A DNA stretch of 64,000 bases, taken from NCBI RefSeq assembly GCF_001659605.2, contig NC_035169.2, positions 19,158,263-19,222,262 on the forward strand. The letters run 5' to 3'. A model generated the notes under the pieces. The model saw only the letters and a program-made list of their open reading frames with translations, was not told the DNA's origin and ran no database searches. Position numbers and translations under genes: made by a program. This stretch comes from Manihot esculenta (lineage: Eukaryota; Streptophyta; Magnoliopsida; Malpighiales; Euphorbiaceae). Each line of letters begins with the position of its first letter. The stretch's first letter is position 1. Positions 1 to 64,000 of this stretch are shown here, piece after piece.

Positions 1-764
1 CTTGATAGGTTATTTTTGGAGGACGTGGAAATAATTACTTATGTATCTTCTTCACATAGATACATGAAAGACATCATGAATCTGTGATGACTCTGGAGGT
101 AATGCTAAACGATAAGCAACTAGTGTAATTCTCTCTAAAATCTCATATGGTCCTATGAATCATGAACTCAATTTTCCACGTTTACCAAAACGTACAACCT
201 CTTTCCAAGGAGAGATCTTTAGAAATAACTTGTCACCAACATTATATTCAATATCCCTTCTCTTCAAATCTGCATAACTCTTCTATCTATCTTGTACGGC
301 TTTTAATCTACTTCTAATCATCTGAATTTTATCTGTAGTGTGTTGCACTAATTTTGGACCTTCTAATTGTCTTTCCCTTACTTCATTTCAACACAATGGT
401 GTTCTGCATCTTCTCTCATATAAAACTTCATAAGGAGCCATGCTGATACTAATATGATAGCTATTATCATAAGAAAACTCCATCAAATGCACATACCTAT
501 CCCAACTTCCTCTAAACTCCATCACCATGCCCTTAGCATATCCTTCAAGGTCTAAATGGTTCATTCTAATTGACCATCTGTTTGAGGGTGAAAGAAACTG
601 TTAAACTTCAACTTGGTGCCTAAAGCATTTTGCAAGCTACGCCAAAATTGAGAAGTGAATCTTAGATCTTTGTCTGAAATAATGAAAACTGGAGCACCAT
701 AGAGTCTTACAATCTCATTGACATAGATCTCGGCTAATTTATATATTAGATTTTTTAAAATCAT
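1..764 (-). pseudogene. chromovirus pol remnant (integrase core to C-terminus)
   Basis: Read on the - strand, this is a decayed Ty3/gypsy pol fragment. An open stretch at 561-764 matches the integrase core of the other elements in the window: KLAEIYVNEIVRLYG, then IISDKDLRFTSQFW, then HPQTDGQLE. It stops where the other copies have the Arg codon after the catalytic Glu. Lower coordinates continue as broken integrase C-terminal sequence, including a recognisable GKRGKLSS and IHDVFHVSM before a TGA near position 20. It is clearly diverged from elements A-F (FFHPQ for AFHPQ, NEIVRLYG for DEIVRLHG), so it comes from a different, older family. No LTR for it is visible in the window. Confidence 0.75.
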
Positions 765-1203
765 TTTGTCAGTGATTTTTTTGATAAAAAACCATTTAAT
801 TTTTTGATTTTTTGTAATAGTTTCTTCTAGTGAGCTCCACGATATTTTAAGTTTAACACCATTACTTGTTTTGTTAATTGGGTTTTGAATGTTATAATTA
901 AAACAATTCAGAAAGTTATTTGTTCCCTAAAATAGTTTAAGGGTTTATTTAAATATTGACCTATAGTTTAGGGGCTAAATAATACTGTATACCTTTAAAT
1001 AACTATTTTATTAATAAACAAATGCTATAAAATTTAAAAATAAATCAAATAATCCTTATTTCTGATTCATATCATTTCTTTATATTCTATTTCATCTCTT
1101 TCTGACTAACTTTCTTTTAGAACTTATGTGAACTTAAGTTGCTGATCACCTCCATACTAAAAAACTTAAGAACTTATGTTGCGGCTCATTCATTAATTTC
1201 TTG
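765..1203. other. AT-rich spacer, no gene seen
   Basis: This is low-complexity AT-rich sequence with no open frame of note. It is the left flank of element A and ends in the TTAAA target site (1204-1208). Confidence 0.6.
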
Positions 1204-1383
1204 TTAAATGTAATACCCGGCTAGACTCCGGTATCGGAATTCCTACTGTCCGGTGGAATCTCGGATGTCGGAAACTTCTAGAAGGGTAAAATCATGTTTT
1301 ATGAAATGATTTAATGTATTTTATAATTTTAAGTAAAAAGGAAATTGAGTTTTTAATGAAAATAGCCTTGGAGGAAGATTCAG

Positions 1384-1550
1384 GTTCGGCCGCCGAACGT
1401 GCATGTGCTTCGGGAGTGCTTTAGGCCCCCGAATGCATAAGTGAGGGAAGTCCAGGTTCGGCCGCCGAACCTTATGTTCGGCCGCCGAACGTGGCATGCG
1501 TGCGGAGGCACGTTAGGCCCCCGAAAGTGGCCTGGCCAGCCACCTATAAA
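1384..1550 (+). promoter_or_regulatory. U3 palindrome array plus TATA box (element A)
   Basis: Several copies of the palindrome GTTCGGCCGCCGAAC and weaker variants (TTAGGCCCCCGAA) occupy 1384-1530. They end 14 bp before a TATA box, CTATAAAGGGG, with TATAAA at 1545-1550. The same arrangement recurs in the 3' LTR (8886-9013, TATAAA at 9030-9035). Its position just upstream of the TATA box suggests a promoter or silencing role; this is inference. Confidence 0.6.
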
Positions 1551-1785
1551 GGGGTCCCCATGTTTGAACGGGCAAGCTTTTCTCCCCATTTTCGGCCAAG
1601 GTGAGTCTCCGCCGCCCTCATGCCGATCTTGAGTTCTTCCTTCAAATCTTTCATGATTTCTTATGAGTTTTAACTTCGTTTTGAAGATTTCAACCTTAGA
1701 TCGAAGTTGTGAAGCTTGGAGACCTCAGGAACCCATCTTCCCCAAATCTCCAAGTTAGGTCACACTCTCTCTCGATCTTCAAAAG

Positions 1786-2449
1786 GTAAGAGTCGATCTT
1801 TAGCTCATTATATGTTTTAAACGAGTTTCATGAAGATTTATGGGGTAGAAATGCATGTTAGGTTATTTTTGAGTTCATGGGTTTATGTTGAGTCTTTTTG
1901 AGCAATGTATGATGTTTATGTATGTTTGATGTGTTGTAAGTTGGGGTTTAGGATAGTTTGAAGCCCCTAGGAGCTTGAGTGCTTGAGTTTGCATGTTGTA
2001 GAATAGGTAAATGCATGATGGATTGGTTTTGGAAGCATTGTGCATGAAAGAGGCTGAGTTCTGCCCTTTGGAAGAACTCAGGTTCGGCAGCCGAAAAGAC
2101 TTTCGGCCGCCGAACCTGCCTGTGGAGGCCAACTTTTGGCTGCCGAACCCTGCCCCCGAAAGTGTACTTTCGGCTCTGGAAGGGAGTTTCGGCCGCCGAA
2201 GGTGCCGCCGAACATGCATGACTTTCGTCTCTGGAGGGAACCTTCGGCCGCCGAAAGTGCCGCCGAAGGTGCATGACTTTCGGCTCTGGAGGGACTTTCG
2301 GCCGCCGAACCTGCCGCTGAAAGTGCCCTGTCTAGCCTTCTTTTGCATGATTTTTATGATTGTTTTAAGGTGTTTTAGGGGGTTTTTGGGGAGTATCTTA
2401 GAGTCATATTTATGTATGTTTGGTCCTTCATTTGAGTCCAACTGTGTAG
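1786..2449 (+). other. possible leader intron 1 (element A)
   Basis: A donor-like CAAAAG|GTAAGAG lies at 1786 and an acceptor-like CTGTGTAG|GTT ends at 2449. Both signals are kept at the matching place in the LTRs of C, D, E and F, although the sequence between them has diverged. The second palindrome array lies inside the interval. No transcript is available to me, so splicing is inferred. Confidence 0.35.
2083..2325 (+). repeat. second palindrome array (element A)
   Basis: About ten copies of TTCGGCCGCCGAA and relatives (TTCGGCAGCCGAA, TGCCGCCGAA) alternate with TTTCGTCTCTGG or TTTCGGCTCTGG. The matching array in the 3' LTR is 9566-9817. Long open frames over it, in several reading frames, encode only repeated FGGR, RRPK or SAAE words and are by-products of the repeat. 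Confidence 0.85.
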
Positions 2450-2718
2450 GTTCAGACCCGAGGAACCGAGGACCCCAGCAGTGAGTCAGCTGCTTCAGTG
2501 TCTGTCAGAGCTAGCTAGAGGTGAGTGGAATAACTCTCTATGTTTTCAAAGCAAATAATGAAAGTTTAGCATAATTCACGCATCATGAATGCCATGAGTT
2601 ATATAGGGTTCTTGCATTAGAATTCACGAATATGTTGCATTGCATATTATGTTGTTGATGTGGATGAATGTTGAATGATCCATTAGCCCTCACACGTTAT
2701 GACATGATGTTATGATAT

Positions 2719-2858
2719 GGAAGTCCAGGCGTGCCTGCACTACGCCCCTGGCACTATGTAAGAGAAAGTCCGGGCGAGCCTGCACTACGCCCCTGATACT
2801 ATTGGATATGTATGTTATGCTATGGAAGTCCAGGCGTGCCTGCACTACGCCCCTGGCA
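2719..2858 (+). repeat. hairpin minisatellite (element A)
   Basis: Three units of the form GTCCAGGCGTGCC...CGCCCCTGGCA. The unit ends are complementary (CCAGG with CCTGG), so each unit can fold back. The 3' LTR copy is 10210-10349. Every related LTR here has a different minisatellite of similar shape at the same place. Confidence 0.8.
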
Positions 2859-3395
2859 TGATTAGACTGTATGGAGGGTTAAATGGTGATAAGTTTATCC
2901 TTGATGTGAATTATTTGTGCTGTGATGCATTCCATGTTATCATATGTTTTAAATACTATGTTTTATTATTCTGCTCACTAGGCTCTAGTAGCTCACCCCA
3001 CTCCCTTAACTCCAGGTTTGCAAGTACGGGTTAGACCAGGAGGTCAGCTAGAGTAAAGTTATGGTTATGTAATAGCTAGTGGTGGACATAATAAATATTG
3101 TAATGTAATGGTTTAATGATATTTTATGAAAACCAAACTTAATGTATGAATGAATGTTTCCTATTGGAGCATAGTTGAGGACTCCAATGAGGGGAATGAT
3201 GTTTATGAGTTATGCATGCACAGGTTGAGTTTGGTAATTGAATGAGAAAAGTTCAAATTTTTATGTATGTGTTGATCATGTATGGGATTTAACAGGTTTA
3301 CAAGTTTTATGTTAGGCTTGCTACGGGTCCCGGTGGCCTTAAGCCGACCCGGATCCTAGCGCGGGTAGCGGTCCGATTTTTGGGTCGTTACAGAT

Positions 3396-3409
3396 TGGTA
3401 TCAGAGCCC
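3396..3409 (+). other. primer binding site, initiator tRNA-Met (element A)
   Basis: TGGTATCAGAGCCC begins three bases after the 5' LTR. It is the standard complement of the plant initiator tRNA-Met 3' end and primes minus-strand DNA synthesis. Confidence 0.9.
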
Positions 3410-3643
3410 TAGGTTCATATGGTCGGACCTAGAGTGTCGGACTCATAGATGTTCTAGAAGGTCAAGCACAATAGGAAGATCATGTCAACTAGGATAGGAT
3501 GTAGAGTCCTGTCTTGAATGATGATGTGAAATGCCATGATTATATGCTATGTATGTGATGTATGTGATGCGGGTTCATGTGTTTGCATATGAACCATTTG
3601 AAACTAATGTTTATGTGATGTGTGCTATTTTTCAATAAACAGG

Positions 3644-6600
3644 ATGAGAGGAACTCGTAGATCTGCACGATTGACTGGAGTACCACCCCAGGATGAGGGC
3701 ACGGATGCCCGTCCTCCTGCATTGCCTAGGGCAATGTCAAGTAGGTCCAGCAGAGAAAGAGTAGTAAGAGACCCTAGAAGGTCTTTGGATATGAACAGAA
3801 GCAGGTCAGTAAGGGGAACAGTTCAAGGAGGAATGTCAGAGGATGTGGGGGATGATATGGATGTGGATTAGAGGAGGGATGGCAGTCTTGGAGTGAGTAT
3901 GTCGGAAGAGGGCATGGGAGAGTCCCAAGGAGGCACCCAGGCCTCGGGATTTGTTCAGCCACCCCAGTACCCACCCTTTTCTCAAAATCCCAGGTATTCG
4001 ATGGGAGGTACATCGGATTACCCCAGCTTTAACCTTTATCACTCTCACATGCCATACCCACCTTTCTACCCATCATACCCATAGTACCCTATGTACCCAC
4101 CCCCATCCTTCTACCCAGGTACAACAAACCCTACCCCAGGGGATGCTGCACCTCCTCCACCACCAGCAGCACCTACTGTCCCAGAAACCCAAATGCCTAA
4201 ACCTAGCTCATCTGGAGGGAGCAAGGTCAAGATGACCGATTACATGAAGTTGGGTGCTCTCCAGTTTGAAACAGGTGATGACCCATTTGTGTACCTTGAG
4301 AGGGTCAAGGTGATTACAGATGAGATAGGAGCTGATAACAGTAGAGCCATTCAGATGGCTGGGTTCACACTGAAATGCAAAAAGGCCCGAGAGTGGTTTA
4401 AGAATTATGTGAACCCGAGGTTGGATAGTCTATCCTGGGAGGAGTTTGCCAATGAGTTTGCAGGATGGGCTTTCCCTGACAGTTCCAGGGAGCTGAAAAT
4501 GATTGAATTTGAGCAGTTGAGGCAGACAGATGAGATGAGTGTGGATGAGTATACAGACAGATTCTTGGAGCTGTTGCCGTTTGCTGGTCAGAATCTGGAC
4601 ACAGATCAGAGGAAGTCAAGGAGGTATATCATGAGGCTCCATTCCAGGTATTCCTCCTTGATTCAGTCAGTAGAGAGGGAGAGTTTCCATGCCATAGTGG
4701 ATATGGCTCGGAGGATGGAGGCTAGTGCAATAATCGAGGGAAAGGTTAAACAGTCAGTGGCATAGCCTTCTGGTTTCAAGACCCCAGGTGGGGGAAGGTT
4801 AGACCCTTCTTCTCTGAGTTCAGGCAGTAAGAAATGGGACAGAGGCCCCAGGAAGTCAAAGAAGAACAAGTTCTGGAACAAGATCAAGTCAGGTCTGGGA
4901 TTAGAAAGTGGCTCGAGCTCGGGTGCCGATAATGCAGCATGTATGAAGTGTGGGAAGCCGCACAAGGGTGTATGTCTGGTTGGGACGACAGCCTGCTTCA
5001 GGTGTGGGCAGGAGAGACACATAGCTTGGGAGTGTCCCAGAGCAGCTTTTGTGGCACAGTCTCAGCAGATAGCTTCTGGTAGTGTGGCTCAGCCAGTAGC
5101 TCCAGCCGCGACTCAGGCTAGTGGCAGAGGCCGAGGGAGAGGGGCAGCCTCTTCTTCATCGGGTTTCAGAGGTGAAGGTCCATCAGCACCAGCACGGATC
5201 TTCACTATGACTCAGCAGGAGGCAAATGCATCAAACACAGTGGTGTCAGGTAATCTCATCATTGGTTGTTCTGATGTTTATGCCTTAATGGACCCTGGTG
5301 CATCGCATTCTTTCATTGCTCCGAGGGCCGTCGAGAGGTTGGGATTGATGGTCTCTGGGTTAGAGTGTCCCCTATGGGTCAGTGGACCCAAGTGTGACTC
5401 GTCAGTGGCAGAGTCAGTCTGCCAGTATAGTCCAGTTTTTATTGAGGGGAGATGCCTATCTGCCGACCTTGTGCTTCTAGATTTGACAGATTTTGATGTC
5501 ATCCTAGGGATGGATTGGCTATCTACCCATGGTGCTACCTTGGACTGCAGAGACAAGGTAGTCAAGTTCAGATGTCAAGATGGGTCAGAGGTTGTCTTCA
5601 GAGGAGACAGGAGTGGTACACCTAGAGGTTTGATATCAGCCCTACAAGCTCGTAGGCTACTCAGGAGGGGTTGTCAGTGTTTTCTAGCTCATGTGAGAGA
5701 GCTGGATAGTCATGTCAGAGAGCCCGCCTCAGTGCCCGTGGTCAGTGAGTTTTTAGATGTGTTCCCAGACGAGCTGCTAGGTTTACCACCTGCTAGGGAG
5801 ATAGAGTTTGAAATTGAGTTGATGCCTGGAACCAAACCGATCTCTATCCCTCCCTACAGGATGGCACCAGTTGAATTGAAAGAGCTTAAGGAGCAGTTGC
5901 AAGAGTTGGTAGATAAGGGTTTCATCCGACCGAGTACCTCACCTTGGGGTGCTCCAGTGCTGTTCGTGAAAAAGAAAGATGGATCCCTTAGACTTTGTAT
6001 CGACTACAGGCAGTTGAACAAGGTCACTACTAAGAATAAGTACCCATTGCCAAGGATCGACGATCTATTCGACCAGCTAGCAGGAGCAGGTTGTTTCTCC
6101 AAGATAGATCTGAGATCTGGGTACCATCAGCTGAGGATAAGAGAAGAGGATGTGCCAAAGACAGCATTCAGGACCAGATATGGGCACTATAAGTTTCTTG
6201 TGATGTCGTTCGGGTTAACCAATGCCCCTGCAGCATTCATGGATCTCATGAACAGAGTTTTCAGTCAATACCTGGATCACTTCGTTATTGTCTTCATAGA
6301 TGATATCTTGGTGTATTCCAGGAATGCAGAGGAGCATGTCCATCATCTGAGGTTAGTTCTGCAGACCTTGAGGGAACATGGCTTGTATGCCAAGTTCTCC
6401 AAATGTGAGTTCTGGCTAAGGAGCATTTCATTCTTGGGGCATGTGGTGTCAGAAAATGGAATCGAGGTAGACCCCAAGAAAGTGGAAGCTGTAGCAAACT
6501 GGCCTAGACCCACTACAGTTACAGAGATCAAGAGCTTCTTGGGTTTAGCAGGTTACTACAGGAGGTTCGTTCAGGACTTCTCTAAAATTGCAGCTCCTAT

Positions 6601-8628
6601 GACCAGACTGACTAAGAAGAACCAGAGGTTTGTGTGGACCGACCAGTGTGAGGAGAGCTTTGAGGAGCTAAAGAAGAGGTTGACTTCAGCACCAGTGTTA
6701 GCTCTGCCATCTAGTAATGAAGACTTCTCAGTCTATTGCGATGCGTCCCGTGTGGGACTGGGTTGTGTGCTAATGCAGAATGAAAGGGTGATTGCTTATG
6801 CTTATAGGCAACTGAAGAAGCATGAGTTGAATTACCCTACACATGATCTAGAAATGGCAGCGGTAATCTTTGCACTCAAGATGTGGAGGCATTACCTTTA
6901 TGGGGTAAAATGTGAGGTCTTCATAGATCATAAAAGCCTGCAGTACATCTTGAGTCAGAGAGAGTTAAATTTGAGGCAAAGGAGATGGGTAGAACTGCTT
7001 AGTGACTACGATTGCAAGATTCAGTACCATCCGGGTAAGGCGAATGTTGTGGCAAACGCCTTGAGCCGGAAATCACATGGCAGTTTGTCCCATATTTCAG
7101 CAGAAAGAAGACCAGTGGTGAGGCAGTTCTTCGAGCTCATGAATGAAGGTTTGCAGTTGGAGTTGTCTGGTACAGGTGCTTTGATAGCCCAGATGAGAGT
7201 GGCACCCGTATTTCTAGAGCAGGTGGCTCAGAAACAGCACGAGGACCCAGAGTTAGTCAAGATTACCAGGACTGTTCAGTCAGGCAAGAATGAAGAGTTC
7301 AGATTTGACAACAAGGGGATCCTCCGCTATGGGAGCAGATTATGTGTACCAGATGACGTAGGTCTGAAGGGAGACATTATGAGGGAGGCTCATAATGCCA
7401 GATACAGTGTTCACCCTGGAGCCACCAAGATATATCAAGATCTAAAGAGAGTGTATTGGTGGCCAGCGATGAAGAGAGAAGTGGCACAGTTCGTGTCAGC
7501 CTGCGAAATATGTCAGAGGGTGAAGCTGGAACATCAGAAGCCGGCTGAAATGCTTAACCCACTACCTATTCCAGAGTGGAAATGGGAGAATATAGCTATG
7601 GACTTCGTGGTGGGGTTACGGGCGACGTCCAACAGATTAGACTCCATATGGGTGATTGTGAACAGACTGACCAAATCTGCTCACTTCATCCCTGTCAAGA
7701 GTGGCTATTCTATGGACAAGTTGGCGCAGGTGTATGTTGATGAGATTGTCAGACTGCATGGGGTTCCTATTTCAATAGTGTCTGATAAAGGACCCCAGTT
7801 CACCTCTAGGTTTTGGCGGAGTTTGCAGAATGCTATGGGTACCAGGTTGGATTTTAGCACTGCTTTCCATCCACAGACAGACGGACAATCAGACAGGACC
7901 ATCCAGACAATAGAGGATATGCTCAGAATGTGTGTACTGGATTTTGGCGGTTCTTGGAGGCAACATCTACCTTTGGTGGAGTTTGCCTACAATAACAGCC
8001 ATCACGCTAGCATAGGGATGGCTCCCTCATATATGGAAGGAAGTGCAGGTCACCTGTTTGCTGGGAAGAAGTTGGGGAAAGGGCCTTGGCAGGGCCTGAG
8101 CTTGTAGAGATCACCAGCAGAGTGGTGCCCATAATCAGAGAAAGGATCAAGACTGCTGCAAGCAGACAGAAGAGTTATGCAGATATCCGCAGAAGGCAAG
8201 TAGAGTTTCAGGAGGGGGATTTGGTATTGCTCAAGGTGTCTCCAATGAAAGGGGTGATTTGATTTGGGAAGACGGGTAAGCTAGCTCCGCGGTACATCGG
8301 ACCCTTTGAAGTCTTGCAAAAGATTCGAAATGTATCGTACAAGCTGGACTTGCCTGCTTCACTGGAGAGAATCCATCCGGTTTTCCATGTTTCTATGTTA
8401 AGAAAGTTCGTGTCAGATCCGGGCAAGGTTCTTAGTGAGCCTGATGTGGAGATCCAAGAAGATCTCACCTATGTTGAGCAGCCAGTACGGATCCTTGACA
8501 CCCAGATCAGAAAACTAAGGAACAAGGAAATCCCGATGGTGAAAGTCCTTTGGAATCACCACAACATCGAAGAGTGTACCTGGGAGACACGGGAGTCCAT
8601 GCTCCAGCAATATCCTCATCTCTTCTAA
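3644..8628 (+). pseudogene. Element A gag-pol, broken
   Basis: A single chromoviral gag-pol frame starting at [10 protein letters not shown]. It runs through Gag, paired zinc knuckles (about 4940-5035), protease (DPGASHSFI near 5290), reverse transcriptase (FIDD near 6295), RNase H (CDAS near 6740), integrase and a chromodomain ending QQYPHLF. In-frame TAG codons at 3869, 4082 and 4763 sit where sister copies have CAG. A net 7-base loss near 8024-8034 shifts the frame inside integrase, and TGA at 8260 follows in the new frame. Two catalytic residues are also changed: the RNase H motif VADALSRK reads VANALSRK (Asp to Asn), and the integrase Glu in GQSER is Asp (GQSDR). It is inactive for expression of the whole polyprotein and probably for catalysis. 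Confidence 0.93.
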
Positions 8629-8700
8629 GGTGAGTTCTATGTGCTTTGAATGTATGTTCATGTTGTATGCTTTGCATGTACTAGTTGAGGAACATTCGGT

Positions 8701-8713
8701 AAGGGGGGGAGAA
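8701..8713 (+). other. polypurine tract (element A)
   Basis: AAGGGGGGGAGAA directly abuts the 3' LTR and primes plus-strand synthesis. The inverted repeat found just upstream of this tract in C, D, E and F is reduced here to its left arm, GAACATTCG. Confidence 0.85.
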
Positions 8714-10883
8714 TGTAATACCCGGCTAGACTCCGATATCGAAATTCCTACTGTCCGGTGGAATCTCAGATGTCGAAAACTTCTAGAAGGGTAAAATCAT
8801 GTTTTATGAAATGATTTAATGTATTTTATAATTTTAAGTAAAAAGGAAATTGAGTTTTTAATGAAAATAGCCTTGGAGGAAGATTCAGGTTCGGCCGCCG
8901 AACATGCATGCGTTTCGGGAGTGCTTTAGGCCCCCGAAGGCATAAGTGAGGGAAGTCCAGGTTCGGCCGCCAAACATGGCATGCATGCGGAGGCACGTTA
9001 GGCTCCCGAAAGTGGCCTGGCCAGCCACCTATAAAGGGGTCCCCATGTCCGAACGGGCGAGCTTTTCTCCCCATTTTCGGCCAAGGTGAGTCTCCGCTGC
9101 CCTCATGCTGATCTTGAGTTCTTCCTTCAAATCTTTCATGATTTCTTATGAGTTTTAACTTCGTTTTGAAGATTTCAAGCTTAGATTGAAGTTGTGAAGC
9201 TTGGAGACCTCAGGAACCCATCTTCCCCAAATCTCCAAGTTAGGTCACACTCTCTCTTGATCTTCAAAAGGTAAGAGTTGATCTTTAGCTCATTATATGT
9301 TTTAAACGAGTTTCATGAAGATTTATGGGGTAGAAATGCATGTTAGGTTATTTTTGAGTTCATGGGTTTATGTTGAGTCTTTTTGAGCAATGTATGATGT
9401 TTATGTATGTTTGATGTGTTGTAAGTTGGGGTTTAGGATAGTTTGAAGCCCCTAGGAGCTTGAGTGCTTGAGTTTGCATGTTGTAGAATAGGTAAATGCA
9501 TGATGGATTGGTTTTGGAAGCATTGTGCATGAAAGAGGCTGAGTTCTGCCCTTTGGAAGAACTCAGGTTCGGCAGCCGAAGGGACTTTCGGCCGCCGAAC
9601 CTGCCTGTGGAGGCCAACTTTTGGTTGCCAAACCCTGCCCCCGAAAGTGGACTTTCGGCTCTGGAAGGGAGTTTCAGCCACCGAAGGTGCCGCCGAACAT
9701 GCATGAGTTTCGTCTCTGGAGGGAACCTTCGGCCGCCGAAAGTGCCGCCGAAAGTGCCGCCGAAGGTGCATGACTTTCGGCTCTGGAGGGACTTTCGGCC
9801 GCCGAACCTGCCGCCGAAAGTGCCCTGTCCAGCCTTCCTTTGCATGATTTTTGTGATTGTTTTAAGGTGTTTTAGGGGGGGTTTTTGGGGAGTATCTTAG
9901 AGTCATATTTATGTATGTTTGGTCCCTCATTTGAGTCCAACTGTGTAGGTTCGGACCCGAGGACCCCAGCAGTGAGTCAGCTGCTTCAGTGTCTGTCAGA
10001 GCTAGCCAGAGGTGAGTGGAATAACTCTCTATGTTTTCAAAGCAAATAATGAAAGTTTAGCATAATTCACGCATCATGAATGCCATGAGTTATATAGGGT
10101 GCTTGCATTAGAATTCACGAATATGTTGCATTGCATATTATATTGTTGATGTGGATATATGTTGAATGATCCATTAGCCCTCACATGTTATGACATGATG
10201 TTATGATATGGAAGTCCAGGCGTGCCTGCACTACGCCCCTGGCACTATGTAAGAGAAAGTCCGGGCGAGCCTGCACTATGCCCCCGGCACTATTGGATAT
10301 GTATGTTATGCTATGGAAGTCCAGGCGTGCCTGCACTACGCCCCTGGCATGATTAGACTGTATGGAGGGTTAAATGGGGACAAGTTCATCCTTGATGTGA
10401 ATTGTTTGTGCTGTGATGCATTCCATGTTATCATATGTTTTAAATACTATGTTTTATTATTCTGCTCACTGGGCTCTAGTAGCTCACCCCACTCTCTTAA
10501 TCCCAGGTTTGCAGGTACGGGTTAGACCAGGAGGTCAGCTAGAGTAAAGTAATGGTTATGTAATAGCTAGTGGTGGACATGATAAATATTGTAATGTAAT
10601 GGTTTAATGATATTTTATGAAAACCAAACTTAATATATGAATGAATGTTTCCCATTGGAGCATAGTTGAGGACTCCAATGAGGGGAATAATGTTTATGAG
10701 TTGTGCATGCACAGGTTGAGTTTGGTAATTGAATGAGAAAAGTTTAAATTTTTATGTATGTGTTGATCATGTATGGGATTTAACAGGTTTACAGGTTTTA
10801 TGTTAGGCTTGCTACGGGTCCCGGCGGCCTTAAGCCGACCCGGATCCTAGCGCCGGTAGCGGTCCGATTTTCGGGTCGTTACA
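8714..10883 (+). repeat. Element A 3' LTR
   Basis: 2170 bp, collinear with the 5' LTR and carrying scattered substitutions. It includes the U3 palindrome array (8886-9013), TATAAA at 9030-9035, the second array (9566-9817) and the minisatellite (10210-10349). It is followed directly by the TTAAA duplication. Confidence 0.95.
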
Positions 10884-10892
10884 TTAAACTTC

Positions 10893-11026
10893 CTTTTTTT
10901 TCCTCTAAATAATGAATTTAAATTCTACCCCTTGACTATCTGGATCCTTATTCATATTTAAAGTTAAAAATAAATTATATATGATTCAGATACTAGATTT
11001 TAAATTCATTATTTGAAGAAAAAAAG
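10893..11026. repeat. imperfect inverted repeat, MITE-sized
   Basis: The arm at 10893-10926 (AAATAATGAATTTAAATTCT) pairs imperfectly with 10995-11025. Further weaker pairing (CTATCTGGATCC with GATTCAGATACTAG) extends it inward. It could be a miniature inverted-repeat element or a simple hairpin. No clear target duplication was found because element A abuts it on the left. Confidence 0.4.
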
Positions 11027-13526
11027 AGGTGAAATCTAAAAAGTAAAGTCTTTAGCCTTTGGAGTTTGAAGATAAAAAAGCAATATAAGCTCATGTAAAG
11101 AGGTTAGTCATATAAAAATTAGTTGAAATATAAAGAAAATATATAAATCGGAAGTAATTAAGGGTTATTTAAGCAAAAAATAATTTTATTTTGGGCTAAT
11201 GAATTATTTTTATGCCACTAACTAATTAAATTACTCTTTTTGTAAAGTTAAGAAGTCGCATGATAACTTTTATAGGACATTGATTTTATACCTTCAAGGT
11301 ACACAAGCACAAATACTATATATAAATATCAAGTATCCAACAAAATCCGAGCTCCCAACAATTCAATCAATCAAACTAGACTAACAGTCAATTTTTCATT
11401 TTATTTGTCGATTTCATACTCAAGCTTTCTTTAATTTTCCAAGCATTGTCATTCATTTTTCCAAGCCTTGTTATTTAAATTCCAAGTTTTGTATTCACTT
11501 CAAGTAATCAAACTCAATGCAATTATAAAGAAGAGAAAAACAAGTGACTAGCTGTAGGTGGTTGGCTTCCTTTCTATTGGTTTAAGCGTTCTGTTTCCGT
11601 AATACTACTGCAGTGCTTTGAATTTTCTGCACTTGAAATAAGACAAATGATTAAATTAGAGTTACCACCCATGAGTCCTATTTTAGTCTAGATTCAGAAT
11701 AGTGGATATAAATAAAAGAAGATATTAGATATCCATCTCTATTTGAATTTCTCTCAGAATGAGCACCAATCCATGATTACCCTACTTAGATGTTGCTGAA
11801 TTGATTTCATGCAAGATTCATTTATATACACAATGGGACTTAACCATGCATATTTCTGAGTTTGGTTCAAAGTGCAAAATATATAAAATGTCATCTAAGT
11901 TGCTAGCATATGCAAATCTTCTTTTTAATTTTACCATATTTCTTAAAAATATTTACTAATTATGTTCATGCGATTTGAAAAGAGCAACCTTTAATCATAA
12001 ATTCTTATTTTTAATAACAATTTTATCTCACCAAGTGACTCTAAATTTACTATTCCATTTATATGCACCTTTGGGATTAACATACATAGAGAGGGGAGGA
12101 GAATAGAGAATTAAAACCAAGCAATATTAATGTACAACTAAAAAAGAAAGGAGAAATGAGTTTAAATTCGACAGAAGGCTTGTCACTCCGTTCTTTTTTA
12201 ATTTATCTACCAATTTTCCAATTTGTGCCTCAATCTATCTCTATCACATAAGGCTTGTCACTCCACTAAAGTCTAGGTGTTGAGAAATGCAAATTAGATA
12301 GATTCTAATCTTCTAGCCAACCATGAAATAACTTGTCTGAAAATTGCAAGTTTTGTCTCCACTATCTCTTATCTCTCTTGAAGAGTTAAGTGATGATTGG
12401 ATACAAATTAAGAATAGTTAAACTATAACAAGTTAATAAGTCCTTGAGCGTATATATATATATATTTCAACTTTTAAAAGTAGATTAAATAAACATTTCA
12501 AATTCTAAAAATAGAAAAAAAATTATACTTTCATCATATTCTATCTTATCTCTCTGTGACTAATATACTTTGGCCATGTTTAAGAGATTATGTTGCCTAT
12601 TTACCTCTTTAACTAAATATTTAGAATCATATCTTATTACATTACAATTAAATTAGTAATAATGTCTGCAAAGACAATGAACCCATAAAGAAATCTTATG
12701 AATCATTTGATAATAACAACTTATGCTTTAGGATGCGGTAGATACTCACATGATGTTATAGATTGGATACACAAGATAACTTATGAGGACCTCATGTGCT
12801 AAAGATTTATGTGCATCAAATAGTTGAATGTAAATTGGAAGAGAATTATAGTCTAATATATTTTGATATATATTTTTTTAAAGTTAAAATATTTTTGCCA
12901 ATGCAAAAATTACATTAATATTGGAAAATCCACTTAGTGATCTAAGTGGCACTAGATTTGTGATACGAAACAATTAGTTTTGGACTTTATGGCAGATTTG
13001 GACCAGACTTAACTTTTGTTGCTGACGTCCAATGGAAACTCACGATAACTTTTCGGAAAGGGAATTTCAAAACGCACGACTTTCAAAAATGTGACAAGAG
13101 CCAAAGGGCTATCACAAAGTTTGAGGTGAAAATTCCACTGTTTAAAAGGTTAATTTTGTATTTTAATTATTTTTTTAGATATTTTTATAATTTTACATAT
13201 CAGGATTTTTTCTATTATAAATGGCATTTCCTTGTCTATTTCAGATACTTTTCAATCTTTCAAGAATTTCAATAAAATTTTTTTCGACTTCTGACCTTTC
13301 ATTTTCATTATTTCGTTTTAGCCAAAGGTTATTGGTTAAAATTCCTTACGGAGTCTAATCAGTCTTATATCCATTTAGTTGCGACTTATGCCTAACTATT
13401 TATACAAAATTAGCCATTATAACTCACGAATTGCAAATATTGAATGAGTTCAACTCTGTGCTCTTAATTTGTTAAATAGTTTTCTTACTTGTAACTTGGT
13501 ACTAAATATCCATGTTTTGAGAGAGC
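11027..13526. other. AT-rich spacer, no gene identified
   Basis: A long AT-rich stretch with no convincing open frame and no recognised element ends. It contains a short TA run near 12450. Its composition differs sharply from the flanking elements, and it may be the least transposon-dense part of the window or a very old element. Confidence 0.5.
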
Positions 13527-13763
13527 TTATTTCTCAACTCGTGCAACTAGAACTATAATGTTATCTCCCATTGGCATTACTTGAAAACTTCTTGCTTCTA
13601 CTACTATAAGCCTCTTCTTGCAAATCCTCTTATCACCTCTTGAATTGCAAATGCTGCATGTTACCTTATGCCCGTTCCCAGGCAAGCTTCCTATTTTAGG
13701 CAACTTATTTGGGCTCATCTTTACTCTGTTTCTTTTTTCTCTTTTATTTTTTAACCTGTCCAA
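13527..13763 (-). pseudogene. possible MULE transposase C-terminal scrap
   Basis: A 78-codon frame with a basic segment followed by KVTCSICNSRG and RICKK. This resembles the C-terminal zinc knuckle of plant MuDR-type transposases, typically a basic GRP-like stretch and then C-x2-C-x4-H-x4-C. Here the His is missing (GDKRIC in place of GHNKRTC) and the spacing is short, so it would be a dead remnant. A chance frame cannot be excluded. Confidence 0.3.
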
Positions 13764-13950
13764 TTTTCTTTTGTAATCGAAAAGTCAACGGTTCCATAAT
13801 CTTTACAGTTCCAACTTGCTTCCCCTTTGAGGATGAATTGATAATTGGTAACCCTTGATATAAGTATTTTTGTGACACCATACAAAGACTTTATTGGGTC
13901 TAGTTTCTCATAACAAATTGTAAATATAGCATGGTGATGGGTATCGAAAC

Positions 13951-15496
13951 TGTTGTCCCTTGAAGCAACCCAAGAGGGGGGTGAATTGGGTTTATAAAAA
14001 ATTTAAGGCAAAAGAACAAATTAGAAGGCAATAAGGAAGAAGATAATCAACACAAGAATTTATAGAGGTTCAGCTATCTCAAGCCTACGTCCTCTCTTCA
14101 AGGTCCACCTTGAGAGTTCAACTCCACTATCAAATCTTCTTTGGGTGAAGATTAAAACCCTTACAATCTTAGAGCAAGCTTTTGCTCTTTACAAATCTCT
14201 TTTTCACTCAAGAGCAATTCTTTGCTCAATGCCACACTCACAACAACAGAATCTCTCAACAACCTTTACTCACTCTGCAAAGCCAACCAATTACAACTCA
14301 AAACAAACTTTCAAGAAATCAATGCTTTGGCTCAAGGTTTTGAGAGAGAGAGAATGAAAAATGCTGTAATCTCAATAAATATTTGCTTAGATGGTTGTTG
14401 TAACCTTTTCATATTAAAAACTCATTGTATTTATAGTTCAGTCATAAATATGGCCGTTGGGAGTGCATTAAATGCAAATAGAGCCGTTTATGTTCAGAAA
14501 TAACCGTTATATCTTTCTCAGAAAAATTCAAGTTCGGCGGCCTAAGCTAAAGTTCGGCGGCCGAACCAATTGAGGTGAAGAACATCACTCTTTAAAAAAG
14601 GACTTTCGGCAGCCTAAAGTCATAGTTCGGCGGCCGAACTTGTGTGACTTTCGTCTCTGTCCCTCTCTTTCGGAAGCCGAACTTTTGGCTTCGGAGGCAG
14701 ACTTAAAAGCACACTTTCGACAGCCGAAGGTAATGTTCGGCGGCCGAACATAGGTGACTTTTGCCTCTGTCCTTAACTTTCGGAAGCCAAACATTTAGCT
14801 TAGGGAGCAAACCACCTTCGGCGGCCGAAGGCCAATGTTCGGCGGCCGAACATACAGGACTTTCGTCTCTGTTTCTCACTTTCGGAAGCCGAAGGATGCA
14901 CTTTAGGGGGCAGGCTAAAAACACACTTTCGGCGGCGGAAAGTCAATGTTCGGCGGCCGAACATGTGGGACTTTCGTCTCTGTCCCTGACTTTCGGAAGC
15001 CGAAAGATGACTTTAGGGGGCACAAAAAATAAATCTTTAAATCTTTGAAAAATCATAACTTAGACTGTAAAATTCCTTTTTTCAATCCGTCTGAATTTTT
15101 GTAACCCATATTTTTAGATCTTTAATTTTGATAAAGAATAATTTCAAAATCGCTTCTTTTGGAAATTTTCATTTTAGTCCCTAAAAGTCAACTACTTAAA
15201 ATTTGGCCATATATAAAAAAAAACTTTTAGAGATGAAAGAAATCTTAAGCCATCACAATTAATTAATTGAAATTCACAATGAATAGAATTTAACAAAGTA
15301 TAAACAAAAATACTTTCTTATCCCTTTCTTGTGGTATGCTTCCAAAATAGCCATTTTTTCCTTTTGAGATTGAAGCAATTTCGTTCTTGTTAGCAAGGGA
15401 CCTACAAGCTCAACATAAACACTTTTGAAGATAATTAGTAGCATACCAATTGTTTATTAATCATAAAAACAAGGATTAGAACATTTAGGTTCAACA
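13951..15496 (-). repeat. SIRE-like copia 3' LTR
   Basis: A 1546-bp LTR with ends TGTTG...CAACA. On the - strand it starts TGTTGAACC directly after a purine tract AAAAAGGGGGAGAT and ends with CACCCCCCTCTTGGGTTGC. Both are familiar from SIRE/Maximus-type Ty1/copia LTRs. A TATA-like TATAAATA reads on the - strand at 14428-14435. The partner LTR is outside the window or lost. Confidence 0.65.
14532..15015 (-). repeat. palindrome array in the copia LTR
   Basis: Dense GTTCGGCGGCCGAAC and variants (CTTTCGGAAGCCGAA, ACTTTCGGCAGCC) alternate with GACTTTCGTCTCTGT at least three times. The two words are the same as in the chromovirus LTRs. The array ends about 100 bp upstream of the - strand TATA-like box. 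Confidence 0.85.
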
Positions 15497-15835
15497 ATCT
15501 CCCCCTTTTTGATGATGACAAACAATTGGTAAAGAATAAAATAATAATCATAGGTGTAGTGTGTGCATTTTAAAAATTATTCCCCCTTAATGTGCTCCCC
15601 CTGTCAAAAATATTTTATGCCATATTTAAAATGTGAGAAGACACATAAGGGAGGTTTTGACTCAATGCAATGAGATGCAATGGATCCTATATGAGTGAAT
15701 GAGTTCCAACAAAAAATGCATCTCAAGAAGAGCTATAATTATGCACAATAATTATGAGTCAAATAGATATCAATGTATCAACATCCATAAAACCAAAAGA
15801 GTTAAACTAATATAGCCAATATCCAAAACATCAAA
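15497..15835 (-). mobile_element. SIRE-like copia internal 3' end, truncated
   Basis: It begins with the purine tract (- strand AAAAAGGGGGAGAT at 15497-15510) and continues as AT-rich non-coding sequence with further C-runs (TCCCCCTTAATG, CTCCCCCTG). It stops where the B LTR starts at 15836, so B appears to have inserted into it. The rest of the element would lie beyond the right edge of the window. Confidence 0.55.
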
Positions 15836-16745
15836 TGTAACAGCCCGGAAATCGGTACCTCTCTGTAACGGCCCAAACTGCTCGGCGCTAGGATCCAGAT
15901 CGGCTTAAGGCCGCTAGAACCCGTAGCAAGCCTAACCTGAACTCCAAATAGCTGACAAAATCCCATACATGATCCGACCTAAACAGGCAACTGGAAAACC
16001 TTTCTTTAAAAACGACCAGACTTAACCTTAAAACACTCATATATATTAATCTGAAATAGCCCCCAGGGCTTACACTAGTAACTCTGTCCGTAGAGTCACG
16101 GGAATCAAACTCGGTCTTCCCTTACGGTCTGATCTTGGGTCAAGGGAATCAAACCCTGTCTTCCCTCACAGCCTGGTCTTGGGTCAAGGGAATCAAACCC
16201 TGTCTTCCCTCACAGTTATATTTTCACTGGAGTTTTCGAAACACAACATCTATTAAGCCTGGTTTGACTCATTTCTCATCAAGAAACATAAAACAGGATA
16301 CATGCATACACCAGGGATTAAGCAAACACTAGGCAAAGCACATACTAAACCATAAACATACTCATTTACTAGCTATTACATCTTTTACATATGTCTCTTT
16401 CATTTATATCATGTCCACACTATGCTAGTATACAAGCAATACGGGAGCCAACACTCTGCTGCTTCTGACTTCCCTGCTAACTCTGAACCTGCAAAACTGG
16501 GGTTAAGGGAAAAGGATGAGCTTCTAAAGCCCAGTGAGTAGAAACACTGAAAACAGTTCATTAATTACACACTTTCATGAAATGCGTCACAACACAAACA
16601 TTCCACGTCTCGGATTAGACATGACCTCAAAACACCCTCTGTCGGCACCCGATTCCCGAAGGAACTCACACAGGATTTTCACTACCATGACAGATCGTGG
16701 GCTATTGAAGTCACCTTGGTCCAATCCCCACTAACAGTAAATAAT
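15836..16745 (-). repeat. Element B LTR, left part
   Basis: It starts TGTAACAGCCCGG and carries the conserved chromovirus LTR end (GGCGCTAGGATCCAGATCGG) on the complementary strand. It includes about three units of a family-specific minisatellite built on GGGAATCAAACCCTGTCTTC (16098-16215). It is interrupted at 16746 by element C, with ATAAT duplicated, and resumes at 26558. Confidence 0.8.
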
Positions 16746-16926
16746 TGTAACGACCCCAACATGGACCGTCACCGGCGCTAGGATTCAGGTCGGCTTAAGG
16801 CCGCCAGAACCCGTAGCAAGCCTGCTATACTCTCTGTGTACCTGTAAAACTCATACATAATCATACATTTTCTGTGAAAATAAAAACTCTTTTCTCTGAA
16901 CCAAGGCTTAACCTGTGCATGCACTA

Positions 16927-17013
16927 TCTCTGTACTCTGTACTCTGTACTCTGTACTCTGTACTCTGTACTCTGTACTCTGTACTCTGTACTCTGTACTC
17001 TGAACTCTGTACC
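16927..17013. repeat. heptamer tandem array (TACTCTG)n
   Basis: About eleven head-to-tail units with one variant near the end. The partner array in the other C LTR is 24433-24519. Element F has seven and six units at the same LTR position (35472-35522 and 42817-42860). Confidence 0.9.
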
Positions 17014-17408
17014 TCTGACTAGAGCTTGCTCTAGATGGGTTAATTCATACCTGTTAAGCCTGGTTTTCACATACAGCAAAACATATATACATTACAGATC
17101 ATGTACAAACAGACATCACTAAGTCAAGCACATTTCTAACTGTATACACAACTATTACATCTCTTTAATATTACATGTCCACTCTAAACTATTACAAATA
17201 TCTTTACTCTTCCTGTACTCTGCTGGACTGTCCCTGTACACTATACACTGAACCTGCAAAACTGGGGTTAAGGGAGTGGGATGAGCTCTATAGCCCAGTG
17301 AGTAGAACAGTAAAACATCTCAATAAAATATGATCTTATGGAATGCACCATAGCACAGACAAGGCACATCAAGAGTAAACCTGTCACCACATAGTCCCAG
17401 TAACTCTG

Positions 17409-17600
17409 TGCCAGGGCGTAGAATCGAGCACCTGGTCTTCCTGTCATATATGTATATGTGTATATAACACCTCTGTACTTACCATTGCCAGGGCGTAGTC
17501 AAAGGCTCCTGGACTTGCTATACCTGCCAGGGCGTAGTCAAAGGCTCCTGGACTTCTCTATACCTGCCAGGGCGTAGTCAAAGGCTCCTGGACTTCCTGT
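17409..17600 (-). repeat. hairpin minisatellite (element C)
   Basis: Four units beginning GCCAGGGCGTAG and ending GGCTCCTGG or GCACCTGG, with short spacers. The unit ends pair (CCAGG with CCTGG). The 5' LTR copy is 24915-25106. Confidence 0.85.
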
Positions 17601-17972
17601 CTGAGACTATTGGATCATTCAGCATTCACTCACATCACCAAATAACGATGCAATGCAACATATTCGTGGATACTAATGCAATCAACCTATGGCATAATCA
17701 TGATGCATGAGATATGCTAAAACATTCCATAGTGCAAGTAAAAGAGTTAAGTTTAGTTCCACTCACCTCTGGCTAACTGGACTGACTCTGCAGGCTCTGG
17801 AGCAGAACTCACTGCTGCTCTCTCTGGTTCCTCTGGTCTGTACCTATACAGATAGACTGAAATGAGGGACCAAACTAGCTTATGACCAACTCTAGTAAAC
17901 TCCCCAAGAATCCCCTTAAACTCATTCTAACATCCATGCAAAGCATGCAAAGGAAAGCTAGACAGAACACTT

Positions 17973-18262
17973 TTGGCGGCAGGTTCGGCGGCCGAAAGTC
18001 CTCTCCAGAGACGAAATTCAAGCACCTTCGGCGGCCGAACTTCCACTTTCGGCTGCCGAACCCTTTCGGGGGCAAGTTTCGGAGGCCAAAAGGCACTCCA
18101 GAGACAAAAGTCTCTAACCTTCGGCGGCACCTTTGGCGGCCGAACTTCCCTCCAGAGCCGAAAGTCCAAAAGCTCGGGGGCAAGCTTGGGCAGCCAAAGC
18201 CACCTCCTCATACCTCTTCAGGGGTTCGGCGGCCGAATGTACCTTCGGCTGCCGAACCTGAG
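17973..18262 (-). repeat. second palindrome array (element C)
   Basis: Multiple TTCGGCGGCCGAA-type units alternate with CTCCAGAGACGAAA, the complement of the TTTCGTCTCTGGAG word. Like its counterparts, the array lies between the GTAAG donor-like and TGTATAG acceptor-like signals. The partner array is 25478-25764. Confidence 0.85.
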
Positions 18263-18774
18263 TTCATCAGCAGGGCAGAAACTTGCCCTGCCTCTCGCTA
18301 AATGCACCAACTCCTCTCCAACTTCACACCACACTTCCTCAACTTGCATACACTCATGTATATGCTCAAAGGGGTCAGAAACTACCTTAAAACCCCAAAA
18401 ACACAACTCAAACAACACAGAAACAAGCTCTATGCACAAAATCATCAAAACCTCTCTTTTTACCCTATTCATGCAACTCTCTCTACAAACCCCATAAAAC
18501 CTTCAGAAAACATAAAAACAAGCTCAGGATCTTCACTTACCTTGTGAAAACAAGTAGATGAAGGATCCTCACGTGGAGTTTTGGCGCAACTCCCCCTCAA
18601 ACTCTCCACACTTCAGAACTTTGAGTTTTTAGCTTAAAACCTTCAAAAGATCATAAAAACTAATCAAATCTTTGCATGATTTAATGAAAACATGAAGAAA
18701 TACTCACAACGGGCAGAGTTTCACCTCAGCAAGTGAAAGAAACGGTGTTCTACCGCTTCAACCGACTGAGGGCC

Positions 18775-18852
18775 ATTTATAGGTGGCTGGCCAGACCACC
18801 TTCGGCGGCCACACGTGAAACTGAAAGCCATGCATGTTCGGCGGCCGAACCT
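18775..18852 (-). promoter_or_regulatory. U3 palindrome unit and TATA box (element C)
   Basis: On the - strand, GTTCGGCGGCCGAAC lies upstream of TATAAAT (complement at 18775-18781). The 5' LTR has TATAAAT at 26281-26287 and one more palindrome unit. Confidence 0.6.
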
Positions 18853-19025
18853 GGCTTTTCTGCCTTGGTCATTTCACTCAAAAACTCATTTCCCTTATGC
18901 TTAAAACTTAATGAACATATCAAAACATGTGAGAAAACAGAAAGCAAACCCTGCTAGAGACCTCCAACATCAGAAACTCCATCGGAAAGTAGAATTCCGA
19001 TGCCGGACTCGAGCCGGGTATTACA

Positions 19026-19038
19026 TTCTCCCCCCCTT
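19026..19038 (-). other. polypurine tract (element C)
   Basis: On the - strand, AAGGGGGGGGAGAA abuts the 3' LTR. It is preceded by the hairpin arms CCATTCG and CGAATGTTC, which are imperfect here. Confidence 0.85.
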
Positions 19039-19103
19039 AAGAACATTCGTCCTCGAATGGTCCGAAAACAAACAATGAACACATAAAAAGGAGGAAACTA
19101 ACC

Positions 19104-22100
19104 TCAAAACAAATATGGATACTGCTGGAGCATAGGCTCCCGCGTCTCCCAAGTGCACTCTTCTAGATTATGGTGGTTCCACAGGACTTTCACCATCAGA
19201 ATCTCCTTGTTCCTTAGCTGTCTGATCTGTGTGTCCAGAATCCGCACTGGCTGCTCTATATAGGTGAGATCTGTCTGAATCTCCACCTCAGGCTCACTTA
19301 GAACCTGATTCGGATCTGACACAAACTGCCGTAGCATAGAAACATGAAAAACCGGGTGAATTCTCTCCATCGAAGTAGGTAAATCCAGCTTATACGATAC
19401 ATTTCCGATCCTCTGCGAAACCTCAAAGGGTCCAATGTATCGTGGAGCTAATTTACCCTTCTTCCCGAAACGAACCACTCCCTTCATTGGAGACACTTTC
19501 AGCAATACCCAATTACCCTCCTAGAACTCTAACTGTTTTCTGCGAACGTCTGCATAACTTTTCTGTCTGCTCTGCGCTGTTCTGATTCTCTCTCTGATCA
19601 TGGGCACCACTCTACTGGTAATTTCTACTAACTCTGGCCCTGCAAGAGCCCTCTCTCCTATCTCTTCCCAGCAAACAGGGGATCTGCATTTCCTCCCATA
19701 CAAAGCTTCATAAGGAGCCATCCCTATGCTAGCATGATGGCTGTTATTGTAAGCAAACTCCACCAAAGGTAGATGCTGCCGCCAAGAACCGCCAAAGTCT
19801 AACACACATAGTCGAAGCATATCCTCTATGGTTTGGATGGTCTTTTCTGACTGTCCATCAGTCTGTGGGTGGAAAGCAGTGCTAAAATCCAATCTCATGC
19901 CCATCGCACTCTGCAGACTCTGCCAAAAGCGGGAGGTAAACTGAGGTCCTCTGTCTGAAACTATAGACACTAGAACTCCATATAATCTCACTATCTCATC
20001 CAGATACACCTGTGCTAACTTATCCACAGAATAGGTACTCCGTACTGGAAGAAAATGAGCAGATTTCGTGAGTCTGTCCACAATCACCCATATAGAGTCT
20101 ATCCTATTGGACGTAGCTGGTAAACCCATTACAAAATCCATGGCTATGTTCTCCCATTTCCACTCCGGAATCGGTAATGGGTTAAGCATTCCTGCTGGTT
20201 TCTGATGCTCTAGTTTCACCCTCTAGCAAACCTCACAGGCTGTCACAAACTGCGCCACTTCTTTCTTCATGGCTGGCCACCAATACACTCTTTTCAGATC
20301 CTGGTACATCTTGGTGGCTCCTGGGTGAACACTATACCTCGCATTATGAGCTTCCCTCATAATGTCTTCTTTCACACTGCTCCTATCTGGTACACAAAGT
20401 CGACTCCCATAACGGAGGATCCCTTTGCTGTCAAATCTAAACTCTGCACTGGTGCCTGACTAAACAGTTCTGGCAATTTTCATCAACTCAGGGTCCTCAT
20501 GCTGTCTCTGTGCGATCTGCTCCAGAAACACAGGTGTCACTCTCATCTGTACTATCAATGCACCTGTACCAGATAATTCTAACTGTAATCCTTCTTCGAA
20601 GAGCTTGTAAAGCTCCATCACGACTGGTCTCCGCTCTGCTGCTATATGGGATAAACTGCCTAGTGACTTTCGGCTTAGGGCGTCTGCCACAACATTCGCC
20701 TTCCCCGGATGATACTGGATCTTACAATCATAATCACTGAGCAATTCTACCCATCTTCTCTGCCGCAAATTCAGCTCTCTCTGACTCAAGATGTACTGTA
20801 AACTCTTGTGATCGGTGAAGATCTCGCATTTAACCCCGTAGAGGTAATGCAGCCACATCTTAAGTGCAAAGATAACTGCTGCCATCTCGAGGTCATGGGT
20901 GGGGTAATTCAAATCGTGCTTCTTCAACTGTCTAGAAGCATAAGCTATCACCCTATCACTCTGCATCAAAACACAACCCAATCCCACTCGAGATGCATCA
21001 CAGAACACGGTGAAGTCCTCATGACTCACAGGCAGAGCTAACACTGGTGTTGTGGTTAATCTCCTCTTGAGCTCCTCAAAGCTCTCTTCACACTGGTCTG
21101 ACCAGACAAACTTCTGGTTCTTCTGAGTCAGTTTGGTCATAGGAGCCGCTATCTTTGAGAAGTGCTGAATGAACCTCCTGTAGTAACCTGCCAGTCCCAG
21201 AAAACTTTTAATCTCAGTCACTGTAGTGGGTCTGGGCCAGTTAGCTACAGCCTCTATCTTCTTGGGATCTACCTCAATACCCTCTGCTGATACCACATGT
21301 CCCAAGAAGGAAATGCTCCTCAACCAAAACTCACACTTCGAGAACTTGGCATATAAACCATGCTCTCTCAGTGTTTGCAGAACTATCCTCATATGCTGGG
21401 CATGCTCCTCTGCATCTTTGGAATACACTAAGATATCATCGATGAAAACAATGACAAAGTGATCCAGAAACTCACTGAATACCCTGTTAATGAGATCCAT
21501 AAATGCTGCAGGGGCGTTAGTCAACCCGAACGGCATCACTAAGAACTCATAATGCCCATATTTGGTCCTGAAAGCGGTCTTAGGCACATCTGCCTCTCTG
21601 ACTCTCAACTGGTGATACCCAGATCTCAGATCTATTTTAGAAAAACAACCTGCTCCAGCTAGCTGGTCAAATAGATCATCAATCCGAGGTAGAGGATACC
21701 TATTTTTGGTAGTGACCTTGTTCAACTGTCTGTAGTCGATACAAAGTTTGAGGGATCCATCCTTCTTTCTGACAAAAAGCACTGGAGCACCCCAAGGTGA
21801 GGTACTGGGGCGGATGAAACCCTTATTTACCAAGTCCTGCAACTGCTCTTTTAACTCTTTTAACTCTGTTGGCGCCATCCTGTAGAGAGGAATAGAGATA
21901 GGTCTGGTATCAGGCAGCAATTCAATTTCAAACTCTATCTCCCTACCAGGTGGTAGTCCTGGAAGTTCGTCTGGAAAAACATCGAGAAACTCTCGGACCA
22001 CTGGTACTGTAGCTGGTTCCCTCACCTGACTGTCTAGCTCTCTCACATGAGCTAGAAACCCCTGACAACCCCTCCTAAGCAAACGACGAGCCTGAAGGGC

Positions 22101-24023
22101 TGAAATCATACCTCTGGGTGTACCTCTCCTGTCTCCTCTGAAGACACACTCTGACCCATCCTGGTCTCCGAGACTAACTATCTTCTCTCTACAGTCCAAA
22201 GTAGCACTATATGCAGATAGCCAATCCATCCCTAGAATGACATCAAAATCTGTCAAGTCTAGAACCACAAGGTCAGCTGGAAGGCATCTACCCTCTATGA
22301 ACACTGGACTGAAACGACAGACTGACACTGCCACTGATGGGTCACATCTAGGTCCACTGACCCAGAGAGGATACTCTAACTCAGAACTAATCAAACCCAA
22401 TCTCTCTATGGCTCTCGAAGCAATAAAGGAATGAGAAGCACCGGGGTCCATCAAAGCATACACATCTGAACACCCAATGATGAGATTACCTGACACCACT
22501 GTGTTCGACGTGTTAGCCTCCTCCTGTGTCACAGTGAAAATCCGTGCTGGGGCTACCGGATTTCCACCTCGGGAACCTGCTGCTGAAGTAGAGGCTGCCC
22601 CTCTCCCTCTACCTCTGCCACTACTCTGAGGCATGATTGAAGCTGCTGGCCGAATAACTGGCTGTACCACACTGCCTGAACTCATCTGCTGGGATGGTGC
22701 AAAAGTCACCTACGGACAATCCCGAGCAATATGCCCTTCCTGTCCACATCGAAAACAAGATGTAGATCCCAACCGACAAACTCCTCCATGTGGTTTCCTG
22801 CATCGTCTGCATACTGGAGCTGTGCCAGAGCTTGAGCCACTACCTATTCCCAGACCTGACTTCACTTTACTCCAGAACTTACTCTTTGTTCCTTTTGCTC
22901 TATCCCATCTCTTACTGCCTGAAGTGGGGGCTTTAGAACCCGAAGCCTGTGCTTTTGACTATTTCTGAATATGGGCACTAGCTTCCATTTTCCTGGCTGC
23001 GTCGACTATAGTGTGGAAACTCTCCTTTTCGGCTGGAAGAATCAAAGAAGAATACCTGGGATGCAGTCTCATAGTATATCTCCTTGCCTTCTTCTGATCA
23101 GTATCATAGGCTTGACCCACATACTGAAGCAAATCCAGGAACTTATCTGCGAATTCATCAACACTCATCTCATCTGTCTGTCTCAACTGTTCAAATTCAA
23201 TTACTTTCATCTCCCTAGAACTATCAGGAAAAGCCCACCCTGCAAATTCATTGGCGAACTCTCCCCAAGACATGCTGGTCATCCTGGGTTCCACATAATT
23301 CTTGAACCATTCTCTGGCCTTTTTGCATTTAAGTGTAAACCCTGCCATCTCAATGGCTCTACTATCATCAGCTCCCAATTCACTGGTTATCATCCTAACT
23401 GATCTGAGGTAGTCAAATGGATCATCTCCCGTGTTATATTTAGGAGCATCCAATTTCAAGTACTCCGTCATTTGTACCTTACCTCCAGATGAGCTAGGTT
23501 GATGTCTGTCAACAACAGGGGCTACTGGTTCTGGTGGTGGTACTGGGTCATTTGGTTCTGGGTGTGCTGCACTTAGATGGGTAGGGGAAGGTGGATACAT
23601 AGGGTACGGTGGATAATAAGAAGGATAAGGCATATATGGCATGTAAGGGGGATATGGGACAAAACTAGAGTACTCCGACATACCTCCCATCGGATACTCT
23701 GAGTCCTGCGGAAAGCCTGGATAGCCAAAACCTGAGGCCAGAGCGCCTCCCTGCGACTCTCCCATACCTTCCTTAAATCTGCCTATACCCATGCTATCAT
23801 CTCTAGACTGGTCAATCTCCATAGCCTCCCTCCTTTCCTCTGATCTTTCTCCCCTAGCTGTACCTCGTCTGCTCTCGTCTACAGACCTTCTCGGGTCTAT
23901 TGACGTACCTTCCCTGCTAGATCTCTGAGACCTTGCCCTCAGCAATGCAGGAGGACGAGCAGCTGGTCTCTCACTCTCTGGTGGGACTCCAGTCAATCGA
24001 GTTGATCGACGAGTTCCTCTCAT
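19104..24023 (-). pseudogene. Element C gag-pol, five TAG stops
   Basis: This is the same single-frame polyprotein as in F, starting at MRGTRRSTRL (ATG complement at 24021-24023) and ending QQYPYLF. Gag, the CCHC knuckle, protease [15 protein letters not shown], RNase H ([18 protein letters not shown]) and integrase (catalytic Glu kept in GQSEK) are all readable. TAG stops lie at 22959, 22710, 20460, 20223 and 19521, each where F has CAG. No frameshift is needed to read across it. Decay by point mutation alone, all at CAG, is notable. Confidence 0.93.
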
Positions 24024-24234
24024 CTTTACTTTGGAAACACAACATATAATATAGCACTTTAGCACATAAACATCACATATCAGTAATACACATGCAAAAC
24101 TCATGGCATATCATAGCAATAAACAGATAGGACTCAAGACCCTATCCTAGTGGACATGATTTCCTATTGTGCTTGACCACTTCTAACCTGTATGAGCCCA
24201 ACACTGTCTCTATAGGTCCGATCATGTGAACCTA

Positions 24235-24248
24235 GGGCTCTGATACCA
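24235..24248 (-). other. primer binding site (element C)
   Basis: TGGTATCAGAGCCC on the - strand, three bases inside the 5' LTR boundary at 24252; initiator tRNA-Met type. Confidence 0.9.
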
Positions 24249-24251
24249 ATC

Positions 24252-26552
24252 TGTAACGACCCCAACATGGACCGTCACCGGCGCTAGGATTCAGGTCGGC
24301 TTAAGGCCGCCAGAACCCGTAGCAAGCCTGCTATACTCTCTGTGTACCTATAAAACTCATACATGATCATACATTTTCTGTGAAAATAAAAACTCTTTTC
24401 TCTGAACCAAGGCTTAACCTGTGCATGCACTATCTCTGTACTCTGTACTCTGTACTCTGTACTCTGTACTCTGTACTCTGTACTCTGTACTCTGTACTCT
24501 GTACTCTGAACTCTGTACCCCTGACTAGAGCTTGCTCTAGATGGGTTAATTCATACCTGTTAAGCCTGGTTTTCACATACAGCAAAACATATATACATTA
24601 CAGATCATGTACAAACAGACATCACTAAGTCAAGCACATTTCTAACTGTATACACAATTATTACATCTCTTTAATATTACATGTCCACTCTAAACTATTA
24701 CAAATATCTTTACTCTTCCTGTACTCTGCTGGACTGTCCCTGTACACTGTACACTGAACCTGCAAAACTGGGGTTAAGGGAGTGGGATGAGCTCTATAGC
24801 CCAGTGAGTAGAACAGTAAAACATCTCAATAAAATATGATCTTATGGAATGCACCATAGCACAGACAAGCCACATCAAGAATAAACCTGTCACCACATAG
24901 TCCCAGTAACTCTGTGCCAGGGCGTAGAATCGAGCACCTGGTCTTCCGGTCATATATGTATATGTGTATATAACACCTCTGTACTTACCATTGCCAGGGC
25001 GTAGTCAAAGGCTCCTGGACTTGCTATACCTGCCAGGGCGTAGTCAAAGGCTCCTGGACTTCTCTATACCTGCCAGGGCATAGTCAAAGGCTCCTGGACT
25101 TCCTGTCTGAGACTATTGGATCATTCAGCATTCACTCACATCACCAAATAACGATGCAATGCAACATATTCGTGGATACTAATGCAATCAACCTATGGCA
25201 TAATCATGATGCATGAGATATGCTAAAACATTCCATAGTGCAAGTAAAAGAGTTAAGTTTAGTTCCACTCACCTCTGGCTAACTGGACTGACTCTGCAGG
25301 CTCTGGAGCAGAACTCACTGCTGCTCTCTCTGGTTCCTCTGGTCTGTACCTATACAGATAGACTGAAATGAGGGACCAAACTAGCTTATGACCAACTCTA
25401 GTAAACTCCCCAAGAATCCCCTTAAACTCATTCTAACATCCATGCAAAGCATGCAAAGGAAAGCTGGACAGAACACTTTCGGCGGCAGGTTCGGCGGCCG
25501 AAAGTCCTCTCCAGAGACGAAACTCAAGCACCTTCGGCGGCCGAACTTCCACTTTCGACTGCCGAACCCTTTCGGGGGCAAGTTTCGGAGGCCAAAAGGC
25601 ACTCCAGAGACGAAAATCTCTAACCTTCGGCGGCACCTTCGGCGGCCGAACTTCCCTCCAGAGCCGAAAGTCCAAAAGCTCGGGGGCAAGCTTGGGCAGC
25701 CGAAGCCACCTCCTCACACCTCTTCAGGGGTTCGGCGGCCGAATGTACCTTCGACTGCCGAACCTGAGTTCATCAGGAGGGCAGAAACTTGCCCTGCCTC
25801 TCGCCAAATGCACCAACTCCTCTCCAACTTCACACCACACTTCCTCAACTTGCATACACTCATGTATATGCTCAAAGGGGTCAGAAACTACCTTAAAACC
25901 CCAAAAACACAACTCAAACAACACAGAAACAAGCTCTATGCACAAAATCATCAAAACCTCTCTTTTTACCCTATTCATGCAACTCTCTCTACAAACCCCA
26001 TAAAACCTTCAGAAAATATAAAAACAAGCTCAGGATCTTCACTTACCTTGTGAAAACAAGTAGATGAAGGATCCTCACGTGGAGTTTTGGCGCAACTCCC
26101 CCTCAAACTCTCCACACTTCAGAACTTTGAGTTTTTAGCTTAAAACATTCAAAAGATCATAAAAACTAATCAAATCTTTGCATGATTTAATGAAAACATG
26201 AAGAAATACTCACAAAGGGCAGAGTTTCACCTCAGCAAGTGAAAGAAACGGTGTTCTACCGCTTCAACCGACTGAGGGCCATTTATAGGTGGCTGGCCAG
26301 ACCACCTTCGGCGGCCACACGTGAAACCGAAAGCCATGCATGTTCGGCGGCCGAACCTCAACTTCGGCGGCCGAACCTGGCTTTTCTGCCTTGGTTCATT
26401 TCACTCAAAAACTCATTTCCTTATGCTTAAAACTTAATGAACATATCAAAACATGTGAGAAAAATAGAAAGCAAACCCTGCTAGAGACCTCCGACATTAG
26501 AAACTCCATCGAAAAGTAGAATTCCGATGTCAGACTCGAGCCGGGTATTACA
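24252..26552 (-). repeat. Element C 5' LTR
   Basis: 2301 bp. It carries the heptamer array (24433-24519), the hairpin minisatellite (24915-25106), the intron-type palindrome array (25478-25764), the TATA box (26281-26287) and a two-unit U3 palindrome array (26303-26381). Confidence 0.95.
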
Positions 26553-27610
26553 ATAATGCAATGCACCATAGTCGTGATTCTAATGCAATCACCCTAATAC
26601 ATATCATGGCATCCATGATGCATGAACTATGCTAAAACTTTCCATTTTCTCAGTGTAAAAGATTAAGTTTAGTTCTACTCACCTCTGCTCCTCTAGCAGA
26701 AAACGGAACTGACTCTGCAACACCTAATCCTGGTGACCTCCTCGATCTCTCGGGTCCAATCCTACACAAAGGGACTCGAATGAGGTGTCAAACTAGCTCA
26801 ATCATCATTCTATAGAACTCCCCATAAACCCTTTAAAACATCCTAGATCAATCACATAAAGCATACAAAAGAAGACTGGACAGAACACTTTCGGCGGCAG
26901 GTTCGGCGGCCGAATGTCCTCTCCAGAGCCGAAACTCAAGCACCTTCGGCGGCCGAATCTCTACTTTCGGCTGCCGAACCCTTTCGGGGGGCAAGGTTCG
27001 GGGGTTGAAACACACTCCAGAGACGAAAGTCTCTACCCTTCGGCGGCCGAATCCCCTTTCCAGAGCCGAACCTCAAAACTCTTGGGGGTGAGCTTTGGCA
27101 GCCAAAGCCATCTCTCAAGGGGTTCGGCGGCCGAATGCACTTTCGGCTGTCGAACCTGAGTTCATCCAGAACTCAGCTTCGTGCACAACCAAGCTCCTCA
27201 ATCCTTCCCACTCTCAAAACATGCATAACACAACTCCTTAACTCACATATACTCCAGTATATGCACAAAGGGGTCCAAAACTAACTTACAACCACAACAA
27301 AACAACAGAGCATAACACATAAACATTCTTTCATGCATAAACCATCAAAAACACATCTGAAAACCTAAACATGCCTCTCTATCCAAACCTCCATAAAACC
27401 TCTGTAAAACATTAAAACACGTTCAAGATCTTCCCTTACCTCTTGTAAACAAGAAGATGAACAATCTGAACAAAGAAAGATGAACCAACTCCTCTTCAAA
27501 TGCACCAAACCTCAAAACTTCACTTTTTAACTCAAACCCTTCAAAACCACAACAAAACACCTTAAAACTTTGCAAACTTTGATAAAACCATGAGGATGAG
27601 TCATGGAGAA
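26553..27610 (-). repeat. Element B LTR, right part
   Basis: It resumes the B LTR after the C insertion (the first five bases are the ATAAT duplication). It carries donor-like AGAG|GTGAGTAG signals on the - strand and a palindrome array at 26887-27155 with CTCCAGAGACGAAAG words. It is cut at 27611 by element D; the rest lies beyond the window. Confidence 0.8.
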
Positions 27611-29535
27611 TGTAATGACCCGAAAATCGGACAGCTACCGGCGCTAGGATCCAGATCGGCTTAAGGCCGCCGGGACCCGTAGCAAGCCTGACATGAAACC
27701 TGTAAACTTGAATAATCCCATACATGATCAACAATATGCATAAAAATTAAAATTTTTCTTTCCATACACATCAACCAAACTCAACCTGTGCATATACATT
27801 ATCATAACATTGATCCCTCTGTGGGATCTCATCAGTGCCCCCAATGGGTGACATAACCTGTGCTGAGTTGGTTTGCATAAACAACATAAAATATCCAAGA
27901 TCATGTATTAAAAGGGATACCAACATTCTATGGTCAAGCACACCTCTAATATCCATAAACATCATTACTTACCATTGCCCCAGGGCCTCCTCTGGGCTCC
28001 TAGTCTTCGAGTCCCATAACCGTGCCAGGCCATAGAATGGGGTCCTGGTCTTCCTGTCATGAACTAATTGGGTCATCCAACATTCACCCACATCAACAAC
28101 AATCGATGCAATGCGGCATATTCGTGAAAACTAATGCAATCATCCTATTGCATAATCATGATGCATGAAACATGATAAAACATTTAATTTCTTAATTTAA
28201 AAGATTAAGTTTAGTTCCACTCACCTCTGGCTGACTCTGACAACACCGAAGCAGCTGGACTCACTGCTGGGGTCCTCGGTTCCTCGGGTCCGAACCTACA
28301 CAGGTGGACTCAAATGAGGGACCAAACATACCTGAGCATAACTATAAACTACTCCCCAAAAACCCCCCTAAAACATCATGAAACAACCATAGAAAAACAT
28401 GCAAAGGAGGCCTGGACAGGGCACTTTCGGCGGCAGGTTCGGCGGCCGAAAGTCCCTCCAGAGCCGAAAGTCAGGCAGGTTCGGCGGCACCTTCGGCGGC
28501 CGAAACTCCCAGACAGAGACGAAACTCATGCATGTTCGGCGGCACTTTCGGCAGCCGAAACTGCCAGACAGAGACGAAAGTCTCCTTTCGGGGGCAAGCT
28601 TCGGCAGCCGAAAGGCTGCTTCCCCAGCCATGTTCGGCGGCCGAAAGTCCTTCGGTTGCCGAACCTGGTTTCTGCCAAAGGGCAGAAACTTGGCTCCCTT
28701 TGCACATTTCGCCTCCAAACTTATAAAACATGCATCAAACCTATTCTACCACACACAAACACAAGCATACATGTTCCTAGGGGCCTCAAACCAACATAAA
28801 CCCCATCTACAACACATCAAGTAACTCACATTGTTCATGAACATACATTTATACCCATAAACTCCAAAAACATAACCATAACCTAAACATGCATTCTAAC
28901 CCATAGATCTACTTAAAACTTACTTAAAACATGCAATGAGCTTAAGATCGGCTCTTACCTCTTGAAGATCGAGAGAGAGACGACCAAAAACTCGAAGGTG
29001 GGGGAGAGTGGGTTCTTGGACCTCCAAGCTCCAAAACTTTGCTTAAAAGCTCAAATCTTCAAAACAAAGTTAAAACAAATGAAAATCTTGAAAGATCTAG
29101 AGGAAAAACATCAAAAATGGATGGGGGACGGCGGAGAGCTCACCTTGGCCGAAAATGGGGAAAAAGCTCGCCCGTTTTCGGCTAAGGGACCCTTTTATAG
29201 TGGCTGGCCAGACCACGTTCGGGGGCCGAATGTGCCTCCGCATGCATGCCATGTTCGGCGGCCGAACCTGGACTTCCCTCACTTATGCTTTCGGGGGCCT
29301 AAAGCACACCCGCAATGCATGCATATTCGGCGGCCGAACTTGAGGTTCGGCGGCCGAACCTGAGTTTTCCTCCAATGCTATTTTCATGCAAAAACTCATT
29401 TTCTTTCATGCTTAAAACATAAAACACATTAATACATTTTATAAAAACATGGTTTTACCCTACTAGAGGCTTCCGACATCCGAGATTCCACCGGACGGTA
29501 GGAATTCCGATACCGGAGTCTAGCCGGGTATTACA
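27611..29535 (-). repeat. Element D 3' LTR
   Basis: 1925 bp. It contains a hairpin-type repeat pair (27977-28053), a second palindrome array (28424-28668), donor-like GTAAGAG on the - strand at 28958, a TATA box and a U3 array. It ends GCCGGGTATTACA. Confidence 0.93.
29193..29362 (-). promoter_or_regulatory. U3 palindrome array and TATA box (element D)
   Basis: On the - strand, three or more TTCGGCCGCCGAA units and two TTCGGCCCCCGAA-type units lie just upstream of TATAAAA (complement at 29193-29199). Confidence 0.6.
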
Positions 29536-29548
29536 TTCTCCCCCCCTT
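29536..29548 (-). other. polypurine tract with upstream hairpin (element D)
   Basis: AAGGGGGGGAGAA on the - strand abuts the LTR. A perfect 9-bp inverted repeat, GAACATTCG with CGAATGTTC, lies immediately upstream (near 29551-29572). Confidence 0.85.
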
Positions 29549-29633
29549 AAGAACATTCGTCCCCGAATGTTCCTCTACTAGCACATGCAAGGCATACAAC
29601 ATATCATACACATAAAACACATAGAGACTAACC

Positions 29634-29797
29634 TTAAAAGAGATGAGGATATTGCCGGAGCATAGACTCCCGTGTCTCCCAAGTGCACTCTTCCAGATTG
29701 TGGTGGTTCCAAAGGACTTTCACCATTGGGATTTCCTTGTTTCTCAGCGTCCTGATCTGGGTGTCTAGGATCCGTACTGGCTGTTCCACATAGGTGA
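29634..29797 (-). pseudogene. Element D gag-pol, C-terminal piece (chromodomain)
   Basis: The last part of the D polyprotein: it matches the chromodomain of the sister elements ([16 protein letters not shown]) and ends YPHLF with TAA at 29634-29636. It is separated from the rest by the insertion of E at 29798, within the start of the chromodomain. Confidence 0.9.
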
Positions 29798-29971
29798 TGT
29801 AATACCCGGCTAGACTCCGGTATCGGAATTCCTACCGTCCGGTGGAATTTCGGATGTCAGGAACTTCTAGAAGGGTAAAGACATGTTTTATAAAATGTTT
29901 TCATGAATTTTAATGTTTTAAAGTATGAAACTAAATGAGTTTTTGCATGAAAATAGCATTGGAGGAAAACC

Positions 29972-30162
29972 CAGGTTCGGCCGCCGAAAGTCAAGTTCGG
30001 CCGCCGAACATACATGCGTTTTGGAGGCACGTTAGGCCCCCGAAAGCATGAGTTAGGGAAGTTCAGGTTCGGCCGCCGAAAGTCAAGTTCGGCCGCCGAA
30101 CATTTCATGGATGCGGAGGCACATTCGGCCCCCGAACGTGGCCTGGCCAGCCACCTATAAAA
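29972..30162 (+). promoter_or_regulatory. U3 palindrome array plus TATA box (element E)
   Basis: Four TTCGGCCGCCGAA units in two pairs, with TTAGGCCCCCGAA and TTCGGCCCCCGAAC, end 17 bp before TATAAAA at 30156-30162. The paired units are separated by AGTCAAG, giving a regular 20-bp period. Confidence 0.65.
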
Positions 30163-30395
30163 GGGGCACTTAGCCGAAATGGGCGAGCTTTCTCCCATTT
30201 CCGGCCACAGCAAGCTTCCGACCTTTCCTTTTGCAACTCTTGTGTTCTTCCTCCAAATCCCTACTGTTTTTCTTGAGTTTTAAGCTTGCATTGAAGGTTT
30301 TGAGCTTTTAAACCAAGTTTTGGAGCTTTGGGAACTCAGGAGCTCATTTTCGTGGATCTCCAAGTTTAGGTCGTCTCCCTCTCGATCTTCAAGAG

Positions 30396-31004
30396 GTAAG
30401 AGCCGATCTTAAGCTCCTCATGTGTTTTAAGTAAGTTTTAAGTGATTTTATGGGGTAGAATGGCATGTATAGGGTTGTATGAGTTTTTAAGCAAATGTTA
30501 GGTTTTATGTGATTTATGAACAATGTGACATGTTTGAGTATGCTTGAAGTGTTGTAGTTGGGGTATTTGATGTTTTGAGGCCCCTAGGATCTTGTATGCA
30601 TGTTTTAAGTGAGGTATATGCATGATTGGTGAGTTTGGAGGCGAAAATGCACAAAGGAGCCAAGTTTCTGCCCTTTGGCAGAAACCAGGTTCGGCAGCCG
30701 AAGGCACTTTCGGCCGCCGAACATGGCTGGGGAGGCAGGCCTTTCGGCTGCCGAAGTTGCCCCCGAAAAGAGACTTTCGTCTCTGTCTGGGACTTTCGGC
30801 CGCCGAAGGTGTCGCCGAACCTACCTGAGTTTCGTCTCTGTCCAGGACTTTCGGCCGCCGAAGGTGCCGCCGAAAGTGCCCTGTTCAGCCACTTCATGCA
30901 TATCTCTATGTGATATTTTCAGGATGTTTTAGGGGGGTTTTTGGGGATTGTATTAGAGTTATGTTTATGTATGTTTGGTCCCTCATTGGAGTCCACCTGT
31001 GTAG
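30396..31004 (+). other. possible leader intron 1 (element E)
   Basis: Donor-like CAAGAG|GTAAGAG and acceptor-like CCTGTGTAG|GTTCGG. It contains the second palindrome array. Conservation of the two ends across families is the main support. Confidence 0.4.
30690..30879 (+). repeat. second palindrome array (element E)
   Basis: Seven or so units (TTCGGCAGCCGAA, TTCGGCCGCCGAA, TTCGGCTGCCGAA, TGCCGCCGAA) alternate with two TTTCGTCTCTGTC words. The partner array is 48534-48722. Confidence 0.85.
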
Positions 31005-31250
31005 GTTCGGACCCGAGGAACCAAGGACCCCAGCAGTGAGCCAGCTGCTACAGAGTTTGTCAGAGTCAGCCAGAGGTGAGTGGAACTAAACTTAACCTTT
31101 TAAATTAAGAAATGAAATGCTTTTATCATGCTTCATGCATCATGATCATATTATAGGTTGTTTGCATTAGAATTCACGACTATGCCGCATTGTATTGTTG
31201 TGATAGATGATAGTGGATGGACATTAGGATGATTCATTAGCCTTCTATAT

Positions 31251-31406
31251 ACGAAGTCCTGTGGTGCCCATAATAGGGCCGGGCAATACGAAGACCTGTG
31301 GTGCCCATAATAGGGCCGGGCAATAACTCCGAGTACGAAGTCCTGTGGTGCCCATAATAGGGCCGGGCAATACGAAGTCCTGTGGTGCCCATAATAGGGC
31401 CGGGCA
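31251..31406 (+). repeat. hairpin minisatellite (element E)
   Basis: Four 35-36 bp units of ACGAAGTCCTGTGGTGCCC followed by ATAATAGGGCCGGGCA. GTGCCC and GGGC can pair within each unit. The 3' LTR copy is 49094-49249. Confidence 0.9.
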
Positions 31407-32035
31407 TGGAGTTGAGGGATTTTTGAATCAGTCCATCTGTGATGTGATTTATTTGTGCAGTGACGCATTTCATGATAGCATGGTTTAAATATTCTTTTTT
31501 TCAGTTCTACTCACTGGGCATCTAGCTCACCCCTCTCCCCTAACCCCCAGGTTTGCAGGTACGAGATAGATAGAGGAGGCAAGACGAGAAAAAGTCATAT
31601 GTATGTAATAGTTAGTTTGTGGACATGACAATTGTATTATGATGAAATGTAAAAATATTCAGAATGTTATGTAATGAGGTTATTGAGGATAGAGTTGTGC
31701 TTGACCATAATGTATTGTTAATCCCTTTTGTATATACATGATCTTATGTTATGATGTTTATGTAAACTAACTCAACACAGGTTGTTTTGCCTTTAAGGCT
31801 TGATGAGATCCCACAGAGGGACTATGTTATGTATATGTTCAGAGTATGCACAGGTTGAGTTAGTTGATGACAGTTAGTATGAAGAAAAGTTTTAATTTTT
31901 ATGCATGTTGTTGATCATGTATGGGATTATACAGGATTACAGGTTATATGTCAGGCTTGCTACGGGTCCCGGCGGCCTTAAGTCGACCCGGATCCTAGCG
32001 CCGGTAGCGGTCCGGATTTCCGGGGCGTTACAGAG

Positions 32036-32049
32036 TGGTATCAGAGCCC
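32036..32049 (+). other. primer binding site (element E)
   Basis: TGGTATCAGAGCCC, three bases after the LTR; initiator tRNA-Met type. Confidence 0.9.
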
Positions 32050-32303
32050 TAGGTTCATATGGTCGGACCTAGAGTGTCGGGCTCATAGATGTTCTAGAAG
32101 GTCAAGCACAATAGGAAGGTCATGTCCACTAGGATAGGATGTTGAGTCCTGTCTTGCATGATGATGTGAAATGCCATGACTTTATGCATGTGCATTAATG
32201 ATATGATATGCTATGTGATGTATGTGATGAGGGTTCATGTGTGCCCACATGAACCATATGATGCTAATGTTTGCTTGTTATGAGCTATTTTTCAGAGAAT
32301 AGG

Positions 32304-35292
32304 ATGAGAGGAACTCGTCGATCTGCGCGATTGACTGGAGTGCCACCTGAGGATGAGGGCACGAGCGCCCGTCCTCCTACATTGCCTAGGGCAATGTCTT
32401 GTAGAGCCAACAGAGAGAGAGTGTCAAGAGACCCTAGAAGGTCTTTTGATGCCAGCAGAAGGGGGACTGATAGAGGAGGAAGTTCTTCAGGAGTGAGGGA
32501 GGTTACAGAAGAGGATCAGAGGAGGGATGGAAACCTAGATGTGAGCATGCAGGAAGAAGGGACAGGGGAGTCTCAGGGAGGCATTCAGGCCTCGGGGTAT
32601 GGTTTTCCACCCCATTATCCACCCTTCCCACAGGGTTCAGGGTATCCGATGGGAGGCACATCGGATTACTCCAGCTTTAACCCCTACCCTACCTACATGC
32701 CTTATCCACCTTTCTATCCACCCTATACACAGTACCCAGCTTATCCACCCTCACCCTTCTATCCAAACCCGGCAAACCCCGCCTCGGGGAATGCTGCACC
32801 TCCACCTCCACCACCTACAGAACCAGCAGCCCCAGTTACTCAACCTCCTAGACCTAGCTCAGTCGATGGGAGCAAGGTAAAGATGACAGATTACCTCAAG
32901 CTAGATGCTCCCAAATACAAGTCAGGGGATGACCCCTTTGAGTATCTGAGAGTAGTGAAGACAATAACTGATGAGCTAGGGGCAAGTGACAGCAGAGCCA
33001 TTCAGATGGCAGGGTTCACTTTAAAGTGCAAGAAGGCACGAGAATGGTTCAAGTGTTATGTGGACCCGAGACTAGACGGTATGACATGGGAAGAATTTGT
33101 GAATGAGTTCGCTGGATGGGCTTTTCCAGACAGTTCTAGAGAACTGAAAATGATTGAGTTTGAGCAACTGAGGCAGTCAGAGCACATGAGTGTAGAGGAG
33201 TTCACGGATAAATTCTTGGAGCTATTGCCTTTTTCAGGGCAAGCTCTAGATTCAGATACGAAGAAAGCCAAGAAATATGTTATGAAGCTGCATTCCAGGT
33301 ACTCCTCGTTGGTTCAGTCAGCTGAGAGAGAAAGTTTCCACACTGTGGTGGATATGGCTCGAAGAATGGAGGCAAGTGCTATAGTTGAGGGTCAGTGAAG
33401 CAGTCAGTGACCCAGTCTTCAGGGGTTAAGACCCCAAGCAGAGGAGGACCAGGTTTCTCTTCTCAGAGCTCAGGTAAGAAGAGGTGGGATAGCACCACCA
33501 AGAAGTCGAAGAAGAATAAGTTTTGGAACAAGTTGAAATCCGGTCTGGGATTCGGCGGTGGCTCGAGCTCAGGCTCAGATGGTACAGAATGCCAGAGATG
33601 TGGAAGACCGCACAGGGGAGTGTGTCGAGCTGGGACTAATGCATGTTTCAGATGTGGACAGGAGGGACACATAGCTCGGGATTGTCCTAGAGCGCCTTTT
33701 ATGGGCCAGCCCCAGCAGACAGCTTCTGGTAGTGTGGCACAGCCAGCAGTTCCAGCCACAACTCAGGGCAGTGGCAGAGGTAGAGGGAGAGGGGCAGCCT
33801 CTTCTTCTGGTTCCCGAGGTGAAGGTCCATCAGCTCCAGCCAGGATCTTCACCATGACTCAGCAGGAGGCTAACACATCCAACACCGTGGTGTCAGGTAA
33901 TCTCGTCATTGGGTGTTCTGATGTGTATGCATTAATGGACCCGGGTGCATCTCATTCATTTATTGCTCCAAGAGCCGTTGAGAGGCTAGGTCTGATAGTC
34001 TCTGGGTTAGAGTGTCCCCTATGGGTCAGTGGACCCAAGTGTGACCCGTCAGTGGCAGTGTCAGTCTGCCAGTACAGTCCAATTTTTATTGAGGGAAGAT
34101 GCCTCTTCGCCGACCTTGTGGTTCTAGATTTGACAGACTTTGACGTCATTCTAGGGATGGATTGGCTATCTACCCATGGTGCTACCTTGGACTGCAGGGA
34201 CAAGGTAGTCAGGTTCAGAGATCAGAACGGGTCAGAGGTCGTCTTCAGAGGAGACAAGAGGGGCACACCTAGAGGTCTGATATCAGCTCTTCAGGCTCGT
34301 AGGTTGCTTAGGAAGGGATGTCAGGGGTACTTAGCTCATGTGTGAGAGCTAGACAGTCAGGTCAGGGAGCCGGCCTCGGTGCCAGTTGTCAGAGAGTTTC
34401 AGGATGTCTTTCCTGATGAGCTTCCAGGTTTACCACCTGCTAGGGAGATAGAGTTCGAGATAGAGTTGGTGCCTGGCACTAGACCGATCTCTATCCCTCC
34501 CTACAGGATGGCTCCAGCCGAGTTAAAGGAGTTGAAAGAGCAATTGCAAGAGCTGGTAGAAAAGGGTTTCATCCGACAGAGTACCTCACCTTGGGGTGCT
34601 CCGGTCTTGTTTGTGAGGAAGAAGGATGGATCCCTTAGACTTTGTATAGACTACAGGCAGTTGAACAAAGTCACTACCAAGAATAGGTACCCATTGCCTA
34701 GGATCGATGATCTATTCGACCAGCTAGCCGGAGCGGGTTGTTTCTCCAAAATAGATCTAAGATCGGGGTACCATCAGCTAAGGATAAGGGAGGAGGATGT
34801 GCCAAAGACGGCTTTCAGGACCAGATATGGGCATTTTGAGTTCCTTGTGATGCCGTTCGGGTTAACTAACGCCCCTGCAGCATTCATGGATCTCATGAAC
34901 AGAGTGTTTAGCCAGTACCTGGATCACTTTGTTATTGTCTTCATAGATGATATCTTAGTGTATTCCAGGAATGCAGAGGAGCATGCCCATCATCTGCGGT
35001 TGGTCTTGCAGACTTTGAGGGAACATGGCTTGTATGCCAAGTTCTCTAAATGTGAGTTCTGGCTGAGGAGCATTTCGTTCTTGGGGCATGTAGTGTCAGA
35101 GAATGGTATTGAGGTAGATCCCAAGAAGACAGAAACTGTGGCTAACTGGCCTAGACCCACTTCAGTGACGGAGATCAGGAGTTTCTTGGGTTTGGCAGGT
35201 TACTATAGGAGGTTCGTTCAGGACTTTTCAAAGATAGCAGCTCCTCTAACCAGACTAACCAGGAAGAATCAGAAGTTTCTGTGGACCGACCA
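32304..35292 (+). pseudogene. Element E gag-pol, 5' part
   Basis: It starts at [10 protein letters not shown], one base after an acceptor-like site. Gag is open to 33395; a one-base loss near 33391 then brings TGA at 33396 into frame, and coding continues in another frame. The paired zinc knuckles are CQRCGRPHRGVC and [14 protein letters not shown], followed by protease [12 protein letters not shown] at 34343-34345 replaces an Arg codon. RT follows with FIDD near 34945. Element F inserts at 35293, just before RNase H (after LWTD). Confidence 0.92.
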
Positions 35293-37449
35293 TGTAACGA
35301 CCCCAAAATGGACCGTCACCGGCGCTAGGATTCAGGTCGGCTTAAGGCCGCCAGAACCCATAGCAAGCCTGCTATACTCTCTGTGTACCTGTAAATCTCA
35401 TACATGATCATACATTTTCTGTGAAAATGAAAACTCTTTTCTGGCCCAAGGCTTAACCTGTGCATGCACTATCTCTGTACTCTGTACTTTGTACTCTGTA
35501 CTCTGTACTCTGTACTCTGTACCCCTGACTAGAGCTTGCTCTAGATGGGTTCATTCATACCTGTTAAGCCTGGTAGTCCACATACAGTAAAACATATACA
35601 TATACCGATCATGTACAACACAATAGATTTACAACTACTAAGTCAAGCACATATATAACTATTACATCTCTTTAACAGTACATGTCCACTCTAGACTATT
35701 ACATTTCTCTTTATTCTTTCTCTGAACCCTGCTGGACTGTCCCTGTACACGGTATACTGAACCTGCAAAACTGGGGTTAAGGGAGTGGGATGAGCTCTAT
35801 AGCCCAGTGAGTAGAACAGTAAAACAATTCATTAACAGATGCTCTCATGGAATGCGTCATAACACAAACATTTCACATCAAGAGTAAACCTGTCACCACA
35901 TAGTCCCAGTAACTCTGTGCCAGGGCGTAGTCAAAGGCTCCTGGACTTCCTGTCATATATGTATATGTGTATATAACACCATTGTACTTACCATTGCCAG
36001 GGCGTAGTCAAAGGCTCCTGGACTTTACTATATACCTGCCAGGGCGTAGTCAAAGGCTCCTGGTCTTTGCTATACTTGCCAGGGCGTAGTCAAAGGCTCC
36101 TGGTCTTCCTGTCTGTGACTATGGGATCATTCAGTATTTACCCACATCAACAAATAACAATGCAATGCAACATATTCGTGGATACTAATGCAATCAACTT
36201 ATGGCATAATCATGATGCATGAGATATGCTAAAACATGTCTTTGATCAATTCAAAAAGCATTAAGTTTAGTTCCACTCACCTCTGGCTATCTGGACTGAC
36301 TGACTCTGCAGGCTCTGAAAACTCTGGAGCAGTACTCACTGCTGCTCTCTCTGGTTCCTCTGCTCTGTGCCTACACAGATAGACTCAAATGAGGGACCAA
36401 ACATACTCGGACATACCGCTAAACATCTCCCCTTAAAACCCCTTAAAACACCTTAGACCAAACATAGAAAACATGCAAAGGAAGGCTAGACAGGGCACTT
36501 TCGGGGGCACCTTCGGCGGCCGAATGTCCCTTCCAGAGACGAAAGTCAGGCATGTTCGGCGGCCTAACTTGGACTTTCGGGGGCCGAACCTGAGTTCATC
36601 CAGAACTCAGTTTCGTGCACAAGGACGCCTGCCAATCCCTCCATCACCTGCTCAGACCTCAACACATGCATTTAACCCTTCTAAAACATGCATAAACACT
36701 TCAATAAGCATAAAGGAGCTTCAAATAAATTAAACTCCAACAAACAACACACAACAACCATACACAAAGCATAGGATCCATACACCCTAATATGGACAAC
36801 TTATGCATACTCAAGCACAACTCCCCTTTCCCATCATCAAACTCATTTAAAACATGATAAAAACAAAGGATTCACTCTTACCCTTTGAAGAACAAAGGCT
36901 GGCGTGACCCCAAACTTGAAGAAATGAAGATTCAAGCTTCACAAGTTCTCAAACTCCACAACTTCTCAAAACTAGTTAAAACTCACCATAAACTTATTTT
37001 TCTTTGAAAGATTTGATTAGAAACTCAAGAAAATCACCAAGGGGAAACATGTGCTTGTTCCTGACCCAAAGGAGAGCTTAAGCACCTCCATAGTCGGCCA
37101 TATCCACTTAAAAAAAGTGAACCACCGCTTCACGTTCGGTGGCCAAAGCTACATGTAACACCTCATCACGTTCGGGGGCCGAACATTGAGTTTAGGGGGC
37201 CGAACATTGAGTTTAGGGGGCCGAACATGAGCTACTTTAGGCGGCCGAACTTACACTTTAGGGGGCCGAAAGTGGCAAAACTTTCCTTAGCCTTGTTTCT
37301 TCAAAACTTATTCCTTTGCTAAAACAAAAGCTTAAAACATCTAAAAAAAACATTTTAGAAAACCTCCACTCTCCCTTCAGGGATGCTCTGACATCTTCGA
37401 TTCCACCGAACGATAGGAATTCTGATGTCTGAACATGCCGGGTATTACA
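35293..37449 (-). repeat. Element F 3' LTR
   Basis: 2157 bp, against 2129 bp in the partner. The 28-bp excess equals one extra 21-bp palindrome-array unit (near 37181-37220) plus one extra heptamer unit (7 against 6). Otherwise the two are almost identical. Confidence 0.96.
37133..37270 (-). promoter_or_regulatory. diverged U3 palindrome array (element F)
   Basis: Units here are mostly TTCGGGGGCCGAAC and TTTAGGGGGCCGAAC rather than the perfect palindrome. The nearby TATA region is altered too: I see no clean TATAAA at the expected place, only an AT-rich run near 37110-37122. The partner array is 44471-44590. The second array is short (36498-36590 and 43835-43929). Confidence 0.55.
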
Positions 37450-37461
37450 TTCTTCCCCCCT
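37450..37461 (-). other. polypurine tract (element F)
   Basis: AAGGGGGGAAGA on the - strand abuts the 3' LTR. The upstream hairpin GAACATCCG/CGAATGTTC is nearly perfect. Confidence 0.85.
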
Positions 37462-37527
37462 TAAGAACATTCGTCCTCGGATGTTCCTAAAACAAATTAG
37501 AAACATACAAAAAGGAGGAAACGAACC

Positions 37528-40500
37528 TCAAAACAGATATGGATACTGCTGGAGCATAGACTCCCGCGTCTCCCACGTGCACTCTTCTACATTATGGTGG
37601 TTCCATAGGACTTTCACCATCGGAATCTCCTTGTTCCTTAGCTGTCTGAGCTGTGTGTCCACAATCCGCACTGGCTGCTCTACATAGGTGAGATCTGTGT
37701 GAATCTCCACCTCAGGCTCACTCAGAATCTGAGTCGGATCTGACACAAACTGCCGTAGCATAGAAACATGAAAGACCGGGTGAATCCTCTCCATCGAAGC
37801 AGGTAAATCTAGCTTATATGATACATTTCCGATCCGCTGCACAACCTCAAAAGGTCCAATGTACCGTGGAGCTAATTTACCCTTCTTCCCAAAACGAACC
37901 ACACCTTTCATCGGAGACACTTTCAGGAATACCCAATTACCCTCCTGAAATTCTAACTGTTTTCTGCGAACGTCGGCATAACTTTTCTGTCTACTCTGAG
38001 CTGTTCTGATTCTATCTCTGATCATGGGCACCACTCTACTAGTAATCTCGACTAACTCTGGCCCTGCCAGAGCCTTCTCTCCTATCTCTTCCCAACAAAC
38101 AGGGGATCTGCATTTCCTCCCATACAACGCTTCATACGGAGCCATCCCTATGCTAGCATGATGGCTGTTATTGTAGGCAAACTCCACCAAAGGTAGATGC
38201 TGCCTCCAAGAACCGCCAAAGTCTAACACACACAATCGAAGCATATCCTCTATGGTCTGGATGGTCCTCTCTGACTGTCCATCAGTTTGTGGGTGGAAAG
38301 CAGTGCTAAACTCTAATCTTGTGCCCATCGCACTCTGCAGACTTCGCCAAAATCTAGAGGTAAACTGAGGTCCTCTATCTGAGACTATTGATACTGGAAC
38401 ACCATGTAATCTCACTATCTCATCTAGATAGACCTGAGCCAACTTATCCACAGAATAGGTACTCCGAACTGGAAGAAAATGAGCAGATTTCGTGAGTCTG
38501 TCCACAATCACCCATATCGAGTCTATTCTGTTGGACGCTGCTGGTAAACCCACTACAAAATCCATAGCTATGTTTTCCCATTTCCATTCGGGAATCGGTA
38601 ATGGGTTAAGCATTCCTGCTGGTTTCTGATGCTCTAGCTTCACCCTCTGACAAACCTCACAGGTTGTCACAAACTGCGCTACTTCTTTCTTCATAGCTGG
38701 CCACCAATAGACCTTTTTTAGATCCTGGTACATCTTGGTGGCTCCTGGGTGAACACTATATCTCGCATTATGACCTTCCCTCATAATGTCTTCCTTCACA
38801 CTGCCACGATCGGGTACACAAAGTCGACTCCCATAACGAAGGATCCCTTTACTGTCAAATCTGAACTCTGCACTGTTGCCTGACTGAACAGTCCTGGCAA
38901 TTTTCATTAATTCAGGGTCCTCGTGCTGTCTCTGAGCTATCTGCTCCAGAAACACAGGTGTCACTCTCATCTGTGCTATCAACGCACCTGTACCAGACAA
39001 CTCTAACTGTAATCCCTCGTCAAAGAGCTTATAAAGCTCCATCACAACTGGTCTCCGCTCTGCTGCTATATGAGATAAACTGCCTAGTGACTTCCGGCTT
39101 AGGGCGTCTGCGACAACATTCGCCTTACCCGGATGATATTGGATCTTACAATCATAATCACTGAGCAATTCAACCCATCGTCTTTGCCTCAAATTCAGCT
39201 CTCTCTGACTCAAGATGTACTGTAAACTCTTGTGATCAGTAAAGATCTCGCATTTAACCCCGTAGAGGTAATGCCGCCACATCTTAAGTGCAAAGATAAC
39301 TGCTGCCATCTCTAGGTCATGGGTGGGGTAATTCAACTCATGTTTCTTCAACTGTCTAGAAGCATAAGCTATTACCCGATCACTCTGCATCAATACACAG
39401 CCCAATCCCACTCGGGATGCATCACAGAACACTGTGAAATCCTCATGACTTACAGGCAGAGCTAAGACTGGTGCTGTAGTCAATCTCTTCTTGAGCTCCT
39501 CAAAGCTCTCTTCACACTGGTCTGACCAGATAAACTTATGGTTTTTCTGAGTCAATTTGGTCATAGGAGCTGCTATCTTTGAGAAGTTCTGAACGAACCT
39601 CCTGTAGTAACCTGCCAGTCCCAGAAAGCTTTTAATCTCAGTCACTGTAGTGGGTCTGGGCCAGTTAGCTACAGCTTCTATCTTCTTAGGATCTACCTCA
39701 ATACCCTCTGCTGATACCACATGTCCCAAGAAGGAAATGCTCCTTAACCAAAACTCACACTTCGAGAACTTGGCATACAAACCATGCTCTCTCAGTGTCT
39801 GCAGAACTATCCTCAGATGCTGGGCATGCTCCTCTGCATCTCTGGAATACACTAATATATCATCGATGAAAACAATGACAAAGTGATCCAGAAACTCACT
39901 GAAAACTCTGTTCATGAGATCCATGAATGCTGCAGGGGCATTAGTCAACCCGAACGGCATCACTAAGAACTCATAATGCCCATATCTAGTTCTGAAAGCT
40001 GTCTTAGGCACATCTGCCTTTCGGACTCGCAACTGATGATACCCGGATCTCAGATCTATTTTCGAGAAACAACCTGCTCCAGCTAGCTGGTCAAACAGAT
40101 CATCAATCCTAGGTAGAGGATACCTATTCTTGGTAGTGACCTTGTTCAACTGTCTGTAGTCGATACAAAGTCTGAGGGATCCATCCTTCTTTCTGACGAA
40201 GAGCACTGGAGCACCCCAAGGTGAGGTACTAGGGCGGATGAACCCTTTATCTACCAAGTCCTGCAACTGTTCTTTCAACTCTTTTAACTCTGCTGGCGCC
40301 ATCCTGTAGGGAGGAATAGAGATAGGGTTGGTACCTGGCAGCAATTCAATTTCAAACCCTATCTCCCTATCAGGTGGTAGTCCTGGTAAATCGTCTGGAA
40401 ACACATCAAGAAACTCTCGGACTACTGGTACTGCGGCTGGTTCCCTCACCTGACTGTCTAGCTCTCTCACATGAGCTAGAAACCCCTGACAACCCCTCCT

Positions 40501-42423
40501 AAGCAAACGACGAGCCTGAAGGGCTGAAACCATACCTCTGGGTGTACCTCTCCTGTCTCCTCTGAAGACACACTCTGACCCATCCTGGTCTCTGAGACTC
40601 ACTATCTTCTCTCTACAGTCCAAAGTCGCACTATATGTAGATAACCAATCCATCCCTAGAATGACATCAAAATCCGTCAAATCTAGAACCACAAGGTCAG
40701 CTGGAAGGTATCTACCCTCTATGAACACTGGACTGAAACGACAGACTGACACTGCCACTGATGGGTCACATTTAGGTCCACTGACCCAGAGAGGATACTC
40801 TAACTCAGAACTGATCAAACCCAATCTCTCTATGGCTCTCGAAGCAATAAAGGAATGAGAAGCACCGGGGTCCATCAAAGCATACACATCTGAACACCCA
40901 ATGATGAGATTACCTGACACCACTGTGTTCGACGTGTTAGCCTCCTCCTGTGTCACAGTGAAAATCCGTGCTGGGGCTACCGGATTTCCACCTCGGGAAC
41001 CTGCTGCTGAAGTAGAGGCTGCCCCTCTCCCTCTACCTCTACCGCTACTCTGAGGCATGACTGAAGCTGCTGGCCGAACACCTGGCTGTACCACACTGCC
41101 TGAACTCATCTGCTGGGATGGTGCAAAAGTCATCTGAGGACAATCCCGAGCAATATGCCCTTCCTGTCCACATTTAAAACAAGCTGTAGATCCCAACCGA
41201 CAAACTCCGCCATGTGGTTTTCCGCATCTTCTGCAGACTGTAGCTGTGCCAGAGCTTGAGCCACTACCTATTCCCAGACCTGACTTCACTTTACTCCAGA
41301 ACTTACTCTTTGTTCCTTTTGCTCGATCCCATCTCTTGCCACCTGCGGCTGCTGCACTAGGGGCCTTAGAACTCGAAGCCTGTGCCTTTGACTGTTTCTG
41401 AATATTGGCACTAGCCTCCATTTTCCTGGCTGCATCTACTATCGTATGAAAACTCTCCTTTTCTGCTGGAAGAATCAAGGAAGAATACCTGGGATGCAAT
41501 CTCATAGTATATCTCCTTGCCTTCTTCTGGTCAGTATCATAGGCTTGACCCACATACTGAAGCAAATCTAGGAACTTATCTGTGAATTCATCAACACTCA
41601 TTTCATCTGTCTGTCGCAACTGTTCAAACTCTATTACTTTCATCTCCCTGGAGCTATCAGGAAAAGCCCACCCTGCAAATTCATTGGCGAACTCTCCCCA
41701 AGACATATTGTCCATCCTGGGTTCCACATAATTCTTGAACCATTCTCTGGCCTTCTTGCATTTTAACGTGAAACCTGCCATCTCAATGGCTCGACTATCA
41801 TCAGCTCCCAACTCACTGGTTATCATCCTAACTGACCTGAGGTATTCAAATGGATCATCTCCCGTGTTATACTTAGGAGCATCCAATTTCAAGTACTCCG
41901 TCATTTGTACCTTACCTCCAGATGAGCTAGGTTGATGTCTGTCAACAACAGGGGCTACTGGTTCTGGTGGTAATACTGGCTCATTTGGTTCTGGGTGTGC
42001 TGCACTTGGATGAGTAGGGGAAGATGGATACATAGGATATGGTGGGTAATAAGAAGGATAAGGCATATATGGCATGTAAGGAGGATAGGGGACAAAACTC
42101 GAGTACTCCGACATACCTCCCATCTGATACTCTGGGTAGCCGAAGCCTGACGTCTGAGCGCCTCCCTGCGACTCTCCCATACCTTCCTCAAATCTGCCTA
42201 TACCCATACTGTCATCCCTCGACTGCTCAATCTCCTCCTCTGATCTTCCTCCTCTTGCTGTACCTCTTCTGCTCTCGTCCACAGACCTTCTAGGGTCTAT
42301 TGACGTACCTTCCCTGCTAGATCGCTGAGACCTTGCCCTCGGCAATGCAGGAGAACGAGCAGCTGGTCTCTCACTATCTGGTGGGACTCCAGTCAATCGA
42401 GCTGATCGACGAGTTCCTCGCAT
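37528..42423 (-). CDS. gag-pol: chromovirus gag-pol polyprotein (element F)
   Basis: A single open frame of 1631 codons from [10 protein letters not shown]; an upstream in-frame ATG at 42448-42450 would add nine residues. The inner ATG is preferred because all sister copies share it and it follows a splice-acceptor-like site. Approximate residue positions: Gag capsid region 150-340; two zinc knuckles, [12 protein letters not shown] and [14 protein letters not shown], at 395-430; protease DPGASHSFI at 515; RT FIDD at 850; RNase H CDAS at 1000 with VADALSRK later; integrase His-Cys domain 1215-1260; integrase catalytic Asp, Asp and Glu near 1287, 1348 and 1385 (Asp-x35-Glu spacing holds); chromodomain in the last 55 residues. 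The product makes and integrates new copies. Chromodomains of this group are thought to steer insertion to heterochromatin, which fits the nested setting. All expected catalytic residues are present. Confidence 0.95.
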
Positions 42424-42620
42424 CTTTATTCTATCTGGAAAACAATACATAACATAACACTTAGCACATAAACATCACATATCAATACAGCACATGCATA
42501 ACTTATGGCATGAAACAGATAGGACGCAACACCCTATCCTAGTGGACATGATTTCCTATTGTGCTTGACCACCCTCTATGAGCCCGACACTAGCGCTATA
42601 GGTCCGATCATGTGAACCTA

Positions 42621-42634
42621 GGGCTCTGATACCA
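42621..42634 (-). other. primer binding site (element F)
   Basis: TGGTATCAGAGCCC on the - strand, three bases inside the 5' LTR edge; initiator tRNA-Met type. Confidence 0.9.
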
Positions 42635-42637
42635 ATC

Positions 42638-44766
42638 TGTAACGACCCCAAAATGGACCGTCACCGGCGCTAGGATTCAGGTCGGCTTAAGGCCGCCAGA
42701 ACCCGTAGCAAGCCTGCTATACTCTCTGTGTACCTGTAAATCTCATACATGATCATACATTTTCTGTGAAAATGAAAACTCTTTTCTGGCCCAAGGCTTA
42801 ACCTGTGCATGCACTATCTCTGTACTCTGTACTCTGTACTCTGTACTCTGTACTCTGTACCCCTGACTAGAGCTTGCTCTAGATGGGTTCATTCATACCT
42901 GTTAAGCCTGGTAGTCCACATACAGTAAAACATATACATATACCGATCATGTACAACACAATAGATTTACAACTACTAAGTCAAGCACATATATAACTAT
43001 TACATCTCTTTAACAGTACATGTCCACTCTAGACTATTACATTTCTCTTTATTCTTTCTCTGAACCCTGCTGGACTGTCCCTGTACACGGTATACTGAAC
43101 CTGCAAAACTGGGGTTAAGGGAGTGGGATGAGCTCTATAGCCCAGTGAGTAGAACAGTAAAACAATTCATTAACAGATGCTCTCATGGAATGCGTCATAA
43201 CACAAACATTTCACATCAAGAGTAAACCTATCACCACATAGTCCCAGTAACTCTGTGCCAGGGCGTAGTCAAAGGCTCCTGGACTTCCTGTCATATATGT
43301 ATATGTGTATATAACACCATTGTACTTACCATTGCCAGGGCGTAGTCAAAGGCTCCTGGACTTTACTATATACTTGCCAGGGCGTAGTCAAAGGCTCCTG
43401 GTCTTTGCTATACTTGCCAGGGCGTAGTCAAAGGCTCCTGGTCTTCCTGTCTGTGACTATGGGATCATTCAGTATTTACCCACATCAACAAATAACAATG
43501 CAATGCAACATATTCGTGGATACTAATGCAATCAACTTATGGCATAATCATGATGCATGAGATATGCTAAAACATGTCTTTGATCAATTCAAAAAGCATT
43601 AAGTTTAGTTCCACTCACCTCTGGCTATCTGGACTGACTGACTCTGCAGGCTCTGAAAACTCTGGAGCAGTACTCACTGCTGCTCTCTCTGGTTCCTCTG
43701 CTCTGTGCCTACACAGATAGACTCAAATGAGGGACCAAACATACTCGGACATACCGCTAAACATCTCCCCTTAAAACCCCTTAAAACACCTTAGACCAAA
43801 CATAGAAAACATGCAAAGGAAGGCTGGACAGGGCACTTTCGGGGGCACCTTCGGCGGCCGAATGTCCCTTCCAGAGACGAAAGTCAGGCATGTTCGGCGG
43901 CCTAACTTGGACTTTCGGGGGCCGAACCTGAGTTCATCCAGAACTCAGTTTCGTGCACAAGGACGCCTGCCAATCCCTCCATCACCTGCTCAGACCTCAA
44001 CACATGCATTTAACCCTTCTAAAACATGCATAAACACTTCAATAAGCATAAAGGAGCTTCAAATAAATTAAACTCCAACAAACAACACACAACAACCATA
44101 CACAAAGCATAGGATCCATACACCCTAATATGGACAACTTATGCATACTCAAGCACAACTCCCCTTTCCCATCATCAAACTCATTTAAAACATGATAAAA
44201 ACAAAGGATTCACTCTTACCCTTTGAAGAACAAAGGCTGGCGTGACCCCAAACTTGAAGAAATGAAGATTCAAGCTTCACAAGTTCTCAAACTCCACAAC
44301 TTCTCAAAACTAGTTAAAACTCACCATAAACTTATTTTTCTTTGAAAGATTTGATTAGAAACTCAAGAAAATCACCAAGGGGAAACATGTGCTTGTTCCT
44401 GACCCAAAGGAGAGCTTAAGCACCTCCATAGTCGGCCATATCCACTTAAAAAAAGTGAACCACCGCTTCACGTTCGGTGGCCAAAGCTACATGTAACACC
44501 TCATCACGTTCGGGGGCCGAACATTGAGTTTAGGGGGCCGAACATGAGCTACTTTAGGCGGCCGAACTTACACTTTAGGGGGCCGAAAGTGGCAAAACTT
44601 TCCTTAGCCTTGTTTCTTCAAAACTTATTCCTTTGCTAAAACAAAAGCTTAAAACATCTAAAAAAAACATTTTAGAAAACCTCCACTCTCCCTTCAGGGA
44701 TGCTCTGACATCTTCGATTCCACCGAACGATAGGAATTCTGATGTCTGAACATGCCGGGTATTACA
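42638..44766 (-). repeat. Element F 5' LTR
   Basis: 2129 bp. It contains the heptamer array (42817-42860, six units), a four-unit hairpin minisatellite (43256-43446), a short second array (43835-43929), donor-like GG|GTAAGAG at 44219 and the U3 array (44471-44590). Confidence 0.96.
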
Positions 44767-44771
44767 GACCA

Positions 44772-46761
44772 GTGCGAGGAGAGTTTCGAAGAGCTTAAGA
44801 AGAGGTTGACTTCAGCACCAGTGTTAGCTCTGCCATCTAGTGATGAGGACTTTACAGTCTTTTGTGATGCGTCTCGCGTGGGACTAGGTTGTGTACTGAT
44901 GCAGAATGAGAGGGTGATCGCTTATGCTTCTAGGCAGCTGAAGAAGCATGAGTTGAATTACCCCACACATGACCTTGAGATGGCAGCAGTAATCTTTGCA
45001 CTCAAGATGTGGAGGCATTACCTCTATGGGGTGAAATGTGAGATCTTTACAGATCATAAGAGCCTGCAGTACATCTTGAGTCAGAGGGATCTGAATCTGA
45101 GGCAGAGGAGATGGGTTGAGTTGCTGAGTGACTATGATTGCAAGATTCAGTATCATCCGGGTAAGGCGAATGTCGTGGCAGACGCCCTAAGCCGGAAGTC
45201 ACTAGGCAGTTTATCCCACATCACGGCAGAGAGGAGACCAGTGGTGAAGGAGTTCTACAAGCTTATTGAGGAAGGTCTACAGTTGGAGTTGTCTGGTATA
45301 GGTGCCTTAGTGGCCCAGATGAGAGTAGCACCCGTGTTTCTGGAGCAGGTGGCTCAGAAACAACATGAGGACCCGGAGTTAGTGAAGATTGCCAGGACTG
45401 TTCAGTCAGGCAATGATAGCGAGTACAGATTCGACAGTAAGGGGATCCTCCGCTATGGGAGCAGACTATGTGTACCAAATGACATTGGGCTAAAAGGAGA
45501 CATTATGAGAGAGGCTCATAATGCAAGATACAGCATTCACCCCGGAGCCACCAAGATGTATCAAGATCTGAAGAGAGTTTATTGGTGGCCAGCGATGAAG
45601 AAAGAAGTGGCACAGTTTGTGTCCGCCTGCGAAGTATGTCAGAGGGTGAAGCTGGAACATCAGAAGCCGGCTGGAATGCTTAACCCGCTACCTATTCCAG
45701 AATGGAAATGGGAAAATATAGCTATGGACTTCGTAGTGGGGTTACCGGCGGCGTCCAACAGAGTGGACTCCATATGGGTGATTGTGGACAGACTCACTAA
45801 ATCTGCTCACTTCATTCCTGTCAGGAGTGGCTACTCTGTGGACAAGTTGGCGCAGGTGTATGTTGATGAGATAGTCAGACTGCATGGGGTTCCGGTTTCG
45901 ATAGTGTCGGATAGAGGGCCCCAGTTCACCTCCAGGTTTTGGCGGAGTCTGCAAAATGCCATGGGTACTAGGTTGGATTTCAGTACTGCCTTCCACCCCC
46001 AGACTGATGGACAGTCAGAAAGGACCATCCAGACTATCGAGGATATGCTCAGAATGTGTGTGCTGGACTTTGGCGGTTCTTGGAGGCAGCATCTACCTTT
46101 GGTGGAGTTTGCCTACAATAACAGCCATCAGGCTAGCATCGGGATGGCTCCATATGAAGCTTTGTATGGAAGGAAGTGCAGATCACCTGTTTGCTGGGAG
46201 GAAGTTGGAGAAAAGGCCTTGGCAGGGCCTGAGTTAGTAGAGATCACCAGCAGGGTGGTACCCATAATCAGAGAAAGAATCAAGACTGCTGCAAGCAGAC
46301 AGAAGAGCTATGCAGACGTCCGCAGAAGACAGTTAGAGTTTCAGGAGGGGGATCTGGTATTGCTCAAGGTGTCTCCAATGAAGGGAGTGGTTCGCTTCGG
46401 GAAGAAAGGTAAACTAGCCCCACGATACATCGGACCCTTTGAAATATTGCAAAAGATTGGGAATGTGTCGTACAAGCTGGATTTACCTGCTTCGATGGAG
46501 AGAATCCATCCGGTTTTCCATGTTTCAATGTTGAGGAAGTTTGTGTCAGATCCGAGCAAGGTTCTTAGTGAGCCTGATGTAGAGGTCCAAGAGGATCTCA
46601 CCTATGTTGAACAGCCAGTGCGGATCATAGACACCCAGATCAGAAAGTTAAGAAACAAGGAAATCCCGATGGTGAAAGTCCTGTGGAACCACCACAACTT
46701 GGAAGAATGCACTTGGGAGACACGGGAGTCTATGCTCCAGCAGTACCCTCATCTCTTTTAA
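44772..46761 (+). pseudogene. Element E gag-pol, 3' part
   Basis: Continuation of the E polyprotein after the F insertion (GACCA repeated at 44767-44771). It is open throughout: RNase H (CDAS near 44865, [14 protein letters not shown]), integrase with the His-Cys domain, Asp, Asp and Glu (GQSER) all kept, and a chromodomain ending QQYPHLF. It is not expressible as part of the E frame while F is present, and the upstream part is broken in any case. Confidence 0.93.
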
Positions 46762-46833
46762 GGTTAGATCCCTATGTGTTTATGTGCCTTGTATGTGTGT
46801 TATGTTCTTTGCCTTGCTATGTGTGCTAGTGAG

Positions 46834-46870
46834 GAACATTCGGGGACGAATGTTCTTAAGGGGGGGAGAA
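46834..46870 (+). other. pre-PPT hairpin and polypurine tract (element E)
   Basis: A perfect inverted repeat, GAACATTCG GGGA CGAATGTTC, at 46834-46855, then AAGGGGGGGAGAA at 46858-46870 abutting the LTR. The hairpin is kept in C, D and F and half lost in A. Confidence 0.8.
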
Positions 46871-49800
46871 TGTAATACCCGGCTAGACTCCGGTATCGGA
46901 ATTCCTACCGTCCGGTGGAATTTTGGATGTCGGGAACTTCTAGAAGGGTAAAGACATGTTTTATAAAATGTTTTCATGAATTTTAATGTTTTAAAGTGTA
47001 ACAGCCCGCTTACCGGACCATCACCGGCACTAGGATCCAGATCGGCTTAAGGCCGCCGGGACCCGTAGTAAGCCTACTGTCAACTCTGTGTACCGGATAA
47101 ATCCCATACATGATCATACTTAAGCTTAAACCTGTTACTTATTCTTTTTTTTTTTTTCTTTGCTTGACGATGTTTTCTTTCTGTATCACTTCCACTAAGC
47201 CTGGACTATGCATGCTCTGTCTGTATGCACTCGAAGAGTGATACCTGCTATGGTACCATACAGTGACTACAGAGATAGAAAGACTACCATGCACCAAGCT
47301 TAGCTCATCATCATCATCACATTATCTCAATCATATATAACATAAAAGGATCATGTGCAAAGGGATAACAAGCACTAGGGCCAAGCACAATACTATAACT
47401 CACTATATAACTTGCTATTACATCATTTCTATACATTACATAAACTCTGTACTGTACATCATTATCATGTCCACTATTCTATACTATTACATATGCCTTT
47501 TACCCTTGCTATCTCTTTCTCTTTCTCTTCTCTAAGGCCCTGAAAAATGGGGTTAGGGAGAGGGATGAGCTGCTAAAGCCCAGTGAGCGGAATCGCTAAA
47601 ATCATACTCAAAACATGCAAACATGATAAAAACACTTAAAAACATCTTAAAAACCTTTCTTATACCCTTAGGGCAAGCTCCGACATCCTCGAATCCCGAC
47701 TTCCAACGGAAACTCCGCCGGAACGTAGGAATTCCGATACCGGGGTCTAGCCGGGTATTACATAAAGTATGAAACTAAATGAGTTTTTGCATGAAAATAG
47801 CATTGGAGGAAAACCCAGGTTCGGCCGCCGAAAGTCAAGTTCGGCCGCCGAACATACATGCGTTTTGGAGGCACGTTAGGCCCCCGAAAGCATGAGTTAG
47901 GGAAGTTCAGGTTCGGCCGCCGAAAGTCAAGTTCGGCCGCCGAACATTTCATGGATGCGGAGGCACATTCGGCCCCCGAACGTGGCCTGGCCAGCCACCT
48001 ATAAAAGGGGCACTTAGCCGAAATGGGCGAGCTTTCTCCCATTTCCGGCCACAGCAAGCTTCCGACCTTTCCTTTTGCAACTCTTGTGTTCTTCCTCCAA
48101 ATCCCTACTGTTTTTCTTGAGTTTTAAGCTTGCATTGAAGGTTTTGAGCTTTTAAACCAAGTTTTGGAGCTTTGGGAACTCAGGAGCTCATTTTCGTGGA
48201 TCTCCAAGTTTAGGTCGTCTCCCTCTCGATCTTCAAGAGGTAAGAGCCGATCTTAAGCTCCTCATGTGTTTTAAGTAAGTTTTAAGTGATTTTATGGGGT
48301 AGAATGGCATGTATAGGGTTGTATGAGTTTTTAAGCAAATGTTAGGTTTTATGTGATTTATGAACAATGTGACATGTTTGAGTATGCTTGAAGTGTTGTA
48401 GTTGGGGTATTTGATGTTTTGAGGCCCCTAGGATCTTGTATGCATGTTTTAAGTGAGGTATATGCATGATTGGTGAGTTTGGAGGCGAAAATGCACAAAG
48501 GAGCCAAGTTTCTGCCCTTTGGCAGAAACCAGGTTCGGCAGCCGAAGGCACTTTCGGCCGCCGAACATGGCTGGGGAGGCAGGCCTTTCGGCTGCCGAAG
48601 TTGCCCCCGAAAAGAGACTTTCGTCTCTGTCTGGGACTTTCGGCCGCCGAAGGTGCCGCCGAACCTACCTGAGTTTCGTCTCTGTCCAGGACTTTCGGCC
48701 GCCGAAGGTGCCGCCGAAAGTGCCCTGTTCAGCCACTTCATGCATATCTCTATGTGATATTTTCAGGATGTTTTAGGGGGTTTTTGGGGATTGTATTAGA
48801 GTTATGTTTATGTATGTTTGGTCCCTCATTGGAGTCCACCTGTGTAGGTTCGGACCTGAGGAACCAAGGACCCCAGCAGTGAGCCAGCTGCTACAGAGTT
48901 TGTCAGAGTCAGCCAGAGGTGAGTGGAACTAAACTTAACCTTTTAAATTAAGAAATGAAATGCTTTTATCATGCTTCATGCATCATGATCATATTATAGG
49001 TTGTTTGCATTAGAATTCACGACTATGCCGCATTGTATTGTTGTGATAAATGATAGTGGATGGACATTAGGATGATTCATTAGCCTTCTATATACGAAGT
49101 CCTGTGGTGCCCATAATAGGGCCGGGCAATACGAAGACCTGTGGTGCCCATAATAGGGCCGGGCAATAACTCCGAGTACGAAGTCCTGTGGTGCCCATAA
49201 TAGGGCCGGGCAATACGAAGTCCTGTGGTGCCCATAATAGGGCCGGGCATGGAGTTGAGGGATTTTTGAATCAATCCATCCGTGATGTGATTTATTTGTG
49301 CAGTGACGCATTTCATGATAGCATGGTTTAAATATTCTTTTTTTCAGTTCTACTCACTGGGCATCTAGCTCACCCCTCTCCCCTAACCCCCAGGTTTGCA
49401 GGTACGAGATAGATAGAGGAGGCAAGACGAGAAAAAGTCATATGTATGTAATAGTTAGTTTGTGGACATGACAATTGTATTATGATCAAATGTAAAAATA
49501 TTCAGGATGTTATGTAATGAGGTTATTGAGGATAGAGTTGTGATTGACCATAATGTATTGTTAATCCCTTTTGTATATACATGATCTTATGTTATGATGT
49601 TTATGTAAACTAACTCAACACAGGTTGTTTTGCCTTTAAGGCTTGATGAGATCCCACAGAGGGACTATGTTATGTATATGTTCAGAGTATGCACAGGTTG
49701 AGTTAGTTGATGACAGTTAGTATGAAGAAAAGTTTTAATTTTTATGCATGTTGTTGATCATGTATGGGATTATACAGGATTACAGGTTATATGTCAGGCT

Positions 49801-49875
49801 TGCTACGGGTCCCGGCGGCCTTAAGTCGACCCGGATCCTAGCGCCGGTAGCGGTCCGGATTTTCGGGGCGTTACA
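46871..49875 (+). repeat. Element E 3' LTR, interrupted by G
   Basis: LTR sequence at 46871-46996 and 47768-49875, 2234 bp when joined. U3 array 47817-47981, TATAAAA 48000-48006, second array 48534-48722, minisatellite 49094-49249. Confidence 0.95.
46997..47762 (-). mobile_element. Element G: 766-bp solo LTR without palindrome array
   Basis: Ends TGTAACAGCC and GGGTATTACA with exact duplication TAAAG (46992-46996 and 47763-47767). The outer parts match chromovirus LTR ends (GGATCCAGATCGGCTTAAGG on one side, TCTAGCCGGGTATTACA on the other). It is about one third of the usual LTR length and lacks the palindrome arrays, the hairpin minisatellite and the TATA-proximal region. It could be a solo LTR of a short-LTR derivative, or a solo LTR shortened before insertion. 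Confidence 0.85.
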
Positions 49876-49880
49876 GGTGA

Positions 49881-50120
49881 GATCTTCTTGGATCTCCACA
49901 TCAGGTTCACTAAGAACCTTGCCCGGATCTGACACAAACTTCCTCAACATTGAAACATGGAAAACCGGACGGATTCTTCCCATTGAAGCAGGCAAATCCA
50001 GCTTGTACGATACATTCCCAATCTTTTGCAAGACTTCAAAGGGTCCGATGTACCGCGGAGCCAGCTTACCTTTCTTCCCAAACCGAACCACTCCTTTCAT
50101 TGGAGACACCTTGAGCAATA
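49881..50120 (-). pseudogene. Element D gag-pol, piece between E and H
   Basis: It encodes the integrase C-terminal part ([17 protein letters not shown], then FHVSMLRKF) up to the point where E cut the chromodomain. It is open, but isolated by H on one side and E on the other. Confidence 0.9.
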
Positions 50121-51741
50121 TGACAAGAGCGGTTGTCGAAGCCGGTCAAAAATAACCTTCTTGGTTACCTACAAATACAACTGTAGACAGTGGTGAAGGA
50201 TCGTATCCACAGAGAATTGATTACCTATTTATTTATCTTAATCAAGACCAATCAAACCAATTGAAAGCACAAGTGAAAGCAAGTGAAAGCAAGTGATTGC
50301 AAATAGAACAAAAGTAAAGTGCAAGGAAAGTAAAAAAGGGGGGTTTTGAGATGATTTGATTAACAACTAATGAAAGTAATTAAAACAGCAAGTAATAAAA
50401 ATAAAAGAGGAAATCAATAAGAGAAAGGTCTAGTTGAAGATATGGATCCACTTTGGTTGTTTGGGTTGATCATTGAAACATGGTAATCTTGATTAACTCA
50501 ATAGGTTGGTTATGGGGGTGGAAGACGCTTCTCACCACCATGTCTTTCCTTATGAATAAATTGATTAGGGAATGTCCTCTAACCAATTACTAATCAACAA
50601 ATTGCCAAGGAACGTCCTTGGGCCATAGGCATCAAAACAATTGCCAATTGCATGAAGAACAAGAAAGATCCAAACCCTAACTACTCAAACGCATGAGATG
50701 TTGCTAGATCATGCAATTTCTTGGTTTTTACACCAAGTGTTCTTAGATCAGAATATTTCCAGCAATTACGGACTAACAAATATCCTAATCAACAATCAAT
50801 TAACTTTGCAATTAAGAATCAAGTGGCCAATTTGATCAAAACAACAAAGCAATCTTTGTAATTAAGCACAATTGCATGAATATTGAATAAATCAAAAGCA
50901 AACACTTTATGTTCAGATCTCACAACCTTTTAAACAACCTTAGTTTCAACCAAACTTCAACTAGAAAGAGGGTTTCAGCCACTAATGGCTGAACCAAAAC
51001 AGAAAATAAAAGAAAAGAAGAAGAAAAGATGAAGAACTAAGGTGGAGGAGCCTTTGGAGAGCCTTGATCAATCCCTTGATGGAAGATTATGATTCTTGGT
51101 CTTCTTGAGGCCTTTAAATAGATCTTGAGAGGCTGCCTTTTTTCCTTTTTAGTGTCCATGTATCTTTGAGTGATTGCTCCATAGTGCCCTTGAGTTTTCT
51201 TTGTGCATGTGTGGAGTTGCAAGCCCTTTTTGGTCTTTTGATTGACATCCAAGGTGTGTCCAAGAAGATTTATGCACTAAAGAGGAAGGTGGAGCCTTGA
51301 TTTGAATTTTGAATGAGCATAGCACTATGTAGGAAACATGTGATCTTCAAGATTTGGCTCATTAAATAGGGAAGAGCATGTTCGGGGGCAAGTTCGGCCG
51401 CCTAAGTTAAGTTTCGGGGGCAGGACTTTCGTCTCTGGAGCCAAGGTTCGGCGGCCGAAGGTGCCCCCGAAGGTGGGTGACTTTCAGCTCTGGACTGGAC
51501 TTTAGGCCGCCAAAAGTGCCCCCAAAAGTGGGTGACTTTCGGCTTCCGAAAGTGCTTCCGAAGGTGTTTCCGAAAGTGGCTGTTTTTGGGCATTCTTTGG
51601 CACTTTTAAGAGCATTTTCCTCAAATTGTTTCTTCACACCTAATATTTGCAAAACATGATTAAAACCACAAAATTAGGTAGAATAAGTGCAAATAAACAT
51701 CAATAAGATCATGAAAATATGGACTAGAATATGCTCTATCA
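50121..51741 (-). repeat. Element H 3' LTR
   Basis: 1621 bp, against 1619 bp for the 5' LTR, with only scattered differences, so insertion is recent. TATA-like CTATTTAAAG on the - strand (complement at 51112-51121). Confidence 0.94.
51379..51576 (-). repeat. palindrome array in the Athila-type LTR
   Basis: GTTCGGCGGCCGAA, TTAGGCCGCC, TTCGGGGGCA and TTCCGAAAGTGC units alternate with ACTTTCGTCTCTGGA. It lies upstream of the TATA-like box on the - strand, as in the other lineages. The partner array is 58389-58586. Confidence 0.85.
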
Positions 51742-52808
51742 AATACCCCCGCACTTAAGCTTTTGCTTGTCCTCAAGCAAACAAACATAGTCAAATAAGT
51801 TTTCTTTGCTCTAGATCCTTATTTCCACTTAAGCTCATACTCTAGACACTTATTTTGAAGCATTGCAGTGAAGAATATATGCATGAAGATTACTTACCTC
51901 TTTCCCTTGTTTCCCTTTGCTTACCATAGCTAGGATTTATTTTCCTCAAGAGAAACATGCACATTAATTTGTTAAGACTTTTTCTAGCTTTTGGATTGAC
52001 TTGCCCTTACCTTGAAGTACTTTATTCAGGCTTTTTGCACTTTGAGTTTGCTTGGAAAGATCACCAACCTATTTTTGATTTGGAGGTTTATATTTTTCAG
52101 TTGGTCACCTATCCAAGTGGCTACTTGCCTTGTTCATAGTCTTTTGACCATTGAAACAATTTTTAATATGTGCTTTTGAGGTCTTTGCCTTTGCTGAATT
52201 TTCTTTCTCTCAATGATTTGGGCAAATCAACACCAATTGCTAAAGCAAGTCATGTTAAGTTCATTCACACAATTTTGATTTTTCTCAATCGATTGAGGGT
52301 TATCAATATATTTTTTCACCGTGGCAAACTCAAAGATTCAATTCAAAAGGCAATTCTCAAGCATGAATACAACTCATTGCAATTGATTCAACATAAGTTT
52401 AAAGAGTTATCACATCAATGGGGTCATGGAAAGAAAAACTCATCCAACATAGTTCATCAGTTTGAGTAGAGCAAAACAAAAGGAAGAAGATGGTTGTGGT
52501 TGTGTGTGTTTTATTGAAAGCAAAAACAAATTAAAATTTAACTGTGGCTAATTAACTTGAAAGAAATTTAAAACTGAAAGAAAAAAGAAAAAATTTTGTA
52601 TCTGAAAGCATGAGAAAAGTAGAAAAGAAGGGGAGAAGAAGAAGGAGAAAAAAGGGAAGAATGAGAGGAAGAGATATGCACCCCCACACTTAAATCATGC
52701 ATTGTCCTCAATGTAAAAGAAAAGAGAAGAGGAGAAGAGAAGAAGAGAAGAAGAGAACAAAAGAAACTGAGTACTTCCCTGGGGTGTGGTGTGCATGGCA
52801 TGATCACT
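51742..52808 (-). other. Element H 3' non-coding region with two PPT-like motifs
   Basis: On the - strand, AAGTGCGGGGGTATT abuts the LTR as the purine tract. A second copy of the same module (GAGGACAATGC...AAGTGTGGGGGTGC) lies at 52676-52716. Integrase would normally be encoded after RNase H, but here there is only low-complexity, T- and C-rich (- strand) sequence and no recognisable coding. Short frames at 51957-52469 match nothing I know. Confidence 0.7.
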
Positions 52809-55652
52809 TTAGGCAGAGTGAGTAACGAACAGATGTTCGTCTGGGAACTCTTCTTTGACTGGGCATGGTGTAGAACTATATGGAAGTCGGCTGAGGTGAT
52901 CTGCTACAAGATTCTCTTTGCCCTTCTTGTCTCTTATTTCTAGATCAAATTCTTGTAGAAGTAGGATCCACCTAATGAGCCTTGGTTTTGCTTCTTTTTT
53001 CTTGATCAAGTATCGCAAGGCTGCATGGTCAGAATAGACAATGACTTTGGTTCCCAAAAGATAAGGTCTGAACTTTTCCAAAGCAAATACAATTGCCAAG
53101 AGCTCCTTTTCAGTTGTTGTATAGTTGCTTTGTGCAGAATCCAATGTACGAGAGGCATAGTGAATGACATGGGGGGAGTTTCCCACACGTTGCCCTAAGA
53201 CTGCTCCTACTGCATAATTGCTTGCATCACACATGATTTCAAATGGCAGGTTCCAATCAGGCCCTTGAATAATTGGGGCAGTAACAAGCAATTCTTTAAT
53301 CAAATCAAACGCCTTTTTGCAATCTGCATCAAAATCAAATGTTACATCTTGTTGGAGCAATCTGCATAATGGCAAAGTGATTTTTGAGAAATCCTTTATG
53401 AATCTTCTATAGAATCCTGCGTGGCCAAGGAATGATCGAATGTCTTTAACGTTTGTGGGGTAAGGTAGATTTTTGATGGTATCCACCTTAGCCTTGTCCA
53501 CTTCAATGCCCTTAGCTGAAACAACATGTCCTAAGACCATACCTTGATTAACCATAAAATGACATTTTTCATAATTAAGCACAAGGTTAGTCTCAATGCA
53601 TCTTTGCAAGATCTTTTCTAAATTGGTAAGGCATTCATCAAAAGAATTTCCATGAACAGTGAAGTCATCCATAAATACCTCAATTGTCTTACCCACATAG
53701 TCAGAAAATATGCTCATCATGCATCGCTGAAAAGTGGCAGGTGCATTACATAGTCCAAATGGCATTCTTCTAAAGGCAAAAGTGCCAAAAGGGCAAGTGA
53801 AGGTAGTCTTCTCTTGATCTTCTGGAGCAACTGGAATCTGGTAGAAACCTGAATAACCATCAAGACAACAATAGTGAGATTTACCTGCAAGCCTTTCTAG
53901 CATTTGATCAATGAAAGGAAGTGGGAAGTGATCTTTTCTCGTCGCAGCATTGAGCTTCCTATAGTCCATGCATACCCTCCATCCATTCTGAACTCTAGTG
54001 GGAACAAGTTCTCCTTCAGCATTCGGAACAATGGTAATTCCCGTTTTCTTTGGAACTACATGTACAGGGCTCACCCATTTGCTATCAGATATTGGGTAGA
54101 TGATTCCTGCATCAAGGAGTTTGACTATTTCTTTCTTCACTACTTCCATCATGGGTGGATTCAATCTCCTTTGAGCATCTCTGACTGGCTTGCATTCATC
54201 CTCCATGTGAATTCTATGCATGCAAGTGGAGGGGGAGATACCTTTGATGTCATCAATGGTCCATCCTATGGCTCCCTTGTGTTTCTGTAGTACCTTTAAG
54301 AGGCTTGCTTCTTCTTGTTGACTCAATTCATTGGACACTATGACTGGAAGTGTCTTGTTTGCTCCTAAGTACATGTATTTCAGATGGTCTGGAAGAGGCT
54401 TCAGATCAGAAGGTTGTTGCAGAGGAGTTTCAGAAGAGCTTGCTTGCGATGGAGGCTGCTGGGAGAGGTTCGGCGGCCGAAAAGTGTCTGAGTTCGGCGG
54501 CCGAATTTCTTCAGCTTGCGGAGTGAGCTTTGGCGATGGGTTCGGCTTCCACAAGTCAGTGGGGTTCGGCAGCCAAAGAGTGTCTTCTTTCTGCACAAAG
54601 TTTTCCCGAAAAGGTGCGACAGAATCTGGTTCCTGAGGAGCAGTAGGGTTCGGCGGCCGAAAGTGGGCTATCTTCGGCTGCCGAAGGTCTTCTGTCTGTG
54701 CAACCTCAACTTGTTGAATGCTGCAGATTGTTTCTTTGAGTTTCTGGGTTTCAATCCTGCAAAGATCATCATCTAGAACAGAATCTTGATTTTCATTAAA
54801 CACATCTTGGCTCAAACAATCAATAATATCAAGACCATAAACAGGGGACATATCATGAGGATATTTCATGGCATCATAGACATTGTACTTAATGACTTCC
54901 CTTTCAAATTCCATGGTAAGAGTACCATCATGCACATCAATTTTAGTTCTAGCAGTACTCAAGAAAGGACGTCCAAGAAGAATATCAGAACTAGTATTGC
55001 AACTATCTTCCTTAGTATCAATCACATAAAAATCAGCAGGAAAGACAAGTTCATCTACTTGGACTAAGACATCTTCAAGAACACCTATGGGGTATACCAC
55101 AGATCTATCAGCCAATTGTATCACAACTCTTGTTTCTTTCAGTGCACATGCATTGAGAGATTTATAGATGGAGAGAGGCATGACATTGATAGATGCACCA
55201 AGATCACACATGGCTTTCTTGATACCAACATTCCCAATTTTGCAAGAGATAGCAAACATACCTTTGTCCTTGCATTTAGTAGGGAGTTCTCTTTTCATGA
55301 CAGTAGTAACTACCTCACCTACACTTACTTTCTCTCTTTCAGCTAGCTTTCTTCTGTTGGTGCACAACTCTTTCAGAAATTTTGCGTACCTTGGAATCTG
55401 CTTGACAGCATCTAGCAGTGGTATGTTGATCTCCACTTTTCTGAAGGTCTCAAGGATCTCCTTTTCTTCTTTTTCTTTTTGAGTTCTTTCAAATCTTTTT
55501 GGAAAAGGAGGTGGAATGTGAAAACTTACCTTCGGGTCAGCTCTTTGCGCAGGAGGCGGTGCAGAATGAGATGGAGAGGCTTCAGGTGGCCTTGGTTCTA
55601 CTTCCTTCTCTTGATCATGATTTGCATCTTGAAGCTCTTTGCCACTTCTCAA
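52809..55652 (-). CDS. pol: Athila-type pol: protease, RT, RNase H (element H)
   Basis: 947 codons. An LRSGKEL stretch upstream is typical of this group. Approximate positions: protease DLGASINVMP at 150; RT from CMDYRKLN at 560 to FMDD at 662; RNase H CDAS at 808 and VADHLSRL at 917. It ends soon after RNase H (THSA, TAA), with no integrase domain. The frame is the same as gag's and is separated from it by a single TAG at 55692. The linker between protease and RT (54470-54690) contains at least five palindrome-type units translated as FRPPN, LWLPN and similar words. Enzyme motifs look intact, so the copy may have been mobilised with integrase supplied by a relative. Confidence 0.88.
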   Translation of the reverse strand: MRSGKELQDANHDQEKEVEPRPPEASPSHSAPPPAQRADPKVSFHIPPPFPKRFERTQKEKEEKEILETFRKVEINIPLLDAVKQIPRYAKFLKELCTNRRKLAEREKVSVGEVVTTVMKRELPTKCKDKGMFAISCKIGNVGIKKAMCDLGASINVMPLSIYKSLNACALKETRVVIQLADRSVVYPIGVLEDVLVQVDELVFPADFYVIDTKEDSCNTSSDILLGRPFLSTARTKIDVHDGTLTMEFEREVIKYNVYDAMKYPHDMSPVYGLDIIDCLSQDVFNENQDSVLDDDLCRIETQKLKETICSIQQVEVAQTEDLRQPKIAHFRPPNPTAPQEPDSVAPFRENFVQKEDTLWLPNPTDLWKPNPSPKLTPQAEEIRPPNSDTFRPPNLSQQPPSQASSSETPLQQPSDLKPLPDHLKYMYLGANKTLPVIVSNELSQQEEASLLKVLQKHKGAIGWTIDDIKGISPSTCMHRIHMEDECKPVRDAQRRLNPPMMEVVKKEIVKLLDAGIIYPISDSKWVSPVHVVPKKTGITIVPNAEGELVPTRVQNGWRVCMDYRKLNAATRKDHFPLPFIDQMLERLAGKSHYCCLDGYSGFYQIPVAPEDQEKTTFTCPFGTFAFRRMPFGLCNAPATFQRCMMSIFSDYVGKTIEVFMDDFTVHGNSFDECLTNLEKILQRCIETNLVLNYEKCHFMVNQGMVLGHVVSAKGIEVDKAKVDTIKNLPYPTNVKDIRSFLGHAGFYRRFIKDFSKITLPLCRLLQQDVTFDFDADCKKAFDLIKELLVTAPIIQGPDWNLPFEIMCDASNYAVGAVLGQRVGNSPHVIHYASRTLDSAQSNYTTTEKELLAIVFALEKFRPYLLGTKVIVYSDHAALRYLIKKKEAKPRLIRWILLLQEFDLEIRDKKGKENLVADHLSRLPYSSTPCPVKEEFPDEHLFVTHSA

Positions 55653-55691
55653 AGTAATGGCACTTACATTTTGTTTGGGATTTGCCTCAGT

Positions 55692-57077
55692 CTAGGATGG
55701 CAACTTTTCTTGAGTTTCCAATCTGTTTATAGAGGTGGCCATCTGTCCTATCTGTTGTTGTATCATTTGCAAGGTTTTCACTACCTCATTCATAGTGTTA
55801 TTGTCCACTGGAGGTGCTGGTTGGACTTGGTTTCTTTGGTAGCCTTGGTAATTTTGATAATTGTTGGGCTTTGCATAGCTGAAATTGGGGTGACCTCTCC
55901 AACCTGGATTGTATGTATTGGAGTATGGATCATGTCTAGGCTGGTTTTTGTATCTCCCAATTGCATTGACTTGCTGATTGTCTTCTTGGAGGGTGGGACA
56001 CTGATCAGTGGGGTGTCCTACATATAAGCAGATCCCACATGGCACAGGAGGCTGGGGTGCTTGAATCTGTTGCACTTGGCCAAGGACGATCTTTTCCACA
56101 AGAGATGTTAGTTTTGAAATTTGAGATTCAACAGAGGATGTTCTTACCTCATAGATTCCTCTTTGCGTTTGCCCCTCTTCTTCATATTGCTTAGATGAAG
56201 CTGCAAGATTGGATATTAGTTCCTTCATCTCCCTTGGTGTCTTGTCTAAGATAGATCCTCCACAAGCTACATTTATGAGTTTCCTTTCTGATGGAATCAA
56301 TCCTCCATAGAAGAACTGAATGAGGGCTTTGTCTGACATATCATGTTGTGGACAACCTATACATAGTCTTTCAAACCTTTCCCAATAATCATATAAGTCC
56401 TCAGTTGGTTTTTGCCTTATGCTAGTGATTTCTCTTATTATGCCAATTGATTTAGATGGTGGGAAGTATTTGTCCAAAAAGGCTTGGACCATATCATCCC
56501 AAGAAGTTATAGATCCAGGTGGCAAATAAAATAACCAATCCTTAGCATGGTCATCTAATGAAAAAGGGAAGGCTCTTAGTTTAACATGATCTTCAGAGAT
56601 CCCTTGAGGTCCCATGGATGAGCAAATAATTTTAAATTCTTTTAAGTACTTATGTGGATTTTCATTTTGCAAACCTCTAAATTTAGGGAGATGATGAATC
56701 AAACCTGATTTCAGTTGAAAGGGAACTGTAAGAGGTGGATAGGTGATGCAAAGTGGAGCATAATCACCTATGGGAGTTGCTAACTCCCTCATGGTTCTTT
56801 CCCTTTGTGCTTGTGGCCTATTTGCTGGATTTTCTTGGATTATTTGGCCTTGGACAGCATGTCCATCATGGGCAGCAGCTGGTGCTTGAGGTTCTGCCAT
56901 TGGTGCAAAATCTGGTTGCTGGAGTGAAGGAAGTTCGGCGGCCGAAGGTTGATAAGTTTCGGCGGCCGAATGTTGGGCAGAAGGTTCTGCGGTTGAGGCT
57001 TGCTTTCCTAGCCTTCTGATGGTGCGTTCAATTTCTGGATCAAAGGGTAGAGTGTCCCTATGTTCAGACCTGGTCAT
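55692..57077 (-). CDS. gag: Athila-type Gag (element H)
   Basis: 461 codons from MTRSEHRD; an upstream ATG at 57096-57098 adds seven. It contains the retrotransposon Gag core (FPFSLDDHAKDWLFYLPPGS to FYGGL), which packages element RNA, and one zinc knuckle, CGICLYVGHPTDQC. Two palindrome units at 56933-56973 are translated as SAAE words near the N-terminus. It ends at TAG 55692-55694; the open frame continues in phase into pol, so this is either a readthrough stop or a nonsense change from CAG. Confidence 0.88.
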   Translation of the reverse strand: MTRSEHRDTLPFDPEIERTIRRLGKQASTAEPSAQHSAAETYQPSAAELPSLQQPDFAPMAEPQAPAAAHDGHAVQGQIIQENPANRPQAQRERTMRELATPIGDYAPLCITYPPLTVPFQLKSGLIHHLPKFRGLQNENPHKYLKEFKIICSSMGPQGISEDHVKLRAFPFSLDDHAKDWLFYLPPGSITSWDDMVQAFLDKYFPPSKSIGIIREITSIRQKPTEDLYDYWERFERLCIGCPQHDMSDKALIQFFYGGLIPSERKLINVACGGSILDKTPREMKELISNLAASSKQYEEEGQTQRGIYEVRTSSVESQISKLTSLVEKIVLGQVQQIQAPQPPVPCGICLYVGHPTDQCPTLQEDNQQVNAIGRYKNQPRHDPYSNTYNPGWRGHPNFSYAKPNNYQNYQGYQRNQVQPAPPVDNNTMNEVVKTLQMIQQQIGQMATSINRLETQEKLPS

Positions 57078-57109
57078 GAAAGAAAAATAAACAAACAAGT
57101 AAAATCAAG

Positions 57110-57127
57110 TCCCCGGCAACGGCGCCA
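57110..57127 (-). other. primer binding site, tRNA-Asp type (element H)
   Basis: TGGCGCCGTTGCCGGGGA on the - strand, five bases inside the 5' LTR. This site is known from Athila-group elements and is complementary to the tRNA-Asp 3' end. The gag ATG follows within about 15-35 bases, so the internal leader is unusually short. Confidence 0.88.
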
Positions 57128-57132
57128 ATTTT

Positions 57133-58751
57133 TGACAGGAACGGTTGTCGAAGCCGGTCAAAAATAACCTTCTTGGTTACGTACAAATACAACTGTAGAC
57201 AGTGGTGAAGGATCGTATCCACAGAGAATTGATTACCTATTTATTTATCTTAATCAAGACCAATCGAACCAATTGAAAGCACAAGTGAAAGCAAGTGAAA
57301 GCAAGTGAAAGCAAGTGATTGCAAATAGAACAAAAGTAAAGTGCAAGGAAAGTAAAAAGGGGGGTTTTGAGATGATTTGATTAACAACTAATGAAAGTAA
57401 TTAAAACAGCAAGTAATAAAAATAAAAGAGGAAATCAATAAGAGAAAGGTCTAGTTGAAGATATGGATCCACTTTGGTTGTTTGGGTTGATCATTGAAAC
57501 ATGGTAATCTTGATTAACTCAATAGGTTGGTTATGGGGGTGGAAGACGCTTCTCACCACCATGTCTTTCCTTATGAATAAATTGATTAGGGAACGTCCTC
57601 TAACCAATTACTAATCAACAAATTGCCAAGGAACGTCCTTGGGCCATAGGCATCAAAACAATTGCCAATTGCATGAAGAACAAGAAAGATCCAAACCCTA
57701 ACTACTCAAACGCATGAGATGTTGCTAGATCATGCAATTTCTTGGTTTTTACACCAAGTGTTCTTAGATCAGAATATTTCCAGCAATTACGGACTAACAA
57801 ATATCCTAATCAACAATCAATTAACTTTGCAATTAAGAATCAAGTGGCCAATTTGATCAAAACAACAAAGCAATCTTTGTAATTAAGCACAATTGCATGA
57901 ATATTGAATAAATCAAAAGCAAACACTTTATGTTCAGATCTCACAACCTTTTAAACAACCTTAGTTTCAATCAAACTTCAACTAGAAAGAGGGTTTCAGC
58001 CACTCATGGCTGAACCAAAACAGAAAATAAAAGAAAAGAAGAAGAAAAGATGAAGAACTAAGGTGGAGGAGCCTTGATCAATCCCTTGATGGAAGATTAT
58101 GATTCTTGGTCTTCTTGAGGCCTTTAAATAGATCTTGAGAGGCTGCCTTTTTTCCTTTTTAGTGTCCATGTATCTTTGAGTGATTGCCCCATAGTGCCCT
58201 TGAGTTTTCTTTGTGCATGTGTGGAGTTGCAAGCCCTTTTTGGTCTTTTGATTGACATCCAAGGTGTGTCCAAGAAGATTTATGCACTAAAGAGGAAGGT
58301 GGAGCCTTGATTTGAATTTTGAATGAGCATAGCACTATGTAGGAAACATGTGATCTTCAAGATTTGGCTCATTAAATAGGGAAGAGCATGTTCGGGGGCA
58401 AGTTCGGCCGCCTAAGTTAAGTTTCGGGGGCAGGACTTTCGTCTCTGGAGCCAAGGTTCGGCGGCCGAAGGTGCCCCCGAAGGTGGGTGACTTTCGCCTC
58501 TGGACTGGACTTTAGGCCGCCGAAAGTGCCCCCGAAAGTGGGTGACTTTCGGCTTCCGAAAGTGCTTCCGAAGGTGCTTCCGAAAGTGGCTGTTTTTGGG
58601 CATTCTTTGGCACTTTTAAGAGCATTTTCTTCAAATTGTTTCTTCACACCTAATATTTGCAAAACATGATTAAAACCACAAAATTAGGTAGAATAGGTGC
58701 AAATAAACATCAATAAGATCATGAAAATATGGACTAGAATATGCTCTATCA
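57133..58751 (-). repeat. Element H 5' LTR
   Basis: 1619 bp, starting TGATAGAGCAT on the - strand. Palindrome array 58389-58586 and TATA-like box complement at 58122-58131. It lacks a short GAGCCTTTGG-type stretch present near 51048 and has one additional AAGCAAGTGA unit near 57300. Confidence 0.94.
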
Positions 58752-58756
58752 CAATA

Positions 58757-61700
58757 CCAGATCCCCCTCCTGAAACTCTACTTGCCTTCTGCGGATGTCT
58801 GCATAACTCTTCTGTCTGCTTGCAGCCGTCTTGATTCTTTCTCTGATTAGGGGTACCACCCTGCTGGTGATCTCTACTAGCTCAGGCCCTGCCAAGGCCT
58901 TTTCTCCAACTTCTTCCCAGCAAACAGGTGACCTGCACTTCCTTCCATATAAAGCTTCATATGGAGCCATCCCGATGCTAGCATGATGGCTGTTATTGTA
59001 GGCAAACTCCACCAAAGGTAGATGCTGCCTCCAAGAACCGCCAAAGTCCAGCACACACATTCTTAGCATATCTTCTATGGTCTGGATGGTCCTCTCTGAC
59101 TGTCCGTCTGTCTGTGGATGGAAGGCAGTACTGAAATCCAACCTGGTACCCATGGCATTCTGTAGACTCCGCCAAAACCTGGAGGTGAACTGGGGTCCTC
59201 TATCTGACACTATAGAAACAGGAACCCCATGCAGTCTGACTATCTCATCAACATACACCTGCGCCAACTTGTCCACAGAATAGCCACTCCTGATAGGGAT
59301 GAAGTGAGCAGATTTGGTGAGTCTGTCCACAATCACCCATATGGAGTCCAATCTGTTGGACGTCGCCGGTAACCCCACTACGAAGTCCATAGCTATATTC
59401 TCCCATTTCCACTCTGGAATAGGTAGCGGGTTAAGCATTCCAGCCGGCTTCTGATGTTCCAGCTTCACCCTTTGACATACTTCGCAGGCTGACACAAACT
59501 GTGCCACTTCTCTCTTCATAGCTGGCCACCAATAAACCTTTTTCAGATCCTGATACATCTTGGTGGCCCCGGGGTGAATGCTGTATCTTGCATTATGAGC
59601 CTCTCTCGTAATGTCTCCTTTTAGCCCTATGTCATCTGGTACACAAAGTCGACTCCCATAGCGGATGATCCCCTTGTTGTCGAATCTGAACTCGCTGTCT
59701 TTGCCTGACTGAACAGTCCTGGCAATCTTTACTAACTCTGGGTCCTCATGCTGTTTCTGAGCCACCTGCTCCAGAAACACGGGTGTCACTTTCATCTGAG
59801 CAACCAAGGCACTTGTACCAGACAACTCCAACTGTAGACCTTCATCAATGAGCTTGTAAAACTCCTTCACCACTGGTCTCCTCTCTGCCGTGATATGGGA
59901 TAGACTGCCTAGTGACTTCCGGCTTAGGGCGTCTGCCACGACATTCGCCTTACCCGGATGATACTGAATCTTGCAATCATAGTCACTCAGCAGCTCTACC
60001 CATCTCCTCTGTCTCAAGTTCAAATCTCTTTGACTCAGGATGTACTGCAGGCTTTTATGATCGGTGAAGATCTCACATTTTACCCCATAGAGGTAGTGCC
60101 TCCACATCTTGAGTGCAAAGATTACTGCTGCCATCTCAAGGTCATGTGTGGGGTAATTCAACTCATGCTTCTTTAGCTGCCTAGAAGCATAAGCAATCAC
60201 CCTCTCATTCTGCATAAGCACACAACCCAGTCCCACACGGGACGCATCACAAAAGACTGTAAAGTCTGCATCACTAGCTGGCAGAGCTAACACTGGTGCT
60301 GAAGTCAACATCTTCTTAAGCTCTTCAAAACTCTCTTCGCACTGGTCGGTCCACACAAACTTCTAATTCTTCCTGGTTAAACTGGTTAGAGGAGCTGCAA
60401 TTTTCGAGAAGTCCTGAATGAACCTCCTGTAGTAACCTGCTAAACCCAAGAAACTTCTAATCTCTGTTATTGAAGTGGGTCTAGGCCAGTTAGCCACAGC
60501 TTCTACCTTCTTGGGGTCTACCTCTATTCCATTTTCTGACACCACATGCCCCAAGAACGAAATGCTCCTCAGCCAGAACTCACACTTAGAGAACTTGGCA
60601 TACAAGTCATGTTCCCTCAAGGTCTGTAGAACCAACCTCAGATGATGGGCATGCTCCTCTGCATTCCTGGAATACACCAAGATATCATCTATGAAGACAA
60701 TAACAAAGTGATCAAGGTACTGGCTAAACACTCTGTTCATGAAGTCCATGAATGCTGCAGGGGCGTTGGTTAACCCGAACGGCATTACAAGGAACTCAAA
60801 ATGCCCATATCTGGTCCTAAAAGCTGTCTTTGGCACATCCTCATCTCTGATCCTCAGCTGATGATACCCAGATCTCAGATCTATTTTAGAGAAGCAACCC
60901 GCTCCTGCTAGCTGGTCGAATAGATCGTCGATCCTCGGCAAAGGGTATTTGTTCTTGGTAGTGACTTTGTTCAATTGCCTGTAGTCGATACAAAGTCTAA
61001 GGGATCCATCCTTCTTTCTCACAAACAAAACTGGAGCACCCCAGGGTGAGGTACTCGGTCGGATGAAGCCCTTGTCTACCAGCTCCTGCAACTGCTCCTT
61101 TAACTCTTTCAATTCTGCTGGCGCCATCCTATAGGGAGGGATAGAGATCGGTCGGGTTCCAGGCATCAGTTCTATCTCGAACTCTATCTCCCTAGCAGGT
61201 GGTAAACCTGGCAGCTCGTCTGGGAACACATCTAAGAACTCTCTAACCACTGGCACCGAGGCGGGTTCTCTAACCTGACTGCTAAGCTCTCTCACATGAG
61301 CCAAATACCCCTGACATCCCCTCCTAAGCAACCTACGAGCCTGAAGAGCTGATATCAGACCTCTAGGTGTACCCCTCCTGTCTCCTCTGAAGACAACCTC
61401 AGACCCATCCTGACCTCTGAACCTGACTACCTTGTCCCTGCAGTCCAAGGTAGCACCATGGGTAGATAACTAGTCCATCCCTAGAATGACGTCAAAATCT
61501 GTCAAATCTAGAACCACTAGGTCGGCGGACAAGCATCTCCCCTCAACAAACACAGGACTAACTGGCAGACTGACTCTGCCACAGATGGATCACACTTGGG
61601 TCCACTGACCCAGAGAGGACACTCTAACCTAGAAGTCATCAGACCCAACCTCCCCACGGCTCTCGGAGCAATAAAAGAATGAGATGCACCAGGGTCCATC

Positions 61701-63346
61701 AAGGCATACACATCTGAACAACCAATGATTAAGTTACCTGCCACCACGGTGTTAGATGCATCTGCCTCCTGCTGTGTCATTGTGAAGATCCGTGCTGGAG
61801 TTGATGGACCTTCACCTCTGAAACCCGCTGAAGAAGAGGCTGCCCCTCTCCCTCTGCCTCTGCCACTAGCCTGAGTCATGGTTGGAGCTGCTGGCTGCGC
61901 TACACTGCCTGAGGCTGTTTGCTGGGACTGAGCCATCGAGACTGCTCTTGGACATTCTCGAGCCATATGCCCCTCCTGACCACATCTGAAGCAGGCGTTC
62001 GTCCCAAAACGACATACTCCCTTGTGTGGCTTACCACACCTCGCACAAACTGCATTATCCGCACCAGAGCTTGAGCCACTTCCAAATCCCAGACTAGACT
62101 TAACCTTGTTCCAGAACTTGTTCTTCTTACCCTTGGGCTTACCCCATCTCTTGCTGCCTGAAGCTGCTGCACTCAGGGTAGAGGGATCTAACCTTCCCCC
62201 ACCCGGAGTTTTAGAACCAGAAGATTGTGCCACTGTCTGCTTAACTGTCCCCTGAACGATGGCACTGGCCTCCATTTTTCTGTCCATATCTACTATGGCA
62301 TGGAAGCTCTCCCTGTCCACGGACTAAATCAAGGAGGAATACCTGGAATGGAGTTTCATGACATACCTCCTTGACCTCTTCGAATCTGTATCCAGACTCT
62401 GTCCAGCAAAAGGCAACAGCTCCAAAAATCTGTCGGTGTACTCCTCTACACTCATTTCATCCGTCTGCCTCAACTGTTCAAACTCTATCATCTTCAGCTC
62501 CCTTGAACTATTGGGAAAAGCCCATCCTGCAAACTCGTTTGCAAACTCTTCCCAAGACATGCTGTCCACCCTCGGGTTCACATAATTCTTGAACCACTCC
62601 CGTGCCTTCTTGCACTTGAGCGTGAACCCGGCCATCTGAATGGCTCTACTGTCATCAACCCCAATCTCATCTGTGATTACTTTAACCCTTTCAAGATACA
62701 CAAATGGGTCATCCCCTTTTTCATACTGAGGAGCACCCAATTTCATGTAGTCAGTCATCTTAACCTTGTTCCCACTGGCTGAGCTAGGTCTAGATTGCTG
62801 AACAACTGGGGCTGCTGGTTCTGTAGGTGGTGGAGGTGGTGCAACATTTTCTGAGGTAGGGTTTTCTGGATTTGGATAGTAAGGTGGAGGTGGATACATT
62901 GGGTACTGAGAGTATGGTGGGTAGTAAGGTGGGTATGGCATCTGTGTGGGATAAGGGGTAAAGCTAGGGTAATTCGATGTACCTCCCATCGAATACCCGG
63001 GGTGTTGTGAGAAGTGTGGGTAGTGGGGTGGCTGAACAAATCCCGAGGCCTGAGTGCCTCCTTGGGACTCTCCCATACCTTCCCCTTATATGCTAACTCC
63101 CAGACTGCCATCCCTCCTCTGCTCTACATCCATATCATCCCCCATGCCCTCAGACATTCCTCCCTGAACTGTTCCTCTGACTGATCTGCTTCTGCCCAGA
63201 TCCAAAGACCTTCTAGGGTCTCTTGCTGCTCTTTCTCGGTTAGACCTACTAGACATTGCCCTAGGCAATGCTGGAGGACGGGCGCTCATGCCCTCATCCT
63301 CAGGTGGTACTCTAGTCAATCTTGCTGATCGACGAGTTCCTCTCAT
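58757..63346 (-). pseudogene. Element D gag-pol, main part, broken
   Basis: It starts at [10 protein letters not shown] (ATG complement 63344-63346) and runs to the H insertion in the integrase C-terminal part (EFQEGDLVL). Stops: TAA at 63086; TAG at 62324 and 60363 where relatives have CAG; TAG at 61470-61472 where relatives have Trp in GMDWLS. A one-base loss near 61562 shifts the frame just after the protease motif. Zinc knuckles [12 protein letters not shown] and CFRCGQEGHMARECP, RT FIDD, RNase H ([12 protein letters not shown]) and integrase with GQSER are otherwise well kept. Confidence 0.93.
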
Positions 63347-63562
63347 CCTGTTTTCTGAAAAACAGTACATAACAAGCAAACATTAGCATCATATGGTTCA
63401 CGTGGGCACACATGAACCCTCATCACACATCACATATCATAGCATATCATCAAACAAGACAGGACTCCACATCCTATCCTAGTGGACATGATCTTTCCTA
63501 CTGTGCTTGACCTTCTATAACCTCTATGAGCCCGACACTCTAGGTCCGACCATATGAACCTA

Positions 63563-63576
63563 GGGCTCTGATACCA
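63563..63576 (-). other. primer binding site (element D)
   Basis: TGGTATCAGAGCCC on the - strand, three bases inside the 5' LTR edge at 63580. Confidence 0.9.
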
Positions 63577-63579
63577 CTC

Positions 63580-64000
63580 TGTAACGACCCGAAAATCGGA
63601 CCGCTACCGGCGCTAGGATCCAGATTGGCTTAAGGCCGCCGGGACCCGTAGCAAGCCTGACATGAAACCTGTAAACCTGAATAATCCCATACATGATCAA
63701 CAATATGCATAAAAATTAAAATTTTTCTTTCCATACACATCAACCAAACTCAACCTGTGCATATACATTATCATAACATTGATCCCTCTGTGGGATCTCA
63801 TCAGTGCCCCCAATGGGTGACATAACCTGTGCTGAGTTGGTTTGCATAAACAACATAAAATATCCAAGATCATGTATTAAAAGGGATACCAACATTCTAT
63901 GGTCAAGCACACCTCTAATATCCATAAACATCATTACTTACCATTGCCCCAGGGCCTCCTCTGGGCTCCTGGTCTTCGAGTCCCATAACCGTGCCAGGCC
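63580..64000 (-). repeat. Element D 5' LTR, partial
   Basis: The first 421 bp (+ strand orientation) of the 5' LTR, matching 27611-28030; it runs off the window. TGTAACGACCCG here reads TGTAATGACCCG in the other copy. Confidence 0.93.

Follow-up and report, generated by a model that had tools for sequence, protein, structure and literature searches.

The stretch of DNA analyzed here (the window, 64 kb of the Manihot esculenta genome) consists mostly of nested LTR retrotransposons: four chromovirus elements (E1 to E4) with two further chromovirus LTR fragments (F27 and F28), one Athila element, and a Sirevirus LTR (Table 1). Elements were called from LTR pairs, primer-binding sites, and Pfam matches; the primer-binding-site motifs used in the assignment, including the Asp-type site of Athila, are those that we take to belong to the respective lineages. 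In the E4 piece, integrase domains were found together with a Chromo match of 22.0 bits (E 1.6e-4) that falls under the Pfam cut-off of 25.1, and E1, E2, and E3 carry the chromovirus label by similarity to E4. E4 sits within E3, flanked by an intact 5-bp target duplication (GACCA at 35288-35292 and 44767-44771), and a TTAAA target-site duplication surrounds E1 (1204-1208 and 10884-10888). The Athila element is bordered by CAATA on each side, and its label, assigned without a tree, is based on an initial annotation of the window, the Asp-type primer site, and gag and reverse transcriptase (RT) matches in Pfam. The best four matches of its gag frame are Manihot esculenta proteins with 66 to 78% identity. 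Its pol frame stops after RNase H, leaving only about 1.07 kb before the 3' LTR (51741-52809), and by this remaining space the integrase seems to be missing. Another retrotransposon gag of plant type, P0098, is filed under Candidatus Burkholderia verschuerenii and may be plant DNA that ended up in the assembly of a bacterium.

The copia-type LTR can be placed more closely. Judged by its AGGGGGAG-AT/TG junction, a second polypurine tract (PPT) octamer, and an inverted repeat, it is the 3' LTR of a Sirevirus. The junction motif AGGGGGAGATTG has its sole match in the window at 15506 on the minus strand. Two identical PPT octamers (at 15506 and 15602) lie upstream of the LTR in the short internal stretch that is retained; in the work by Bousios and colleagues (2010, PMC2829016), Sirevirus linkers are described as carrying 3 to 5 octamers each. 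The inverted repeat bordering the PPT has a right arm that begins 27 bases inside the LTR and aligns over 26 bp, and the same text gives as part of the Sirevirus definition a PPT-bordering inverted repeat with its right arm approximately 28 bp inside the LTR. By eye, approximately 340 bp of Sirevirus internal sequence precede chromovirus-like LTR sequence, and no copia pol is retained at this locus.

Table 1. Elements, arrays, and related features in the window.
Feature	Position	Strand	Remarks
Sirevirus (copia) 3' LTR, TGTTGAAC...GGGACAACA, 1546 bp	13951-15496	-	AGGGGGAG-AT/TG junction, LTR ends
Sirevirus U3 array, LTR bases 493-964	14533-15004	-	13 palindromes (up to 2 mismatches), 4 antisense second words
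TATA-like CTATAAATAC, LTR base 1061	14427-14436	-	97 bp past Sirevirus array
Sirevirus terminal polypurine tract AGGGGGAG	15499-15506	-	identical second copy at 15595-15602
Chromovirus E1 5' LTR (1209-3392), array 1 in U3	1385-1525	+	TATA-like word at about 1544
Chromovirus E1 5' LTR, array 2	2083-2309	+	second word sense
Chromovirus E1 3' LTR (8714-10883), arrays 1 and 2	8890-9806	+	
Chromovirus E2 3' LTR (about 16745-19025), arrays	17984-18849	-	
Chromovirus E2 5' LTR (24252-26552), arrays	25490-26375	-	
Chromovirus LTR fragment F27, array	26902-27154	-	
Chromovirus LTR fragment F28 (about 28040-29535), arrays	28438-29358	-	
Chromovirus E3 5' LTR (29798-32032), arrays	29976-30862	+	arrays at 29976-30136 and 30690-30862
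Chromovirus E4 3' LTR (35293-37449), arrays	36512-37270	-	
Chromovirus E4 5' LTR (42638-44766), arrays	43850-44587	-	
Chromovirus E3 3' LTR, arrays	47820-48706	+	arrays at 47820-47980 and 48534-48706
Athila 3' LTR (50121 to about 51741), array	51393-51550	-	second word antisense
Athila 5' LTR (57133-58751), array	58403-58560	-	
Athila pol palindromes, protease-RT linker	54469-54685	-	4 exact and 1 with 1 mismatch; frames R-P-P-N, R-Q-P-K
Athila gag palindromes	56934-56970	-	two exact; frame S-A-A-E

Two short words fill the arrays of all three lineages. The palindrome TTCGGCSGCCGAA is dyad-symmetric around a CGG-CCG core (CGG-CSG-CCG), and the companion ACTTTCGTCTCTG is a non-palindromic word of 13 nt. 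At up to two mismatches, the window holds 123 palindrome sites, against a mean of 0.28 and a maximum of 2 in 100 shuffles, and 31 sites of the second word, against a mean of 1.39 and a maximum of 5. The initial annotation had reported the same two words in copia, chromovirus, and Athila LTRs, and these counts bear it out; the places it named contain palindromes in each case (14533-15004 in the copia LTR, 30690-30862 in a chromovirus LTR, and 51393-51550 in an Athila LTR). Exact copies with any centre base, TTCGGCNGCCGAA, number 72 in the window. Chromovirus LTRs and LTR fragments account for 58 of them, the Sirevirus LTR and the internal region of Athila for 6 each, and the Athila LTRs for 2; there are none elsewhere. 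The runner-up among odd palindromes of 13 nt has just 3 copies. Per LTR, there are 13 palindromes in the Sirevirus, 8 to 11 in E1, E2, and E4, and 4 in Athila, which has 7 more in its coding region; none was found at two mismatches in 10884-13950 or 15836-16745. Rfam and tRNA scans returned no matches.

The words also keep a register. At all 31 sites of the second word (23 chromovirus, 4 Sirevirus, and 4 Athila, with paired LTRs counted twice), a palindrome with at most two mismatches starts 21-22 bp past the start of that word, and the companion thus stands at one distance from the palindrome in each lineage. A palindrome 20-22 bp before the second word is found in 4/4 Sirevirus units, 6/23 chromovirus units, and 0/4 Athila units; where it is missing in Athila and in most units of chromoviruses, a GTGCCnCCGAA-type half-site takes its place. 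Consequently, the alternation of the two words first described for these LTRs holds on the downstream side but not as a strict pattern on both sides. Nor does every array include the second word, since chromovirus array 1 (e.g., 1385-1525) is composed of palindromes without it. Relative to the element, the second word is sense in chromoviruses and antisense in the Sirevirus and Athila. The tandem unit is approximately 55 bp, and in the Sirevirus 102 to 111 bp. For helical phasing, the 62 dependent spacings gave a resultant of 0.32 at 10.5 bp and 0.38 at 11 bp, values from which we draw no support.

How the words change, both between families and within elements, bears on what maintains them. 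Across five chromovirus LTRs (E1 to E4 and F28), divergence was 6.7% in words, 33.8% in array spacers, and 33.3% in flanks, or 5.0, 29.8, and 33.3%, respectively, with a stricter mask. Word columns in this comparison were picked by likeness to the word, which biases them toward conservation, and repeat units in the alignment may be out of register; taking the mask from one sequence and the score from the other lessens the column-choice bias without removing it. Between the 5' and 3' LTRs of five elements, words had changed at 17/702 bases (2.4%) and the rest at 107/9583 (1.1%), counts that pool dependent pairs. By pair, the changes in words versus the rest were 7/169 versus 58/1987 in E1, 7/169 versus 24/2110 in E2, and 3/78 versus 12/1530 in Athila, while the two young pairs of the five, E3 and E4, had no word changes. 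Fifteen of the 17 word changes are C/T or G/A, as expected for methylated CpG-rich DNA. The CpG ratio is 0.78-1.12 in four arrays versus 0.19-0.55 in the remainder of those LTRs, and by this ratio the arrays form CpG islands. The words decay in resident copies yet persist between families, a pattern best explained by selection acting on them while copies are active.

Outside the arrays, the LTRs of the three lineages look unrelated. When array-free parts of the Sirevirus, Athila, E1, E2, and E4 LTRs were compared (E3, F27, and F28 were left out), 7/7 cross-lineage comparisons were matched by 11 to 79 of 100 dinucleotide shuffles, in agreement, for the tested pairs, with the earlier statement that no other LTR similarity links the lineages. 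Within the chromoviruses, array-free E1 scored 332 against E2 and 330 against E4, and none of 20 shuffles scored as high. The arrays themselves beat all shuffles in 12/13 comparisons, and the remaining one was tied by 1/100. One explanation for such sharing is convergence alone, in which a single host factor independently favors identical words and spacing in each lineage without any transfer of array DNA. We looked to the spacers, holding the words fixed and shuffling the spacers alone 300 times for 11 cross-lineage pairs under a narrow and a wide mask; the sample has one Sirevirus and one Athila element. Athila spacers match those of chromoviruses beyond the words in 4/5 families under both masks, the score being attained by 0 to 6 of the 300 shuffles (narrow and wide: 0 and 0 for E1, 0 and 6 for E2, 0 and 2 for E3, 0 and 2 for F28). 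The match to E4 is weak (11 and 55), and the within-chromovirus control, E1 against E3, gave 0 and 0. A column permutation of spacers at fixed register (1, 0, and 8 of 2000) drew its signal partly from word edges and is superseded by the word-fixed test. The Athila and E1 arrays align over 120 ungapped bp with 95 identities, spacers included. The Athila-chromovirus match is inverted relative to element transcription, which is not expected from template switching between two sense RNAs; DNA-level exchange would give it.

From these comparisons, a relationship at the DNA level, by array transfer, is likely between the Athila arrays and those of chromoviruses. In the Sirevirus, the spacers give a borderline result between an old transfer and a parallel gain: 47 and 64 of 300 shuffles (narrow and wide) reached the score against E1, 18 and 82 against E2, 6 and 71 against E3, 1 and 10 against E4, 3 and 43 against F28, and 41 and 27 against Athila. 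That these spacers barely exceed word-fixed shuffles is what convergence predicts, as is the combination of conserved words and free spacers, and repeated gains of heat-response elements in Brassicaceae COPIA families (PMC5059998) offer a parallel. However, convergence does not account for the Athila-chromovirus spacer matches or for the recurrence of a non-palindromic companion at one distance in three lineages, and as the whole explanation we consider it unlikely. The initial annotation had offered array movement or selection by a common factor as alternatives. The two together are favored, given that words are kept and Athila-chromovirus spacers match, with transfer a candidate reading in the case of the Sirevirus.

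The palindrome is also found outside LTRs. Besides the Athila LTRs, where it was first noted, the Athila gag and pol frames carry six exact copies (any centre base), which the initial annotation did not mention. Two of these are in gag, where the reading is S-A-A-E, and the other four are in pol, with the readings R-P-P-N or R-Q-P-K; there is also one copy with a mismatch. In 1000 synonymous-codon shuffles of these frames, the mean was 0.027 palindromes and the largest count 1. One DNA word in two reading frames points to a cause at the DNA level. The gag boxes fall in a stretch that is absent from the Manihot proteins P0001, P0002, P0003, and P0121. In pol, the protease-RT linker that holds the boxes has 188 residues versus 70 to 113 in four non-Manihot homologs (the fetched Manihot proteins in the alignment stop short of the linker end), and it is longer than in 74/76 fetched homologs with a measurable linker. 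At least two such peptides were found in none of the 235 fetched homologs, just 85 of which reach the linker end. Two chromovirus coding stretches that were tested had no palindromes.

Within the LTRs, the arrays start at base 493 in the Sirevirus and at about base 177-199 elsewhere. Downstream of the U3 array, E1, E2, and E3 have a TATA-like word after 19-20 bp, and the Sirevirus has one after 97 bp; neither the two Athila LTRs nor the sequence following or around the E4 U3 array yielded a strict TATA-like word. Chromoviruses have their second array approximately 530 bp past the TATA, where it may serve in the leader or in chromatin. With that placement, and with Athila coding boxes that fall in neither promoter, a pure enhancer role is incomplete.

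The presence of the same array, mostly near the switches of three distant lineages, suggests a control module that can pass between them and is kept by protein recognition. With the sequence as our guide, we lean toward reading the arrays as protein-binding control modules of the kind known as repeated-motif (RM) boxes, transferred between lineages at least once. TTCGGCSGCCGAA would be a dyad-symmetric protein site, probably for a dimer, and ACTTTCGTCTCTG its asymmetric companion at a set 21-22 bp. Placed ahead of the LTR promoter, the U3 arrays would serve as enhancers and be read by a host DNA-binding factor; since one factor can serve any promoter, the module would pay in any LTR lineage. 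Array DNA would have passed between Athila and chromoviruses at least once, with self-reverse-complement words letting recombination join arrays in either orientation. Selection would then preserve words in copies that are active and leave the spacers to drift, and the CpG-rich words would decay in dead copies. Protein binding, enhancer activity, the host origin of the factor, recombination, and the Sirevirus transfer are all steps that we infer. A broader proposal, to which we would give somewhat less than an even chance, is that of a regulatory cassette that is itself exchangeable in this plant lineage: it would have crossed the copia/gypsy divide, occur in either orientation, have made its way into coding sequence, and stay in place through a single host factor needed by several unrelated lineages. 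As to the factor, the palindrome includes GCCGCC, the core of the ERF GCC-box. An ERF GCC-box factor was considered and rejected, as GCCGCC is absent from variants such as TTCGGCAGCCGAA and TTCGGAAGCCGAA.

Other roles for the arrays can be envisioned. VANC proteins act as anti-silencing proteins on VANDAL transposons, and the arrays could likewise be putative landing sites for an element- or host-coded protein that keeps copies unmethylated. Their occurrence at several places in an element, beyond the promoter front, and their retained CpG fit such a role, but the preponderance of C/T or G/A among the word changes of LTR pairs points to methylation of the arrays in resident copies, and we find an anti-silencing role improbable. 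Slightly less probable still is that the palindromes matter as RNA hairpins feeding silencing. All three arrays that were folded as RNA did so far better than shuffles (z -9.3, -6.5, and -5.0), and maize Sirevirus LTR palindromes are called small-RNA hotspots in PMC5311732. However, good folding is a given for any palindrome array, which leaves the z-scores without discriminating power; the companion word lacks palindromic symmetry, and element-level selection for retaining a silencing target is hard to explain. Finally, a functionless tandem repeat, spread and homogenized by slippage and gene conversion as passive cargo, would suit the tandem units but is very improbable, as homogenization would preserve the spacers too, yet these diverge like flanks, and CpG-rich words ought to decay first.

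If a control module is indeed common to both superfamilies, a single protein could govern how active much of the mobile DNA in a genome is, and that protein should be findable with the array as bait. LTR promoters would evolve partly by the exchange of parts between lineages, and RM boxes would be no peculiarity of Sireviruses. In the open-licence literature, we found no report of a palindrome array common to copia and gypsy LTRs, and searches with the words themselves gave unrelated matches only. Two palindromes within 35 bp occurred in 1 stretch of IMG/VR and 4 of a one-genome-per-prokaryote-species set, each in a viral or prokaryotic record, which is uninformative for plants. A translated chromovirus array matched 26 proteins, of which the 3 named ones are all from Manihot esculenta and the other 23 are ENA proteins; this hints that the array is tied to Manihot, by a method limited to close copies whose frame is open.

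Among known systems, that of maize is reportedly close: Bousios 2016 is said to have proposed Sirevirus LTR palindromes as RNA hairpins that feed silencing. Both there and here, hairpin-capable palindrome arrays lie in the regulatory part of the LTR; the maize case is one within Sirevirus families. The closest likeness is to RM boxes, described in PMC2829016 as palindromic, with a CGG-CCG core and at least 8 copies per element, situated in U3 upstream of the TATA, and associated with CpG islands. There, the cluster starts 200-400 bp into the Sirevirus LTR, and further boxes are found before env and, in two elements, at the start of env. For the most part, the arrays reported here resemble these boxes, and the copia LTR is itself that of a Sirevirus. 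However, RM boxes are presented in that text as Sirevirus-specific and absent from classic Ty1/copia, whereas the box described here also occurs in gypsy LTRs (chromovirus and Athila), extends into gag and pol coding sequence, and stands in fixed register with a companion word. CGG-CCG palindrome arrays ahead of the TATA are already known from Sireviruses, which the initial annotation did not recognize, and, relative to that account, their sharing across superfamilies is new. Two further systems are related in other ways. In Brassicaceae COPIA LTRs (PMC5059998), families likewise acquired sites for the same host factor, but by independent gains within copia and without an array common to superfamilies. 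In grass pararetroviruses (PMC5491270), noncoding regulatory sequences are shared through region-specific recombination, and there, as here, different elements of one host have regulatory DNA in common; the exchange is between pararetroviruses, whereas ours involves LTR retrotransposon lineages whose other LTR parts cannot be aligned. Together, the two provide precedents for the two halves of our explanation, the gain of sites and the exchange of regulatory DNA.
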